Shown here piece by piece: positions 1 to 64,000 of a DNA stretch of 64,000 nucleotides (position 1 is its first letter; the number at the start of each line of letters is the position of its first letter). Source of the stretch: Siphonodentalium dalli (lineage: Eukaryota > Mollusca > Scaphopoda > Gadilida > Siphonodentaliidae); NCBI GenBank assembly GCA_032622095.1, contig CP136067.1:195202052-195266051 (forward strand). Direction: 5' to 3'. A model generated the notes under the pieces. It was not told where the DNA came from. It searched no databases and saw only the letters and a list, made by a program, of their open reading frames with translations. Position numbers and translations under genes: made by a program.

Positions 1-2369
1 CAGTAGAGATGTACAGACCATTCTGGTCACGGCATTCAATGAGTTCTCCCTCCAGTATGGCGAAAATAGGGAAGTATAAAATACACCACAGTGGCTTCGG
101 AAACATTTATTTGAACTATAATTATATATATGTTATAGCGAACAAACATGCGTTATTTAAAAGACGACTTTGAAAAGTACGCGAGGGGGTCAACCTACCT
201 ATTATATAATTGTGTTATCGCAAGTTGTTTTTTTATTCAGACGACATGCGTTTCCGATATTGTGATGTACACAGCGTCACGGAGCACAAAATACGAGGAT
301 TATAAATATCAGGGATACGTCATTATATCAAGTAAATAGCACTTCGTTACATGAGAGACAAAATGCTGAGGTACAAAGTTTCTGAGCAATTTTCACTTAG
401 TTAAGTTCAATCTTGGGTGTCGTATATGTGACAGTAGTTCATATCAAGAACTAAACTATTGATATGCCAGAGGATTTTCTCGGTGGCATGTAGTTAATAT
501 ATCGAAATTTCGATTTTAGCCTGTAAAATTTTCCTGGGGACAGGCCATTTTGGTCAAATATGGCCATGAATGAGCCCATTACACACATATGTACCCGAAC
601 ATCACGCTTATTTGTGTGTGCATGTTATGACAGTGATGGAGATGCACACTGGGAACAATAGTTGGGATCCGCACGTTGCATTATGCACTCATCATCCACC
701 GAGGACATAAATTTTGACCAAAATTGATATTGACTCGTATACGTACCCTGCAACTAGCATGGGATGATGGGAATCGGCTCGACTTTTTCTTTGTTCGCTT
801 CCAACTGGCCTATTCAATTAAAAAAACAACTTCTTCGGGAATAATCTAATTTAGCACATAAACAGACAGCTGAACTAAACACCGATAGGCCTACTCGACC
901 TCGTCCTGTTGGCGGTCCGTTTTCTAGCTAAGCCGAATGTCACGCAATGTGACGTATCAAGCTCTGACGTCAAACTGTGCGTGCACAACTGTTCATGAAT
1001 ACTCCTGCCTTTCTTATGGCGTCTTGTGTTCTGGTGCTCATTTTTGGTGTTGGCTGTCGCTACTTATATTGTTTTTGGCAAATAAAGGATTCAATTTCTT
1101 TATTTTGGAATACAAGGCACTATCCGAGGTAAGTTAACTTTTGTGAGAAACTTCATATTTTATGTGTAAAATTAATAAATCATTTGCCCGATAGTTTTCG
1201 CTAATTAATGTGAACGACAAAGTTCTGAATGTTGGCATGCCGTGCATATTATATACAGTTAAGTTATACCGGTAGCTAACACGTAGAATACTTATATGAC
1301 ATATATATGCATGGAGGGGCACCAAAGCTGATACAAAAATGTTTAGCACTAATTCTGTCAAATTCATTACACGTTCTTCTCCAATGATACGAGGAATCAA
1401 ATCATCATGTGGGTTAAACTTAAAGACACTATAGTATTGTGTGTTTGGGTAAGGTATGGAGAGAGGAGGGGCACTAACATTGATACGAATGTTTTAGTTG
1501 CTGATATCGACCACATGCAGTTCTATAATTTATATAGTCATCTCCATACTTATGGGAGGTCCTTTTCACATTTATTAATATATTTATTTGCGCTTAAGCG
1601 CAAACAAATTGATAGACCATAATTAAGCATAAATAATTTGCGCTTTAGCGCAAATACCTAACACTCCCTTACTTCCTTCCGATTGTGAATGGTTGAATGG
1701 TTGAGTCCATCTCATAGTAAATTAGTATGGGCCCATATGTATCATAGTAGTAGTCCCATACAGACTGGAAAATTGAAGAAAAAACACATTTCCATTTATG
1801 GCTTTATGCATATATTAGCATCTCTCATTCTCTGCATGTGCCTGGTGTCCCAAGAATGGTGCCTCACCCCGGAGCAGCTAGGAGCTCTAGTATATGTTAT
1901 TAAAGCCAGGGACATATCCGGCACAGATATATACCATTTCCATAGCATGGCCATAAACAGGGAATTGTGGGTTACGGGGGGGGGGGTATTTCCCTCATAT
2001 GGTGTACATATTGAATTGAAATAGGAAAACAAACCTATTTTTATATTATCAACATCCCTGCCCCCAATAATTTGAGTCTCCAGTCCACCCCAGATATCTA
2101 GTATATTTTATAAAAGAGACAGATCAATACCAATTACCTGTAGGGGTTACTGGGGGTTGTTTGGAACGTTAATGTTTTGACAAAAATATAGAATGGCAAT
2201 TGAGCGAGGTAGATAACATTGTCGTGTCAAAAATAAAGCTTATAAAAACACGAGCCCGCATGTGAACTCTATATTCGGGCGCGTATTCACGATGTTGTTT
2301 AATGTTCGATATATATGCGTCGAGTGTCACGTATATCTACAGTCATCTTTCGTCTATTCACTCGCGACA
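1..2369. other. Unassigned AT-rich DNA
   Basis: No convincing exon, RNA gene or complete repeat was recognised. Open frames here are short, lack protein-like composition and have no consistent splice sites. Two related 18-bp palindromes (TTTGCGCTTAAGCGCAAA at 1587-1604 and a one-base variant at 1637-1654) lie 50 bp apart. A run of nine or more G occurs near 1977-1987. Confidence 0.5.
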
Positions 2370-2625
2370 ATGCCAAATAATGCAGTGTTTTCGGCTGTGG
2401 TCGGTATAATGACTATCAGTTAGGTATAATTCTACATTCATTTCCAAGCAATATTCGTTTACGTGACATTTGGCGGGATTTCTGTGGGAAACCATGCAGT
2501 TGCGCAAAATCAGAAACTATTAAAATGGTTGACGACGAAATCGTTCAGAATTTGTTCCGTCGACTTCGAAAAAATGCGTTTTGAGCCCAAGTTGAATGCA
2601 CTTGACCCCATTGCAATAGTGCATG
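2370..2625 (+). pseudogene. Broken THAP-type zinc-finger fragment
   Basis: A THAP-like module can be read only by changing frame. From 2381 one frame gives a CSVFGCGR-type start followed by HSFPSNIRLRDIWRDFCGK, matching the C-x-V-x-G-C, H-x-F-P and R-x-x-W landmarks of THAP DNA-binding domains. That frame stops at about 2582. A second frame gives RICSVDFEKMRFEPK from 2547, matching the closing I-C-S-x-H-F motif, but the zinc-ligand His is Asp. The start codon at 2371 is also out of frame with the Cys that follows. THAP domains occur in P-element-type transposases and in host DNA-binding proteins; which this came from cannot be told. The frame changes and lost ligand make it a pseudogene or a mis-sequenced fragment. 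Confidence 0.6.
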
Positions 2626-4349
2626 GCTACCGATGGCAAATCAGAAGAGACGCAACACCCACTTAAACAAACCTTTCACCGACGAGAATGTCATCATAAG
2701 AAACACGTCAACTCCCGTATAAAGAATATGAATCTGCCGGAGCGTCCAGTCGTGGATATATATATACCAAATAAAGAGCGTTTAATTTTACGATTCGGGC
2801 ATGGTTAAGAATACATAAAATTGCAGTTGAAGTGGGGAGTATATATTGATAAATAATTTAGTAAATATTCACGATGACAACTATTTAAGTCGAGTCCCCA
2901 CTTTCCTTCATCATGACTCAATAAAGAGCGTTCCATGTTAAGCGTATTCCTGATATGGTGGGAATAAAAAGTGTTTAATAAACCGAAATGTGTATGACTT
3001 TGAATGGTATATAAACATATATATCGAAAGTTCGTGTGCACGTATTTACGTGTATTGGTGTAATTAGTAAATAATCACGATGACAACTATTTAAGTCCCC
3101 ATTTTCCTTTACCATGACTCAATAAAGAGCGTTCCCTGTTAAGCATATTCCCGACAAAGTGCGAATATATGCGTTTGTATATGCGACTACTTATTAAACA
3201 GGATTAATAGGCCCTACCCCTCCTACAAAAAGTTTTATATATGATTGGATGTTCAAACGAACCACGGTCAACATTTATATCTTTTATAATGCTATTGTTA
3301 TGCGTAATTGACACAAAGAGGTCGATCGGTGCCCGAATTGTTAGGGGGATGAGACTTTTCCACCCGATTTTTGTTACATGATATATTCACTTTCCTTTTA
3401 ATAACTATTGAACTGAAATCTAGTGCAAATATAATATTCCGATTCATTAATGCATTTCTATGCACCTGCTTTTGCTATTGTTATTTAATTATTGAATTAT
3501 ATTTAGCCATTTCCATTCAATAACTATTTAACTGAAATCCAGTCCCAGGTATAATCAAAAAGAGATTTAACAAATAAAAATTTAAAAGATGGTTACTCGG
3601 TGGTATCATCGATTTATATTTAATATATACGTCGATGGTGGTATTGATATTAATACATTTTATATAATGCTGGTCAGCCTCTATAATTAACTATATAATT
3701 ATAAGGGATAACACTGAAAGAAGGACAACAAATCCCTCTTATTTCCATAGTGGTCCATATCCATAGTGGTCCCTGTAATCAATAGTCTATTGGTATGCCA
3801 CCAATACTTATCCTTTCCAAACTTTTATGAATATCTTTCACCCATCTATACTCAATCTTCACTGTCACTTGTGTCTGTTTCTTATTCTCATCTAATAGCT
3901 AAATATAATGATTATTATTATTATTATTATTAATATTATTATTATGACTTTATGAGCCAATAAACAAATTCATTTCAAATTCAGTGTAGTCGCCCTCGCC
4001 ATGAACGTGCACGTTTTACAGTATGCCGCAGTCATAATTTCGCGGGTGACATGCGCAGTCTATATTTCTTCTGTGACCGCACATGACTGTAAATAATTTT
4101 GACAACTAAACTGATATAAACTGAAATTAACTGTTGTTCCAGTTAGAAAATTCATTTATTTTATAACCAGAAAAATCGTTGTTTGTGTTGAAACTGTTGT
4201 ATAGGTTTCCCAGTTGTAATCAATGAATCGGTCGACATTTGACAATGTCAATGGTTTGTTTTGAATTTTGTCTTTGAATGAATATTCCAAGATTTGTGAG
4301 GAATTTGACCAGGTGATCGAACTGCAAGATAGAGTTCTCCCCCAGTCAC
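2626..4349. other. Unassigned AT-rich DNA with a spaced repeat
   Basis: No gene recognised. A block of about 105 bp starting near 2860 is repeated near 3065 (shared stretches include CACGATGACAACTATTTAAG and CTCAATAAAGAGCGTTCC). An (ATT)n microsatellite lies at about 3909-3946. Confidence 0.5.
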
Positions 4350-5040
4350 GTTTAAACCTTTCATGACGGGAGATGCACCGGTGCATCATTAAATATCTTG
4401 TGCCAGTTCATTGTCTTAATCTTATAATATTAATAACTTAAGATTTAAGAGAATGCCATTGGCTTAAAACTTAATAAAAGGTCAAGGTAAATATTCTTAG
4501 GCCAATGCCTTCTTGAGGACCCCTTCCCCCCCCACTTGGGCCCCCCCCCCCCCCCACTTGAGTCCGGAATCCAGTTTTAAAATGACCCTGGAATCCGGAA
4601 TCCAGTTTAAGAAACAAATACCGATTTCAATTTTCACGTTCAGTTTACATGATATTATACTTATAGATCTTATATTCAATACAATGGAACCATGATCACC
4701 ATGGAAACAAGCCTTTGGCTTTATGGTGTTATCCTTGGTTTTAAAGATCTTTAAATACACTGCTTTTTTATTATTTATAATTTATTTATATTTTAATACT
4801 CATTACATGTGATAATCCATATTGGTGATAGTGTCCTCATCCTCATTGCTCACTACCAGCTGGTAGTTCTGCATGACTTTAATACAATTAGTTCACAAAT
4901 CAAACCCTCCCCCATGTGACAACACACCAGAGAACCATCAGCTATATGAAACCAAATCGATAAGGATACAAAGTATGAACCAAGTAAATTAAGATATAAA
5001 ATACATCTTATAATCTCTTATTGTACGGACTATATATATA
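4350..5040. repeat. Fragments of dispersed repeats and poly-C tracts
   Basis: Contains CCTTTCATGACGGGAG near 4358, which resembles the end of a TTAA-type repeat seen near 35500. It also has GGCCAATGC, resembling the hairpin elements further on, long C tracts at about 4527-4555, and repeated AATCCGGAATCCAG shared with 6225-6240 and 9210. No open coding region is credible. Confidence 0.4.
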
Positions 5041-5370
5041 TACCACTCACCACCCCATCCCGCCACCCATAGTATATTATGCACCGCAGGCGCTCGTATA
5101 GAGGTTAGTACCCACCCACCACCCCATCCCGCCACCAATAGTATCTTATGCGCCTGCTCGTATAGAGGTTAGTATCCACTCACCACCCCATCCCGCCACC
5201 CATAGTATCTTATGCGCCGATATACTATGACTCGTAATGAGTGGCGGGATGGGGTGGTGAGTGGGTACTAACCTCTATACGAGCACCTGCGGCGCATAAG
5301 ATACTATGGGTGGCGTGATGGGGTGGTGAGTGGGTACTAACCTCTATACGAGCGCCTGCATAACAGTGGT
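5041..5370. repeat. Inverted-repeat cluster of ~70-bp units
   Basis: Units containing CACCCCATCCCGCCACCCAT and the CTCGTATAGAGGTTAGTA block occur about three times at 5041-5215. The reverse complement is then repeated twice at 5232-5360. The whole region could fold into a long hairpin with its centre near 5222. The left breakpoint of the downstream tandem duplication lies inside it. Confidence 0.75.
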
Positions 5371-7290
5371 AACATTCTTAAAAAGTGTGGCGTATCCATC
5401 ACCATTTCTACAGGAAGTCAACAAATTTTATCATTAAGGTATCGGTAAGTGGTGATGGATACGCTGCATCTATTTATAGGGTCGTATCATTCCCTGCTCG
5501 CTTCGCCCCTAATTCGACCCCTAATCTGTCTCAGGGTACTTATACATGACCGTCGATGATGACGTTCAACTTCCAAGCTCCCGCGGTACCGTGACTGCGT
5601 GAGTACGACAGTAAACAGTACTCACCGTGTAAGCTGTGGGTGGTCGGAGTGTTCGAAAGTAATCCCCGGACGTTGGTCCATTCCGTTTCCGTGTCGGCAG
5701 GAAGAAACCGACCACTGGGGTAATCTTCGTCTCTGGCTATCCTTCGCACAGCGACGTGCATTTGGTACAGGCTGACCCCCACCCAAGAGTCAATAGCTCA
5801 TTTCTCCTTTAATATCGCTTTCAACTCGAGACAGTTTTACAGTGATGCTCAGTTCAGCAACAAAACTCCTCATCTCGTGGCGAGTTCCGTCCCGAAATGA
5901 CAACCTACACGCTGTTTTAGCAGCATACCGGTAAACACGCGAAATTTATGGGAATCCAATTTCGATGCAATGGCCTTGACACTAATTAGGAACCGTAACT
6001 GTTGCCGGTTCCGGTAAATCTACACTTCGGACAACCGCCGCAAATAATGACCGGAAAGATAAAGACCACCGTATACAAACGAATATATACGGACTAAGTC
6101 CTATAAGAGTGTGCGTCAGATTGGATTCCATATAAAATTCATGATATTATGATCTATTATGACCAAATGAGGAACCAAATCGCAATATTTCACCCGAAAT
6201 GGAATCCATTTATATAAATACATGAATCCGGAATCCAGCTTAATTTTTGTCTTGAATCCGGCGTACGGGTCCAAAATGGGTCGAATCCGGCGTACGAAAA
6301 GGGGGGAAGGGGCCCCTCCTTTTATATATGCGAGGCTCCCTAATAATGACCCTACATGGGAGACTCGCATAATTATGTAAGAGAATGCATTGGCACAGAG
6401 TTTTCACAAAATTTCAGGAAGCTCAATCCAGTCATGTCTCATGGGTGTCATTCCGAGTCATGGAAGGGTTAAAACATAAATGCACACCGCAGTCCTTCCC
6501 AGGAGACGGGATCGATTGTTCTCGCACCTGTACGGCGTGTACACACTCATAATTTTCAATTCACAGAAGCTAAAATTCGCACTCGTCCCTCTTTGCAAAA
6601 TACTTATGCCAGGAGACTAATTGTTGATTCAATATTGAACTATTTTAAGGTTTATTTATATCCTTTACAGTCTCAGTTCAATTATGGCATATTAAAGTGT
6701 AACTGGACATAGGACATGATAGGTCTATTCCACCCATCTTCTGAATTACAGGAGAAAATAAATGCTCTCGCTGTGTTTTCCTCGTGGGAAGGACTGACAC
6801 TGTATACATTAATGCACACCTGTCCCATCACCAGTCTTGCATAATGACAGCCTGGGGTCATGGTCGATCATAGCACATTACTTAGTGGAAATAAAGTGCC
6901 AAAAATATTTTAAGGTTTTAAGAAAATTTGTAAACTGGTATAACTAATGTAAAATACTCAAGTAATGAAGCCTTGAGGGCATTACCAAATAGCCAAAACA
7001 AACATCTCAAATAAACACAGGCATATATCACCTGTTTCCTATAAATAACATACTCATCTATAATTCTGCAGCGATGATATAATTCTGGTCACCAAATTAA
7101 TGGCGTTTAAACCATTTTTAGTCGAGTTTTTTTCCAAAACTCGACTTATAGTTTGATGAGGGACGGTGGGCGGGCGGACAGGCTGGTGGGCGGGCGCCGG
7201 GCGACGTGTTTTGCTTATAACTCAACCGTTTATTGACGGATTTTTTGGTGTGTGAGTACATATCCATGCACGTAAGCTGCAGACAAAAAA
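5254..7290. repeat. Segmental tandem duplication, copy A (empty site)
   Basis: This 2.04-kb block is repeated head-to-tail from 7291. It begins in the inverted-repeat cluster at GTGGTGAGTGGGTACTAACC and ends inside the 5' part of a pearl-like element at GCAGACAAAAAA. At 5816-5823 it keeps a single CCTTTAAT, the unoccupied target of the hAT insertion in copy B. It carries a hairpin at 5391-5473 (GCGTATCCATCACCA and its complement) and one miniature element at 6490-6796. Confidence 0.9.
6490..6796. mobile_element. Miniature DNA transposon, CAGTCCTTCCCA family
   Basis: Begins CAGTCCTTCCCAGGAGACGG and ends CTCGTGGGAAGGACTG, giving imperfect terminal inverted repeats of about 14 bp. It is 307 bp with no coding capacity. 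A 10-bp AATGCACACC lies just left of the element and again 14 bp to its right, which may be a displaced target duplication. Related copies lie at 9470, 24021, about 33244 and 56920. Confidence 0.8.
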
Positions 7291-7851
7291 GTGGTGAGTG
7301 GGTACTAACCTCTATACGAGCACCTGCGGCGCATAAGATACTATGGGTGGCGTGATGGGGTGGTGAGTGGGTACTAACCTCTATACGAGCGCCTGCATAA
7401 CAGTGGTAACATTCTTAAAAAGTGTGGCGTATCCATCACCATTTCTACAGGAAGTCAACAAATTTTATCATTAAGGTATCGGTAAGTGGGGATGGATACG
7501 CCGCATCTATTTATAGGGTCGTATCATTCCCTGCTCGCTTCGCCCCTAATTCGACCCCTAATCTGTCTCAGGGTACTTATACATGACCGTCGATGATGAC
7601 GTTCAACTTCCAAGCTCCCGCGGGTACCGTGACTGCGTGAGTACGACAGTAAACAGTACTCACCGTGTAAGCTGTGGGTGGTCGAAGTGTTCAAAAGTAA
7701 TCCCCGGACGTTGGTCCATTCCGTTTCCGTGTCGGCAGGAAGAAACCGACCACTGGGGTAATCTTCGTCTCTGGCTATCCTTCGCACAGCGACGTGCATT
7801 TGGTACAGGCTGACCCCCACCCAAGAGTCAATAGCATATTTCTCCTTTAAT

Positions 7852-8785
7852 TAGTGTTCAAACGACTCTGGGATTCTGGAGTCGACTAGTCGAACCCCAA
7901 AAGTCGAGTCGACGTCGACTAGTCGGCCAAATACATCACCAACCTTATACTAATGAAACACATGTGAAAGAAAATTACAAATTCCGTGCCATCATCACAA
8001 TATTTACACTCTACTGTGATCGGAGAATTGAATCACGTGACACGTCACGTGGTTTTGTTGCAAATGAACCGGTGCTCTAGAAACCCACCGATCGCAAATA
8101 AGTTCCCGACGAATCTACGATGATAATGAGAATAAATAATTGAGGAAATAATTGAGGGATTTTCTGTTTAATCATGAAATCAAATAAATACTTCCCTGCC
8201 AGGGTATAGAAAATAAACGATACTCAGTCTCCCGAGTCAGATCAAAATAAAAAAAAACAAAAGAAAACACATACACTGTGTGACACACATTATAATGAGT
8301 ATATATACGATGATGCGTACATAGGCCATAAGTTGCCATAACTTCCGTAAGGCATACGTAGCAAGCGGAGAGTTAGACTCAGTTAATATCGACGAATACT
8401 TTTGTGGAAGCCCCTCCCTCTTTACCTGTGTTGGTTAAAAATGCGCACTACGAATTGTTGCGTCCGCGGTTTTGGGAGTATATATATAAAAAGAATAATT
8501 TTCTCAGCAAGTTAATGGTTGTCGTTTCATGACAATTTCGCCGTTTCGGCGTAGTTCTATGTCAAGCTCGACATTATTACATATGTTCGGACTTTGGAAA
8601 GCTTCTTGGACATAGACTAGCTATCTTTGCTGCTTTTCTGACCCACATTTAGTGAAACCATGCATTGTCAAGGCCAGCTGATGAGATTATATACTGTATT
8701 CCGACTAGTCGACTGTGGAAGTTAGAGTCGATTTTCCGACAAACCAACGTCGACGATTATTTGTCGACTAATCGTTTGAACACTA
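7852..8785. mobile_element. Non-autonomous hAT element, 8-bp duplication CCTTTAAT
   Basis: Terminal inverted repeats TAGTGTTCAAACGA and TCGTTTGAACACTA. The target duplication CCTTTAAT is at 7844-7851 and 8786-8793. Copy A of the surrounding duplication has one CCTTTAAT and no insert, which fixes both ends to the base. An 8-bp duplication with TAG-type ends fits the hAT superfamily. CGACTAGTCG-like palindromes sit just inside the ends. No transposase-like frame is present. Confidence 0.92.
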
Positions 8786-9469
8786 CCTTTAATATCGCTT
8801 TCAACTCGAGACAGTTTTACAGTGATGCTCAGTTCAGCAACAAAACTCCTCATCTCGTGGCGAGTTCCGTCCCGAAATGACAACCTACACGCTGTTTTAG
8901 CAGCATACCGGTAAACACGCGAAATTTATGGGAATCCAATTTCGATGCAATGGCCTTGACACTAATTAGGAACCGTAACTGTTGCCGGTTCCGGTAAATC
9001 TACACTTCGGACAACCGCCGCAAATAATGACCGGAAATATAAAGACCACCGTATACAAACAAATATATACAGACTAAGTCCTATAAGAGTGTGCGTCAGA
9101 TTGGATTCCATATAAAATTCATGATATTATGATCTATTATGACAAAATGAGGAACCAAATCGCAATATTTCACCCGAAATGGAATCCATTTATATAAATA
9201 CATGTATCCGGAATCCAGCTTAATTTTTGTCTTGAATCCGGCATTCGGGTCCAAAATGGGTTGAATCCGGCGTACGAAAAGGGGGGAAGGGGCCCCTCCT
9301 TTTATATATGCGAGGCTCCCTAATAATGACCCTACATGGGAGACTCGCATAATTATGTAAGAGAATGCATTGGCACAGAGTTTTCACAAAATTTCAGGAA
9401 GCTCAATCCAGTCATGTCTCATGGGTGTCATTCCGAGTCATGGAAGGGTTAAAACATAAATGCACACCG

Positions 9470-9776
9470 CAGTCCTTCCCAGGAGACGGGATCGATTGCT
9501 CTCGCACCTGTACGGCGTGTACACACTCATAATTTTCAATTCACAGAAGCTAAAATTCGCACTCGTCCCTCTTTGCAAAATACTTATGCCAGGAGACTAA
9601 TTGTTGATTCAATATTGAACTATTTTAAGGTTTATTTATATCCTTTACAGTCTCAGTTCAATTATGGCATATTAAAGTGTAACTGGACATAGGACATGAT
9701 AGGTCTATTCCACCCATCTTCTGAATTACAGGAGAAAATAAATGCTCTCGCTGTGTTTTCCTCGTGGGAAGGACTG
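9470..9776. mobile_element. CAGTCCTTCCCA miniature element, duplicated copy
   Basis: Copy of the 6490-6796 element carried along by the tandem duplication, almost identical and with the same ends. It is not an independent insertion. Confidence 0.8.
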
Positions 9777-10073
9777 ACACTGTATACATTAATGCACACC
9801 TGTCCCATCACCAGTCTTGCATAATGACAGCCTGGGGTCATGGTCGATCATAGCACATTACTTAGTGGAAATAAAGTGCCAAAAATATTTTAAGGTTTTA
9901 AGAAAATTTGTAAACTGGTATAACTAATGTAAAATACCAAAAATAGCCAAAACAAACATCTCAAATAAACACAGGCATATATCACCTGTTTCCTATAAAT
10001 AACATACTCATCTATAATTCTGCAGCGATGATATAATTCTGGTCACCAAATTAATGGCGTTTAAACCATTTTT

Positions 10074-11865
10074 AGTCGAGTTTTTTTCCAAAACTCGACT
10101 TATAGTTTGATGAGGGACGGTGGGCGGGCGGGCGGGTGGCGGACAGGCTGGTGGGCGGGGCGACGTGTTTTGCTTATAACTCAACCGTTTATTGACGGAT
10201 TTTTTGGTGTGTGAGTACATATCCATGCACGTAAGTTGCAGACAAAAAAATCGGGTTCATCCGCACATTTATTACAGAGTTATGGCCCTTTGCCATTTTT
10301 CACTGATTTTAGGCTCGTTAGCGCAACAACTTCAACAAACGTTATCTGATTCGATTGAAATTTGGGATATAGGTGTCTCCCAAGAATATCTCGGACGAGT
10401 TCGAAAACCGGCCTGGTCCGATAAAATTTGATAGAGTTATGGCCCTTAATTAGTCATTTTTCACGAATTTTCAGCTCGTTAGCGCGATAACTTCAACAAA
10501 CGTTATCCGATTTGATTGAAATTTGGTATATAGGTGTCTCCCAAGAATATCTCGGACGAGTTCGAAAACCGGCCTGGTCCGATAAAATTTGATAGAGTTA
10601 TGGCCATTAATTAGTCATTTTTCACGAATTTTCAGCTCGTTAGCGCGATAACTTCAACAAACGTTATCCGATTTGATTGAAATTTGGTATATAGGTGACT
10701 AGGTGTCTCCCAAGAATATCTCGGATGAGTTCGAAAACCGGCCTGGTCCGATAAAATTTGATAGAGTTATGGCCATTAATTAGTCATTTTTCACGAATTT
10801 TCAGCTTGTTAGCGCGATAACTTCAACAAACGTTATCCGATTTGATTGAAATTTGGTAAATAGGTGTCTCCCAAGAATATCTCGGACGAGTTCGAAAACC
10901 GGCCTGGTCCGATAAAATTTGATAGAGTTATGGCCCTTAATTAGTCATTTTTCACGAATTTTCAGCTTGTTAGCGAGATAACTTCAACAAACGTTATCCG
11001 ATTTCATTGAAATTTGGTATATAGGTGTCTCCCAAGAATATCTCGGTCGAGTTCGAAAACCGGCCTGGTCCGATAAAATTTGATAGAGTTATGGCCCTTA
11101 ATTAGTCATTTTTCACGAATTTTGAGCTCGTTAGCGCGATAACTTCAACAAACGTTATCCGATTTGATTGAAATTTGGTATATAGGTGTCTCCCAAGAAT
11201 ATCTCGGTCGAGTTCGAAAACCGGCCAGGTCCGATAAAATTTGATAGAGTTATGGCCCTTAATTAGTCATTTTTTCACAAATTTTCAGCTCGTAAGCGCG
11301 ATAATTTAACAAACATCATCCTATTTGATTGAAATTTTGATATATAGGTGTCTCCCAAGAATACCTCGGACGAGTTAGAAAACCGGCCCGGTCCGATAAA
11401 ATTTGATAGTTAAGGTCCTTGAGTAGTCATTTTGTACGAATTTTGAGCTCGTTAGCGCGATAACTTCAACAAACGTCATCCGATTCAACTAAAATTTGGT
11501 ATAAGTGTCGTCCAATAATATCCTGGACGAGTTCGAAAACCAGCCTGGCCCAATAAAATTTGATAGAGTTATGGCCCTTAATTAGTCATTTTTCGTGAAT
11601 TTTTACCTCGTTAGCGCGATAACTTCAACAAACGTCCTCCGATTTGTTTAAAATTTGGAATAGACATACTTGCCAAGAATATTTCGGACGAGTTCGAAAA
11701 CCAGCCTGGCCCGATAAAATTTGATAGAGTTATGGCCCTTAATTAGTCATTTTTCGATTTTACCTATTAATTAGTCTACCGATACTGATGCACACCAATT
11801 GGCGGTAGCCACCGGCAGTAAGCCACCGAAAACGAGACACAGCATCTCTGATGCCTCCTCTTGTT
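10074..11865. mobile_element. Pearl/Helentron-like element with ~161-bp core array
   Basis: Starts with a short hairpin (AGTCGAGTTTTT and AAAACTCGACT), followed by a (GGGC)n-type GC-rich stretch. Then comes a tandem array of about 161-169-bp units marked by GGCCCTTAATTAGTCATTTT near 10442, 10602, 10771, 10932, 11093, 11255, 11578 and 11739. It ends in a unique tail finishing at about CATCTCTGATGCCTCCTCTT. Another copy at 43922-45066 shares both ends. A hairpin, a simple repeat, a ~160-bp tandem core and a fixed tail recall the pearl elements of bivalves (Helentron-associated, non-autonomous). Assignment is by architecture only. Confidence 0.7.
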
Positions 11866-12903
11866 CACATTTAGTGCCATGTGACATGTTGCTATCGATG
11901 TCGCCATTTTGTTTCTAAGCATCATGTGAAGTGAAACGGTGTTCTGAAAAAAGTGCATGTGCTCCAACATACTATTTGTTGCAGAACACCAGTTTTTCCA
12001 ACTTCCGATTGAACATGTATAGATGGCGATGACTCCGATGAGTCACTCGATGGGCACTAAATGTGAAAATAGTTAACTCCCGTTAATTTGGTTTCCTAAT
12101 TCAAATTGGAATTCCCCAACAAGTGTTGTCACGAATGTAAACACATAGTATGTCCACTTGTAACCAGCATGGTGCCATATCACAAGTCAATTTTCTTGGA
12201 TAAAACATGATTACCGATTCGTAAATAATTAGAATGCATATATCCGCACTTCAACTATCACAACATACATGTAGTATGTTGAACGTACTGTTTTCTTGTT
12301 GATGGCGATAACTTTCATCTACTTCTATTACAAAATTAATTGGTTGCCACTGATGGCACATGAAGCCATGACCTGGCATGACCTTTCATAATGGTGTGCG
12401 CGCATGTCTGTACTATTTCTGTAAGAGGTGGTTAAAAATAACAGATTTCAAAAATTGAAATCCATTAATTCAGAGCTTTGATTGATGGGTTCCTTAACTC
12501 AATTCAAATATTTTTACCCCCAAAGCCGAGGAAATAAAAACTTAGGGGTGTTAAATCAGATTATGTATCTTTAAACGAATCAATCTCAAGTGATCAAAAT
12601 ATATAAGAAACTTAACGATTATTTCCAGTGCTATATCAACAAATTTGTTCGGAAATATTTTGCGTAGGTATGTTTTGAGATGCCTCTTACCAGATTACCC
12701 CGGTATGTATACATAATTGTGGGGTTCGAAAGAGCAATGTCCGTTTAATTCAAGAATCACACTTGTGTATATTCACTTTCATACAAATGATTTTATGCGC
12801 ATTATATTATTAAATATCATTTTTAGTTCATGATAGGCCGAGTCCCTCAATTAAACATGTTCAATCATGGCCTATACTGCCCATATTCCAAGTACTTAAA
12901 CAT
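11866..12903. other. Unassigned AT-rich DNA
   Basis: No exon, RNA gene or bounded repeat recognised. Sequence looks unique within the window. Confidence 0.5.
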
Positions 12904-13812
12904 CGATTAACCTCTGTGACTATAATTTCAGCTCACACAGGAACAATGAAAGCAGTTAAACCATCGATTAACCTCTGTGACTATAATTTCAGCTCACACA
13001 GGAACAATGAAAGCAGTTAAACCATCGATTAACCTCTGTGGACTATAATTTCAGCTCACACAGGAACAATGAAAGCAGTTAAACCATCGATTAACCTCTG
13101 TGACTATAATTTCAGCTCACACAGGAACAATGAAAGCAGTTAAACCATCGATTAACCTCTGTGACTATAATTTCAGCTCACACAGGAACAATGAAAGCAG
13201 TTAAACCATCGATTAACCTCTGTGGACTATAATTTCAGCTCACACAGGAACAATGAAAGCAGTTAAACCATCGATTAACCTCTGTGACTATAATTTCAGC
13301 TCACACAGGAACAATGAAAGCAGTTAAACCATCGATTAACCTCTGTGACTATAATTTCAGCTCACAATGACTACAGGAACAATGATTAACCTCTGTGACT
13401 ATAATTTCAGCTCACACAGGAACAATGAAAGCAAACGACTTTAAACCATCGATTAACCTCTGTGACTATAATTTCAGCTCACAATGACTACAGGAACAAT
13501 GAAAGCAGTTAAACCATCGATTAACCTCTGTGACTATAATTTCAGCTCACACAGGAACAATGAAAGCAGACGACTTTAAACCATCGATTAACCTCTGTGA
13601 CTATAATTTCAGCTCACACAGGAACAATGAAAGCAGTTAAACCATCGATTAACCTCTGTGACTATAATTTCAGCTCACACAGGAACAATGAAAGCAGTTA
13701 AACCATCGATTAACCTCTGTGACTATAATTTCAGCTCACAATGACTACAGGAACAATGATTAACCTCTGTGACTATAATTTCAGCTCACACAGGAACAAT
13801 GAAAGCAGTCGT
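12904..13812. repeat. Minisatellite of ~61-bp units
   Basis: About 15 head-to-tail units containing CGATTAACCTCTGTGACTAT and TTTCAGCTCACACAGGAACA. Copies are nearly identical. Variants insert a single G (TGTGGACTAT), AATGACT or ACGACTT, or drop the ATGAAAGCAGTTAAACCATC segment, so array members can be told apart. Confidence 0.95.
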
Positions 13813-13832
13813 GATAGTGGAGGCTCAGCATG

Positions 13833-14963
13833 TGCAGTTAGTGAGGTATAATAATTATTATGCCCCACGACCCCCGAGCAGTTAGTGAGGTATAATAATT
13901 ATTAGCTACTTATGGCTGCCTTATTATGCCCCCGACCCCCGAGCAGTTAGTGAGGTATAATAATTATTAGCTACTTATGGCTGCCTTATTATGCCCCCGA
14001 GCAGTTAGTGAGGTATAATAATTATTAGCTACTTATAGCTGCCTTATTATGCCCCCGACCCCCGAGCAGTTAGTGAGGTATAATAATTATTAGCTACTTA
14101 TGGCTGCCTTATTATGCCCCCGACCCCCGAGCAGTTAGTGAGGTATAATAATTATTAGCTACTTATGGCTGCCTTATTATGCCCCCGACCCCCGAGCAGT
14201 TAGTGAGGTATAATAATTATTAGCTACTTATGGCTGCCTTATTATGCCCCCGAGCAGTTAGTGAGGTATAATAATTATTAGCTACTTATGGCTGCCTTAT
14301 TATGCCCCCGAGCAGTTAGTGAGGTATAATAATTATTAGCTACTTATGGCTGCCTTATTATGCCCCCGACCCCCGAGCAGTTAGTGAGGTATAATAATTT
14401 TTAGCTATTAATGGCTGCCTTATTATGCCCCCGACCCCCGAGCAGTTAGTGAGGTATAATAATTATTAGCTACTTATGGCTGCCTTATTATGCCCCCGAG
14501 CAGTTAGTGAGGTATAATAATTATTAGCTACTTATGGCTGCCTTATTATGCCCCCGAGCAGTTAGTGAGGTATAATAATTATTAGCTACTTATGGCTGCC
14601 TTATTATGCCCCCGACCCCCGAGCAGTTAGTGAGGTATAATAATTATTAGCTACTTATGGCTGCCTTATTATGCCCCCGACCCCCGAGCAGTTAGTGAGG
14701 TATAATAATTATTAGCTACTTATGGCTGCCTTATTATGCCCCCGACCCCCGAGCAGTTAGTGAGGTATAATAATTATTAGCTACTTATGGCTGCCTTATT
14801 ATGCCCCCGAGCAGTTAGTGAGGTATAATAATTATTAGCTACTTATGGCTGCCTTATTATGCCCCCGAGCAGTTAGTGAGGTATAATAATTATTAGGTAC
14901 TTATGGCTGCCTTATTATACCCCCTACCCCCGAGCAGTTAGTGAGGTATAATAATTATTAGCT
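13833..14963. repeat. Minisatellite of ~60/67-bp units
   Basis: About 18 units containing GAGCAGTTAGTGAGGTATAA, TAATTATTAGCTACTTATGG and CTGCCTTATTATGCCCCCGA. Two length classes differ by the presence of an extra GACCCCC. The array stops at the left end of the foldback and resumes in the same orientation at 22154. Confidence 0.95.
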
Positions 14964-16739
14964 ATATTAGCTACTTATTAGTTCGGGAGCCTGCATATGT
15001 TCTATTTACACTTTTGCGTACAAAAGGTTTGACCCCCTAAAGTTGGTACCAATAATGGAACATTCTGAAAAACCGATTTCTTAAGTTGCGCATTCCTGGG
15101 GTTTAGGGGCTGCTGAACCCCAAAAAGTGCCAAAAATCACTTCTATTTACAGTTCCGCGTACATCGATGAATTTTGGTTTATTGATACTCCTAAGTGTAC
15201 TGATTAAGAAAACACAACTTAAGAAAGGGATTTTCCTGGGGTTTTCAGATAAGAAAGGGGGTCCCATGCTGAACCCCAAAACGTGATTTTTCACTTTTTA
15301 TTTACACTTTCGCGTACATCCATAATTTTTGGTCTCAAAGTACTTTGATATATACTAATTATAAAAACACAACTTAAGAAGCAACTTTTCCTGGGTTTTT
15401 AAGATAAGGGGATCATCGGGTCACCCCTCAAAACGTAAAAAAATCACTTTTATTTACATGATTGCATTCGTCCAACGTGTGTGTATGTGCGTACACCACT
15501 GGAACGTTGCACTATTACAACCAATACATCCCTAAATCGATACGATCAACTTAAGAAATATATATTCATGTCGTTTTCTGATGAGAACGAGACTTGTTAT
15601 ACAAATGTATATATTTTTGTGAAGCTAAGACATAATGAAACTTTTTTGGGCCAAAATTGAAACTCACCATCCAAGATGGCCGCCAAAATGGCCGCCGGAA
15701 GTTGAAAATATGACATTTTTTCACAAATATCTTCTAGATCAATTCATGCTGTTTGGAACTGGTTGAGTAATGTAACTTTATTTTGTGTTTTGTATATTAA
15801 CTGATCATTGGAGCAATTAAATATGCAATTATTGGGGTCCTAACCCCTTCCGATCCCTCAAAAAATTGATTGTACAGAATGCGGTATAAAATTTTACCCA
15901 AAAAAATCACAATTAGGATTCTAGTCATATTTGAACAAGAAATGAACAGAACTTTGTAATGTGAGTGAGGCATATCATTACCTATGCATATTCCAAATCA
16001 CTGGAACTAAAATTCGTACTTTGGGCTCAAAATGGCTGCCAATATGGCCGCCAAAATGTGGAAAATGGTAAATATTACCAGAGTGTCCTGCAATCGCTTA
16101 CAACTTGTGTTGATGTATAACATTGGCCATTCTGCATTCTTTGCATTGAATACTAACATGTCTGATGCACCATGGTTAATTGTTACTATTTTCACCACTG
16201 ACATCGTCACAAATATTGGACTTTTCTCTAAAAAAAACTTGACATAAATATTGGCAAAAATTCAGTTTTCAGGTTTGGACCATTTTTTTCGGGTAAAATA
16301 CAACTATCTTTGGATTTAAATGTGTTTATTGTTTTGGTATATCTTAAATGTGTCACACTACGGTTTTTATAGACCAAATCGCTCAAGATGGCTTCCAAAA
16401 TGGCAACCAAATTTGTAAAATGCTAATTTTTTACATATATCACGAACATTCTCTGCATTATATGAAAAGGTAGGAAATTGTGACTCACTTGGTTATTATA
16501 CGTGTTAGTTAATTAACTGACAACTACATGTTCTATTCCCAATTGTCCCAGTTCCGTATGGGGCATGACAAATTCATTTTAAAGTATGTAATTTTGCCGA
16601 GAACCTATTTTGGTGATTTTGGCCATATTTATTGAAAGGAAATGGGCCGAACTTTGAGACAGAACTGAGATGGACCATAATCTTTGGCTATTCTGGTCCA
16701 TTATGATAACAAAAATGTCTACAGGATACAGTGTGGATG

Positions 16740-19561
16740 CCAAGATCGTAGCCAGGGAGTTACTCTGTGATCATATGTGAGGTGAATAGGTATACAGGGA
16801 GTTATTGTATGTCATGACTGACGTGAGTAGGTATACAATGAGTGACTATATGGTTATAAGTGGGTTGTCCACGGTAAGATGCATCTAGGTATACAGGGAG
16901 AGGTCATGGTCGGGTGTGATGTGAATCGGTATGCATGGAGTGACTTAGTCCAAGTCTTCTTGTACTAAAACCAGCTAAGATATTGGGATGGCGATGCTGG
17001 CGTTTAGTCCAAGACCGCCCTATATGCTCGCTTATGACATGGCTTAAGCGTTAGTGACCCGCTCAAATAAAACCACAATTATATGAAATAAAATATCACA
17101 ATTGCGACAATAAACGGATATTTTCCGCAGAAGACATGCTATTTTATCTGAAACCCACATCAGTTGTGAATTTAAAACGGTAATTTAATGCGAAAAGAGA
17201 CATTTACCTCAATTTTTACAATTTTTTAAAAGTATGCGAACTCGGTTGACCTCGCGAACTGTGTTCGGCATTTTCCGTTGAAAATATTCCGTAGATTTTG
17301 GACAACAACGCAAATTACGATGAATTCTCCATTGTAATCGTAATTATGTGTGTCAATAAATAAAATAATAAATAGATTAATTAAACATTGGAGATATAAA
17401 TGTAATACACTAAATAAATGAACCTTAAGTTTGAAAAGTCCCACTAAAACATAAGAACTATATTTCGAAACTGTGTGATTCGGTTCTCCGATTATTTTAT
17501 CAACACAGATGTCAAAATGCACACCACACGCATGGCAAGTCAGACACAAGAGATCTAATTTGGTCCAATTTTGACAAGTTGCTTGCGATAATTGTCAACA
17601 AAACTACCGTTCTGATCCTCCATTATGTCATTAAGTTTTTAGTGCGGGAATTGTTCTGAAAGCACATAGAAAACTGGACTTTCGGGCGATCGGTTTTCGC
17701 CATTTTTGTTCGGAAAACCCGCGCTATATATAGAAACGGAAAGTAGAATTCCCAGAACAAACAGCGGATTATGCCGAACTTATTCGGACCACTTCGGCTT
17801 TCGGTTAAAACGTAAACAAACAGAGAAACAAATCGATGTTTGTGGCAATCAACCGGAATATTCTATTTGTAATTTAACATTAAAGTTAGATTATTATACA
17901 CCATTATGACCATTAGATGTAAGCCTTTCCGATGTATATAGCATCATGTATTGATTTGCTAGGTAAATCGAGTAAAATACACCACAAATTCCCGCCACAG
18001 ATCGTGGGCGTAACTCATGTGGTAGGATTGGTATGCAAGCGGGCTTGGACTAAACGCCAGCATCGCCATCCCAATATCTTAGCTGGTTTTAGTACAAGAA
18101 GACTTGGACTAGGAGTGACTGTATGGTGTATGATTGTGTATATCCAGTACGGGTGCATCCGGTGTGCCTGTATGGTCATTGGTGTGGTGTATGGATATAG
18201 CTACATGGTCATCTATGTGTTGATTATGTATATATGGAGTGACTGTAAGGTCATGGGTGGGATGTACATGTGTTGTCTGTATGATCATGGATGGGGTGTG
18301 TAGATAAGTAGGTAGGGAGTTTATGGTTACGGGTAATGTGTATAGGTATACATGGAATGACTGTACGGTCATAATTGAATATGAATACCTGGAGTTAGAT
18401 GGGTGGACATTATCGAGCGTGTGGGTACACAGGGGGTGTCCTTGTGGTAACGGGTGGGATGTATATTTATATATATCGTATTATCATTGATGGGTGTATA
18501 GGGCGTGTATGATTATACAGTGACTTGCTGAATTGTCATGTGTGAGGTGTATATGCCAGTATGGATTGTTTGAGTGGTCGTATGTGCGGGTTTTTTTGTA
18601 TATCTGGAAGGGCTGAATGAGGGTTACATGTATACCTGGAGTGAATCTATGGTCTAGGGTCGGCTGCATGTGTACATCGAGTGGTTATATGACTATGTGT
18701 GTCGAATAGGTATACAGGTAGTGACTGTGTTGTTAATGGTGAGATGAGTACATGTAGGTATACAAGTAGTGACTGTATGATCATAAATGTAATGGACATA
18801 TATACAGGGGGTGGCAGGCGTATTAGTATACATGTACCTGGTGTTCCTGTTTGGTGACTCGTGTCGCTATAGTCATGTGTAGGTTATACCAGTACACACA
18901 CGTGTTGCTTTACTGTCATGGGCGAGGGATATGTGTATATAGCGAGTGGCTATATGGCCATGTATGAGGTGCATATGCATACATGGAGTGACTATACTGA
19001 CATGGGTGGGGTGTATTAGTATATATTGAGTGGCTATTCGGCTATGGTGTGACAAATAGGGATACAGGGATTGACATGGCCACTGTTGGTGTGAATATGA
19101 ATACAAGGATTGACCATGATCGTGTATGAATGTTTTGAATAGGTACACACGGGGTGACTATATGGTCATAGGTCAGGTGAAGGAGTATACCAGGTAACAT
19201 GGGTGAGGGTATGTGTATGAAGCGAGTGGCTATATGGCCATTGGTGATGTGCATATGTATACCTGGAATGACTTTATAGTCATTGTTGTGGTGTGGATGT
19301 ATATATTGATTGTCCATTTGACCATGCGTTTGGAGAATAGGTATACAGGGGATGACCTTATGGCCAATGGTGAGATGAGTCGGTATACATGGAGTGACTA
19401 TATGGTTATGGGTCATGTTTAGGAGTATACCCGGTGTGCCTGCATTGTGACGCGTGGATGTATGGTCATCCGTGTTCATGGGTCAGGTGTACACGTGGGT
19501 AACTATATTGTTATGTCTGTGGTGTTTATGTATATATGTAATGACTGTGTGATAATGGGTA
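16740..19561. repeat. Left inner arm: GTATACATGGAGTGAC minisatellite
   Basis: Diverged units carrying GGTATACA(T/G)GG(A/G)GTGACTATATGGTCATGGGTG-like sequence, spaced roughly 60 bp. Interrupted by the hAT-like element at 16946-18111. Open frames in this stretch arise because the repeat is poor in stops; their His/Thr/Tyr-rich or Met/Val-rich peptides are not evidence of a gene. Confidence 0.8.
16946..18111. mobile_element. hAT-like element inside the foldback arm
   Basis: Inverted ends of about 70 bp starting TAGTCCAAGTCTTCTTGTAC and ending with its complement. They continue inward through CAGCTAAGATATTGGGATGG. It is flanked by GGAGTGACT at 16937-16945 and 18112-18120 (9 bp, or an 8-bp duplication plus a chance match). 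Internal sequence shows no transposase. It is present in the left arm only, so it entered after the foldback formed. Confidence 0.85.
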
Positions 19562-19636
19562 GCTATCGCTTTCCACGATACGACATAACCTCTCTATTGA
19601 TTAACATATCCTTGAGTTATTGTGGAAAGCGATAGC
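19562..19636. repeat. Hairpin at the centre of the foldback
   Basis: GCTATCGCTTTCCAC and its exact complement are separated by 45 bp. This is the symmetry point between the inverted minisatellite arms. Confidence 0.85.
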
Positions 19637-19639
19637 CAC

Positions 19640-20310
19640 ACAAGGGACACATGCACAACCCACCCATTACCCCAGTCACTCCATATGTACATAAACACCA
19701 CACAAATGACAACATAGTCACCCACTTTATACACGTACATGTACTAGTACACCTGATCATACAGCCATACTTGGTTATACCCGTACATACCACAAATGAG
19801 ATACAGCCACGAGTCACCATGCATGAACACCAGGTATACACCTACACCCGACCATATAGTCACTCTTTGTATACATATTCACTACATTCACGATCATACA
19901 GTCACTCATTGTATACATATTCACCTCACCATGGACCATACAGTCACTCATTGTATACATATTCACCTCACCATGGACCATACAGCCACTACATGTATAC
20001 ATATTCGACATACCCATGACCATGGAGTCAATCCAGGTATACATATGCACATCACCAATGGTGAGCCCTTCCAGATATACCAATATCCGCACATACGACC
20101 ATTCATAAGTTCCATACTTGCCATACTCATACACGCCATCCATGATAATAAATCTACTCCCCATACACCACCAATGATAACACATCCACAACATATATAA
20201 ATATACGTCGTCCCATCGTTACCAACAAGGCTCTCCCTATATACCCACACATCATTCATGACCATACAATAACTCCCTGTATACCTATTATCCTCATCTA
20301 TGATCATAAC
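19640..20310. repeat. Right inner arm: inverted minisatellite
   Basis: Reverse-complement relatives of the left inner arm, with recurring CATACAGTCACTCATTGTAT and TATTCACCTCACCATGGACC. Much shorter than the left inner arm, so the array length has changed on one side. Confidence 0.8.
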
Positions 20311-21510
20311 TCCCTGGCTACCATCGTGGCTTATCCAGTTGATAATATTTTATCATAATGGGCCAGAATACCCACATATAATGGTTCATCTCAGTTTAGT
20401 CTCAAAGTTCTGCCCATTTCCTTTCAATAATATGGTTCTCCGCAAAATTCCATACTGCAACTTTAAAATGAATTTGTCATGCCCCATACTAGTACGGAAC
20501 TGGGACAAACATAATAGAACGTAGTTGCCAGTTAATTACATTGTAACTAACACGTACAATAACCAAGTGAGTCACAATTTGCCACTTTTTTTCGGATAAC
20601 GCAGAGAATAATGTTCGGAATATCTTAACTTTTAGCTTTTTACAAATTTGGTTGCCATTTTGGAAGCCATCTTGAGCAATTTAGTCTATAAACACCGTAG
20701 TGTGACACATTTAAGATAGACCAAAACAATAAACACCTTTCAATCCAAAGATAGTTACATTTTACTTGAACGAATGGTCGAACCCTGAAAAGTGAATTCT
20801 TATGTCCAATATTTCTGGTAAATGTCAGTGGTGACAAACTGACAATAGTAAAAATGATCCATGGTGCATCAGACATGTTAGTATACAATGTATAGAAAAC
20901 AGATTAGCCAATTGTGTACATCAACCACAACTTGTAAGCGATTGCAGGACACTCTGGTGCAATATTTACCATTTTCCATATTTTAGCGGCCATTTTCGCA
21001 GCCATTTTGAGCCAAGGTAAGATTTATGGTTCCAGAGATTTGGAATATTCATAGGTAATGATATGCCTCACTTACATTACAATTTTCTTTTCATTTCTTG
21101 TTCAAATATGACTAGAATCCCAATTGTGATTTTTTGTAAAATTTTGTACTGCGTTCTGTAAAATCGAATTTTTGAGGGATCGGAAGGGGTTAGGACCCCA
21201 ATAATTGCATATTTAATTGCTCCAATGATCAGTTAATATAAAAAACACAAAATAAAGTTGCACTACTCAACCAGTTCCAAACAGCATGAATTGATCTAGA
21301 AGTTATTTGTGAAAAAATGTCATATTTTCAACTTCCGGCAGCCATTTTGGCGGCCATCTTGGATGGTGAGTTTCAATTTTGGCCCAAAAAAGTGTCATTA
21401 TGTCTTAGCTTCACGAAAATATATACATTTGAATACATTTGACTAGATTTTCCCGCTATAATTTTCATAAAACTGGCTCACTTATAGTTCTAGAAAATGG
21501 ATCGTGTTGT

Positions 21511-21532
21511 GGGGGGGGGGGGGGGGGGGGGG
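21511..21532. repeat. Run of 22 G
   Basis: An uninterrupted G tract ends a stretch of about 90 bp that the right arm of the foldback has and the left arm lacks. Confidence 0.9.
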
Positions 21533-22153
21533 TAACAAGTCTCGTTCTTATCAGAAAACGACATGAATATATATTTCTTAAGTTGATCGTATCGATTTAG
21601 GGATGTATTGGTTGTAATAGTGCAACGTTCCAGGGGTGTACGCACATACACACACGTTGGACGAATGCAATCATGTAATTAAAAGTGATTTTTTACGTTT
21701 TGAGGGGTGACCCGATGACCCCCTTCTTATCTTAAAACCCCAGAAAAAGTTGCTTCTTAAGTTGTGTTTTTATAATTAGTATATATCAAAGTACTTTGAG
21801 ACCAAAAATTATGGATGTACGCGAAAGTGTAAATAAAAAGTGAAAAATCACATTTTGGGGTTCAGCTTGGGACCCCCTTTCTTATCTGAAAACCCCAGGA
21901 AAATCTCTTTCTTAAGTTGTGTTTTCTTAATCAGTACACTTAGGAGTATCAACAAACCAAAATTCATCGATGTACGCGGAAGTGTAAATAGAAGTGATTT
22001 TTGGCACTTTTTGGGGTTCAGCAGCCCCTAAACCCCAGGAATGCGCAACTTAAGAAATCGGTTTTTCAGAATGTTCCATTATTGGTACCAACTTTAGGGG
22101 GTCAAACCTTTTGTACGCAAAAGTGTAAATAGAACATATGCGGGCTCCCGAAC

Positions 22154-22320
22154 TATATGGCTGCCTTATTATGACCCCGACCCCCGAGCAGTTAGTGAGG
22201 TATAATAATTATTAGCTACTTATGGCTGCCTTATTATGACCCCGACCCCCATGTGCAGTTAGTGAGGTATAATAATTATTAGCTACTTATGCAGGCCTTA
22301 TTATGCCCCCGACCCCCGAA
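22154..22320. repeat. Minisatellite continuation right of the foldback
   Basis: Two to three units of the 13833-14963 minisatellite in the same orientation, with ATGACCCC variants. This is the right flank of the foldback insertion. Confidence 0.9.
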
Positions 22321-22675
22321 GGTGGTTCAGGTATTTAGTCAAGGACCCTGTCACTCAGTCAGTCCATCTGTCCGTCTGTCTGTCTGTTCAAACATCTTTT
22401 ATGTTAACTCGGGTGTTAATTATCGGATTTCGTTGTCCTTTGGCATGGTGATAGCACAGCTTGGGAAAAGTGATTCCGACATACTACGCGTTTTGCCCAT
22501 TCATTTTTACCAGAGTTACTGCCCTTGTTTGACTTGGAGATTTGTGAATTAATGGTCACCATCTTGTACATTATTAGTACTCTTTGCTTGTCTAAATCCT
22601 TTGACACACCCTACAGGCCACATCCCTCATCTGATCGTCTGGTGCCAAACTTAATATGGATCTTCAGGATGCCCT
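22321..22675. repeat. Probable dispersed-repeat piece with (GTCT)n
   Basis: Contains CAGTCCATCTGTCCGTCTGT followed by sequence in the style of tandem-core repeats. No second copy in the window; no coding region. Confidence 0.35.
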
Positions 22676-22683
22676 CTACAGTA

Positions 22684-22771
22684 ATGCTCTAAGTAATCGA
22701 CTTAACCACAGAAAAATTACCCATAATTCTGCTGTGGTTAAGTGGTCAATTACTTTGGGCATTACTGTAGA
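22684..22771. mobile_element. Tiny palindromic MITE, TACAGTAATGC ends
   Basis: About 95 bp forming one near-complete hairpin: TACAGTAATGCTCTAAGTAA at the left, TTACTTTGGGCATTACTGTA at the right, with TTAACCACAG and CTGTGGTTAA inside. TA at each end fits a Tc1/mariner-type target. Same ends as the larger element at 58050-58420. Confidence 0.75.
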
Positions 22772-22882
22772 TGGGTGCCATAAAATCTTTCTGATTTTCT
22801 TTAAAGGTGTACATTACAGTAAATCTGGCCATTTATGGGACCATCTCCATACACTCTGTGCTCTATGGACGATGCAAAAATA

Positions 22883-23130
22883 ATGGTAATTATAATGAAA
22901 ATGAATATATGATTCCAGTCATCGATTAATTTTCATTATAACTACCATGTTGTTTGTATTGTTCATACAGTAAATGAGTATAGTTTGCACACATCCATGG
23001 CAGGCCTTAAAATCCATCAGATTTTTCGAGAATCAAAACATAGTGTTTCTACAGAGAATCTTTTTACGAGAATCTAAATGAGAATAATCATTCTGATTCT
23101 CATCTGATTTTAAGGCATGCATGGGTCAAA
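22883..23130. repeat. Two small palindromic repeats
   Basis: GGTAATTATAATGAAAATGA at about 22884 is inverted near 22930-22948. GGCCTTAAAATC at about 23004 is inverted as GATTTTAAGGC near 23107-23117. Both look like solo miniature foldbacks. Confidence 0.55.
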
Positions 23131-23224
23131 TTCATCCATTTGTTGCATATATTCTGTTAAGTATAAAAGGAGATGTGGATGTGTACAGTAACCCTTAAAA
23201 ATACTTTGCCACCAGTTATGGTTC

Positions 23225-23536
23225 TTAACCCTTTGGAGAGTATCTGTAACATCATATACATGACGTCATGAGTAAATTTAACGTCAATGTCATATCAATA
23301 ATTATTAACAAGTTCGGATCAAAAGGGTCCAATAATTCGTTTTAATTTATGTGCATTTTTTTTTAACGTGTGTTATCATAATCGATTGCACTTATACATT
23401 TGGGACATTATATTAATCAAAATAACTCCTATACAAATCATTTATAAATCAGATGATTTATTGAAGTTATGTCTATATAAAATAACACTTCCTGCGATAG
23501 ACGACATATATGTCGTTCTACTCGCCAAAGGGTTAA
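23225..23536. mobile_element. TTAA-flanked miniature element
   Basis: Begins TTAACCCTTTGGAGAGTA and ends TACTCGCCAAAGGGTTAA. A TTAA target is typical of piggyBac-like and Kolobok-like transposons. It is 312 bp, non-coding, and contains TATACATGACGTCATGA. Confidence 0.75.
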
Positions 23537-24011
23537 GAGTGTAAAATATTTCCATTCCTGTAGTGGTTACAAGTACATCTGTTGGTCTAATTTCCCCAGT
23601 AAAATAACCCCTCTGCTCGGTGTTTCTGCGGATAAATATGAAATCTTAATATGGCCTAGCGGCTGAAATGACGATAAACCTATCCAATGTCCTGTGAAAG
23701 CCTAGGATCAGACAACTTATTATGCGTAGACATATTTCTATGTTGTCTTGTATGTACAGACTCGGTTCGGAATAATAAAAGTTAATATTATGAAAATCTC
23801 TCGTTTTATTTACTGCTGACAAAATCTCGTTTTATTCAACACCAAAATTGAGTTATTCTTCGGAAATCATGTTTTCTGATTCAATAGTGTGTTTTCACTT
23901 CTAGATTGAGGGGATAATTTCTCTGCACTCTTATTAGACTTGCTCTAATTCCAGGTGTGGATTGTGCTTATTTTTTCTTCAATTTGTACTTGTGTCATTA
24001 AACTCATCGCC
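23537..24011. other. Unassigned sequence
   Basis: No gene or bounded repeat seen. Presumably intronic if the first TYW2 exon lies upstream. Confidence 0.4.
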
Positions 24012-24020
24012 TATCATTAC

Positions 24021-24311
24021 TTTGCAGGATACGGGAGCGATTGCTCTTGCACGCATATGCACTCGCAATTTTTAAGTCACAGGTGCTAAAACTTGCATTC
24101 GTCCCTCTTTCATGGTCATGTAATAGCTGATTCAATATTGAACTTTTTGAAAGTATATTTAGAACCTTTCCCAACCTTTCCCAAAATGTCATTTTTTTTA
24201 TAGAAAAACCAACTTATGATTATATTATGGTCGCAATTACTAGTACACCCGTCTTCTGAATTGCGAGAGCAAATATGTGCTCTCGCTGTGTTTTCCTCTT
24301 GGGAAGGACTG
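24021..24311. mobile_element. CAGTCCTTCCCA miniature element next to a TYW2 splice acceptor
   Basis: The right end TGGGAAGGACTG is intact. The left end is worn down to TTTGCAGGATACGGGAG. Flanked by TATCATTAC at 24012-24020 and 24312-24320. The right end lies 27 bp upstream of the acceptor AG at 24337-24338, so the element directly adjoins the polypyrimidine tract. Confidence 0.85.
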
Positions 24312-24338
24312 TATCATTACCCCTTCTTTATCTTACAG

Positions 24339-24703
24339 AAAATATTTAGAGAAGAATAATCTCTGGGACAGTAGCAGGAAGCTGCTTCAAACAAAGGAAG
24401 GTGGCGTATCAATTCCTATCAAGGATAAACAATCTGAGCCCTTCATCAATGAACTTGGTGGAATTGTTTTTGACGGAATCCTAATTCCTGCAGTTTTGGG
24501 TGAGGCTGATGACATACCTTCGAAGAAATCGAGAATCAAACCACCGAATGAGCAGTTACAACATGAGGTTCTAACTGCTGCTAAACGCACGGATCTTGAC
24601 GTTGATGAGATATCACACGAGATTCCCCAGTGCTGGGAGAGACACGGTGATCTCGTGTTGTTCAACAGTGTAGCATTTCAGTCGGAAAAGTGGCTAACTT
24701 TGG
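24339..24703 (+). CDS. TYW2: TYW2 exon (first recognisable)
   Basis: Opens after CTTACAG with the last base of a split Arg codon (RKYLEKNNLWDSSRK) and closes inside a Gly codon before GTTAGT. It covers the N-terminal domain up to CWERHGDLVLFNSVAF, a block conserved in TYW2 proteins. An in-frame ATG upstream at 24277 is inside the miniature element and is not taken as the start. Confidence 0.93.
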
Positions 24704-27700
24704 GTTAGTTATTCTCCTGTATATCAGTAGTCATTTTTCTGACCATGGTCAGGCCTGCAAATAGTGGGTCTGTCATTTGCAGAATGAGGTCTCCTAAGGC
24801 TGAATTTAGTGATGCTATCCCGCACATGGGCTAGCATCACCAAATTCACCCCATGGGGACCGACGTATCTATAGTTACTTTTTCCCTTCTGTTTAGTTTC
24901 TATACATGTATCCCCTAATTTGCAGAAGATAAAATGCATAATCAAGGTGACTAATAGGTGAACATCACCAACTTCTTTCAACTGGGGAACTTTAATCTGA
25001 TCCTAGGTCTCCTATAGTAGTTGAGTCTTAAGCAGATTGATGTTCCCAGAGGGTGAATTTGGTGATGCTAGCCTGCATTGTGTAGGGCCCTGCGAACCTT
25101 AAATTTTAGGTCGAACCGAACCTTGAAACCGAATCACTGTCTCGGTTTCGAATCGAACCTCGAAACCAAACACCGACCTTGTTGTCGTAGACTCATGATA
25201 GAGTGGACAATCAGAACTGTTAGTGGACATTATTATAGTAAAATCAACGGTTATTTAAGTATTGCCCATCTACACTATAAGATAATTACATAACAAAGAA
25301 TTATTTTATATTGGAGATGTGTAGTCTGTTTATTCGTCCGCGACTTTGGTTTCAAATCTACGCATTTTGTTTCTGATCTTTTCTGTTTTTGCAAGTGACT
25401 TACGATTTTTAATCGGAAAAGTAACACACGTAGGGTCCCAAATAAGCACTGTGCAGGGGGGATTTTCTCTTGTAAATAAATTAAGTACCTGTACGGTAGG
25501 CTTGCCGCGATTTTGGGAATAATCGAACAATCGTCAGTGGTGCCGATTAAAATCGACTTTTTTAGTTCAAATAACAATGCATATTATACAACAACACAAG
25601 AACGCTGGCATACAGCGTATTTGCCAAGAACTTATCTCAACTTAAGAGGCAATATTTTGCACCGTATTTCCAGCACTATTCTAACCCAGAAACCCACCCA
25701 CGCAAACATTTGTGACAATGTAACTTTCAGTTGCGGCGTCTTTTGAGGTCGGGCCGACAGTAATCTAGTTCCGTCTTGGTTTCACGTCACGCGGTTTTTC
25801 ATTTAATATGCCGATGCATGTGTATACTCCGCGGACAAACTCGTATTCTTGAATAAGAATATTGACAATCGAATGAATTGAGAGATTCCCGACTTTGAAT
25901 TAAGGCACGATCCCGAACTTCAAATTCAATTAATGCGCGATCCCAAATTCACGAACAGTTAATTCAAGGAAGATAACCCAGGCCCGGACATGCGCACTGC
26001 TAACTGTAACTGGGCTATTTGTTTAATCAAAATGATTTCTGAATCTGCTTAGTGCTTACATAAAGTTCATAAACTACGCGTAATTATTTTGTTTTTATTG
26101 TTTAGGCCAAAACGAAGAATACCTGTGTTTAGGGTAACCCGCCCACCCCTACTCAAAACCTGCCGCCAAATTCCATTTTATCGTTTTTCAAAAATTTCCT
26201 CCGACTTCATTTTATTTTTTTGTAATTAGGAATTCGCGACTACGGAATTACATGTAGCTTAAACAAGTAAACCATTTCCTTGCAAACATCGTCAATTCAC
26301 GAAAAACGGAAGTGCCGCCATTGTTGTTGGTTAAGTATATTCGTATTACCTCGTCATTGTTCGGCAAACCTCGTCGATTTCTCGAAAGCGGAAACCAGAA
26401 AACACGCGATACTTGTGCCGGAATATGTATTAACTAGCAAATCGAAAGTAACCGGATATTTTGCCGATTGCACATGTCGATTGAATATGGCGGAAACACT
26501 TCCGTGTGCGGATAGATCCTGAGTTTTAGCTATTAAACTTCACAAATGCGTTCATATGAATCAGAATAGAAACATCATGGCGCCTGTCAACTATAGCACA
26601 GATATGTTGTCGTGCGTGAACCGGTACCACACGGATTCTGAACTGACAGAAAAGGACATAGTAATAAAATGTCGGATTAAATATAATTCTGACACTTTTG
26701 AAATCGACCCAAAGCTCAAAATTCCATTATTATAGTTTATCCACCTCTCACCGCATCCACCCTGAAAATTATAAGCCTGGCGTAACATGGAGTCTGTATA
26801 CCCATGCAGTAGGAGAGGTATGTGCCTGGTAGAACTTAATTTTTTCCTAGTAGAACTATTTCTCATTAAATATTCATTAGTTCTACAGAAAGCCGGACCC
26901 GATGAATCAACATCTTCTGTGTCGCCCTGATCCGAATGCAACAGTCATAGGGTAATCAATGCACATATATTGTTCTTGGTGCTTACTTTGTTTTACATGT
27001 GTTAATGCCACCACCGCTTTACATATTGATTATGTTATGTACGTCACATTGGCGTTGCCGCATGTATGTGCCATTTCCAATGGAGGAACTCTTGTTAAAT
27101 TCACCTTCTGAGTTGAATATTTCACAAAATTTCTTAGGATTCGAGTCGGTGGATAAACAAAATATCATAAGTGTTTTGTGTGGGAAATTGAAAAGTAATA
27201 TGTCCACTCGTAGGATTTGGCCTGTAATATCCGAGCTTCAGCGTGAACATAAACCATTTAATTTCCAACACTAGACACTTATTCTATATATAATATCATT
27301 TAATATCACGCTGTATACATGTCATTGAACTTCTGCAACACCATTAAACTTATTAAAGCTACCATGACATTGATTAGTGTGACAATGACTTGCCCAAGCT
27401 ATATACGAGTGACATTGGCAGACGATTAGAAGGCACGAATACTTAAATACTATTCCCCGTGAAAAATAAAATGAAAAAATAAAATAAAATGAAGTATCGC
27501 CCGCCCGCCCCTGTTTTTTTCCCCTCATGTTACCCTAAACTCAGGTATTCTTCCTTTTGGCCTTAATAGAGGCATTTGAATTTATATGGGAGCAAATTCT
27601 CAGAACTAATGCCCTTCATTTCCGATGTGCGGTGCCTGTAAAACGGGAGTTATACTTACCATCTTACACTTACCAGACACACCTCTTAATAGTCTCTTTT

Positions 27701-30700
27701 TTGGCATCTATTTACTACAAATTAAATCTCTATTTGAGATTTAATTTCATGGGTTGAAAAATTGATTAATCGTCGATTATAGCCACTGATTAATCGATTT
27801 TGAAAATCCAAAATCGCGGCAAGCCTACTGTACGGTATATTATTATTGTAATGTTGACACTCGGTAACTATTAACAGACAGCTAAATTGTAGCAAGAAAC
27901 CAAAGCACTCGACCGTCAATCTATAACTGCAACAACACACAACAAAGATCAAAGTGTGCTGACGTCGTGTTGTAGCAATTAAGTGTCGCAGTCACAAGAC
28001 AAAGCACATCAGGTTACATAATCATGTCAATCATTTATGCTAATAAACAATGACCACACCCTCTCCTCACTGTGATTGGTTGAATCCAATTGTTGACAAT
28101 AATCATAACTTGTTGTCTCGTTAGTTAGGTATAATTATGTCTATTAGTAAAATTATATGGAGAATAAAACAAACTCTGACGACAGACTGAAATAGAACTC
28201 CAGAAATGTTATAGTTTGACTAATTAATTATCACGAATTTGACATGTCCGACCAGACCGTTTAGCGGGAATGGAATCAAGTTATTATGCCAAAAGACCTC
28301 TTCAATGAAATATCACCCAGTTACCCCACCCGAGTAATGATCAAATTAATTATGTCCAATGTAAATAATGTAAACATAAAATCATAGTATCACACAGTTG
28401 TGTGTAAACCAATTAATATACTGTATATAATCAATAAACAATTCCTAGTTCGCAAAACTAAAGAAAGGGTTCGATATAAACGAATCCCGTCTAAGGTTTC
28501 GAACCGGACCGAATCATCACGGCGGTTTCGAATTGAACCGAACCTCGAACGGTTCGCAGGGGACTAGCATTGTGGGATAGCGTCACTGAATTCACCCTCT
28601 GGGGACCTCAGTTTGCAAATGACAGACGCACTATTTGCAGTCTTAAATTCTTCGTCTACACCAAGTTCATCTAGGTGCTTGTTCTTCTGTTCCGAATTTT
28701 CAAATTGTATATCAGGTATATGAGTTCTGTTAAATGTCCTTGAACATTGAATTTTCTTTGTCTACATGTTCATCATATCAAGACTGGTGAGTTTTGGCCA
28801 AATGTTCTTGATTCAAGAATTTGTTCAAAGTTTTTTTTATGCTGCTTGAATTGAGAACTGCAAGAAATAGATTGCAATGTTTTTTGACAGTAGGGCTACT
28901 GTAGGATGTTATCGGAAATAGTATAACAGTAAGTAGCCAAATAGAAGGTGAGAAATCATGTGAGATATTGTATAATAAGAGGATATTACTTGGTCTGTTT
29001 GATATTAGGCCCAATATCAGCCCAAGGTAACCTCGTATCAGCCTGAGACCGAAGGTCAAAAGCTGATGAGGTAACCGGGGTATGATATTAGGCCAATAAG
29101 GTTGCCACGACTGAGTTTTCAGAATCGACTTATCGACTGTTATAGTCGACGTTTAGTCAATTAATCATTCATATATGCGGCCTATATTACACCAGGTAAA
29201 CAAGTGGTAAATGCGAAATTACAATGACTACTTTACATCCAGTCTGAACAGAGATATAAACTGTCAAGTCAGCACGCTTGTTATTCTGAGGCCCCCGCTG
29301 TCATCGGCCACCTAAACTCAAATTTGCGCTGCCGGTAAACGCCCTCCTCGTCGCTATTCCTGCAGATGAGAAATTAAAAAAATATCTGTCCAGTCAATAA
29401 ATGTTCCCCGTGAAATGCATGATGCATCTCAGTGTCAATTGAAAGCGTGTAGAATTGTCACATACTTATTGAAAAAGGACTATAGTTAGTTTTACTGAGA
29501 ATCTCATGGTGTATCAATTACGTCACCTGACATATATAGCACTTAGTTTATTTTCACAGGCTTCGGTGTGTGCACCCGCTGATTGTTCTTTTAGTTTTGT
29601 TATTCAAAGTGCATGCAGCACATCGCATCTTACAGCGCGGTAGGGGGGCACTAATAAGTGATGACACAAACTTGTTACTGAATGACTGTCTATTAACTTT
29701 GAACATTGCATGTCCTGCGAACTAAGACTGAACTTTTTACAGTATTAAATTTGAAAAATGAAACCTAGATGCAGTCTGTTGCACGTCGACTATTTTGGCA
29801 ATGATGGCTAATTGCCAATCCATTGGAACAGATTACAGATTCACAGTTAAACATAATTTATAAACAATGGCAAGGCCGCATCACGACTTCAAAGGCAAAG
29901 GAAGCCGCTGGCCCGCCACGGACTGTGATAACATGTCGCACACCGAATTCTTTGAAGACAAAGGAAGCCGCATCAGGAGTGGCGAGAGAACAGGCTGTCG
30001 GGTGGTAAATTGTGCTACATATACTGTTAACTTTTACTTCCAGGCATGGCATTTGTGCATAGTACTGCATTTTTACATACACAACCATACTCCCCTCCCC
30101 TTGGGTGATTAGTCAACGAAAGTAAATAACCGTCGACTACCGCACCTGTCGAAGGTTAGTAAAAAATTAATCGAATATTCGTGGCAAGCCTAAGGCCGAT
30201 ATCAAACCAACCAAATGATATCCTATTTTAATAATTAATTAGATCGTCTTAGTAATAGTGTAATATCGACAACTCTTTCAAATGAGTGACGTAAAAAAAA
30301 TCTATGACTACACATTATTTACCATTCAGATAGAGCTACGGTATGTCTTAAAACCATATTACTTGGATTTATGATGTTATAAAATGATATTACTCGGATT
30401 GGTAATGTCGTAAAATGATATTTCTCGGTTTAAGGGCAAATAGAAGCGATATTCATCTAGTTTGTTAGCAAGGAGTTCTGGGAAAAAATGTCATATCTAA
30501 TTAATAAAATTATATTTATTAAATGCCTATTACAGGAGATGAATTGTGGTTAGTGGTCACCCGAGTTTTGAATTGTAAGAGAGTAGCAAGGAAATCAGCC
30601 ATTAGTTTGGATTCATTCAGATCACCTAATGTTGAGTTGATGTATGGAGACCACGGGTGGGTGGAACATGTCGACAACAAGATTAGGTAGGTACATATGA

Positions 30701-33700
30701 AAATATATATATTGGAAAATGTACATAATATTTACCAATCTTGGGATAAATCACAAGAAATATATAGAGGCTCTCCAACTAATGTTGAGATATAAGATTT
30801 TATGAAATGAGTTTGATAAATTTGATTCACAACGTGTCGTATAGTTTAAGGTTATCATTGTACATTAATGTGTTGGATCAATTAAAAATGGTTTCAATGT
30901 TTAAAGGGGTACTGTACGCCATTTTCATTAAATTTCCGGTGACAACAATGATCTAATATCGATAATATAGAGAAACATAAGTAATTTGAGTCGAAGATGT
31001 ATTCTGTAAACGCTCAGGTTAATAGGCTATCTTAACATTTAATAATTTAAAAGTTAATAATTTGATATAAATTGAATTTATGACTGGAGCCATAAAATGG
31101 CGTCAATTAAATTACGAATTACCGTAATCAAAAACAGTAATTGAGGGATACTGGATTTTTAAACCGATCGCACACACGATCGCTTAAAATATTATGATGA
31201 TACGGGGAGAACACTCAAGCCACTCACTGACTAGCGACGATACAATAACTTAAATGATTATATGGGACTAGTATGCATATAATATAACTTTTATTTGATT
31301 CATTTGGTTGAAAACTTTACAAAAATTACTCGACAACGACAATTTGTATTTTTGCATTCCTGTAAATTTGTCATCCGTAACATGACTTCGTACTCAACAG
31401 ACTTTCAAATAATGGAAAAATTGTTACCTTATTCTCCGACTCGGAGACTATAGAAACCAAAAACAACATTTGGCGTACAGTACCCCTTTAACGATATTGT
31501 ATCATTATTAATGACAATTCGTTGTGTCTCTGGCATCTTTGTTCAGAATACAATTGACAATCAAATAAATAATGAGTCGATAAGGCCTGTTTTATACGTC
31601 GAGCCAGACACGGGTCGCGCCAGCCTAATTAGAGTGAAAATGACAAAGTCCAAGATAGCGCGACTGGAGCACGACGTATAAAACCAACTGGCGTGTCAGA
31701 ATTTCTCTGGCACGACCCGACGTGCTACACGTGGAATGATTTTTTGTGTTTTGTTTTTGTTTTTAATATTTATTTTCATTCCAAAACTGGTATATACAGC
31801 GGGGTTGCTGCTGATGGGTATTTCTTTGGGATCGGATAGATAATACAATTCAGAATATGGCCTGCTGCCATTCACCAGAAAGCTATCGATGAGAGCTTTC
31901 CGATGAAAGGCAACAAGCCATAACGACTAAATCATGATAAATTTCACGTTATTCTGCTAAAGGGTCATATACTTCGGGCATTGCTATATTTATTGTAGGG
32001 ATGGGTGGACACATCGTGATACGGTTATTCCCGATACTTGTATCATATCGCAAGCTGTAGTATCGCTACAAACTGGTCGGTGTATAAGTTGCAACTTTTT
32101 AACATAATTTTCTCCTCAAATGTATATAAGACATTCATTTTATCCTCTGTCCATCAGCCCCACCAATGTTTTTATTTAATATTTTTATGACAATCCAATT
32201 CTGTAAGCAGGTCAACTAAGGTCAACTTAAACACCTGCAAATGGAGCAGACAGCCCCAATGTATGTTCTGCGACTCAGTCAAAAGTGAAAACTGTTAACG
32301 ATATACCAGTACAATTTACAGCAGGTGTTATAACTGTGTTTACGATATACCAGTATAATTTACAGGTGTTATAACTGTGTTTACGATATACCAGTACAAT
32401 TTACAGGTGTTGTAACTGTGTTTACGATATACCAGTATAATTTACAGGTGTTATAACTGTGTTTACGATATACCAGTATAATTTACAGGTGTTATAACTG
32501 TGTTTACGATATACCAGTATAATTTACAGGTGTTATAACTGTGTTTACGATATACCAGTATAATTTACAGCAGGTGTTATAACTGTGTTTACGATATACC
32601 AGTATAATTTACAGCAGGTGTTATAACTGTGTTTACGATATACCGGTACAATTTACAGCAGGTGTTACACTGTGTTTACGATATACCGGTACAATTTACA
32701 GCAGGTGTTAACTTTACCCCAAAATGAGCAAGTATGACACTTATAAATACTGACAATAAACACAATGTATCAATTAGGAAGTAAAGTATAATTATACTGA
32801 AACAACAGTGTCAATTAATATTAATATACAACTATAACTGCATGACAAATATTATATTTTGTCTGTCCCTCGGGGAGGGGGCGGAACTGAAAACAGCAAT
32901 TATGATTTTATGAATTGCTGTTAAATGAATGAGTTTATTCAATAATACTAGTATGCATGAATATATGAGTACAATTTTATATAGTATACATTATACATGT
33001 ATATAATTAAGGATGAGTTCTACAAGGCGATGATACAAATGTATTATGAATCATACCACTTGAACCCGAATGCCATCCCACCACCCCCACTGCTTCTATG
33101 TGGTAGCTTGGCAAGTCTACACTGACCACAGGTCAATGAGGTTAAGGGGCAACAGACCGACATCCAGGTGCAAGAGCTGGAGATATACATTGTAATGTAA
33201 GAACAGGATGATCGGATTATACCAAAATGAAATTCATAAGAGGCAGTGTAAAATTCGCACTCGTCCCTCTTGTCAAAATGATCATGGTCACTGTAATAGT
33301 CGATTCAATATTGAACTTTTTAAAGGTATATTTAGAACCTTTCCCATCTCAGTTAAATTATGGGCATCTGAAAGTTTAACTGGACATAGGTCTATCCCAA
33401 AATGACATTTTGTTTGAGAAAAACCCGACTTAAAATTACACCTGTCTTCTGAATTGCGAGAGCAAATAAGTGCTCTCGCTGTGTTTTCCTCTTGGGAAGG
33501 ACTGGAACAATGGTGTGTTTTAGAATTCGATTTGACTTTGAGTCTTCATCACTCATGCGTTACTGTCATTGAGATTGACATTGTCACCAACACCGAGCAT
33601 CTATAGACTGGAGCAAATCCGAAAATGGTTTTAATTTAACCAATTTAAAAGTTCGCTCCAGTCTACCACAACACTTGTGAACAAAGCACAACTGTGTTGC

Positions 33701-36700
33701 ATTCCAAAGTTACCGTGGACGCGAAACTACAGCTTCCAGTATTATGAAAAACTGGTCGGTAATAATGTACCTATATTACGCGTATATCAGTCTGTTAATC
33801 GGTCTCTTTGCGCATTCCTATTTACGTCGGACTCGGGTCGGATCACAGGAAATAATTATTTGAGTTTGTTGGTTTTTGTAGGGCTGATCGATTTACTGGA
33901 AACAAGTATTTTTTTTAGGCCTATTCCATAGTAGTACTGAATAAACGGCATTTTCTACTTTTGGTTTAATTTACTCTTCTTTCATCAGGTACAATTATGA
34001 CATCACCAAATGCATGTTTAGTATCGGTAATATCACAGAGAAGTTGAGGGTAGCCAGATTTGACTGCAGTGACGAGGTTGTGTTGGATCTTTATGCTGGT
34101 ATGTGTTTTTATATTACTCATTTCTGACAATATAATTTGTCTAAAAGTTTTTAGTCATGACTTTTATAATGTCTGATATTTGGGTTATCTGTTTATAATC
34201 TTCATCGGCAAAAAATTGCTGCTGTTCTGATAGTGTTCAGATTATTTCCAGCAATTGGTTCGCCTTTTTTGCGAGAGTTGATGATAACTTTAGTTTTAGT
34301 TATCTGATTGTTTTCAAATTTTTTATATGGATTACCCACATGAAAATACAGGTCAGGTTCGAATTTGGGTTCGGTCCGCCCATCTTTGCCAGAGTGGAGT
34401 TTTTTTTTAATAAGTAGGTCATTCAGTCACATTCAGCGGTTTATTTTACAAAGCCCCGCTCCAAAATGAAGCCACCGTATTAACCCTTTACCCAACAAAA
34501 CGGCCAAAAACGCCCAAATAAAGCTTCAACAGCCTAAAATATCTTCGGTCTGTCTCAATAACACCATACGACTATGGATATCATTGGAACCGGTTCATTG
34601 ACCACATTGTGATGGTTACAGTTATGCCCTGTGCCAATGCATTCTCTTATATATGCGAGTCGACCATAGGTCGCCTCGCATATATAAGAGAATGCATTGG
34701 CCTAAAAAAATATTTCTAATATGTGTTAAGCCAATGCATTCTCTTATATATGCGAGGCGACCTATGGTCGACTCGCATATATAAGAGAATGCATTGGCAC
34801 AGGGCCGTTCTGTTGGGTAAAGGGTTAAGGGATACTGGTTGAGCGGCCTTTTATTTAACTCTAGTAGGTGACCATTCAACAGCTCACCAATAATTCAATT
34901 TTTTTCAGGTATTGGTTACTTCACTCTACCTTATTTGGTGCATGCCAGAGCCGCCTACGTACATGCGTGTGAGTGGAATCCAGATGCTGTGATAGCCCTG
35001 AAGCAGAACCTTAAGTTGAACTCATGTGAGGATCGCTGCACGATATACGAGGGAGACAATAGAAAAGTTAGTTATCACCATGTTTTGAATAGACCTATAA
35101 ATTAATTGGATATTCAGATTCTGTTACTAGTAATGGTGGCAAATAGCAGCTGACAAAAGCATGCACTACCACACATCTTGCAAAAGCGACATTCAGCGAC
35201 AAGCAATTTCGGTTAATTGAAACTGGAAGAATAGATTTTATAGGATATATCAGTTGCGTTTTGGTTTTGAAATAAAACCAAAAGAAAACTGAGAAACCGT
35301 AAAACCGCACATTTGACAGGTGGGTTATCATCAAGTTACCTGATACTGTAAATGGAATTCATAGAAATGTGGTTCTGCTTGCATGGTATGACTTGACTAT
35401 CAAAGTCCTTCAATAAAACTCTTTGTATAATTATTCCAACTTGCATATATAAGAGAAGCACTGACACATGATCTTTAATGCTGCATCAGCACTGCTCCCG
35501 TCATGAAAGGGTTAACTGGAGAATAGAAAAGAGAATTTTTTTTTAAGTTCTGCACTAAACATTTAGCACTTTTTATAGCTTGGGGACTCCATCAATAATG
35601 GTGTATTAAATTAACCCTTATTCCAACGTATCGTCTTTTGACGTCTTTTGTTGTAGCGTCCATATCGTCTTTTGATGTCTTTAATTTTTGCATTTTCAAC
35701 ACTCGGATTTGAGACTCGAATAAAGAGTAATAATGACAATTTACATTGATTGTGTTTTGTTCTGCTGATGGTTAAGATAATGAAGGGTACATATTAACTC
35801 TTTAACCCTCAATGACGTGATTTGACGTGTCTAACTGGTACCTGTGACTTTACCCGGGACAGCCCTCACTGGTAACGTCAAGGAGGATAACAGGGCGTAA
35901 TTAGCAGCGAATTTGTTGCGCTCGCTTATTGATAATTTTATTAGACATGTTGTTACCGCGAATTTCTTGAACACCGCCGAAATAGGTAACATTTCAATGC
36001 AAATTGTATCCGTTAATCCAAAACTTATTATCAGCTAAATTTTCATTGTGTGAGAATCACGCCTATACAACGGAACTGGTCGTTCTATATCATACAGGAA
36101 TGGATAAAATGTCATTTTTATTTATGCCAAACTTCATCGGAAAAGTTGAGAAAGTCACAAGAAAACGTTGAACAGACGGTTTGTTTAGGGGGAAATCCTT
36201 GTGATGCAGGGAATACACATCCCATCTCCGATTATAATTTAAACTTCTGCAGAGAAAACTGGAAAAATCTAGCTTTAATATCGAGTAAATCATAACATTT
36301 TACGACGTGATCGTTGGTTGCGTCATTTTCAGTTTGTCGCTTTCGCATAACACGTTGTTTATTTATCTGGTGCGATGGTATTACTCGTCTCTTAAATATA
36401 AATAATCCCTACGTTTCCCAATATCAATAAAAATACAAAAAAAATTCAACTTCCTTATTTGGGTTAGGCTCTTGAGTGACTCGATTCTGCTATCACCGAA
36501 TTGGTCCGGCTCTTCCATCAATTATACAGGCTCTTCAAATAACCTGCCGATTGAGCCACTCTTCCGGTTTGCAACATAACACACACACGTGGTTTTAATT
36601 TCTCCACTCATCAAAGTTGAATTAAGAACCGCAAAGTTGGTTCAAACGATATAATTATTCAGAAAGTGGCAACAAGAAATAGATCTTTGGTTTGTTCAGG

Positions 36701-39700
36701 CGGATTTTGGAAACATTAGAAGACAATTTCAGTACCGATACCAGTACGTTGTAATACCTGGGTATGCCGTTGAAAATGGAATAATTATTTGCACCCCCAG
36801 CTGGAATTGAAATAGATTATTCCATACTAAACTGCATTTAGCGATATAAACTTCCCGCTACTTGACCAGAAATCGACAAGGTGTTGATCTGCAACAGTTA
36901 TGTTATGTCACAGTATTCATATTTAATAAAGCATAAAACTCTGAATACACACCGTTAATATAAACGGAAAACTTGCCATGTAAACCAACATGTCAAATCA
37001 CGTCATTGAGGAATAGGTAGCCACGTCATTGAGGGTTACACTAGAAAACTATTTGAGTGTTAAAGAGTTAAATCCTTTCTTCCTTTGCTAGGCTTTAGAT
37101 TTGCAAAATGTTTACTTAGAATACTGTTTTGGCCAACAAAATGAAAACAAACGAAATAGAAACACGTGGTTGTGACGAAGATGAAATTTGTTGTCAGAGA
37201 CGCTTCTTTGTTGATTGCGTTATGCATGGCCGCGAGGGTAATCTATTTAAAATATGACAACTTGAAATTGATATTTATATTGGATTATGTATTATTTCTT
37301 TAATAGGTGGTGATTTTATATTTCCAAATAGTGCAATATGAAAATTTTTCCCAGTCCTAATTAAATTGACCATAGCTAAGCAAAATCTCAGCGTAATAGT
37401 TGTGGAACTGGCCATTGGGATGTTTTTCCTGTCGAGTTCCATTATGATTGTCACTTCAGCCGTGATTAAAGATTTTTATAATAATTTTTTTTTTAATGGA
37501 CTAAAATTATAATGAAAGCACATATTTCCACCTTGCCTTCCTAAATATTACAAAATGTTGACAGAGAGTATGTACTCAGTCTCGTGTTGGCTGACAAAAT
37601 GAAAACAAATGAAACAGAAACACGTGGTTCACTGGTTGCGAATTTTCGACGAAGACGAAATTTGTCTCAATATTTAATTTAGGTGAACTTGTTGTGAAAC
37701 ATATTCATTAAGTGTCACAATTGTTGTTTAATTTGAGAACTCGAACATTGCAATTCCAAATTGATGACTCAAAGTGGATCTTTCTGCTTTTATTGCACAA
37801 ATTTACTCTGCGAAATCAGGTTATGTCGGAGCATCGGAATATTATATCCTGTTGTAAGTAACTACGGACGCACCACCCCGTTGTTGTGCTATCGGCGGGA
37901 TTCTGAACACATAATTAATTAAAACTTTTTTATATATATTATCTACAAATTTAGTATAATAAATTGATGAGATATTACTTTTATATATCCATCTGTTCAA
38001 GATTTCAAATATACCGCGCAAAAGACCATCGACCCTGATCGACCGAGAAAGAAATCAATAAAAAAAGTAAATATCTCCTGGTTTGACATCAAGTCAGCCC
38101 AATGCGAGTGCTTCTAAATAAAGGCGAGTTTACAGTTGGCATGCAAATATCTCAAATTCATCTTGGGAAGCTTCTTTGTGTGTGTGCATATATTATATAA
38201 TTACCGAGTATAAAGTGATAGGGTACTTATATCAAGCAATATCGATAAAACAAAGAATATTCCAAGCAGCACATTCGAGCACCTGCTGGCGAGGTCTTAG
38301 TACTCTTACGGCTAAGTTAGCCCACTGCCATTTTGAACAATTCGCGCTCGTTTTTTGTCATCTAATTAGCATCAATGGGGAAACTCCACACCTAAACTTT
38401 AGCCAATGAAATCAGTTCACACTTCTAATCATTGATGTCATTGGTTGTCAATGAAAACATTCATAGAATCAGCAAAAAGTGACCTTTGAACATGTGGTTT
38501 TTGCACGAAAATTGACAAACTTTCACAAAGCAACGTGACGTAATTGATAATAATTTGCGCTTTTATTGGAAGTCTTTTTACGACTTTTGTCAAATCATGG
38601 TTTATATGATTAATTCACATCAAATATAAAGACATTTGGTTTAATTATTTTATTTATAATACGCTTTTTGTTTTAAAAATCATGAATTATTATTTTTTCA
38701 ATCAGGACAGGAGTCCGTGGGTAAACAAACTTAAAGGACATACTCGCATAGACATACCATAAATTTGCATAAAATGTCATTTTTGTACTCGCATGTGTGA
38801 TAAAATGAAGATAAACAGTTGTTTATGGGCACATATTTAGTTTGTTTACTGGTTTATGTTTCCATTATCGTATTCACAGATGACACTAGTCACTTAAGTG
38901 AGAGCATGTTTGTTGTTGCATATCTGATGATACACATGGTACATATACATGTGGCCAGTGTGGGGAAACACCCAATGATATTATAACGTCAAATACCTTT
39001 TGGCTAACGTAATTACCTTCATACCTGGTGACGTTGGCTATATGACGTGGTTTAACTACAGGTGCTATTGGGAAAAGGGTTAAGCGCCTGTATCAATGTC
39101 ATTGGATCTCAATTCATTTAAATCTACATATATAAAAAAAAAATTGGGATTTTTCTCCCAGAAATTGATGCAGAAGTGTAATAAATAAATGGAGTAATCA
39201 ATTAGTTCCGATAATTACGTTCAATAATTCACTCGAGGCAAGAGACGTTTGGGTAAGAAGCTTGTGCGCTAACGTGCACTCGTTTCTTACTGACTTCTCT
39301 TGCCTCTCGTGAATTATTTAACGTAATTATCGGAACCAATTGATTACTCTATATATAATCACTACAACTGGTATTATTAACTACAGATGGGCAACTCATT
39401 GAACTACCTTAATAAATTTGAATGTCTCATTTTGGGACTTGATTGAGCAAAAATTAAGTTGAGAATTAGTTATCGCGAGACCTGCATTTATAAAACTTTG
39501 GCATGACCTGTTATTCTTTTACAGCATTTTAATTTTAGATAACCTCCAGAATGGACGTTCGTCTCAAATTTCTAGGCCTGTGGTAACTCCGTACTCAGGT
39601 GGATATGATAATCGTGTTAGTTTTTCAAAATTTTTATTTAAAAAAAAAAAAGAGTTCAATCTAAGGAAAACAAATTCCAAAAATATATTTAAATTACTGT

Positions 39701-40978
39701 GAAAATATCCTCTAAGTGCACAAAAGGGTCTAAGATTAAAAGCGCATAAAGGGGTGGCCCTAGCGAGGGGCCCTAGCGCATGCAGGGGCCTATGGCCTTC
39801 GACGCTGGGGGCCTGTTTCAGCTGGTTTGTTATAAATTCTTTTTCAGATCTGTCCTAGAAATGTTGCTGATCGGGTTAATCTAGGACTTATACCGAGTTC
39901 TGAAGATGGTTGGAGATCAGCGTGTGAAGCATTAAAGTCAGATACTGGAGGATTTCTTCACATTCATGCGAACATATCTTCTAAACCAGATATACTGGGT
40001 CATTCACCATCGGAAGTCACATCAACTAAACAAGATATACTGGGTCATTCGCCGTCAGAAGCCACATCAATTAAACATGATATACTGGGTCATTCACCAT
40101 CGGAAGTCACATCAACTAAACAAGATATACGGGGTCATTCACCATCAGAAGCCACATCAACTGAACAAAATATACTGGGTCATTCACCATCGGAAGTCAC
40201 ATCAACTAAACAAGATATACTGGGCCATTCACCATCGGAAGCCACATCAACTAAAGCAGATATACTGGGTCATTCACCATCGGAAGCCACATCAACTGAA
40301 CAAGATATACTGGGTCATTCACCATCGGAAGTCACATCAACTAAACAAGATATACTGGGTCATTCACCATCGGAAGTCACATCAACTAAACAAGATATAC
40401 TGGGTCATTCACCATCGGAAGTCACATCAACTAAACAAGATATACTGGGTCATTCACTATCGGAAGCCACATCAACTAAAGCAGATATACTGGGTCATTC
40501 ACCATCGGAAGCCACATCAACTGAACAAGATACACTGGGTCATTCACCATCGGAAGTCACATCAACTAAACAAGATACACTGGGTCATTCACCATCGGAA
40601 GTCACATCAACTAAACAAGATATACTGGGCCATTCACCATCGGAAGCCACATCAACTAAATCAGATCATAGACAGATTCCCTCTCCTTCAGAAATGAATA
40701 GACCAGTAACTCGGTACCAATGCTCTGCAATGGATATAAGATGTGAAGAAGAGATGACTCGGCAAGATAAAAGCACATCTGACTTGCACTCCAAACAGGC
40801 ATGTTGGTCAGGCTGGGCTGACCAGACTTGTGCAGTGATATGTCAGATGCTAATGGAAATTCACAGCGAAGAGTGGACTACAGAAGTCGTTCATATAGAG
40901 CATGTGAAATCCTACGCGCCTCATATCGACCATGTTGTTGTTGATGTATGCTGCAGAAAATCAATCGGAGTTACCTAA
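24339..40978 (+). CDS. TYW2: TYW2, tRNA-Phe wybutosine aminocarboxypropyltransferase (five exons, 5' end missing)
   Basis: Joined exons 24339-24703, 30536-30686, 33989-34098, 34909-35066 and 39848-40978 read in one frame with GT/AG borders. TYW2/TRMT12 transfers the 3-amino-3-carboxypropyl group of S-adenosylmethionine to the tricyclic base at position 37 of tRNA-Phe during wybutosine synthesis. Landmarks seen: CWERHGDLVLF, GDHGWVEHVDN, MFSIGNITEKLRVA, the SAM-binding DLYAGIGYFTLPYLVHA (split across exons), ACEWNPDAVIALKQN, GDNRK, NVADRVNLGLIPSSEDGW, GGFLHIHANI and VKSYAPHIDHVVVD. The visible part encodes about 638 residues, against roughly 450 for the whole human protein. The excess is fifteen 15-residue repeats in the last exon. 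The first exon, expected to encode a short N-terminus ending just before RKYLEKNNLWD, was not found. All catalytic-domain motifs look intact, so the gene is probably functional. Confidence 0.97.
25497..27827. mobile_element. hAT-like element nested in the previous one, duplication CTGTACGG
   Basis: Ends TAGGCTTGCCGCGATTTTGG and CAAAATCGCGGCAAGCCTA. CTGTACGG lies at 25489-25496 and 27828-27835. The related end TTGCCACGA/TCGTGGCAAGCCTA appears at 29098-30192, so this is a family. Confidence 0.9.
26101..27566. mobile_element. Innermost nested element, ~40-bp inverted ends
   Basis: TTTAGGCCAAAACGAAGAAT at the left and ATTCTTCCTTTTGGCCTTAA at the right continue as inverted copies through ACCTG and the TTTAGGGTAAC block. 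Both are followed by C-rich stretches with CGCCC. Superfamily unclear. Internal open frames (for example 26280-26522 and 26999-27274) match nothing I recognise. Confidence 0.7.
28979..30222. mobile_element. Palindromic miniature element split by a hAT insertion
   Basis: GGATATTACTTGGTCTGTTT at the left is the approximate complement of the AAACCAACCAAATGATATCC right end. The hAT-like element 29098-30192 lies between the two halves. Confidence 0.65.
29098..30192. mobile_element. hAT-like element, TTGCCACGA ends
   Basis: Left end AAGGTTGCCACGA, right end TCGTGGCAAGCCTA, flanked by AGGCCAAT (29090-29097) and AGGCCGAT (30193-30200), an 8-bp duplication with one change. Contains GTCGAC-rich subterminal sequence. 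Non-coding. Confidence 0.8.
30536..30686 (+). CDS. TYW2: TYW2 exon
   Basis: Acceptor TTACAG, donor AG|GTAGGT. Completes the split Gly and encodes GDELWLVVTRVLNCKRVARK through GDHGWVEHVDNKIR. The ELW, VxRLAKRxxIS-type and GWVEHVDNGIRY-type blocks match the family. Phase 1 in, phase 2 out. Confidence 0.95.
30901..31491. mobile_element. TTAA-flanked element, AAAGGGGTACTG ends
   Basis: TTAAAGGGGTACTGTACGCC at the left and GGCGTACAGTACCCCTTTAA at the right are exact complements. Length 591 bp, no coding region, inside a TYW2 intron. Confidence 0.85.
31577..31690. repeat. Small inverted repeat, TTTTATACGTCG
   Basis: GTTTTATACGTCG and CGACGTATAAAAC bracket about 80 bp. Possible miniature element. 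Confidence 0.5.
31775..31985. mobile_element. Decayed relative of the TACAGTAATGCCC element
   Basis: ATATGGCCTGCTGCCATTCA and GGCAACAAGCCATA around 31855-31925 match the hairpin arms of 58050-58420. The right end reads GGGCATTGCTATA. Arms are strongly diverged, so it is an old copy. Confidence 0.6.
32296..32715. repeat. Minisatellite of 41-44-bp units
   Basis: About ten units containing AACTGTGTTTACGATATACC and AGTATAATTTACAGGTGTTA. Length variants carry GCAG before GTGTT. Lies in a TYW2 intron. Confidence 0.93.
33244..33504. mobile_element. CAGTCCTTCCCA miniature element, left-truncated
   Basis: Shares AAAATTCGCACTCGTCCCTC, GATTCAATATTGAAC and the intact right end CTTGGGAAGGACTG with the other copies. 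The left inverted end is missing. Confidence 0.75.
33989..34098 (+). CDS. TYW2: TYW2 exon
   Basis: Acceptor TTCATCAG, donor CTG|GTATGT. Encodes RYNYDITKCMFSIGNITEK and the start of the SAM-binding motif, DLYAG, whose Gly codon is split with the next exon. Confidence 0.96.
34480..34828. mobile_element. TTAA miniature element with two large hairpins
   Basis: Ends TTAACCCTTTACCCAACA and TGTTGGGTAAAGGGTTAA. Inside are two consecutive perfect or near-perfect palindromes of about 70-80 bp built from GCCAATGCATTCTCTTATAT and ATGCGAG(T/G)CGACC(A/T)(T/A)(A/G)GGTCG. Further copies at 46448-46883 and 48741-49141. Intron of TYW2. Confidence 0.9.
34909..35066 (+). CDS. TYW2: TYW2 exon with SAM-binding core
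   Basis: Acceptor TTTTTCAG, donor AAA|GTTAGT. Encodes GIGYFTLPYLVHARAAYVHA, CEWNPDAVIALKQN and CTIYEGDNRK, the Rossmann-fold core that binds S-adenosylmethionine. A TTAA hairpin element ends 80 bp upstream of this exon. Confidence 0.97.
35794..37071. mobile_element. TTAA-flanked element, ACGTCATTGAGG ends
   Basis: Left end TTAACTCTTTAACCCTCAAT then GACGTGATTTGACGTG. The right side has AAATCACGTCATTGAGG, a second CACGTCATTGAGGGTTA and finally GTGTTAAAGAGTTAA. Length 1278 bp, no convincing coding region. It may lie inside a larger, poorly supported TTAA element with ends near 35611 and 39083. Confidence 0.7.
37072..39191. other. TYW2 intron sequence with a dispersed duplicate
   Basis: A block with CAAAATGAAAACAAACGAAA and AGAAACACGTGGTT near 37136-37195 recurs near 37595-37665. 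Nothing else recognised; no exon. Confidence 0.45.
39192..39349. mobile_element. Palindromic miniature element (foldback)
   Basis: GAGTAATCAATTAGTTCCGA at the left and TCGGAACCAATTGATTACTC at the right. The inversion continues through TTACGTT, AATAATTCAC and GAGGCAAGAGA to a short central loop. About 158 bp. Confidence 0.85.
39848..40978 (+). CDS. TYW2: TYW2 last exon with in-frame 45-bp minisatellite
   Basis: Acceptor CTTTTTCAG, phase 0. Starts ICPRNVADRVNLGLIPSSED and ends with TTEVVHIEHVKSYAPHIDHV, VVDVCCRKSIGVT and a TAA at 40976-40978. Between GGFLHIHANISSKP and this C-terminal block lie fifteen 15-residue repeats (39989-40663), then a non-repeated linker, DHRQIPSPSEMNRPVTRYQC onward. 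The conserved TYW2 blocks on both sides in the same frame show that the repeat is translated. A 243-codon open frame in the +1 register over the same bases is a by-product of a 45-bp unit lacking stops. Confidence 0.96.
   Translation: MCPRNVADRVNLGLIPSSEDGWRSACEALKSDTGGFLHIHANISSKPDILGHSPSEVTSTKQDILGHSPSEATSIKHDILGHSPSEVTSTKQDIRGHSPSEATSTEQNILGHSPSEVTSTKQDILGHSPSEATSTKADILGHSPSEATSTEQDILGHSPSEVTSTKQDILGHSPSEVTSTKQDILGHSPSEVTSTKQDILGHSLSEATSTKADILGHSPSEATSTEQDTLGHSPSEVTSTKQDTLGHSPSEVTSTKQDILGHSPSEATSTKSDHRQIPSPSEMNRPVTRYQCSAMDIRCEEEMTRQDKSTSDLHSKQACWSGWADQTCAVICQMLMEIHSEEWTTEVVHIEHVKSYAPHIDHVVVDVCCRKSIGVT
39989..40663 (+). repeat. Coding minisatellite, 15 x 45 bp
   Basis: Fifteen units of exactly 45 bp, consensus peptide DILGHSPSEVTSTKQ. 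Two main unit types differ at Val/Ala (GTC/GCC) and at the last positions (TKQ, TEQ, TKA). Single variants include DIRG (unit 4), N at position 1 (unit 5), HSLSE (unit 11) and DTLG (units 13 and 14). Units 8-10 look identical and units 6-7 match units 11-12 in pattern, which suggests recent internal expansion. Confidence 0.97.
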
Positions 40979-41050
40979 ATGGTCAATGCTTTGGTGAGTT
41001 ATTTTAAACATGGTTCACTAACTTCACTATTATATATTATATCTATTTTT

Positions 41051-43240
41051 AGCTCAACTTTACTTTGTAAAGTTTGAGCTATTGCCATGGCTTGGTATCC
41101 GTCGTGCGTGTGTGTGTGTATGTGTGTGCGTGATTCGTCAACAATTTCCTTTAGCACGGGCTACAGTTCGTACCTTTGGTCCGATTATTATGAAATTTGT
41201 CATGGATGTTGACATTGACATGTAGATGGGAATGAGTCATTTTGGGGTCATTCGGCCAGCGGCCATCTTGGATTTCAAAATTCAATCCATTAGCACGGGC
41301 TACAGGCCGTACTGTTCGTCTTATTGTCATGAAATTTGTCATGGATGTTAATATTGACATGTAGATGGGAACAAGTAATTTTGGGGTCATTCGGCCAAAA
41401 AACATGGCCGCCAGCAGCCATCTTGGATTTATGACTAAATTCTTTAGCACAGGCTACAGGTCGTACCTTTAGTCTGATCATCATGAAATTTGTCAGGGAT
41501 GTTAATATTGACATGTAGATGGGAACGAGTCATTTTGGGTTCATTCAGCCAAAAAACATGGCTGCAGCAGCCATCTTGGATTTTACTCTTTGTATGACTA
41601 AATCCTTTAGCACGGGCTACAGGTCGTACCTTTAGTCTGATCATCATAAAATTTGTCATGGATGTTAACAATGACATGTAGATGGGAACGAGTCATTTTG
41701 GGGTCATTCGTCCGAAAAACATGGCCGTGAGCGGCCATCTTGGATTTCAAAATTCAATTCATTAGCACGGGCTACAGGTCGTACTGTTCGTCTGATCATC
41801 ATGAAATTTGTCATGGATGTTAATATTGACATGTAGATGGGAACGATTAATTTTGGGGTCATTCTGCCAAAAAACATGGCCGCTGGCAGCCATCTTAGAT
41901 TTTACTCTTTGCATGACTAAATAATTTAGCACGGGCTACAGGTCGTACCTTTGGTCAGATCATCATGAAATTTGTCATGGTTGTTAACAATGACATCTAA
42001 ATGGGAACTAGTCATTTTGGGGCCATTCGGCCAAAAAACATGGCCGCCAGCAGCCATCTTGGATTTTACTCTTTGTATGACTAAATCCTTTAGCACGGAC
42101 TACAGGTCGTACCTTGAGTCTGATCATCATGAAATTTTTCATGGCTGTTGAAATTGGAATGTAGATGGGAACGAGTCATTTTGGGGTTATTAGGACAAAA
42201 AACATGGCCGCCTGTGGCCATCTTTGATTTCAAAATTTAATCCATTAGCACGGGCCACAGGTCGTACTGTTCGCCTGATCATCATGAAATTTGTCATGGA
42301 TGTTAATATTGACATGTAGATGGGAACGAGTAATTTTGGGGTCATTCGTCCAAAAAACATGGCCGCCAGCAGCCATCTTGGATTTTACTCTTTGTATGAC
42401 TAAATTCTTTAGCACGGGCTACAGGTCGTACCTTTAGTCTGATCATCATGAAATTTGTCATGGATGTTAATATTGACATGTAGATGGGAACGAGTCATTT
42501 TGGGTTCATTCAGCCAAAAAACATGGCTGTAGCAGCCATCTTGGATTTTACTCTTTGTATGACTAAATCCTTTAGCACGGGCTACAGGTCGTACCTTTAG
42601 TCTGATAATCATAAAATTTGTCATGGATGTTAACAATGACATGTAGATGGGAATGAGTCATTTTGGGGTCATTCGGCCGAAAAACATGGCCACCAGTGGC
42701 CATCTTGGATTTCAAAATTCAATCCATTAGCACGGGCTACATGTCGTACTGTTCATCTGATCATCATGACATTTGCCGTGGGTGTTAATATTGACTTGTA
42801 GATGGGAACGAGTAATTTTGGGGTCATTCGGCCAAAAAACATGGCTGCCGGCAGTCATCTTAGATTTTACTCTTTGTATGACTAAATTCTTTAGCACGGG
42901 CTACAGGTCGTACCTTTAGTCTGATCATCAAAAAATTTGTCATGGCTGTTGAAATTGACATGTAGATGGGAACTAGTCATTTTGGGGTTATTCAGCATTA
43001 AAACATGGCTGCCAGCGGCCATTTTGGATTCTACTCTTTGCATGACTAAAGCTATCAAATGTTTTTGAATTGTTGGAAAACATAGCCGCCAGCAACCATC
43101 TTAGATTTTACTTTTATATACATGTATATATATATATCTCTTCATGTTGATAAACTAGTATTAGACATTCAACTTTCCACATTCCTAATCACTCCATCGA
43201 CAGTAACACATTAAATTATTCCCTTTCCAAGTTGAGCTAC
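41051..43240. mobile_element. Pearl/Helentron-like element, AGCTCAACTTTAC hairpin family
   Basis: Starts with a hairpin (AGCTCAACTTTACT and AGTAAAGTTTGAGCT in approximate inverse), followed by (GT)n. It then has about twelve units of 140-168 bp marked by TTTAGCACGGGCTACAGGTC, GATCATCATGAAATTTGTCA and CATGGCCGCCAGCAGCCATC. The tail reaches CCAAGTTGAGCTACA. The parallel minus-strand open frames are repeats of one shadow peptide and not a gene. Begins about 70 bp after the TYW2 stop codon, probably within or next to its 3' untranslated region. Confidence 0.7.
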
Positions 43241-43921
43241 AGTGTCATTGACCCTTTCATTTCAAATGCAAGAGAACATTTTAACAGTTGGGCTTTCATA
43301 TGAAATAATCGCGACCAGTGGAAGTTCAGTTAGTTGTTCCATATTTGATACATTGATACCAGCCCTGGGAATTAGTGTTCGCAATCGGCAGTGCCATGGC
43401 AAAAGCAGACGTGAAATTAATTTGCGTCAGCATTTTTTTAGCCGAGGCAAATGAAGACATGTTCAATTAGCAAGTGAAATGGACGTTTGTTGAAGCGTTA
43501 GTAATGCCATAATTCGTTTTATGCTCCATTTTGTATTAATTCCACAATTGGGCCACACTACACATGTCCACAAAATCATTTTACTAGTAACTTGCACACA
43601 TTGACACAATCAGCTAGTGGGGTCAATATAAAATTTAACCTGGTAATCCGTCTCCAAACAACTGGTTATGGTTGACAGAACAAACAGCACCAACTTGAGA
43701 GAAGGTCATTGTGCCACTCGCATGTTCGCGGCATACCAATCATCTCACAATGTATCCAACTGATGCTAGCCCTTTGATGTTTCCGACGAAGTACAGCCAA
43801 CTTGACAAGCACGTGCTACGATGTTTTAAAACTTTTTTGACCGCATGTTTCCACAATGAAAGAATTTATGATAATATTTAACACATTCACAGTAAGCAAT
43901 AGTCTATAGACCTAGTTTATT
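43241..43921. other. Unassigned sequence
   Basis: Spacer between the two pearl-like elements. A 70-codon open frame at 43242-43454 has no recognisable features. Confidence 0.4.
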
Positions 43922-45066
43922 AGTCGAGTTTTTTTCCAAAACTCGACTTATAGTTTGATGAGGGACGGTGGGCGGACGGGCGGGCGGGCAGCGTGTTTTG
44001 CTTATAACTCAACCGTTTATTGATGGATTAAACAAAATTTTGGTGTGTGAGTACATATCCATGTATGTAAGCTGCAGACACAAAATTGAGTTCGTCCGCA
44101 CATTTATTACAGAGTTATGGCTCTTTGCCATTTTTCACTGATTTTAGGCTCGTTAGCGCAACAACTTCAAAAAACGTTATCTGATTCGATTGAAATTTGG
44201 GATATAGGTGTCTCCCAAGAATATCTCGGACGAGTTCGAAAACCGGCCTGGTCCGATAAAATTTGATAGAGTTATGGCCCTTAATTAGTCATTTTTCACG
44301 AATTTTCAGCTCGTTAGCTCGATAACTTCAACAAACGTTATCCGATTTGATTGAAATTTGGTATATAGGTGTCTCCCAAGAATATCTCGGTCGATTTCGA
44401 AAACCGACCAGGTCCGATAAAATTTGATAGAGTTATGGCCCTTAATTAGTCATTTTTTCACAAATTTTCAGCTCGTTAGCGCGATAATTTAACAAACATC
44501 ATCCTATTTGATTGAAATTTTGATATATAGGTGTCTCCCAAGAATACCTCGGACGAGTTAGAAAACCAGCCCGGTCTGATAAAATTTGATAGAGTTATGG
44601 TCCTTAAGTAGTCATTTTGTACGAATTTTGAGCTCGTTAGCGCGATAACTTCAACAGTCATCCGATTCAACTAAAATTTGGTATATAAGTGTCTTCCAAT
44701 AATATCCTGGACGAGTTCGAAAACCAGCCTGGCCCAATAAAATTTGATAGAGTTATGGCCCTTAATTAGTCATTTTTCGTGAATATTAACCGATTATATT
44801 AATTTTTGGTGTGTGACTTGCTTCGTACAATATCTCGAAAGAGTGCGAAAACTGGGTTTCTCCGAACTTTTTCCCCTGAGTTATGCCCCTTAGTTTGTGA
44901 ATTCTTCGCGATTTTGAGGCCGTTAGCGCGATAACTTGAACAAATAAATATTAACCGATTTTACCTATTAATTAGTCTACCGATACTGATGCACACCAAT
45001 TGGCGGTAGCCACCGGCGGTAAGCCACCGAAAACGAGACACAGCATCTCTGATGCCACCTCTTGTT
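43922..45066. mobile_element. Pearl/Helentron-like element, second copy of the 10074 family
   Basis: Same AGTCGAGTTTTT hairpin, GGGC-rich stretch, ~161-bp core units (fewer than in the first copy) and same tail (CACCAATTGGCGGTAGCCAC to GATGCCACCTCTTGTT). Supplies independent support for the element's ends. Confidence 0.75.
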
Positions 45067-45882
45067 GTTTATTGGGTTTATCTTGTTGGTTCGTGCGCAT
45101 ATGGTTGCTAACATTATCTGTTTTTCATACTTAGTTGGAGTACACAATAACATGAAGTTGAAGATGAGCGAAATAAAAAAAACGACTTTTGCACCAAACG
45201 AAATTTGGTTATAATAACTGGTCATCATGTCGTGTGGTGAAGATAATAATTGATCACCGAGTCCATTTGTGACCTAGATCTGTGTGTTGACAGGCTTGAC
45301 TTTACTCTTATTCTTTTGTAATTAAAATCTTCAAACACAAATACGCTCAGTTCAAAAACACAAAAATGATAAAAAATGGTCCTCATGCAGTAAAATCATG
45401 ATGGGTCATTCAAAATCAAATTCACTGCAGTTCAGAAAGTTATAACCCCACATGCCCAGCCCAAGGGAATAGTTCTTACTTCACCACCTGGGACACATAA
45501 ATTGAATAAAGTGAATGATACTCACATAGAATATAACTTTAATAATGAGTGTTCTGCAATCATAACATGTAATTTACCTTGTGAGCAACAATTCATCATA
45601 ATTCAATGAAAACAACACTTTATTGAAAATTGCCTAGGTAAAAGAGAAAATTGCCTAGGCAATTTTTTCGCCTAGGCAAATTTTCCCTAATTCCCAGGGT
45701 TGTCAATGATACCATTTATACATTTTCGTACCAAATGATGATTTAGCTGAGACTATTCTTGTTGTGATCAAGCTTTTCCAACGTGTTGTGAAATATCTGA
45801 CCCATCCAGTGACAAGGTGAGATAATCCAATAAGTGGGCCTAATTTACAGTATGAGTATCGTCTAAAATAACAGATCTTCAC
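45067..45882. other. Unassigned sequence
   Basis: Contains a small palindromic run of TTGCCTAGG(C/T) near 45630-45680. No gene seen. Confidence 0.4.
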
Positions 45883-46250
45883 CAAGTCTGCAAAGAGTGT
45901 GTCTTGTCATATGCAGAATGAGGTTCCCAGAGGGTGAATTTAGTGTCACTAACCTGCCCGGTGGACTAGCATCACCAAATTCGCCCTCTGGGAACCTCAT
46001 TCTGCTTAGGCCTCAACTGCTATGGGAGACCTAGGATCGGATTGAATTTCGCCAGTTGAAGTTATTGATGTTCACCCATTAGTTACCTCGATAATGTATT
46101 TTATCTTCTGTAAATTAGAGGATATAGAAACTTCCCAGAAGGGAAAAGTAACTGAACACAATGTTAATAACGTAACTATGCGGGATAGCATCACTAAATT
46201 CACCCTCTGGGGACCTCAATCTGTAAATGACAGACACTATTTGTTGACTT
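45883..46250. mobile_element. MULE-like miniature element, 9-bp duplication GATCTTCAC
   Basis: Begins CAAGTCTGCAAAGAGTGTGT and ends CACTATTTGTTGACTT. GATCTTCAC flanks it exactly at 45874-45882 and 46251-46259. Inner blocks GAGGTTCCCAGAGGGTGAAT and CACCCTCTGGGGACCTCA are inverted copies. A 9-bp duplication with long inverted ends fits the Mutator-like (MULE) group. Confidence 0.82.
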
Positions 46251-46447
46251 GATCTTCACTGCTATGACTAATCCAGCTTAATTAAAGTATATGTCCCCAG
46301 ATACGAGTTACAACATTATTTTCAAATAAGTTTTGTGCCGTAACCCCTACTGGCTCCTTAGAAAAAGGTATTTCACTCCATGAACAAGACACACCAACTC
46401 AGTGAATATGCAGACCTCAAAATTAGCTAAAACGTCCCACAGCAAAT

Positions 46448-46883
46448 TTAACCCTTTACCCAACAGAACGGCCCTGTGCCAATGCATTCTCTTATATATG
46501 CGAGTCGACCATAGGTCGCCTCGCATATATAAGAGAATGCATTGGCTTAACACATATTAAAAATGATAAAATTGTCAAAGAATGTAAGAAAAAATTATAA
46601 AATTGTTAAAGAATGTAAGAAAAAATGGTAAAAAGTGTTAAACAATAATTTTTTTAGGCCAATGCATTCTCTTATATATGCGAGGCGACCTATGGTCGAC
46701 TCGCATATATAAGATAATGCATTGGCACAGGGCATAACTGTAACCATCACAATGTGGTCGATGAACCGGTTCACGGCAATGATATCCATATTTGTATGGT
46801 GTTATTGAGACAGACCGAAGATATTTTAGGCTGTTAAAGCTTTATTTGGGCGTTTTTGGCCGGTTTGTTGGGTAAAGGGTTAA
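46448..46883. mobile_element. TTAA double-hairpin element, second copy
   Basis: TTAACCCTTTACCCAACAGA to GTTGGGTAAAGGGTTAA, opposite in orientation to 34480-34828. The two hairpins are separated by a longer AT-rich spacer with a short internal duplication (AAAATTGT(C/T)AAAGAATGTAAG). Confidence 0.9.
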
Positions 46884-47104
46884 TGCTGTGCATGTTAGAT
46901 TAGAGTTGTTGCCACAGCATTTCCCATGACATTTGCTCATTGATGTGGCCAATGTCAAGGACTGAATATGAAATTGAAAGTTTTACCTTGAAAATTGTTT
47001 TGCGCTGTCCTCAATTCTGTTTAAAATATTAGAAACTTGAAAACTCATATCTTCAAAATTCAAAAATACAAATGCTATATTTTGATTTATTCTTCTCTTT
47101 ACAG

Positions 47105-47180
47105 GTCTGTAGCATGGTGGTGTATGTTCAAGTTTGGTCTACAGCTTTCAAATGATGTCCAACCTGCGACTGGATTTCAG
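47105..47180 (+). CDS. Possible exon of an unrecognised gene
   Basis: A pyrimidine-rich stretch ending CTCTTTACAG precedes, and GTAAAT follows, a 76-bp segment. The only open frame reads SVAWWCMFKFGLQLSNDVQP ATGFQ and ends in phase 0. Another candidate exon at 49170 starts in the same phase. I do not recognise the protein. A hydrophobic, Trp-rich start suggests a membrane segment at most. Supporting evidence is limited to splice-like borders and phase match. Confidence 0.35.
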
Positions 47181-47230
47181 GTAAATACAATAGCACACTT
47201 TGGAATCATTTTCAGATTTTCACAGATAAC

Positions 47231-47655
47231 CAAGCCTGCAAATAGTGTCTTTCATTTGTAGAATGAGATTCCCAGAGGATGAATTTAGCTGTGTGGGCTA
47301 GCAATACCAAATTCACCCTCTGGGGACCTCATTGCTTAGGCCTCATCTTCTGTGAAGTATATATAGTCTGTAATTAAAATTGTTTTTAGTTACTTTTTCC
47401 ATTCTGGGAAGTTTCTATATCCCCTAATTTGCAGAAGATAAAATGCATAATCGAGGTGACTAATGGGTGAACATCACCAACTTCAACTGGGGAACTTCAA
47501 ACTGATCCTAGGTCTTCCTAGCAGTTGATGCCTAAGCAGAATGAGGTTCCCAGAGGGTGAATTTGGTGATGCTAGCCTGCCATGTAGGATAGGATCACAA
47601 AATTCACCCTCTGGGGACCTCATTCTGCAAATGACAGATACACTATTTCAGGCTT
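47231..47655. mobile_element. MULE-like miniature element
   Basis: CAAGCCTGCAAATAGTGTCT at the left, CACTATTTCAGGCTT at the right. Flanks ACAGATAAC and TCAGACAAC agree at 7 of 9 positions, in register with the exact 9-bp duplication of the 45883 copy. Confidence 0.78.
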
Positions 47656-48310
47656 TCAGACAACTGGCACCAAATTGCATTCACCAGATTATATTTGGTG
47701 TTTTCAATGGGCCATTCCACGCAAAGTGGTCCACAAAACAAAAAAATTTAAATTGGACTCAGGGTCACAATTTATACTTTTTCTCCACAATGTTGATCCA
47801 ATTTATCAGGAAAAAATATTTGTATGTGGAATGTACATCAGTAGTCAAATTTATGGCTACTATAGCCAAACAATTGATCCAATACATGTTGAAATGCTGA
47901 TGCTGTCTAGGAATAAATGTTAAGATTAACAAGCTGATTCACATGCCATTTTACAAACTATGACAACCTTATTCTGTAGGCATGCCTGTTACTTGGATAT
48001 GTGATGCATATCAGGCTGGTATTAAAAATATCTATGTTTGCCCGTTCCCACCCTATGTTTTTTAATTGGGTAGGTAGGAAGATAAAAAAAAAAATATTCT
48101 AAATTTGGATAATTTCTATAAGTAAATTAAGTAAGTGTTCCAAAACAACATTTTATTTCTCAATAATTAATAGAACAAGAACATTATTTCAATTCAAGAT
48201 ATACTAAGGAGTATTAGAAAAATCAGCAAACTTTCACACTCAAATACTTGAATATATTATTAAATACTATATCAAGCCTTGACATTAAAAGAAACTACAA
48301 AGGTCTTGGG

Positions 48311-48616
48311 CTGGCTATCAAATGCCAGGCAAGATGTGACTAGAAATAACAGTATTTGGCTCAAATGCTTTAACATGATCTGATACAAACCTTAAAACTG
48401 AAGCATATTGCTGGCTATCAAATTCCAGGCAAGATGTGACTAGAAATAACAAAGTATTTGGCTCAAATGCTTTAACATGATCTGATACAAACCTTAAAAC
48501 TGAAGCATATTGCTGGCTATCAAATTCCAGGCAAGATGTGACTAGAAATAACAAAGTATTTCGCTCAAATACTTTAACTACATGATCTGATACAAACATT
48601 AAAACTGATAAACATA
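48311..48616. repeat. Three tandem units of ~102 bp
   Basis: Units start CTGGCTATCAAATTCCAGGC at 48311 (with one variant base), 48411 and 48513. A 122-codon minus-strand frame crosses them because the central unit is a multiple of three; the outer units break the 102-bp period. Not taken as a gene. Confidence 0.85.
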
Positions 48617-48740
48617 CCCTGTCTGCTGGCCAGAAGTAAAAGATGAACTGATTTAATACTTGTGTTGACAGTAAGTATTTGAACATACATTCAATGAATA
48701 GAAATGATATATTTAAGAGTGTTAGATCCCCATTTATATA

Positions 48741-49141
48741 TTAACCCTTTACCTAACAGAACGGCCCTGTGCCAATGCATTCTCTTATATATGCCAGGCG
48801 ACCTATGGTCGCCTCGCATATATAAGAGAATGCATTGGCTTAACACATTAAAAATTATAAAATTGTTAAAGAATGTAAGAAAAAATGGTAAAAAGTGTTA
48901 AAAAAAGATTTTTTTTTAGGCCAATGCATTCTCTTATATATGCGAGGCGACCTATGGTCGACTCGCATATATAAGAGAATGCATTGGCACAGGGCATAAC
49001 TCTAACCATCACAATGTGGTCAATGAGCCGGTTCCAATGATATCCATATTTGTATGATTTTATTGAGACAGACCCAAGATAATTTAGGCTGTTGCAGCTT
49101 TATTTGGGCGTTTTTGGCCGGTTTGTTGGGTAAAGGGTTAA
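48741..49141. mobile_element. TTAA double-hairpin element, third copy
   Basis: TTAACCCTTTACCTAACAGA to GTTGGGTAAAGGGTTAA, same orientation as 46448-46883. Its right end lies 28 bp before the candidate acceptor at 49168-49169. Confidence 0.9.
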
Positions 49142-49169
49142 ACTGTCTATTTTCTGGGATTTCTTTTAG

Positions 49170-49266
49170 GAATGTCTTTATGTAGATTTGTCACACATGA
49201 CTCACACACAGGCAGAATCCACAGAATATTTCTTCAGCATATTCTCATCCGTTGTTGTATTGGCAG
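49170..49266 (+). pseudogene. Possible exon interrupted by a hAT element
   Basis: After TTCTTTTAG the phase-0 frame reads ECLYVDLSHMTHTQAESTEY then FFSIFSSVVVLAA. At 49267 a 5.2-kb hAT element begins. If the element and one 8-bp duplication are removed, the frame continues at 54478 with two more codons (Thr, Gln) and a TAA at 54486-54488. With the element present, the frame instead runs 36 codons into the transposon end. Together with 47105-47180 this would be the 3' part of an unrecognised gene. It could equally be a chance open frame. Confidence 0.35.
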
Positions 49267-49402
49267 CAGGCTTGGCAAAGTACCGCCGGTACCAAGGTAG
49301 TCGGTACCGTACCGGTACTGCGTTGGAACCGCGGTACCGGTTGTATTGTTTATTCCACTACATATCACAAATTTAAAAGAGTATATTCTAATCTGGTAAT
49401 GT

Positions 49403-49578
49403 ATGGCACTTTGTGCCAGTTTTTGGTGATTGTTGTGGATGACAAATACAATCATGTCAGACTATCCTAATGCACGTATGCCACAGCAGCCACACATAAA
49501 TGTGTGACATACATGCATTAGTATAGTCTGAAATAGTTGGATTTATCACCCACAACAATCACCTAAAATGTGCCATAA
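49403..49578. mobile_element. Palindromic miniature element
   Basis: GGTGATTGTTGTGGATGACA is inverted around 49543-49563. CAGACTATCCTAATGCACGT is inverted around 49516-49533. The loop is near CACACATAAATGTGTGA. About 65-80-bp arms. Confidence 0.8.
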
Positions 49579-49659
49579 TTTAGGCAGCCTGATAGGTGTT
49601 AGAACTTTTATGTTTAGGGCTTCAGGCGCTCAAATACATACATCGGAAAGATGGGTATG

Positions 49660-52276
49660 TACAGCTATGCTCTCAGTAAGCGACCTGTTTAACGAGGTTA
49701 TGGGCCGGTACCTACCGCGGTGTTACCACCAACATACCGCGGTTATCATTCTGTACCGCGACGGAGGGCGGTTGACCCGCGGTACTGGTACGGTATTTTT
49801 ACCGTTGATTACCGCATGTCACCGCGTTATTGGTGTTCGTTACCGCCGTACACCGCGGTATTTTTTTCGTAACCGCGTTCAAATTACCGCTAACGGCCCT
49901 CCACCGCGGAGAGAACGCGACTGAAACAAGGTAGGTAAATGTTTATGAACTTTTGTTTTGAATGAATACAGTAATTAAGCTGCACGTAATTATATATGCG
50001 TAATGAATATAAATTAATAATAATGCAATCGGATTACATATGAACACATGTCAGGTTTACATGTAACAAATTACAAATGTACACGTACATCACGTTTAAT
50101 CACGTCGGCGGTTTTTGAACTCAACTATAGTTGCTTACGGCGACTGGATTACGCAACACACCGTGGAGTAATAGTTTTGTTGTTAGCATGCAACTATCTT
50201 ACATATCGTCAAATGATTTACGCACCCGATTCCTATATCGGTTTCCACTCATGCGGAATTTTTTTTTTTTTTTGTGTTTCCGAAATCTAAATTTCTCATA
50301 AAATGGGAAAAGTAAATCCTCCATTTCTCTGAATTTGGTCGAAACCAGCGGGGACGGTGCATTAGTAACACTTGAGTCCGATTTTACTCTTAGAGGCCAG
50401 GGCGGCGATCATTGCAGAAATATTCATATTCGTTCAAATCTATAGTTTTGTTCATAACCCAAACACAATCGGCGCGTAAATAGTATATTATCGCCAAGAC
50501 GTATGATTGTACGCATGCGTGAAACAGTAAATCAATTTACAAACATTTGCGGCTGAAGATTTCTTGTCGGTGGGAATAAAATGTATAACTTAGAAAGCGT
50601 GGCACATGTCATGTCATGTCAAAGTAAAGTTGTTATCATCACCAATGTGCGCGACAAAAGACACACGCAAAACACCAAACATTGAAAGACACAACGTTGT
50701 CAAATAAGTCTGCTTTTGTTACGTGAACATTCATTCAGCTATCGAGTGCGTGTCGGGCGGCATCGTTTGATGTGAAATTGCAACTTTTGGCGAGGGCGTG
50801 CACTTGTAGTTCTCGGTGGGTCGCAGTATAAATTATAGCACATACCGGTATTCCTATCTAATCGTTATTGGGAAAAAACATGCATGGTGTTGGAAATTGA
50901 ACTCTAAATACGTTTGTTTGGTTATATACAGTATTACAGAGGTTAACATTGTAACATAATTATTTCAAGTGATCGAATCCGGTGTGTTTTAGTCCTTGTT
51001 AGTTTATTCCCGATACGGTAGCAATAAAGAGCGTTTGTCTCACTTTTGTGCGACAAATATTTATAAATAGCTATTACGTGCACAACAATTTAAAGATCGA
51101 ATGAGACTTGTCTGTTTTTTAAAGCCACGTGGTGCTTCGCACATAATATTATTCGCAATACCAAAATAGGTCGATAAATAGCTGAACTACCTTCTGCGAG
51201 CATTATGTAAGCCAAACGGACGCATTTGAAGTAATGGACATACAAGTGTCCAAAACACAAAACAGCCATTATCGCGTCATGTGTGTAGTTTTACTATATA
51301 ATAGCACCATCAACAAAACACATATTTATTTCACCCATTGAGCCCAGTTATAAAAAGACATGACGACATCTTAATTTAAGTTCCCCGTGACCTATATTAA
51401 CAAAGTCTGTCAGCTGCATGCAGTATGACATAATCAGTGACACGTGCTTTTGCGCAGAATGTGTTTTTTTCCTGGATATACAGGAGTTCCATTTTGTGTC
51501 TTTTATACTAAGACAATAATTCCCGTCATACGAACAAATGGTGTTTGTGATTTGCAGTTAATGAATGTCAATAAAGTTAATAACGATATTCATTCTGAGG
51601 ACTATTTAAATAGTGGTCGTTATCATTCAATTTAGGGATCACGTACATCTGAACATTGATATAAACTGTAGATATCGGATTTATCGAGCTATCTAAAATG
51701 GCCGAAATCATTTGTTCCCTTCCCGATAACCAACACTGATTACAAATAGTGTCATTTATGGGAATTGTAGGCGATAAAACGAGACTAGAAATGTTGTTGT
51801 AATTTTTTAATATTCACATTAATTGAAAAATGACTTTCTCAAAGTAACTTATACTTACCTTTACTTAATCTGGAAGCCCGTTATAGTGGGCATATTTCCC
51901 GATATTCGGCTTTCATCTGTTTCAATATTTTAATAATACACTTTACGGTACACAACCATGGACGGAGATCGTGAGAACGGCCGTCCTATTTTAGAAGATT
52001 AACGGTCAGCCATCGAATCCCATCATTAACCGCGTTCTAAAAACGGTACCGCTTGGTGGTAATGTCACCGCGTTTGTGCGGTGCATTACCGCATACCACC
52101 GCGGTACCAACATCCGTTACCGTTTGAAGTGCGGTGGTACCGCGAACGTCGCGGTGGTACCGCGGTACCCGCGTGGTAGTTCAACCGCGAATCGGCGGTA
52201 TGTCGCGGTATTGCACCGCGGTATGAACGCATGTACACCTCGTTAAAACAGGTCGCTTACTGTGAGCATAGCTGTA
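49660..52276. mobile_element. Element with ACCGC-rich subterminal clusters
   Basis: The ends TACAGCTATGCTCTCAGTAA and TTACTGTGAGCATAGCTGTA are inverted copies. The inversion continues as GCGACCTGTTTAACGAGG and CCTCGTTAAAACAGGTCGC. Each end is followed inward by about 210 bp packed with ACCGC/GCGGT words (about 49707-49915 and 52027-52240). The ends may sit on a TA target; the superfamily is uncertain. The 2.1-kb middle has no recognised coding region. Confidence 0.75.
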
Positions 52277-52685
52277 TATATGGTGAATGACAATTTAAAC
52301 TGAAATAAATTTTATGTACCTGCAAGGCTGCAATCCTCTTATGTAAGTTATAATGTAACACACATTGAGTCAATGACACATATATACATTGTTGAATAAA
52401 ATGATAACAGCTTCAACACACTCGTTGCCTGAACTAAATGCGCCGATTTTGCATGTGGCGTGAATCCGACTGTCCGAGTCGTAAGTTCGTCACTAGTAAC
52501 GACTAGTTGTTGGGTAACTTGGGTAATCCTTTCGGTTTCTGTGACGTGTAAAATCCTCTCATGAATGCCAGACTGTCTAGAAGTTTGTCACCCATTCTAG
52601 CTCGGACTTTAGAAGCTGCACACCTGACTAGACTGATGCAATAATTTGTTGACGGGTCACAGGTCACGTGACAGTGTCACAGGTG

Positions 52686-52838
52686 CCGACATCAAAGTAA
52701 TCAACCTCAAAGGAAACACAGTGTTCCAGACTTCCGTGCGTGGGCGGCGGGATTGCATTGATCCGCCGGGCGGATCAGTGCAATCCCGCACACGCATGGC
52801 TGTCCGGAAAACTCTGTGTTCCCTTTGATGTCGGCATC
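52686..52838. repeat. Imperfect foldback
   Basis: GCCGACATCAAAG is inverted as CTTTGATGTCGGC. The inner GCGGGATTGCATTGATCCGC is inverted as GCGGATCAGTGCAATCCCGC. Confidence 0.8.
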
Positions 52839-52850
52839 CTTCCGCCGCGT

Positions 52851-54088
52851 TAGGGGTGTAACGATACATCGATGTATCGATGCGACAGCAATACAGCACT
52901 GACGATACGGTCATCGATACGGGCGTTCAAACGATACGTACGTATCTCGATACACAAATTGCATATTGTTATTACCAATTCAGGTATTAAGTAAGCAGCG
53001 GTCGCCACGAACGAGAACGATCAATGTTGAATCAGTATCTAACAAAAAATTAAGGTAATCCCCCACAATAAGTAATAAAAATGATAAGCATTCCCTATTT
53101 ATCACAGAGTAACCGTGAGGCCAGCAGACCGCTTTGTAACAATTTGCATGTGTGGACAATACAATGCCATCTTCTTGAAACACATTGTATAAATAGATCA
53201 ATCAATCGCTAGTGGTCCACTGATCAAAGCACAGACCTGACCTGAGTGACCTCAATTTTAATGACCTATTTCAATAGTACACGTCATGCAGCAAGTGACC
53301 TACTTTGTCAATGACATGTCGTTTACAACCGGCAGCAAACCTTTGATGTCTGTCTAACTGCTATTGCTGCAATTTTATTTCACTGTTAACCAGAGTGATG
53401 CAGCTGCTGTAGTATCAACCTATATCATATCAATCTACATGTATGTCTTTCCCCGTGTCACGTCAACACTAGACACTGCACTCTGTGCACTGGCCCATGT
53501 GGGTTGCTGAGCAATTGTTAAACTTCCCGGAATAAACTTGTCAACAGACAATGAATCCCCCCAATTCCCATTATAAAGTTGACAACTTGACATGAGTTAT
53601 TAATATAAAGCCCCTCCCATTTAACTGTCAATCTCGTGACATTGACAGAGATTTTCGAAGACGATGTTCCTCATTGGTCAACAGGTAGTGTTTGTACTTA
53701 ATTTTCAGACAATGCAGTGCAACAATGGGCTCAATGTCGGCATCTATATGCTTCCGGGCCGATGGGATATCACTGATAGTCGATACATAGACGAGGTTTT
53801 AATTAGTTTTTTTCTTCTTAGACAATACAATACAAGTTTCAACAACAAACATTTTAGACGAACATCTAGCACACATATTTTAGCGAGTTCATGTAGGCCT
53901 ACCTATAGCCATGCAAGAACATACCCACCCGTCGTTATCGCTATATATGAGTGTATATACAGTCCGTACAAAAACTCGGCAATATCACTATAATTTTAGG
54001 TAAGTAAAATCGCGATATGTATCGTATCGTCACCTCTGTATCGCGATAAACATCGATACACCCCATACCCCTTATCGTTACACCCCTA
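52851..54088. mobile_element. hAT element, TAGGGGTGTAACGATAC ends, duplication CGCCGCGT
   Basis: Left end TAGGGGTGTAACGATACATC, right end TATCGTTACACCCCTA. CGCCGCGT lies at 52843-52850 and 54089-54096. AGGGGTGTAACGATA is a terminal sequence type widely seen in animal hAT elements. Length 1238 bp; the frames at 52980 and 53664 do not resemble a transposase. Confidence 0.92.
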
Positions 54089-54179
54089 CGCCGCGTGCTT
54101 GATCGGTTGACACATACATGTAGTAGCATACCATAATGCAAGCGGAAGTTGCAGCACAATTAAAATCTTGTGAAGCGCC

Positions 54180-54308
54180 ATTATGGCTGCATGCGTTTAA
54201 GGATTGCTCAACATGGCATTTACTCAACAGCTGGGGTAATAATGTGAAGCGCTTAGGGCCCTCGCGGGGATACACGCTATATAAGCTCCATCATTATCAT
54301 TATTATTA
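54180..54308 (+). repeat. SINE-like 3' tail
   Basis: GTGAAGCGCTTAGGGCCCTC, then CGCTATATAAGCTCCATCA and an (ATT)n-type tail resemble the tails of invertebrate SINEs. No A/B box head was identified, so the left border is approximate. Confidence 0.45.
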
Positions 54309-54655
54309 AAAGAGCAAAGTTTCTTCAATTTTAATCGATCTATACTGATCTATTTACTGTTTTTGGCGAGTACCGAGAACCGTCGGTACTGAGTATCAGA
54401 ACCGGTACCGTTGAAACGGCCAAGTACCGCCGGTACCGGTATCGGTACTGGTACCTGTTGACAAGCCTGATTGGCAGCAACACAGTAACGGCATATGTAT
54501 TTTCGACCAACAGGTACTGAACAGGCGTAGTAGCTGAATTCTATAGGAAAGACGAAAAGGTTGACCACATAGCGTATAATATTAATAGGCCTAAATATGG
54601 GGATTTGTAAATGCTTTATTTGATGATAACCATGCATAATCCATAGGCGTATTCC

Positions 54656-55421
54656 AACAGAGCTGCAACTTGACAAAGACCTTCCCTTGCAGCAAATCGC
54701 CTACAATAGTGAATAATTTATTTTCTGATGTGTTTTTTTTGTGGAACAGTTGTAGTTACACTTCTTTGATTATGTCCGTACCATCTTCTAATTCTTGTGG
54801 CTTGTCTGTCCAGACACATATGTTCTCCTCTTTATTGTCGAAATGAAATTGGGTGTGGTATCTATAGCCTATGGGTTGTAGCCATGCCAGAAACCTTTGA
54901 AGCCCTTCTACCCGGAATCCAATCATTTCTGCCCCATCCTCGTACAGTGAAAAGTCAATAGATTCATATGGGGCCCTTGAGGCCTTTCCAGTAGGCTCAT
55001 TTTGTAGGTACGATTTCCTATATTTATCATAATCATTCGAGTTGAATTGGAACATGATGGAATATAGCTTTCAAGAATAACAGTGTCAGAGTACAGAATA
55101 TAATTTAAAATAGCAGGATGTTATTAAATATTTTAATAAACTGCTTTTGGCGCTTTGTAGCAGAGGGAGCTTCATCGTACTCCATTGACAACAACGTCAT
55201 GTGTCTGAAAACTGGAAGTTCGAGATACCGGAAGTTGGGCGGTTTGTCAAAAGTGCGGAATTAAAAACTACTCTCGTAATGGAATGAACATGAGCTGATT
55301 TTCCGGGAAAAAAACAAATTACCATTCAATACGCCGATGAAAATTTCCCAGTCGGGGCTTTTTTTTTCGGGTCGGTCGTGAGTGGGCAAACAATCAATCT
55401 TTTAATTTAAGCTTCAAGAAT
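54656..55421. repeat. Duplicated block, copy 1
   Basis: Two stretches (about 54656-55098 and 55138-55421) match 58739-59741 with few differences. Copy 2 has about 240 bp more in the middle. Copy 1 contains the shorter open frame 54756-55055. Confidence 0.85.
54756..55055 (-). CDS. Unrecognised protein, paralogue 1 (99 codons)
   Basis: Starts MFQFNSNDYDKYRKSYLQNE and contains DFSLYEDGAEMIGFRVEGLQ and YHTQFHFDNKEENICVWTDK. It ends IIKEV at a stop created by a small difference from its partner at 58683-59135, where the frame goes on for another 50 codons. Almost every residue before that point is shared with the partner. The composition (charged, aromatic, no signal peptide, no membrane segment) is protein-like, and several of the differences are synonymous. 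No family recognised. Likely an internal exon or a recent gene copy; the initiator Met need not be the real start. Confidence 0.5.
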   Translation of the reverse strand: MFQFNSNDYDKYRKSYLQNEPTGKASRAPYESIDFSLYEDGAEMIGFRVEGLQRFLAWLQPIGYRYHTQFHFDNKEENICVWTDKPQELEDGTDIIKEV

Positions 55422-55682
55422 TTTTTTTTTATGAAATTCACCTTTGGCTTGTAACACACGTGACAGAATTAACAGTATTTTTTACTTAGATCTGAAAATA
55501 CTGCACAACGTTTCACATTAAATTACATATTCAAAGGTAGAAACATTGACGGACAATTTTGGGAATTTTTTTTTGAACTTGAGCACCCCCTAATGCCCAG
55601 ATGCATGGTTTAATTTCTGTAACACATGACGTCACGTGTTACAAAAATGACACATGGCTCATAGTGATTGAAAACTTGGGTC
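55422..55682. promoter_or_regulatory. CACGTG motif and near-perfect 26-bp CRE-centred palindrome
   Basis: GTAACACACGTGACAG at 55451-55466. At 55618-55643 a 26-bp palindrome is centred on TGACGTCA, with TGTAACAC and GTGTTACA at its ends (one mismatched pair). TGACGTCA is the CREB/ATF site and CACGTG the canonical E-box. Function is inferred from sequence only. Confidence 0.35.
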
Positions 55683-55919
55683 CAAGACTTGAAATAGGGT
55701 GCCTGTCATTTGCAGAATGAGGTCCCCAGAGGTGAATTTAGTGATGCTACCCCGCATAGCGGGCTAGCATCACCAAATTCACCCTCTGGGAGTTGTAAGC
55801 AGAATGAGGTCCCCAGAGGGTGAATTTGCTGATGCTAGCCCGCTATGTGGGGTAGCATCACTAAATTCATCCTCTGGGGACCTCATTCTGCAAATGACAA
55901 ACACCCTATTTCAAGGCTT
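55683..55919. mobile_element. MULE-like miniature element
   Basis: CAAGACTTGAAATAGGGTGC to CACCCTATTTCAAGGCTT(G). Flanked by ACTTGGGTC and GCTTGGGTC (8 of 9). Contains two back-to-back copies of the GAGGTCCCCAGAGGGTGAAT hairpin. Confidence 0.8.
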
Positions 55920-55929
55920 GCTTGGGTCC

Positions 55930-56919
55930 AAGACTTCTGAAATCTGTTTCTAGATTAATTATGTTGCTAATATCCATAAACAGACTATATTCATTTGGAT
56001 ATGTTAATTAATTCCTGACATCTATGGCTAAGCAGTAGAACCTATTCTGAACTGAACGCATCACAGGAGATTCATAATATTGATCTCAACAGATCCCCCG
56101 ACTCCTGTGCCAAAACACATCTGTAACATGATCCTCTATATTGGTCTGACTATTAGAGGACTGTCGCATCTTTTCAATGATCGATCTTAGTATTAAATCC
56201 AAAATATAATGAAAATCAATATTAATTAGAAAATGGATTAAAATTGCACTGAGGAAGTGTATGTATTAGGTCTTAATTTTGTATTGACACCTGCTTGACT
56301 CATTGTATCTGGTGAAATAGCAAATTGACAAATAATCTTTTACATGTACTTCCAAAATTTACAAAACCCACTATTTCTGGCTCCTAGTCATGCTCAAATA
56401 CATAAAATCTACACTTGTACATGGCTCCAGAATATTTACTAAAGTGATAGGAATTATTGCATCTGAATACAAATAAAGTGCCTATTTTTCTGCAGCATCT
56501 AGTGTACATGTAGCAGTGAAGAGTGTTCTGTTAGTTTCTTCTCGATAAAGTAAGAACGAATGCTCATCTCAATTCTGTACAGAACAATTTTGGTGACAAT
56601 GAATTAAGTATGACAGTGTATATTATACCTTCACAATATCCAGAGGGATTGGTGTCATACATGTACATTGTAAGTCATTTGTGCATTCATATTCAAGCCG
56701 ATTCTGGAACGTGACAAGGGTGTACACCCACAACGTTCAATTTGAAGCTTTTAATACCCCTTAAGCTGGGCACATGTGTTTATTTCAGTCATATACATGT
56801 ACCATACATCAGATATATATACCAGTAATACGGTCTCATATTTTAGTGGTTTGAGAAAACTTAACCAAAGTATTCTCTGCAGCTATATGTAGCTTTGCTT
56901 AAACAGTTAAATGGATTGT
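55930..56919. other. Unassigned sequence
   Basis: No gene or bounded repeat recognised. Confidence 0.45.
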
Positions 56920-57252
56920 CAGTCCTTCCCAGGAGACTGGAGCACCCGTTCACACTTGCCATTTTCAATTCACGGGTGCTAAAATGTGCACTCGTCCCTC
57001 TTGTCAAAATGATTATGATGACTGTAATCGTTGATTCAATATTGAACTATTGAAGGTTTATTTTGATCCTTTTCTGTTTCAATTCAATTATGGGCATGTG
57101 ACAGTATGACTACATGTAGACTACATGTAGACATGACATTTTGTTTGATAAACACCCAACTTGTGATTATATTACAGGGTGCAATTACACCCGTCGTATG
57201 AGTTGCGGGAGCAAATAAATGCTCTTGTTGTGTTTTCCTCATGGGAAGGACT
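56920..57252. mobile_element. CAGTCCTTCCCA miniature element
   Basis: CAGTCCTTCCCAGGAGACTG to CATGGGAAGGACTC. GATTGT lies on both sides, part of a possible degraded duplication. Internal GCACTCGTCCCTC and GATTCAATATTGAAC match the other copies. Confidence 0.8.
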
Positions 57253-57272
57253 CGATTGTGAACAAATACTTT

Positions 57273-57325
57273 CTATCTTATGATGTTGTTCATCAATAAT
57301 GGGCTTTGTTTATGTCTTGTAATGT
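57273..57325. repeat. 53-bp direct repeat, left copy
   Basis: CTATCTTATGATGTTGTTCA through ATGGGCTTTGTTTATGTC recurs at 63672-63724 with two differences. The right copy overlaps the end of the Penelope-like element by four bases. Confidence 0.85.
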
Positions 57326-58049
57326 CATGTTCCCTTGAACCTCTCTTCTTATGAATTTATAAAAAAAATTGTTATGTTCTGCTGTAATATGCATAAAATC
57401 ATTTTTTGAAACAAAACTAGTGCATAAAATTGACAATCGGTTATGAACTGATTGAAAATAAGATACTTATTTCGCATGCGATGTAAAAACACACGTGACA
57501 GAGCGATGTAACACACGCTATCAGGGCGAGTAATACATTCAACTCTTATTAAACTACTAATTGAACATTGAAGTAGAGTTTTTTTTTCTTATTGGAAAGA
57601 AGTGCCAATTATGTATCGAACAAGTAACTTAACAGACTTTTTGCATAAAAAACAGAGGTCCTTTTTTTCTCATTTGTCTGCTGTAACACACGTGACAGTC
57701 ATATACAAGCATGGTACACTAATACATTTACTACACATCCTTAAGGACCGATCGCATAGTTATGATGGGGTCATTATCTCAACTATGCAGTGAATCATTT
57801 TATATATATTGAATGCACACCAAATGCTGCTAGAAAATATCACAAAAATTTCATGTAAAATGTAACACACGTGACACTGAATGGCTCCAAATATCATTTC
57901 TTGGAATGACAATTTTAATCGCAACATGACGAAAGAAAATCATTTCCAAATAAGGAGCACATGCCAGATTTGAAACTGTTTTGAAAACTATTGTTTGAAT
58001 CTTGAATGGTTTAATCTCTTCTAACTTACGTTTAAAATTATATAGTAAC
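57326..58049. other. Unassigned sequence with repeated TGTAACACACGTGACA
   Basis: The 16-bp word or close variants occur at about 57486, 57682 and 57861, adding to those at 55451 and 55618. No coding region. Confidence 0.4.
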
Positions 58050-58420
58050 TACAGTAATGCCCTAAATAATCGGCCCCTTAACCACAGCAGAATTTTGGGT
58101 AACTTTTCAGGATTTAGTCGGAAATATGGCTTGTTGCCATTCATCGGAAAGCTCTCACTGCATAATGTGACATTTGTCGTCGCTAACTGCTTTTGCCGCT
58201 TTGTATCAGAGGGAGCTTCGTCGGACTCCATTGACAACAACGTCGTGTGTCTGAAAAGGGAAGTTCGAGATACCGGAAGTTGGGCGGTTTGTCAAAAGTG
58301 CGAAATTAAAAACTAGAGCTTTGCGATGAATGGCAACAAGCCATATTTCCGACTAAATCCTGAAAAGTTACCCACAATTCTGCTGTGGTTAAGGGGTCGA
58401 TTACTTAGGGCATTACTGTA
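58050..58420. mobile_element. MITE with ~107-bp inverted arms carrying a captured fragment
   Basis: Ends TACAGTAATGCCCTAAATAA and TTACTTAGGGCATTACTGTA on TA dinucleotides. The arms continue as TTAACCACAGCAGAATT and ATATGGCTTGTTGCCATTCA. The centre 58158-58315 is 158 bp identical, base for base by eye, to 59432-59589. Related small elements at 22684 and 31775 lack this insert. Confidence 0.88.
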
Positions 58421-58682
58421 CATATATGTGAGCTATAAATATATGTTTAATCTCTATGACCTTGAAACTAGCATGGTCAGACTCTTGTTGAGGAATGCCA
58501 TGATCGAGGATGTTCCGCCGCAAGAAAAGTCAAATTCCTTGACGAATTGACTTATGGGCTTAAAAGGCTTCTGACAGATATTAATATCACAAGCATCCTT
58601 CAAAATCCTCTCCACAGAATCCAAAACTCCTTTATTAATCACAGCCTCGTAATCTATCGGTCAAATTCATTAACCTGGAAGC

Positions 58683-59135
58683 TCACAATTTAGTTATAGC
58701 CAATGATGAAGAAGTATATGTTATTGTCGACATTAGGTAACAGAGCTGCAACTTGACAAAGACCTTCCCTTGCAGCAAATCGCCTACAATAGTGAATAAT
58801 TTATTTTCTGATGTGTTTTTTTTTGTGGAACGGTTGTAGTTGCACTTGATTATGTCTGTACCATCTTCTAATTCTTGTGGCTTGTCTGTCCAGACACATA
58901 TGTTCTCCTCTTTATTGTCGAAATGAAATTGGGTGTGGTATCTGTAGCTGATGGTGTGTAGCCATGCCAAAAACCTTTGAAGCCCTTCTACCCGGAATCC
59001 AATCATTTTTGCCCCATCCTCGTACAGTGAAAAGTCAATAGATTCATATGGGACCCTTGAGGCCTTTCCAGTAGGCTCATTTTGTAGGTACAAATTCCTA
59101 TATTTATCATAATCATTCGAGTTGAATTGGGACAT
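58683..59135 (-). CDS. Unrecognised protein, paralogue 2 (150 codons)
   Basis: Starts MSQFNSNDYDKYRNLYLQNE and shares about 97 residues with 54756-55055, then continues KCNYNRSTKKNTSENK and a more hydrophobic tail. The difference at the end comes from a short indel (CTTCTTTGATTATG in copy 1 against CTTGATTATG here). The 3' part beyond the shared region may be untranslated sequence read through. An acceptor-like CTGACAG lies about 30 bp upstream of the Met. This could therefore be the second exon of a gene whose first exon is at 59326-59514. No known domain recognised. Confidence 0.5.
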   Translation of the reverse strand: MSQFNSNDYDKYRNLYLQNEPTGKASRVPYESIDFSLYEDGAKMIGFRVEGLQRFLAWLHTISYRYHTQFHFDNKEENICVWTDKPQELEDGTDIIKCNYNRSTKKNTSENKLFTIVGDLLQGKVFVKLQLCYLMSTITYTSSSLAITKL

Positions 59136-59741
59136 GATGGAATATAGCTTTGAAGAATAACTGTCAGACAGAGTACAGAATATAGGTTAAAATATATGTT
59201 ATTATATATTATAATAAAAAACATCTAGCAAGGGCTATCTGACAAACACCTTCTAGCAATGGCTGTTGTCAATCAGAATGATAACCACTAACCAGTGTTC
59301 AAGTTGGTGCTGATATCACTGTCGCTTAATAACATGCGATTGAGGAGATCATGGCAAGATATACATTGTGCGTGCCTATCCTATTCTCATTCACCACAGA
59401 AGATATATCGCCTTTGTTTACAACCACACTGCTGCATAATGTGACATTTGTCGTCGCTAACTGCTTTTGCCGCTTTGTATCAGAGGGAGCTTCGTCGGAC
59501 TCCATTGACAACAACGTCGTGTGTCTGAAAAGGGAAGTTCGAGATACCGGAAGTTGGGCGGTTTGTCAAAAGTGCGAAATTAAAAACTACTCTCGTAATG
59601 GAATGAACTTGAGCCGATTTTGCAGGAAAAAAAAAAAAATACCATGCAATACGCCGATAAAAATTTCCCAGTCGGGCCGTTTTTTTCGGGTCGGTCGTGA
59701 GTGGGCAAACAATCAATCTTTTAATTTAAGCTTCAAGAAAA
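58739..59741. repeat. Duplicated block, copy 2
   Basis: Partner of 54656-55421. It stops at TTTAAGCTTCAAGAA, exactly where the Penelope-like sequence begins. Confidence 0.85.
59326..59514 (-). CDS. Candidate N-terminal exon upstream of paralogue 2
   Basis: Minus-strand frame containing MESDEAPSDTKRQKQLATTN, an acidic start followed by a KRQK basic cluster as in small nuclear proteins. The same start region is what the MITE at 58050-58420 has copied. A plus-strand frame over the same bases (59351-59779) ends in a poly-A run and looks less protein-like. A suitable donor was not identified with confidence. Confidence 0.3.
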   Translation of the reverse strand: MLSMESDEAPSDTKRQKQLATTNVTLCSSVVVNKGDISSVVNENRIGTHNVYLAMISSIACY

Positions 59742-59744
59742 AAA

Positions 59745-59985
59745 TTCGCTCTCTGGGTCATAGTTCAAGATCTCAATGACCCGATGTAGAAGGTTGCTTA
59801 TATCGTGGTCTGGTAGGTTGAAGTGGAATGCTACCGGAGTATCTCTGTTATGTCGAATGTCGGCCAGGTGTTCTGTAATGCGTGTTCTAAATTTGCGCTT
59901 GGTCTCCCCTATGTATTGGGAGTTGCATTTGTTGCATGTGAGTAGATAGATACAATTGTATCTTGAGGGTCCCTTGAATAGCTTT
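59745..59985 (-). pseudogene. PLE GIY-YIG endonuclease domain
   Basis: A frame reading CIYLLTCNKCNSQYIGETKR then FRTRITEHLADIRH and AFHFNLPDHDIS shows the Penelope form of the GIY-YIG domain: an LLxCxxC segment, QYIGET and the R-x-x-x-H catalytic region. It is out of frame with the RT. The stretch between (about 59990-60115) contains the family's HWHILQ block in another frame. Confidence 0.85.
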
Positions 59986-60115
59986 TTGGTGATTTTGCTT
60001 TTGAACCATTATTGATATCGATGTCTGAAGTATATGCCAGTGTGCCCTGATTAAATGGAATGTCCGTGAAGATTCTGGGTGGTAGTCCGTGACAAATGGT
60101 ATGACTGTATTGTCA

Positions 60116-60814
60116 TCACCTGGCTTTGTGTTTATCTATAAGCAGGTCTTTTCTGTTAAGTTTACATGCCTCGATCGCCGCTTGAACAATCGTGGTTTTG
60201 TTATAGCCACGTGCTACAAAGTGTTTGATGAATTTGCGGGCGTTTTCGTAGTAGTCGGTGATGACACTACAGATTCGCCTGATACGTAGGAATTGACTGA
60301 ATGGGATACCCTGGAATGTGGGCTTTGGGTGACAGGAGTCTGCCATTAGGTACGCATGGCTGTCAGTCTTCTTTGTGAATAAGGTTGTTTTTATTCCCGT
60401 GGGGGTACGTCTGATGGTGACATCCAGGAAATCGACTGAGTCCGTGCTGTAATCTGCAGTGAATTTGATAGTCGGGTGGGACTTATTGAAGTAGTCGATG
60501 AAGTTATCGAGGTTGGATTGGCCGTGGGTCCTGATTAATAGGATATCATCAATATATCTGAGATAAAGTGCAGGTTTATGTTCTGCTTCTGATAATAGCT
60601 TGTTTTCAAGCTCTCCCATGAATATGTTAGCATAGGATGGGGCTACTCGTGTGCCCATTGCTGTACCCCCGATTTGAAGGTAATTATCACCATTGAACTG
60701 AAAGTTGTTGCTGTGTAGGACAAGTTTCAGTAGGTTGAGAAGACCACTGGTGGACATGCACCAATTTGGGTTCTGTTTTTGAATGCATTGAGCGACTGCT
60801 CTGAGGCCGCCCAT
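60116..60814 (-). pseudogene. PLE reverse transcriptase core
   Basis: 232 codons without a stop. Motifs in order: GGTAMGTRVAPSYANIFMGE, then the catalytic YLRYIDDILLI with both Asp residues of the RT active site, then DSVDFLDVTI, SHAYLMADSCHPK and FSQFLRIRRICS. The GTxMGTxxAPSYANxFM and YxRYIDD combination is characteristic of Penelope-like RTs as opposed to LINE or LTR RTs. The upstream RT motifs are at 60815-61330 in other frames (for example FYLLPK near 61070), separated by one-base losses. The palm core is intact but the whole polyprotein is not. Confidence 0.9.
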
Positions 60815-61307
60815 GTTGGGAATATTTGTGTATAGTTGGGTGACATCAAGGGTGCATAATATGTAGTGGTCCGGAAGATCCTTGATGGAATCTAGTTTCT
60901 GAAGTAGGTGGGTAGTGTCCCGGACGTAATTTGGGTACGTGCTGACAAATTTTTTAATGTGTTCATCAACAAAGCTGCTGATGAGTTCGGTGGGTGAGCC
61001 ATTGCCGCTAATGATCGGTCTGCCTGGAATCGAACCTTTTTTGGTTGACTTGTGTATTTTGGAAGTAGGTAAAATTTGGGTGTGCGAGCGTCATGTTTGT
61101 ATAGACCTTCGCGTATTTTTCCCGATATTTCCCCTAGCGCACAGAGTTTGGATAGTTCGTTCCTAACTTGGTTGTTGTGGAATTCCGTTATATCTTCGTC
61201 TTTTTGGACATAGAAGTTGGTGTCCTGGAGATGCCTGTTGGCTTCATTGATATAGTCAGTTCTGTCGAGAATGACTACAGCCGAACCTTTGTCAGCTTTT
61301 TTAATTA

Positions 61308-62016
61308 CTATGTTGTCAGATCCCGGATGGCTTTTTCCATATTCGTGTCAGTGTTTTGACCTTGGACATGGAGGGGCATGGAGGTGAGGTTATGGTGGTT
61401 TGTGAGTCTGCATAGTGAGTCGATTAGGGGTTCGAGACCAGTGGGTGGTGACCAGGAGCTAGGTGGACGGAATTTTAATTCCAAGAAGTCTTGGAATGGA
61501 TCGGTTGATGGCCTGTTGTCATCAATGGCATCAAAAAAGGTTTTTAGACGGAGTCGTCTGAAAAATCTTTTTATGTCCTTTGATAGTTGTGGGTGGTCAT
61601 TTCCCTTGGGTGTGGGGCAGAATGTGAGCCCTTTGCTCAGGATATTGGTTTCCCCTTCGGTGAGGGTGTGGCTTGATACATTAAGGATAACGTCCATTTT
61701 TATTGTTGTAAATGTCATTGCTTCGTTGATTGAAATCATCACGGTTTGGTGGGCGTTTTCTTTTGTAGAGGTTTTGTAGTTTACTGATAACCATTTCGAG
61801 GTCCTTGCCAGAGATTGTTCTTCTGGGTTCTCGGATCGGTGGGCCCCTGCGGGGGCTTCCTTTAGGTCGTTGTTGGCTTCGGGGTCGTTGTTGGCCCTGG
61901 GGTCGTGGTTTATCAGTTCGTTCCTTGGTGGACTGATACTTCAGAAGGAATGGGAAACGGATTGTATTTTGTTCCTGCCGTAATGCGGTGAGCGTGTTGT
62001 TGTGGTGCTTTTTCAT
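61308..62016 (-). pseudogene. PLE N-terminal region, middle part
   Basis: Two overlapping frames (61681-62016 and 61308-61742). The first is basic and Pro/Arg-rich, with many RPxxQQRP-like motifs. The second contains NVSSHTLTEGETNILSKGLT and FCPTP, the conserved lead-in to PLE reverse transcriptases. They overlap in different frames, so at least one frameshift separates them. Confidence 0.75.
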
Positions 62017-62133
62017 GTTCGTGTTGAGTTTTCGTGTGAGGGCGCTTATTGCAGCTCCGAGTTGTTCTTTATCTCTATTTGTGGCTGTGTTTGCCCAGTC
62101 CCGTTGGAGGTTTTGTAGGGCAAGGTCAGATTT

Positions 62134-62553
62134 TTATAATTCTGCTTTGATGGAGTCGATTTTGACGTTCAAGATATCCATGCTGGCTTGTGACAAGATT
62201 GTCTCCAGACGGTCCTTTTCGATGTCTGGTATTGGCCCCTTAGGTTTGGGTGGGCTGACTCCATGGGAAACGCACGATTGGAGGAAATCCTGTTGGAGCG
62301 TGAGTCTAATTTTCTTGTTTGTGAGATTGCGTATGGTTCTGTATGCAGAAATGTTTGCATCCGTAATGCAGGCTTTGGTGTATTTGCTTTGTTCCTCTTC
62401 CGTGCAGGAGCGTTTTTTCGGTCTATTGGTGTCCGTTGTGGCAGACAGGACAGTTGTGTCTGATACACTGTTTAGTATTGCTATGTCCGAATCACTGGCC
62501 ATTATACTGTCTGGTATAAAAGTAGCCATTGTTTGATACTGATGTGAAGACAA
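62134..62553 (-). pseudogene. PLE N-terminal region, start
   Basis: 139 codons starting MSSHQYQTMATFIPDSIMAS, Ser/Thr-rich, with KKRSCTEEEQSKY. It ends at a stop just before the basic N-terminal continuation at 62016-62130. Assigned to the PLE by position and strand. Confidence 0.55.
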
Positions 62554-62554
62554 A

Positions 62555-62669
62555 ATAGGTAGGTATATGAGAAAATTTATTCTCCAGGAAAAACACCAGT
62601 AAAAAACTAATCCTTTGCTATGTGGTCAACGCGTTTTGATTATAGTAAATCCTCGTTCAGGACCAAATG
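62555..62669. repeat. PLE inverted arm, inner copy
   Basis: 115 bp starting ATAGGTAGGTATATGAGAAA. Its reverse complement is at 63561-63675. Inverted terminal-type repeats of this kind are known for Penelope-like elements. Confidence 0.88.
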
Positions 62670-62764
62670 TGGTTGTGAAAAAGTATGGATTACCTCGCCT
62701 TTATATAGTCTGTGTGGGGAGAAGCTTCGTTGTGATTGGTTATTGCCATATATGGTTATCATGT

Positions 62765-63160
62765 GTGGAATGGTTCTCATTTGGTTTTCATAATGGTTCT
62801 CATGTGTGGGATAGATAGTTCTCATGAGTGGGATGGTTCTCATAAATGGTTCTCATGTGGTTTTGATATATGGTTCTCATGTGTAGGATGGTTCTCATGT
62901 GGTTCTCATGTGTAAGGTGGATGGTTCTCATTTGTAGGATGGTTCTCATCAATGGTTCTCATGTGGTCTGTGTACATGGTTCTCATGTGCAGGGTGGTTC
63001 TCATGAATGGTTCTCATGTGATTAACATTAATGGTTCTTATGTGTGGGATGGTTCTCATATATGGAATTCATGTGTAGTACGATTCACACATGGTTCTCA
63101 CATGCAGCATGGCTCTCATATGGTTCTAATAGGTGCGTCGCATGTGGTTCTCATATGTGA
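62765..63160. repeat. Diverged ATGGTTCTCATGTG minisatellite in the PLE leader
   Basis: Roughly 20 irregular repeats built on GATGGTTCTCATGTG, between the two PLE arms. Confidence 0.85.
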
Positions 63161-63560
63161 AGAATATTAACTCTTTGATTGCCAGGGGCCGATATTATCG
63201 ACCCAAACATTGCCAGGGCCGATATTGTGTAGGTTCTGTGTCTAGGTATAAGTTTGGTGTGGTGTATGTGGCGGAGAGGTGTCCATTATTGGGCAACGTG
63301 GGTTGTCATCCCAATGGCTGCAGTCTGGTTTAGGTTCGTTGTCCTCATGTTGTTCTATGTGCATCGGCGATATGCTAATCAGGTTGGTGATATCGACCGT
63401 GTCTGTCCGCCAGGAGGTGCAACCTGGTTCAAATAAGTCTATGGTGCTTTGAACAGGATGGGTGTCACTGTTCAAAGTCCATATTGGAACTCTTGGTGTA
63501 GGTGCTGTTCTTTCAGCGCAGGTTGCTGATCTGTACCTGCTGCTTTCTGTGGCGTGAGTG
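63161..63560. other. PLE leader sequence, unassigned
   Basis: Contains a short doublet of GCCAGGGGCCGATATT/GCCAGGGCCGATATT at 63181-63227 next to TTAACTCTTTG. No credible gene; the frames on both strands are mutual shadows. Confidence 0.4.
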
Positions 63561-63675
63561 CATTTGGTCCTGAAGGAGGATTTACTATAATCAAAACGCG
63601 TTGACCACATAGCAAAGGATTAGTTTTTTACTGGTGTTTTTCCTGGAGAATTAATTTTCTCATATACCTACCTAT
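63561..63675. repeat. PLE inverted arm, outer copy
   Basis: Reverse complement of 62555-62669, near-identical and of equal length. Marks the upstream end of the element. Confidence 0.88.
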
Positions 63676-63724
63676 CTAATGATGTTGTTCATCAATAATG
63701 GGCTTTGTTTATGTCTAGTAATGT
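63672..63724. repeat. 53-bp direct repeat, right copy
   Basis: Second copy of 57273-57325; overlaps the last four bases of the PLE arm. Confidence 0.85.
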
Positions 63725-64000
63725 TGTGCCCCCCCTGGCCCTTTACTCAAGTTCACTGCTTCTGCCACCCTGGTCCCAAAAATAATATTTACTCAAATTC
63801 TTGATAGAGAATTATTAATAAGAAGCATTTACTTTGGCTCTAACTGTATGCGGGGTATGCCTACATATGTCAAGTGAAATCTGACATTTTTATAAACATT
63901 CCCTGGAGATCTGCTAGAGGTCATTAATTCCCAATTACAACAACAATCTATCATATGTATTGTTCAAATCTTTCAACAGGACATTTAACACTCCCACATC

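Follow-up and report, generated by a model that had tools for sequence, protein, structure and literature searches.

Gene structure and family

We analysed a 64,000-nucleotide window of Siphonodentalium dalli DNA (contig CP136067.1, positions 195,202,052 to 195,266,051 of the forward strand). On the + strand of this window lies a gene whose last coding exon found contains a minisatellite. The rebuilt gene consists of five exons separated by four GT-AG introns with matching phases, and 637 residues are open up to the TAA codon at its end. Its exons and the features of the array-bearing exon are listed below.

24339..24703, + strand: first exon found, N-terminal region with WERHGDLVLF; acceptor ttacag, donor gttagt, phase fitting the next exon
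30536..30686, + strand: exon (GDELWLVV...HVDNKI); GT-AG, phase
33989..34098, + strand: exon (YNYDITKCMFS...DLYAG, start of the SAM motif); PF02475 E 2.7e-4, GT-AG, phase
34909..35066, + strand: exon (IGYFTLPYL...EGDNRK); PF02475 E 7.7e-12, GT-AG, phase
39848..40978, + strand: last coding exon found, array-bearing; single open frame, acceptor tttcag, stop TAA at 40976-40978
39959..39976, + strand: HIHANI block, strand preceding the loop; from the sequence, aligned to HYHN of PH0793
39989..40663, + strand: minisatellite, 15 units of 45 bp; from repeat finding and unit-by-unit register
40169..40618, + strand: tandem 225-bp block duplication, units 5-9 (40169-40393) and units 10-14 (40394-40618); 5 differences
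40664..40720, + strand: start of the remaining loop, DHRQIPSPSE..., with a strong acceptor-like site at 40678-40691
40904..40933, + strand: VKSYAPHIDH block, C-terminal strand; opposite IKRYAPGVWH of PH0793, -0.2 bits alone

The gene is intact as far as found; an exon with the start codon was sought in the reconstruction and not found. The first exon found gave a weak match to Pfam TYW2_N (E 6.3e-5, 23.6 bits versus a cut-off of 27.8). A donor-like gtgagt after position 40993, 15 bases 3' of the stop, scores as strong, and an intron in the 3' UTR is therefore likely.

Sequence comparisons place the gene in the TYW2 family, with tRNA-Phe imG-14 3-amino-3-carboxypropyl transferase as its putative activity, which would convert imG-14 into yW-86, in agreement with the first-pass annotation. 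The product matches the Pyrococcus horikoshii TYW2, PH0793 (3k6r, E 3.2e-31; 3a25, E 4.3e-31) and that of Methanocaldococcus jannaschii (3a27, E 2.2e-26), and its match to Trm5b is weaker (E 3e-13). Pfam searches returned TRM5-TYW2_MTfase (PF02475, E 1.4e-30, 106.9 bits for a cut-off of 28) and TYW2_N_2 (E 2.8e-12). The Taw2 model scores 120.5 bits versus 65.2 for Trm5b, both far below their curated cut-offs of 550 and 600. Gly274 of the gene model aligns with Gly199 of PH0793, a residue called critical in a review (PMC7761594). Thus, what distinguishes TYW2 from Trm5 is found here, namely better matches to TYW2 structures and models and a Gly at the site of PH0793 G199. With archaeal TYW2/Taw2 (3a25, 3a27, 3k6r; PMC7761594) the protein also shares the C-terminal K..PH..H..D residues: the Lys, both His and the following Asp of VKSYAPHIDH occupy positions that are invariant in 14 archaeal proteins. 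Pfam matches on the repeat itself (such as DUF4357, PAS_3 and RMI1_C) lie below curated cut-offs and arise from the repeated sequence; they were set aside.

PF02475 has six matches in the genome at E values up to 1, two of which are exons of the TYW2 gene. Another, on contig C3, is nearest Trm5b (51.8 bits versus 38.2 for PH0793), and one on contig C2 is trimethylguanosine synthase. No second TYW2 was seen among the four matches identified, the other two being below the cut-off and left out. Domains of the pathway partners were detected as well: TYW1 (PF08608, E 5.3e-17) in one exon, and TYW3 (PF02676, E 1.0e-11) in one exon above the cut-off and a second below it.

Organization of the array

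The array is composed of units lying head to tail, each exactly 45 bp in register without any indel (675 bp in total). The unit consensus, GAT ATA CTG GGT CAT TCA CCA TCG GAA GTC ACA TCA ACT AAA CAA, reads DILGHSPSEVTSTKQ in translation, and DILGHSPSEVTSTK is an example of a peptide from the repeat unit. The units had initially been described as exact copies. All 15 do measure 45 bp, but only five are identical to the consensus, and the other ten deviate from it at 1 to 6 positions, for 29 differences in total and 15 distinct changes. Tandem Repeats Finder delineates the array as 39981-40660, with a period of 45, 15.1 copies, 92% matches, 0% indels and a score of 1164.

The translation of the array yields 225 stop-free residues in the frame common to HIHANI and VKSYAPHIDH, which bears out the original placement. 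The array has the layout of a coding minisatellite, with tandem units longer than about 10 bp within an exon, a unit length divisible by three and a single open frame. Units 1-5 have no second DNA match in the 2.23-Gb genome in a search that skips very common words, and in the genome search the protein sequence 3' of the array matched only at the TYW2 locus.

The block duplication suggested at first reading is supported. Between units 5-9 and units 10-14 only 5 of the 225 bases differ; when the units were put in random order 20,000 times, 0.8% of the orders contained a tandem block of five units with at least this similarity. Consistently, the mean difference between units is minimal at an offset of five (offsets 1-10 compared), although the best of offsets 1-7 was equally low in 6.7% of 20,000 shuffles of unit order.

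Site of the array in the fold

The HIHANI-side and C-terminal stretches, the second of which scores -0.2 bits alone, are 23 residues apart in PH0793 versus 301 here. From the H-x-H motif to the C-terminal PH block, 13 of 14 archaeal TYW2-like proteins have 31 residues and the remaining one 39, compared with 317 in the S. dalli protein, or 92 without the array. The 14 proteins are those of 16 prokaryote loci left after omission of L036, which runs off its contig, and L039, a short bacterial match; the loop lengths of L031 and L034 (31 each) were read by eye. We call them 'TYW2-like' because all match both the Taw2 and the Trm5b models at E 1e-10 or better and because L024, whose top score is with Taw2, falls below the curated cut-off of that model. 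No relatives were found on viral contigs. In the comparison with these archaeal proteins only, the loop described as poorly conserved is one whose length differs, with 31-39 residues in the archaeal proteins versus 92 plus the 225 of the array in S. dalli.

The AlphaFold2 model of L024 (built from 14 sequences, mean pLDDT 81) has the H-x-H motif (250-252) inside a strand at 243-254; a turn leads from this strand to a helix at 258-267, which is followed by a strand at 272-283. In Foldseek searches with this model, Trm5 structures rank at the top by E-value, and the superposition is tighter for the TYW2 structures 3a27 (2.1 A) and 3a25 (2.6 A). Judged by this model, the array is predicted to lengthen the turn that joins the strand to the next helix. 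In such folds, turns following parallel strands point to the cofactor and substrate side.

Coding status of the array

The best evidence that the array is coding is that it lies, with both its flanks, in one frame of a gene whose recovered part is intact. The array is probably translated. The first-pass annotation also stressed that no unit carries a stop and that the frame is kept through every unit. Both statements are true, but they are weak as evidence. With as many changes as were seen, an array would stay stop-free with a probability of 0.40-0.58, and this array is open in a second forward frame along its entire length as well. No frameshifting indel was counted in it, compared with an expectation of about 2 (2.1) derived from 12 window arrays that were hand-picked from 37 overlapping Tandem Repeats Finder rows (P 0.12, Poisson; 0.15, Fisher); the count omits events near array ends, and one edge-effect indel at the TYW2 array was dropped. 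Further variants of this test gave P values of 0.06-0.14 (0.06-0.15 for all versions together), the 7 genome arrays used in them coming from a search biased to 15-residue repeats. As neither absence is significant, we rejected both as strong evidence of coding. The indel test was also checked on L040, another open frame with tandem arrays in the same genome (see below). Six of its arrays had no frameshifting indels for 40 distinct substitutions versus 33 for 238 in the window arrays (P 0.012); these were 6 of 9 in-frame arrays, and among the three dropped that at 6333-6592 has 8% indels.

Potential splice sites around the array were scored with textbook weights not fitted to S. dalli. The acceptor-like sequence tccctctccttcag before position 40692, 28 bases 3' of the array, scores 11.9, the highest in the exon. 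Only three acceptor sites on the + strand of the window reach 11.8, and the gene model's own five acceptors range from 5.4 to 11.5. Donors within units at 39998, 40043, 40088 and 40133 would keep both the frame and HIHANI while most or all of the array is removed; they score 1.2-2.7, and the donors of the four modelled introns 3.5-8.6. With a donor at 39908 the frame would be kept and HIHANI lost.

Variation, composition and predicted structure of the repeat

The distinct changes comprise 11 replacements and 4 silent changes, and about 10 to 4 would be expected without selection. A C to T change at unit position 43 in unit 15 would create a stop if tested alone; it was counted as a replacement because unit 15 has TCA, so that the counts were adjusted from 10 : 4 : 1 to 11 : 4. 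Relative to this expectation the ratio of replacement to silent changes is close to one, and the array therefore shows no overall protein-level constraint beyond the frame. In the HSPSE core three of the four changes are silent, versus 1 of 11 in the rest of the unit (Fisher P 0.033); this hints at constraint, post hoc, in a region chosen after inspection. Apart from this hint, variation between the units looks unconstrained at the protein level, and a regulatory phospho-array is therefore little supported.

Ser and Thr make up 77 of the 225 residues of the array, which harbours 14 SP motifs in its 15 units and neither aromatic nor Cys residues. Its net charge is -19, excluding His, and the charge-hydropathy rule, applied with textbook values not fitted to S. 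dalli, places it on the disordered side. The single-sequence AlphaFold2 prediction for the exon gave stacked strands in the best of five models, with a pLDDT of about 70 over the array, and average pLDDT values of 29-40 in the other four. We did not take this beta-stack as the fold because AlphaFold2 reportedly produces spurious beta-solenoids when given perfect repeats (PMC11795689).

The SPSE motif recurs right after the array in different codons. When the flanks are joined, ISSKP-DHRQIPSPSE aligns locally with the unit TSTKQ-DILGHSPSE at a score of 23. Among the controls, this score was attained in 26 of 2000 shuffles of the letters, 39 of 2000 shuffles of the codons and 26 of 2038 pieces of the window. 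The similarity is no more than suggestive of a unit derived from the loop's own sequence.

Other coding repeats

Minisatellites are common in the window and were also found elsewhere in the genome. Seven of eight other loci resembling the repeat as protein are 45-bp arrays of 9 to 71 copies, in a search that favoured a period of 45. The L040 open frame (G000:C3:198570500-198579500) contains nine tandem arrays, all nine with periods divisible by three. They are in-frame minisatellites like the TYW2 array, and two of them also have a 45-bp period. Unlike TYW2, L040 is a putative gene only, with a long low-complexity product and no match to a Pfam family over the 400 residues searched.

Coding repeats are well documented in other organisms. 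Exon 3 of DRD4 contains a 48-bp coding VNTR of variable copy number in a cytoplasmic loop (PMC7031506). As in the TYW2 array, the in-frame unit is divisible by three and lies in a loop of a folded protein; DRD4 is however a receptor with up to 11 copies and demonstrated variation, whereas TYW2 is a tRNA-modifying enzyme whose 15 copies are known from one assembly. A human survey reported repeats of variable copy number in about 1 in 20 proteins and an excess of periods divisible by three, with units of 2-6 bases predominating among coding repeats (PMC1273636). In Candida albicans, repeats were reported in 46% of ORFs, with a median region of 35 bp and a maximum of 5156 bp (PMC6162428). The repeats of both surveys lie in open frames like the TYW2 array but are mostly short, and in comparison an array of 675 bp in a conserved enzyme's catalytic domain is large. 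In titles and abstracts of mostly non-subscription literature, no TYW2 repeat insertion, low-complexity tRNA methyltransferase or coding minisatellite in enzymes was found. The TYW2 array belongs to a well-known class of events, of which its host protein and its size make it a striking example.

Discussion

We consider it probable that a coding minisatellite is tolerated in a disordered loop of TYW2 and translated without a dedicated function. A short stretch of an already long, probably disordered loop would have been multiplied via slippage or unequal exchange, and the growth of the array would have included one duplication of a 225-bp block of five units. As the unit is 45 bp long, the frame survives whenever units are added or removed, and copy number may vary. 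Because the loop exits the catalytic domain where a strand gives way to the following helix, we propose that the fold accepts any number of units. Translation of the array would give a 225-residue tether, flexible, acidic and devoid of dedicated function, the enzyme would still yield its product, and selection would mainly purge frameshifts and stops. There is no sign yet of any role for the loop. Counted against this explanation were the acceptor-like site scoring 11.9, the silent changes in HSPSE, the stacked strands in the AlphaFold2 model of the exon and the non-significant indel and stop tests.

The repeat might instead be both translated and under selection, with TYW2 tuned by its SPSE motifs, which would act as a tether for binding or for phosphorylation at multiple sites. 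The 14 SP motifs, the abundance of Ser and Thr (77/225), the mostly silent changes in HSPSE (3/4 versus 1/11, P 0.033, post hoc) and the reappearance of SPSE just past the array with other codons are consistent with such a role. This is nevertheless unlikely, given that the 11 : 4 ratio overall matches the expectation without selection and that the HSPSE region was picked after looking. More doubtful still is the removal of all or part of the array by splicing, through a cryptic or retained intron ending at the acceptor before 40692. That site is one of the three highest-scoring on its strand of the window, and four donors in the units would preserve the frame and HIHANI, but these donors score well below those of the gene model. 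We infer rough odds of about 1 in 450 for a non-coding array of this appearance, by combining the probabilities of an open unit (0.34), of the absence of new stops (about 0.46) and of frameshifts (0.12), and of period and join (1/3 each).

The remaining alternatives bear on the gene and on the assembly. If TYW2 function had been lost, the repeat could have grown in a pseudogene, and the start-codon exon was indeed not found; 637 stop-free codons, the conserved glycine, intact splice sites, the lack of a second TYW2 among the matches identified and the presence of TYW1 and TYW3 domains in the genome make a dying gene highly improbable. Least probable of all is an assembly artefact that inflated the copy number or misplaced the array, since the array is just 675 bp long, its units differ from one another, and neither the DNA of units 1-5 nor the protein sequence that follows the array matches elsewhere in the genome.

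A more far-reaching scenario, to which we give very little credence, would make the TYW2 of this lineage carry a multiply phosphorylated tether of variable copy number on the substrate side of the catalytic domain. Copy number or phosphorylation would then set the level of tRNA-Phe with full wybutosine and hence the rate of ribosomal frameshifting at Phe codons, which would vary between individuals.

If the array is translated, as in the explanation that we favour, a 225-residue repeat can be accommodated in a single catalytic-domain loop of a tRNA enzyme that is deeply conserved, and the S. dalli protein would represent a natural test of the effects of a long loop on an enzyme. If its copy number varies, the locus would provide a natural allele series. 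Loss of TYW2 in human cells is reported to raise -1 frameshifting (PMC7456070), and any effect of the array on activity should therefore be measurable.

Repeats and a probable retroelement around TYW2

A strong acceptor-like splice site was found within the TYW2 coding exon, its 3' end 28 bases past the in-frame array of 45-bp units, and by-eye reading revealed long inverted repeats in the introns of the gene. Judged from their sequence, these inverted repeats look like small palindromic transposons. Other tandem arrays were detected in the window, one of which, with a higher-order period, begins a short way 3' of the TYW2 stop codon; the two arrays of 161-bp units have similar units and lie apart from each other.

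10276-11755, array of 161-bp units, 9.2 copies
about 34635-34800, long inverted repeat, TYW2 intron
about 39215-39340, long inverted repeat, TYW2 intron
40678-40691, acceptor-like splice site
41255-43050, array of ~164-bp units, higher-order period 482 bp
44129-44778, array of 161-bp units, 4.0 copies
60116-61090, minus strand, open frame matching the reverse transcriptase family RVT_1 (E 6.1e-9)

Further open frames on the minus strand extend beyond the RVT_1 frame to position 62625 and may be part of the same retroelement.

Arrays in open frames elsewhere in the genome

At locus L040 of the same genome (G000:C3:198570500-198579500), an open frame of 1850 codons runs from position 3451 to the end of the locus. 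It contains nine tandem arrays, and each of their periods is a multiple of three: 78, 30, 36, 12, 45, 99, 15, 45 and 36 bp. A Pfam scan of 400 residues of this frame matched no family.

Locus L014 harbours another array of 45-bp units, in the same reading frame as an EGF-like domain; additional frames of the array are likewise open.

865-3242 (G000:C4), minus strand, 45-bp array, ~53 copies, unit reading YHCECDQGYEGGSYI

This array may represent a runaway piece of an EGF exon.
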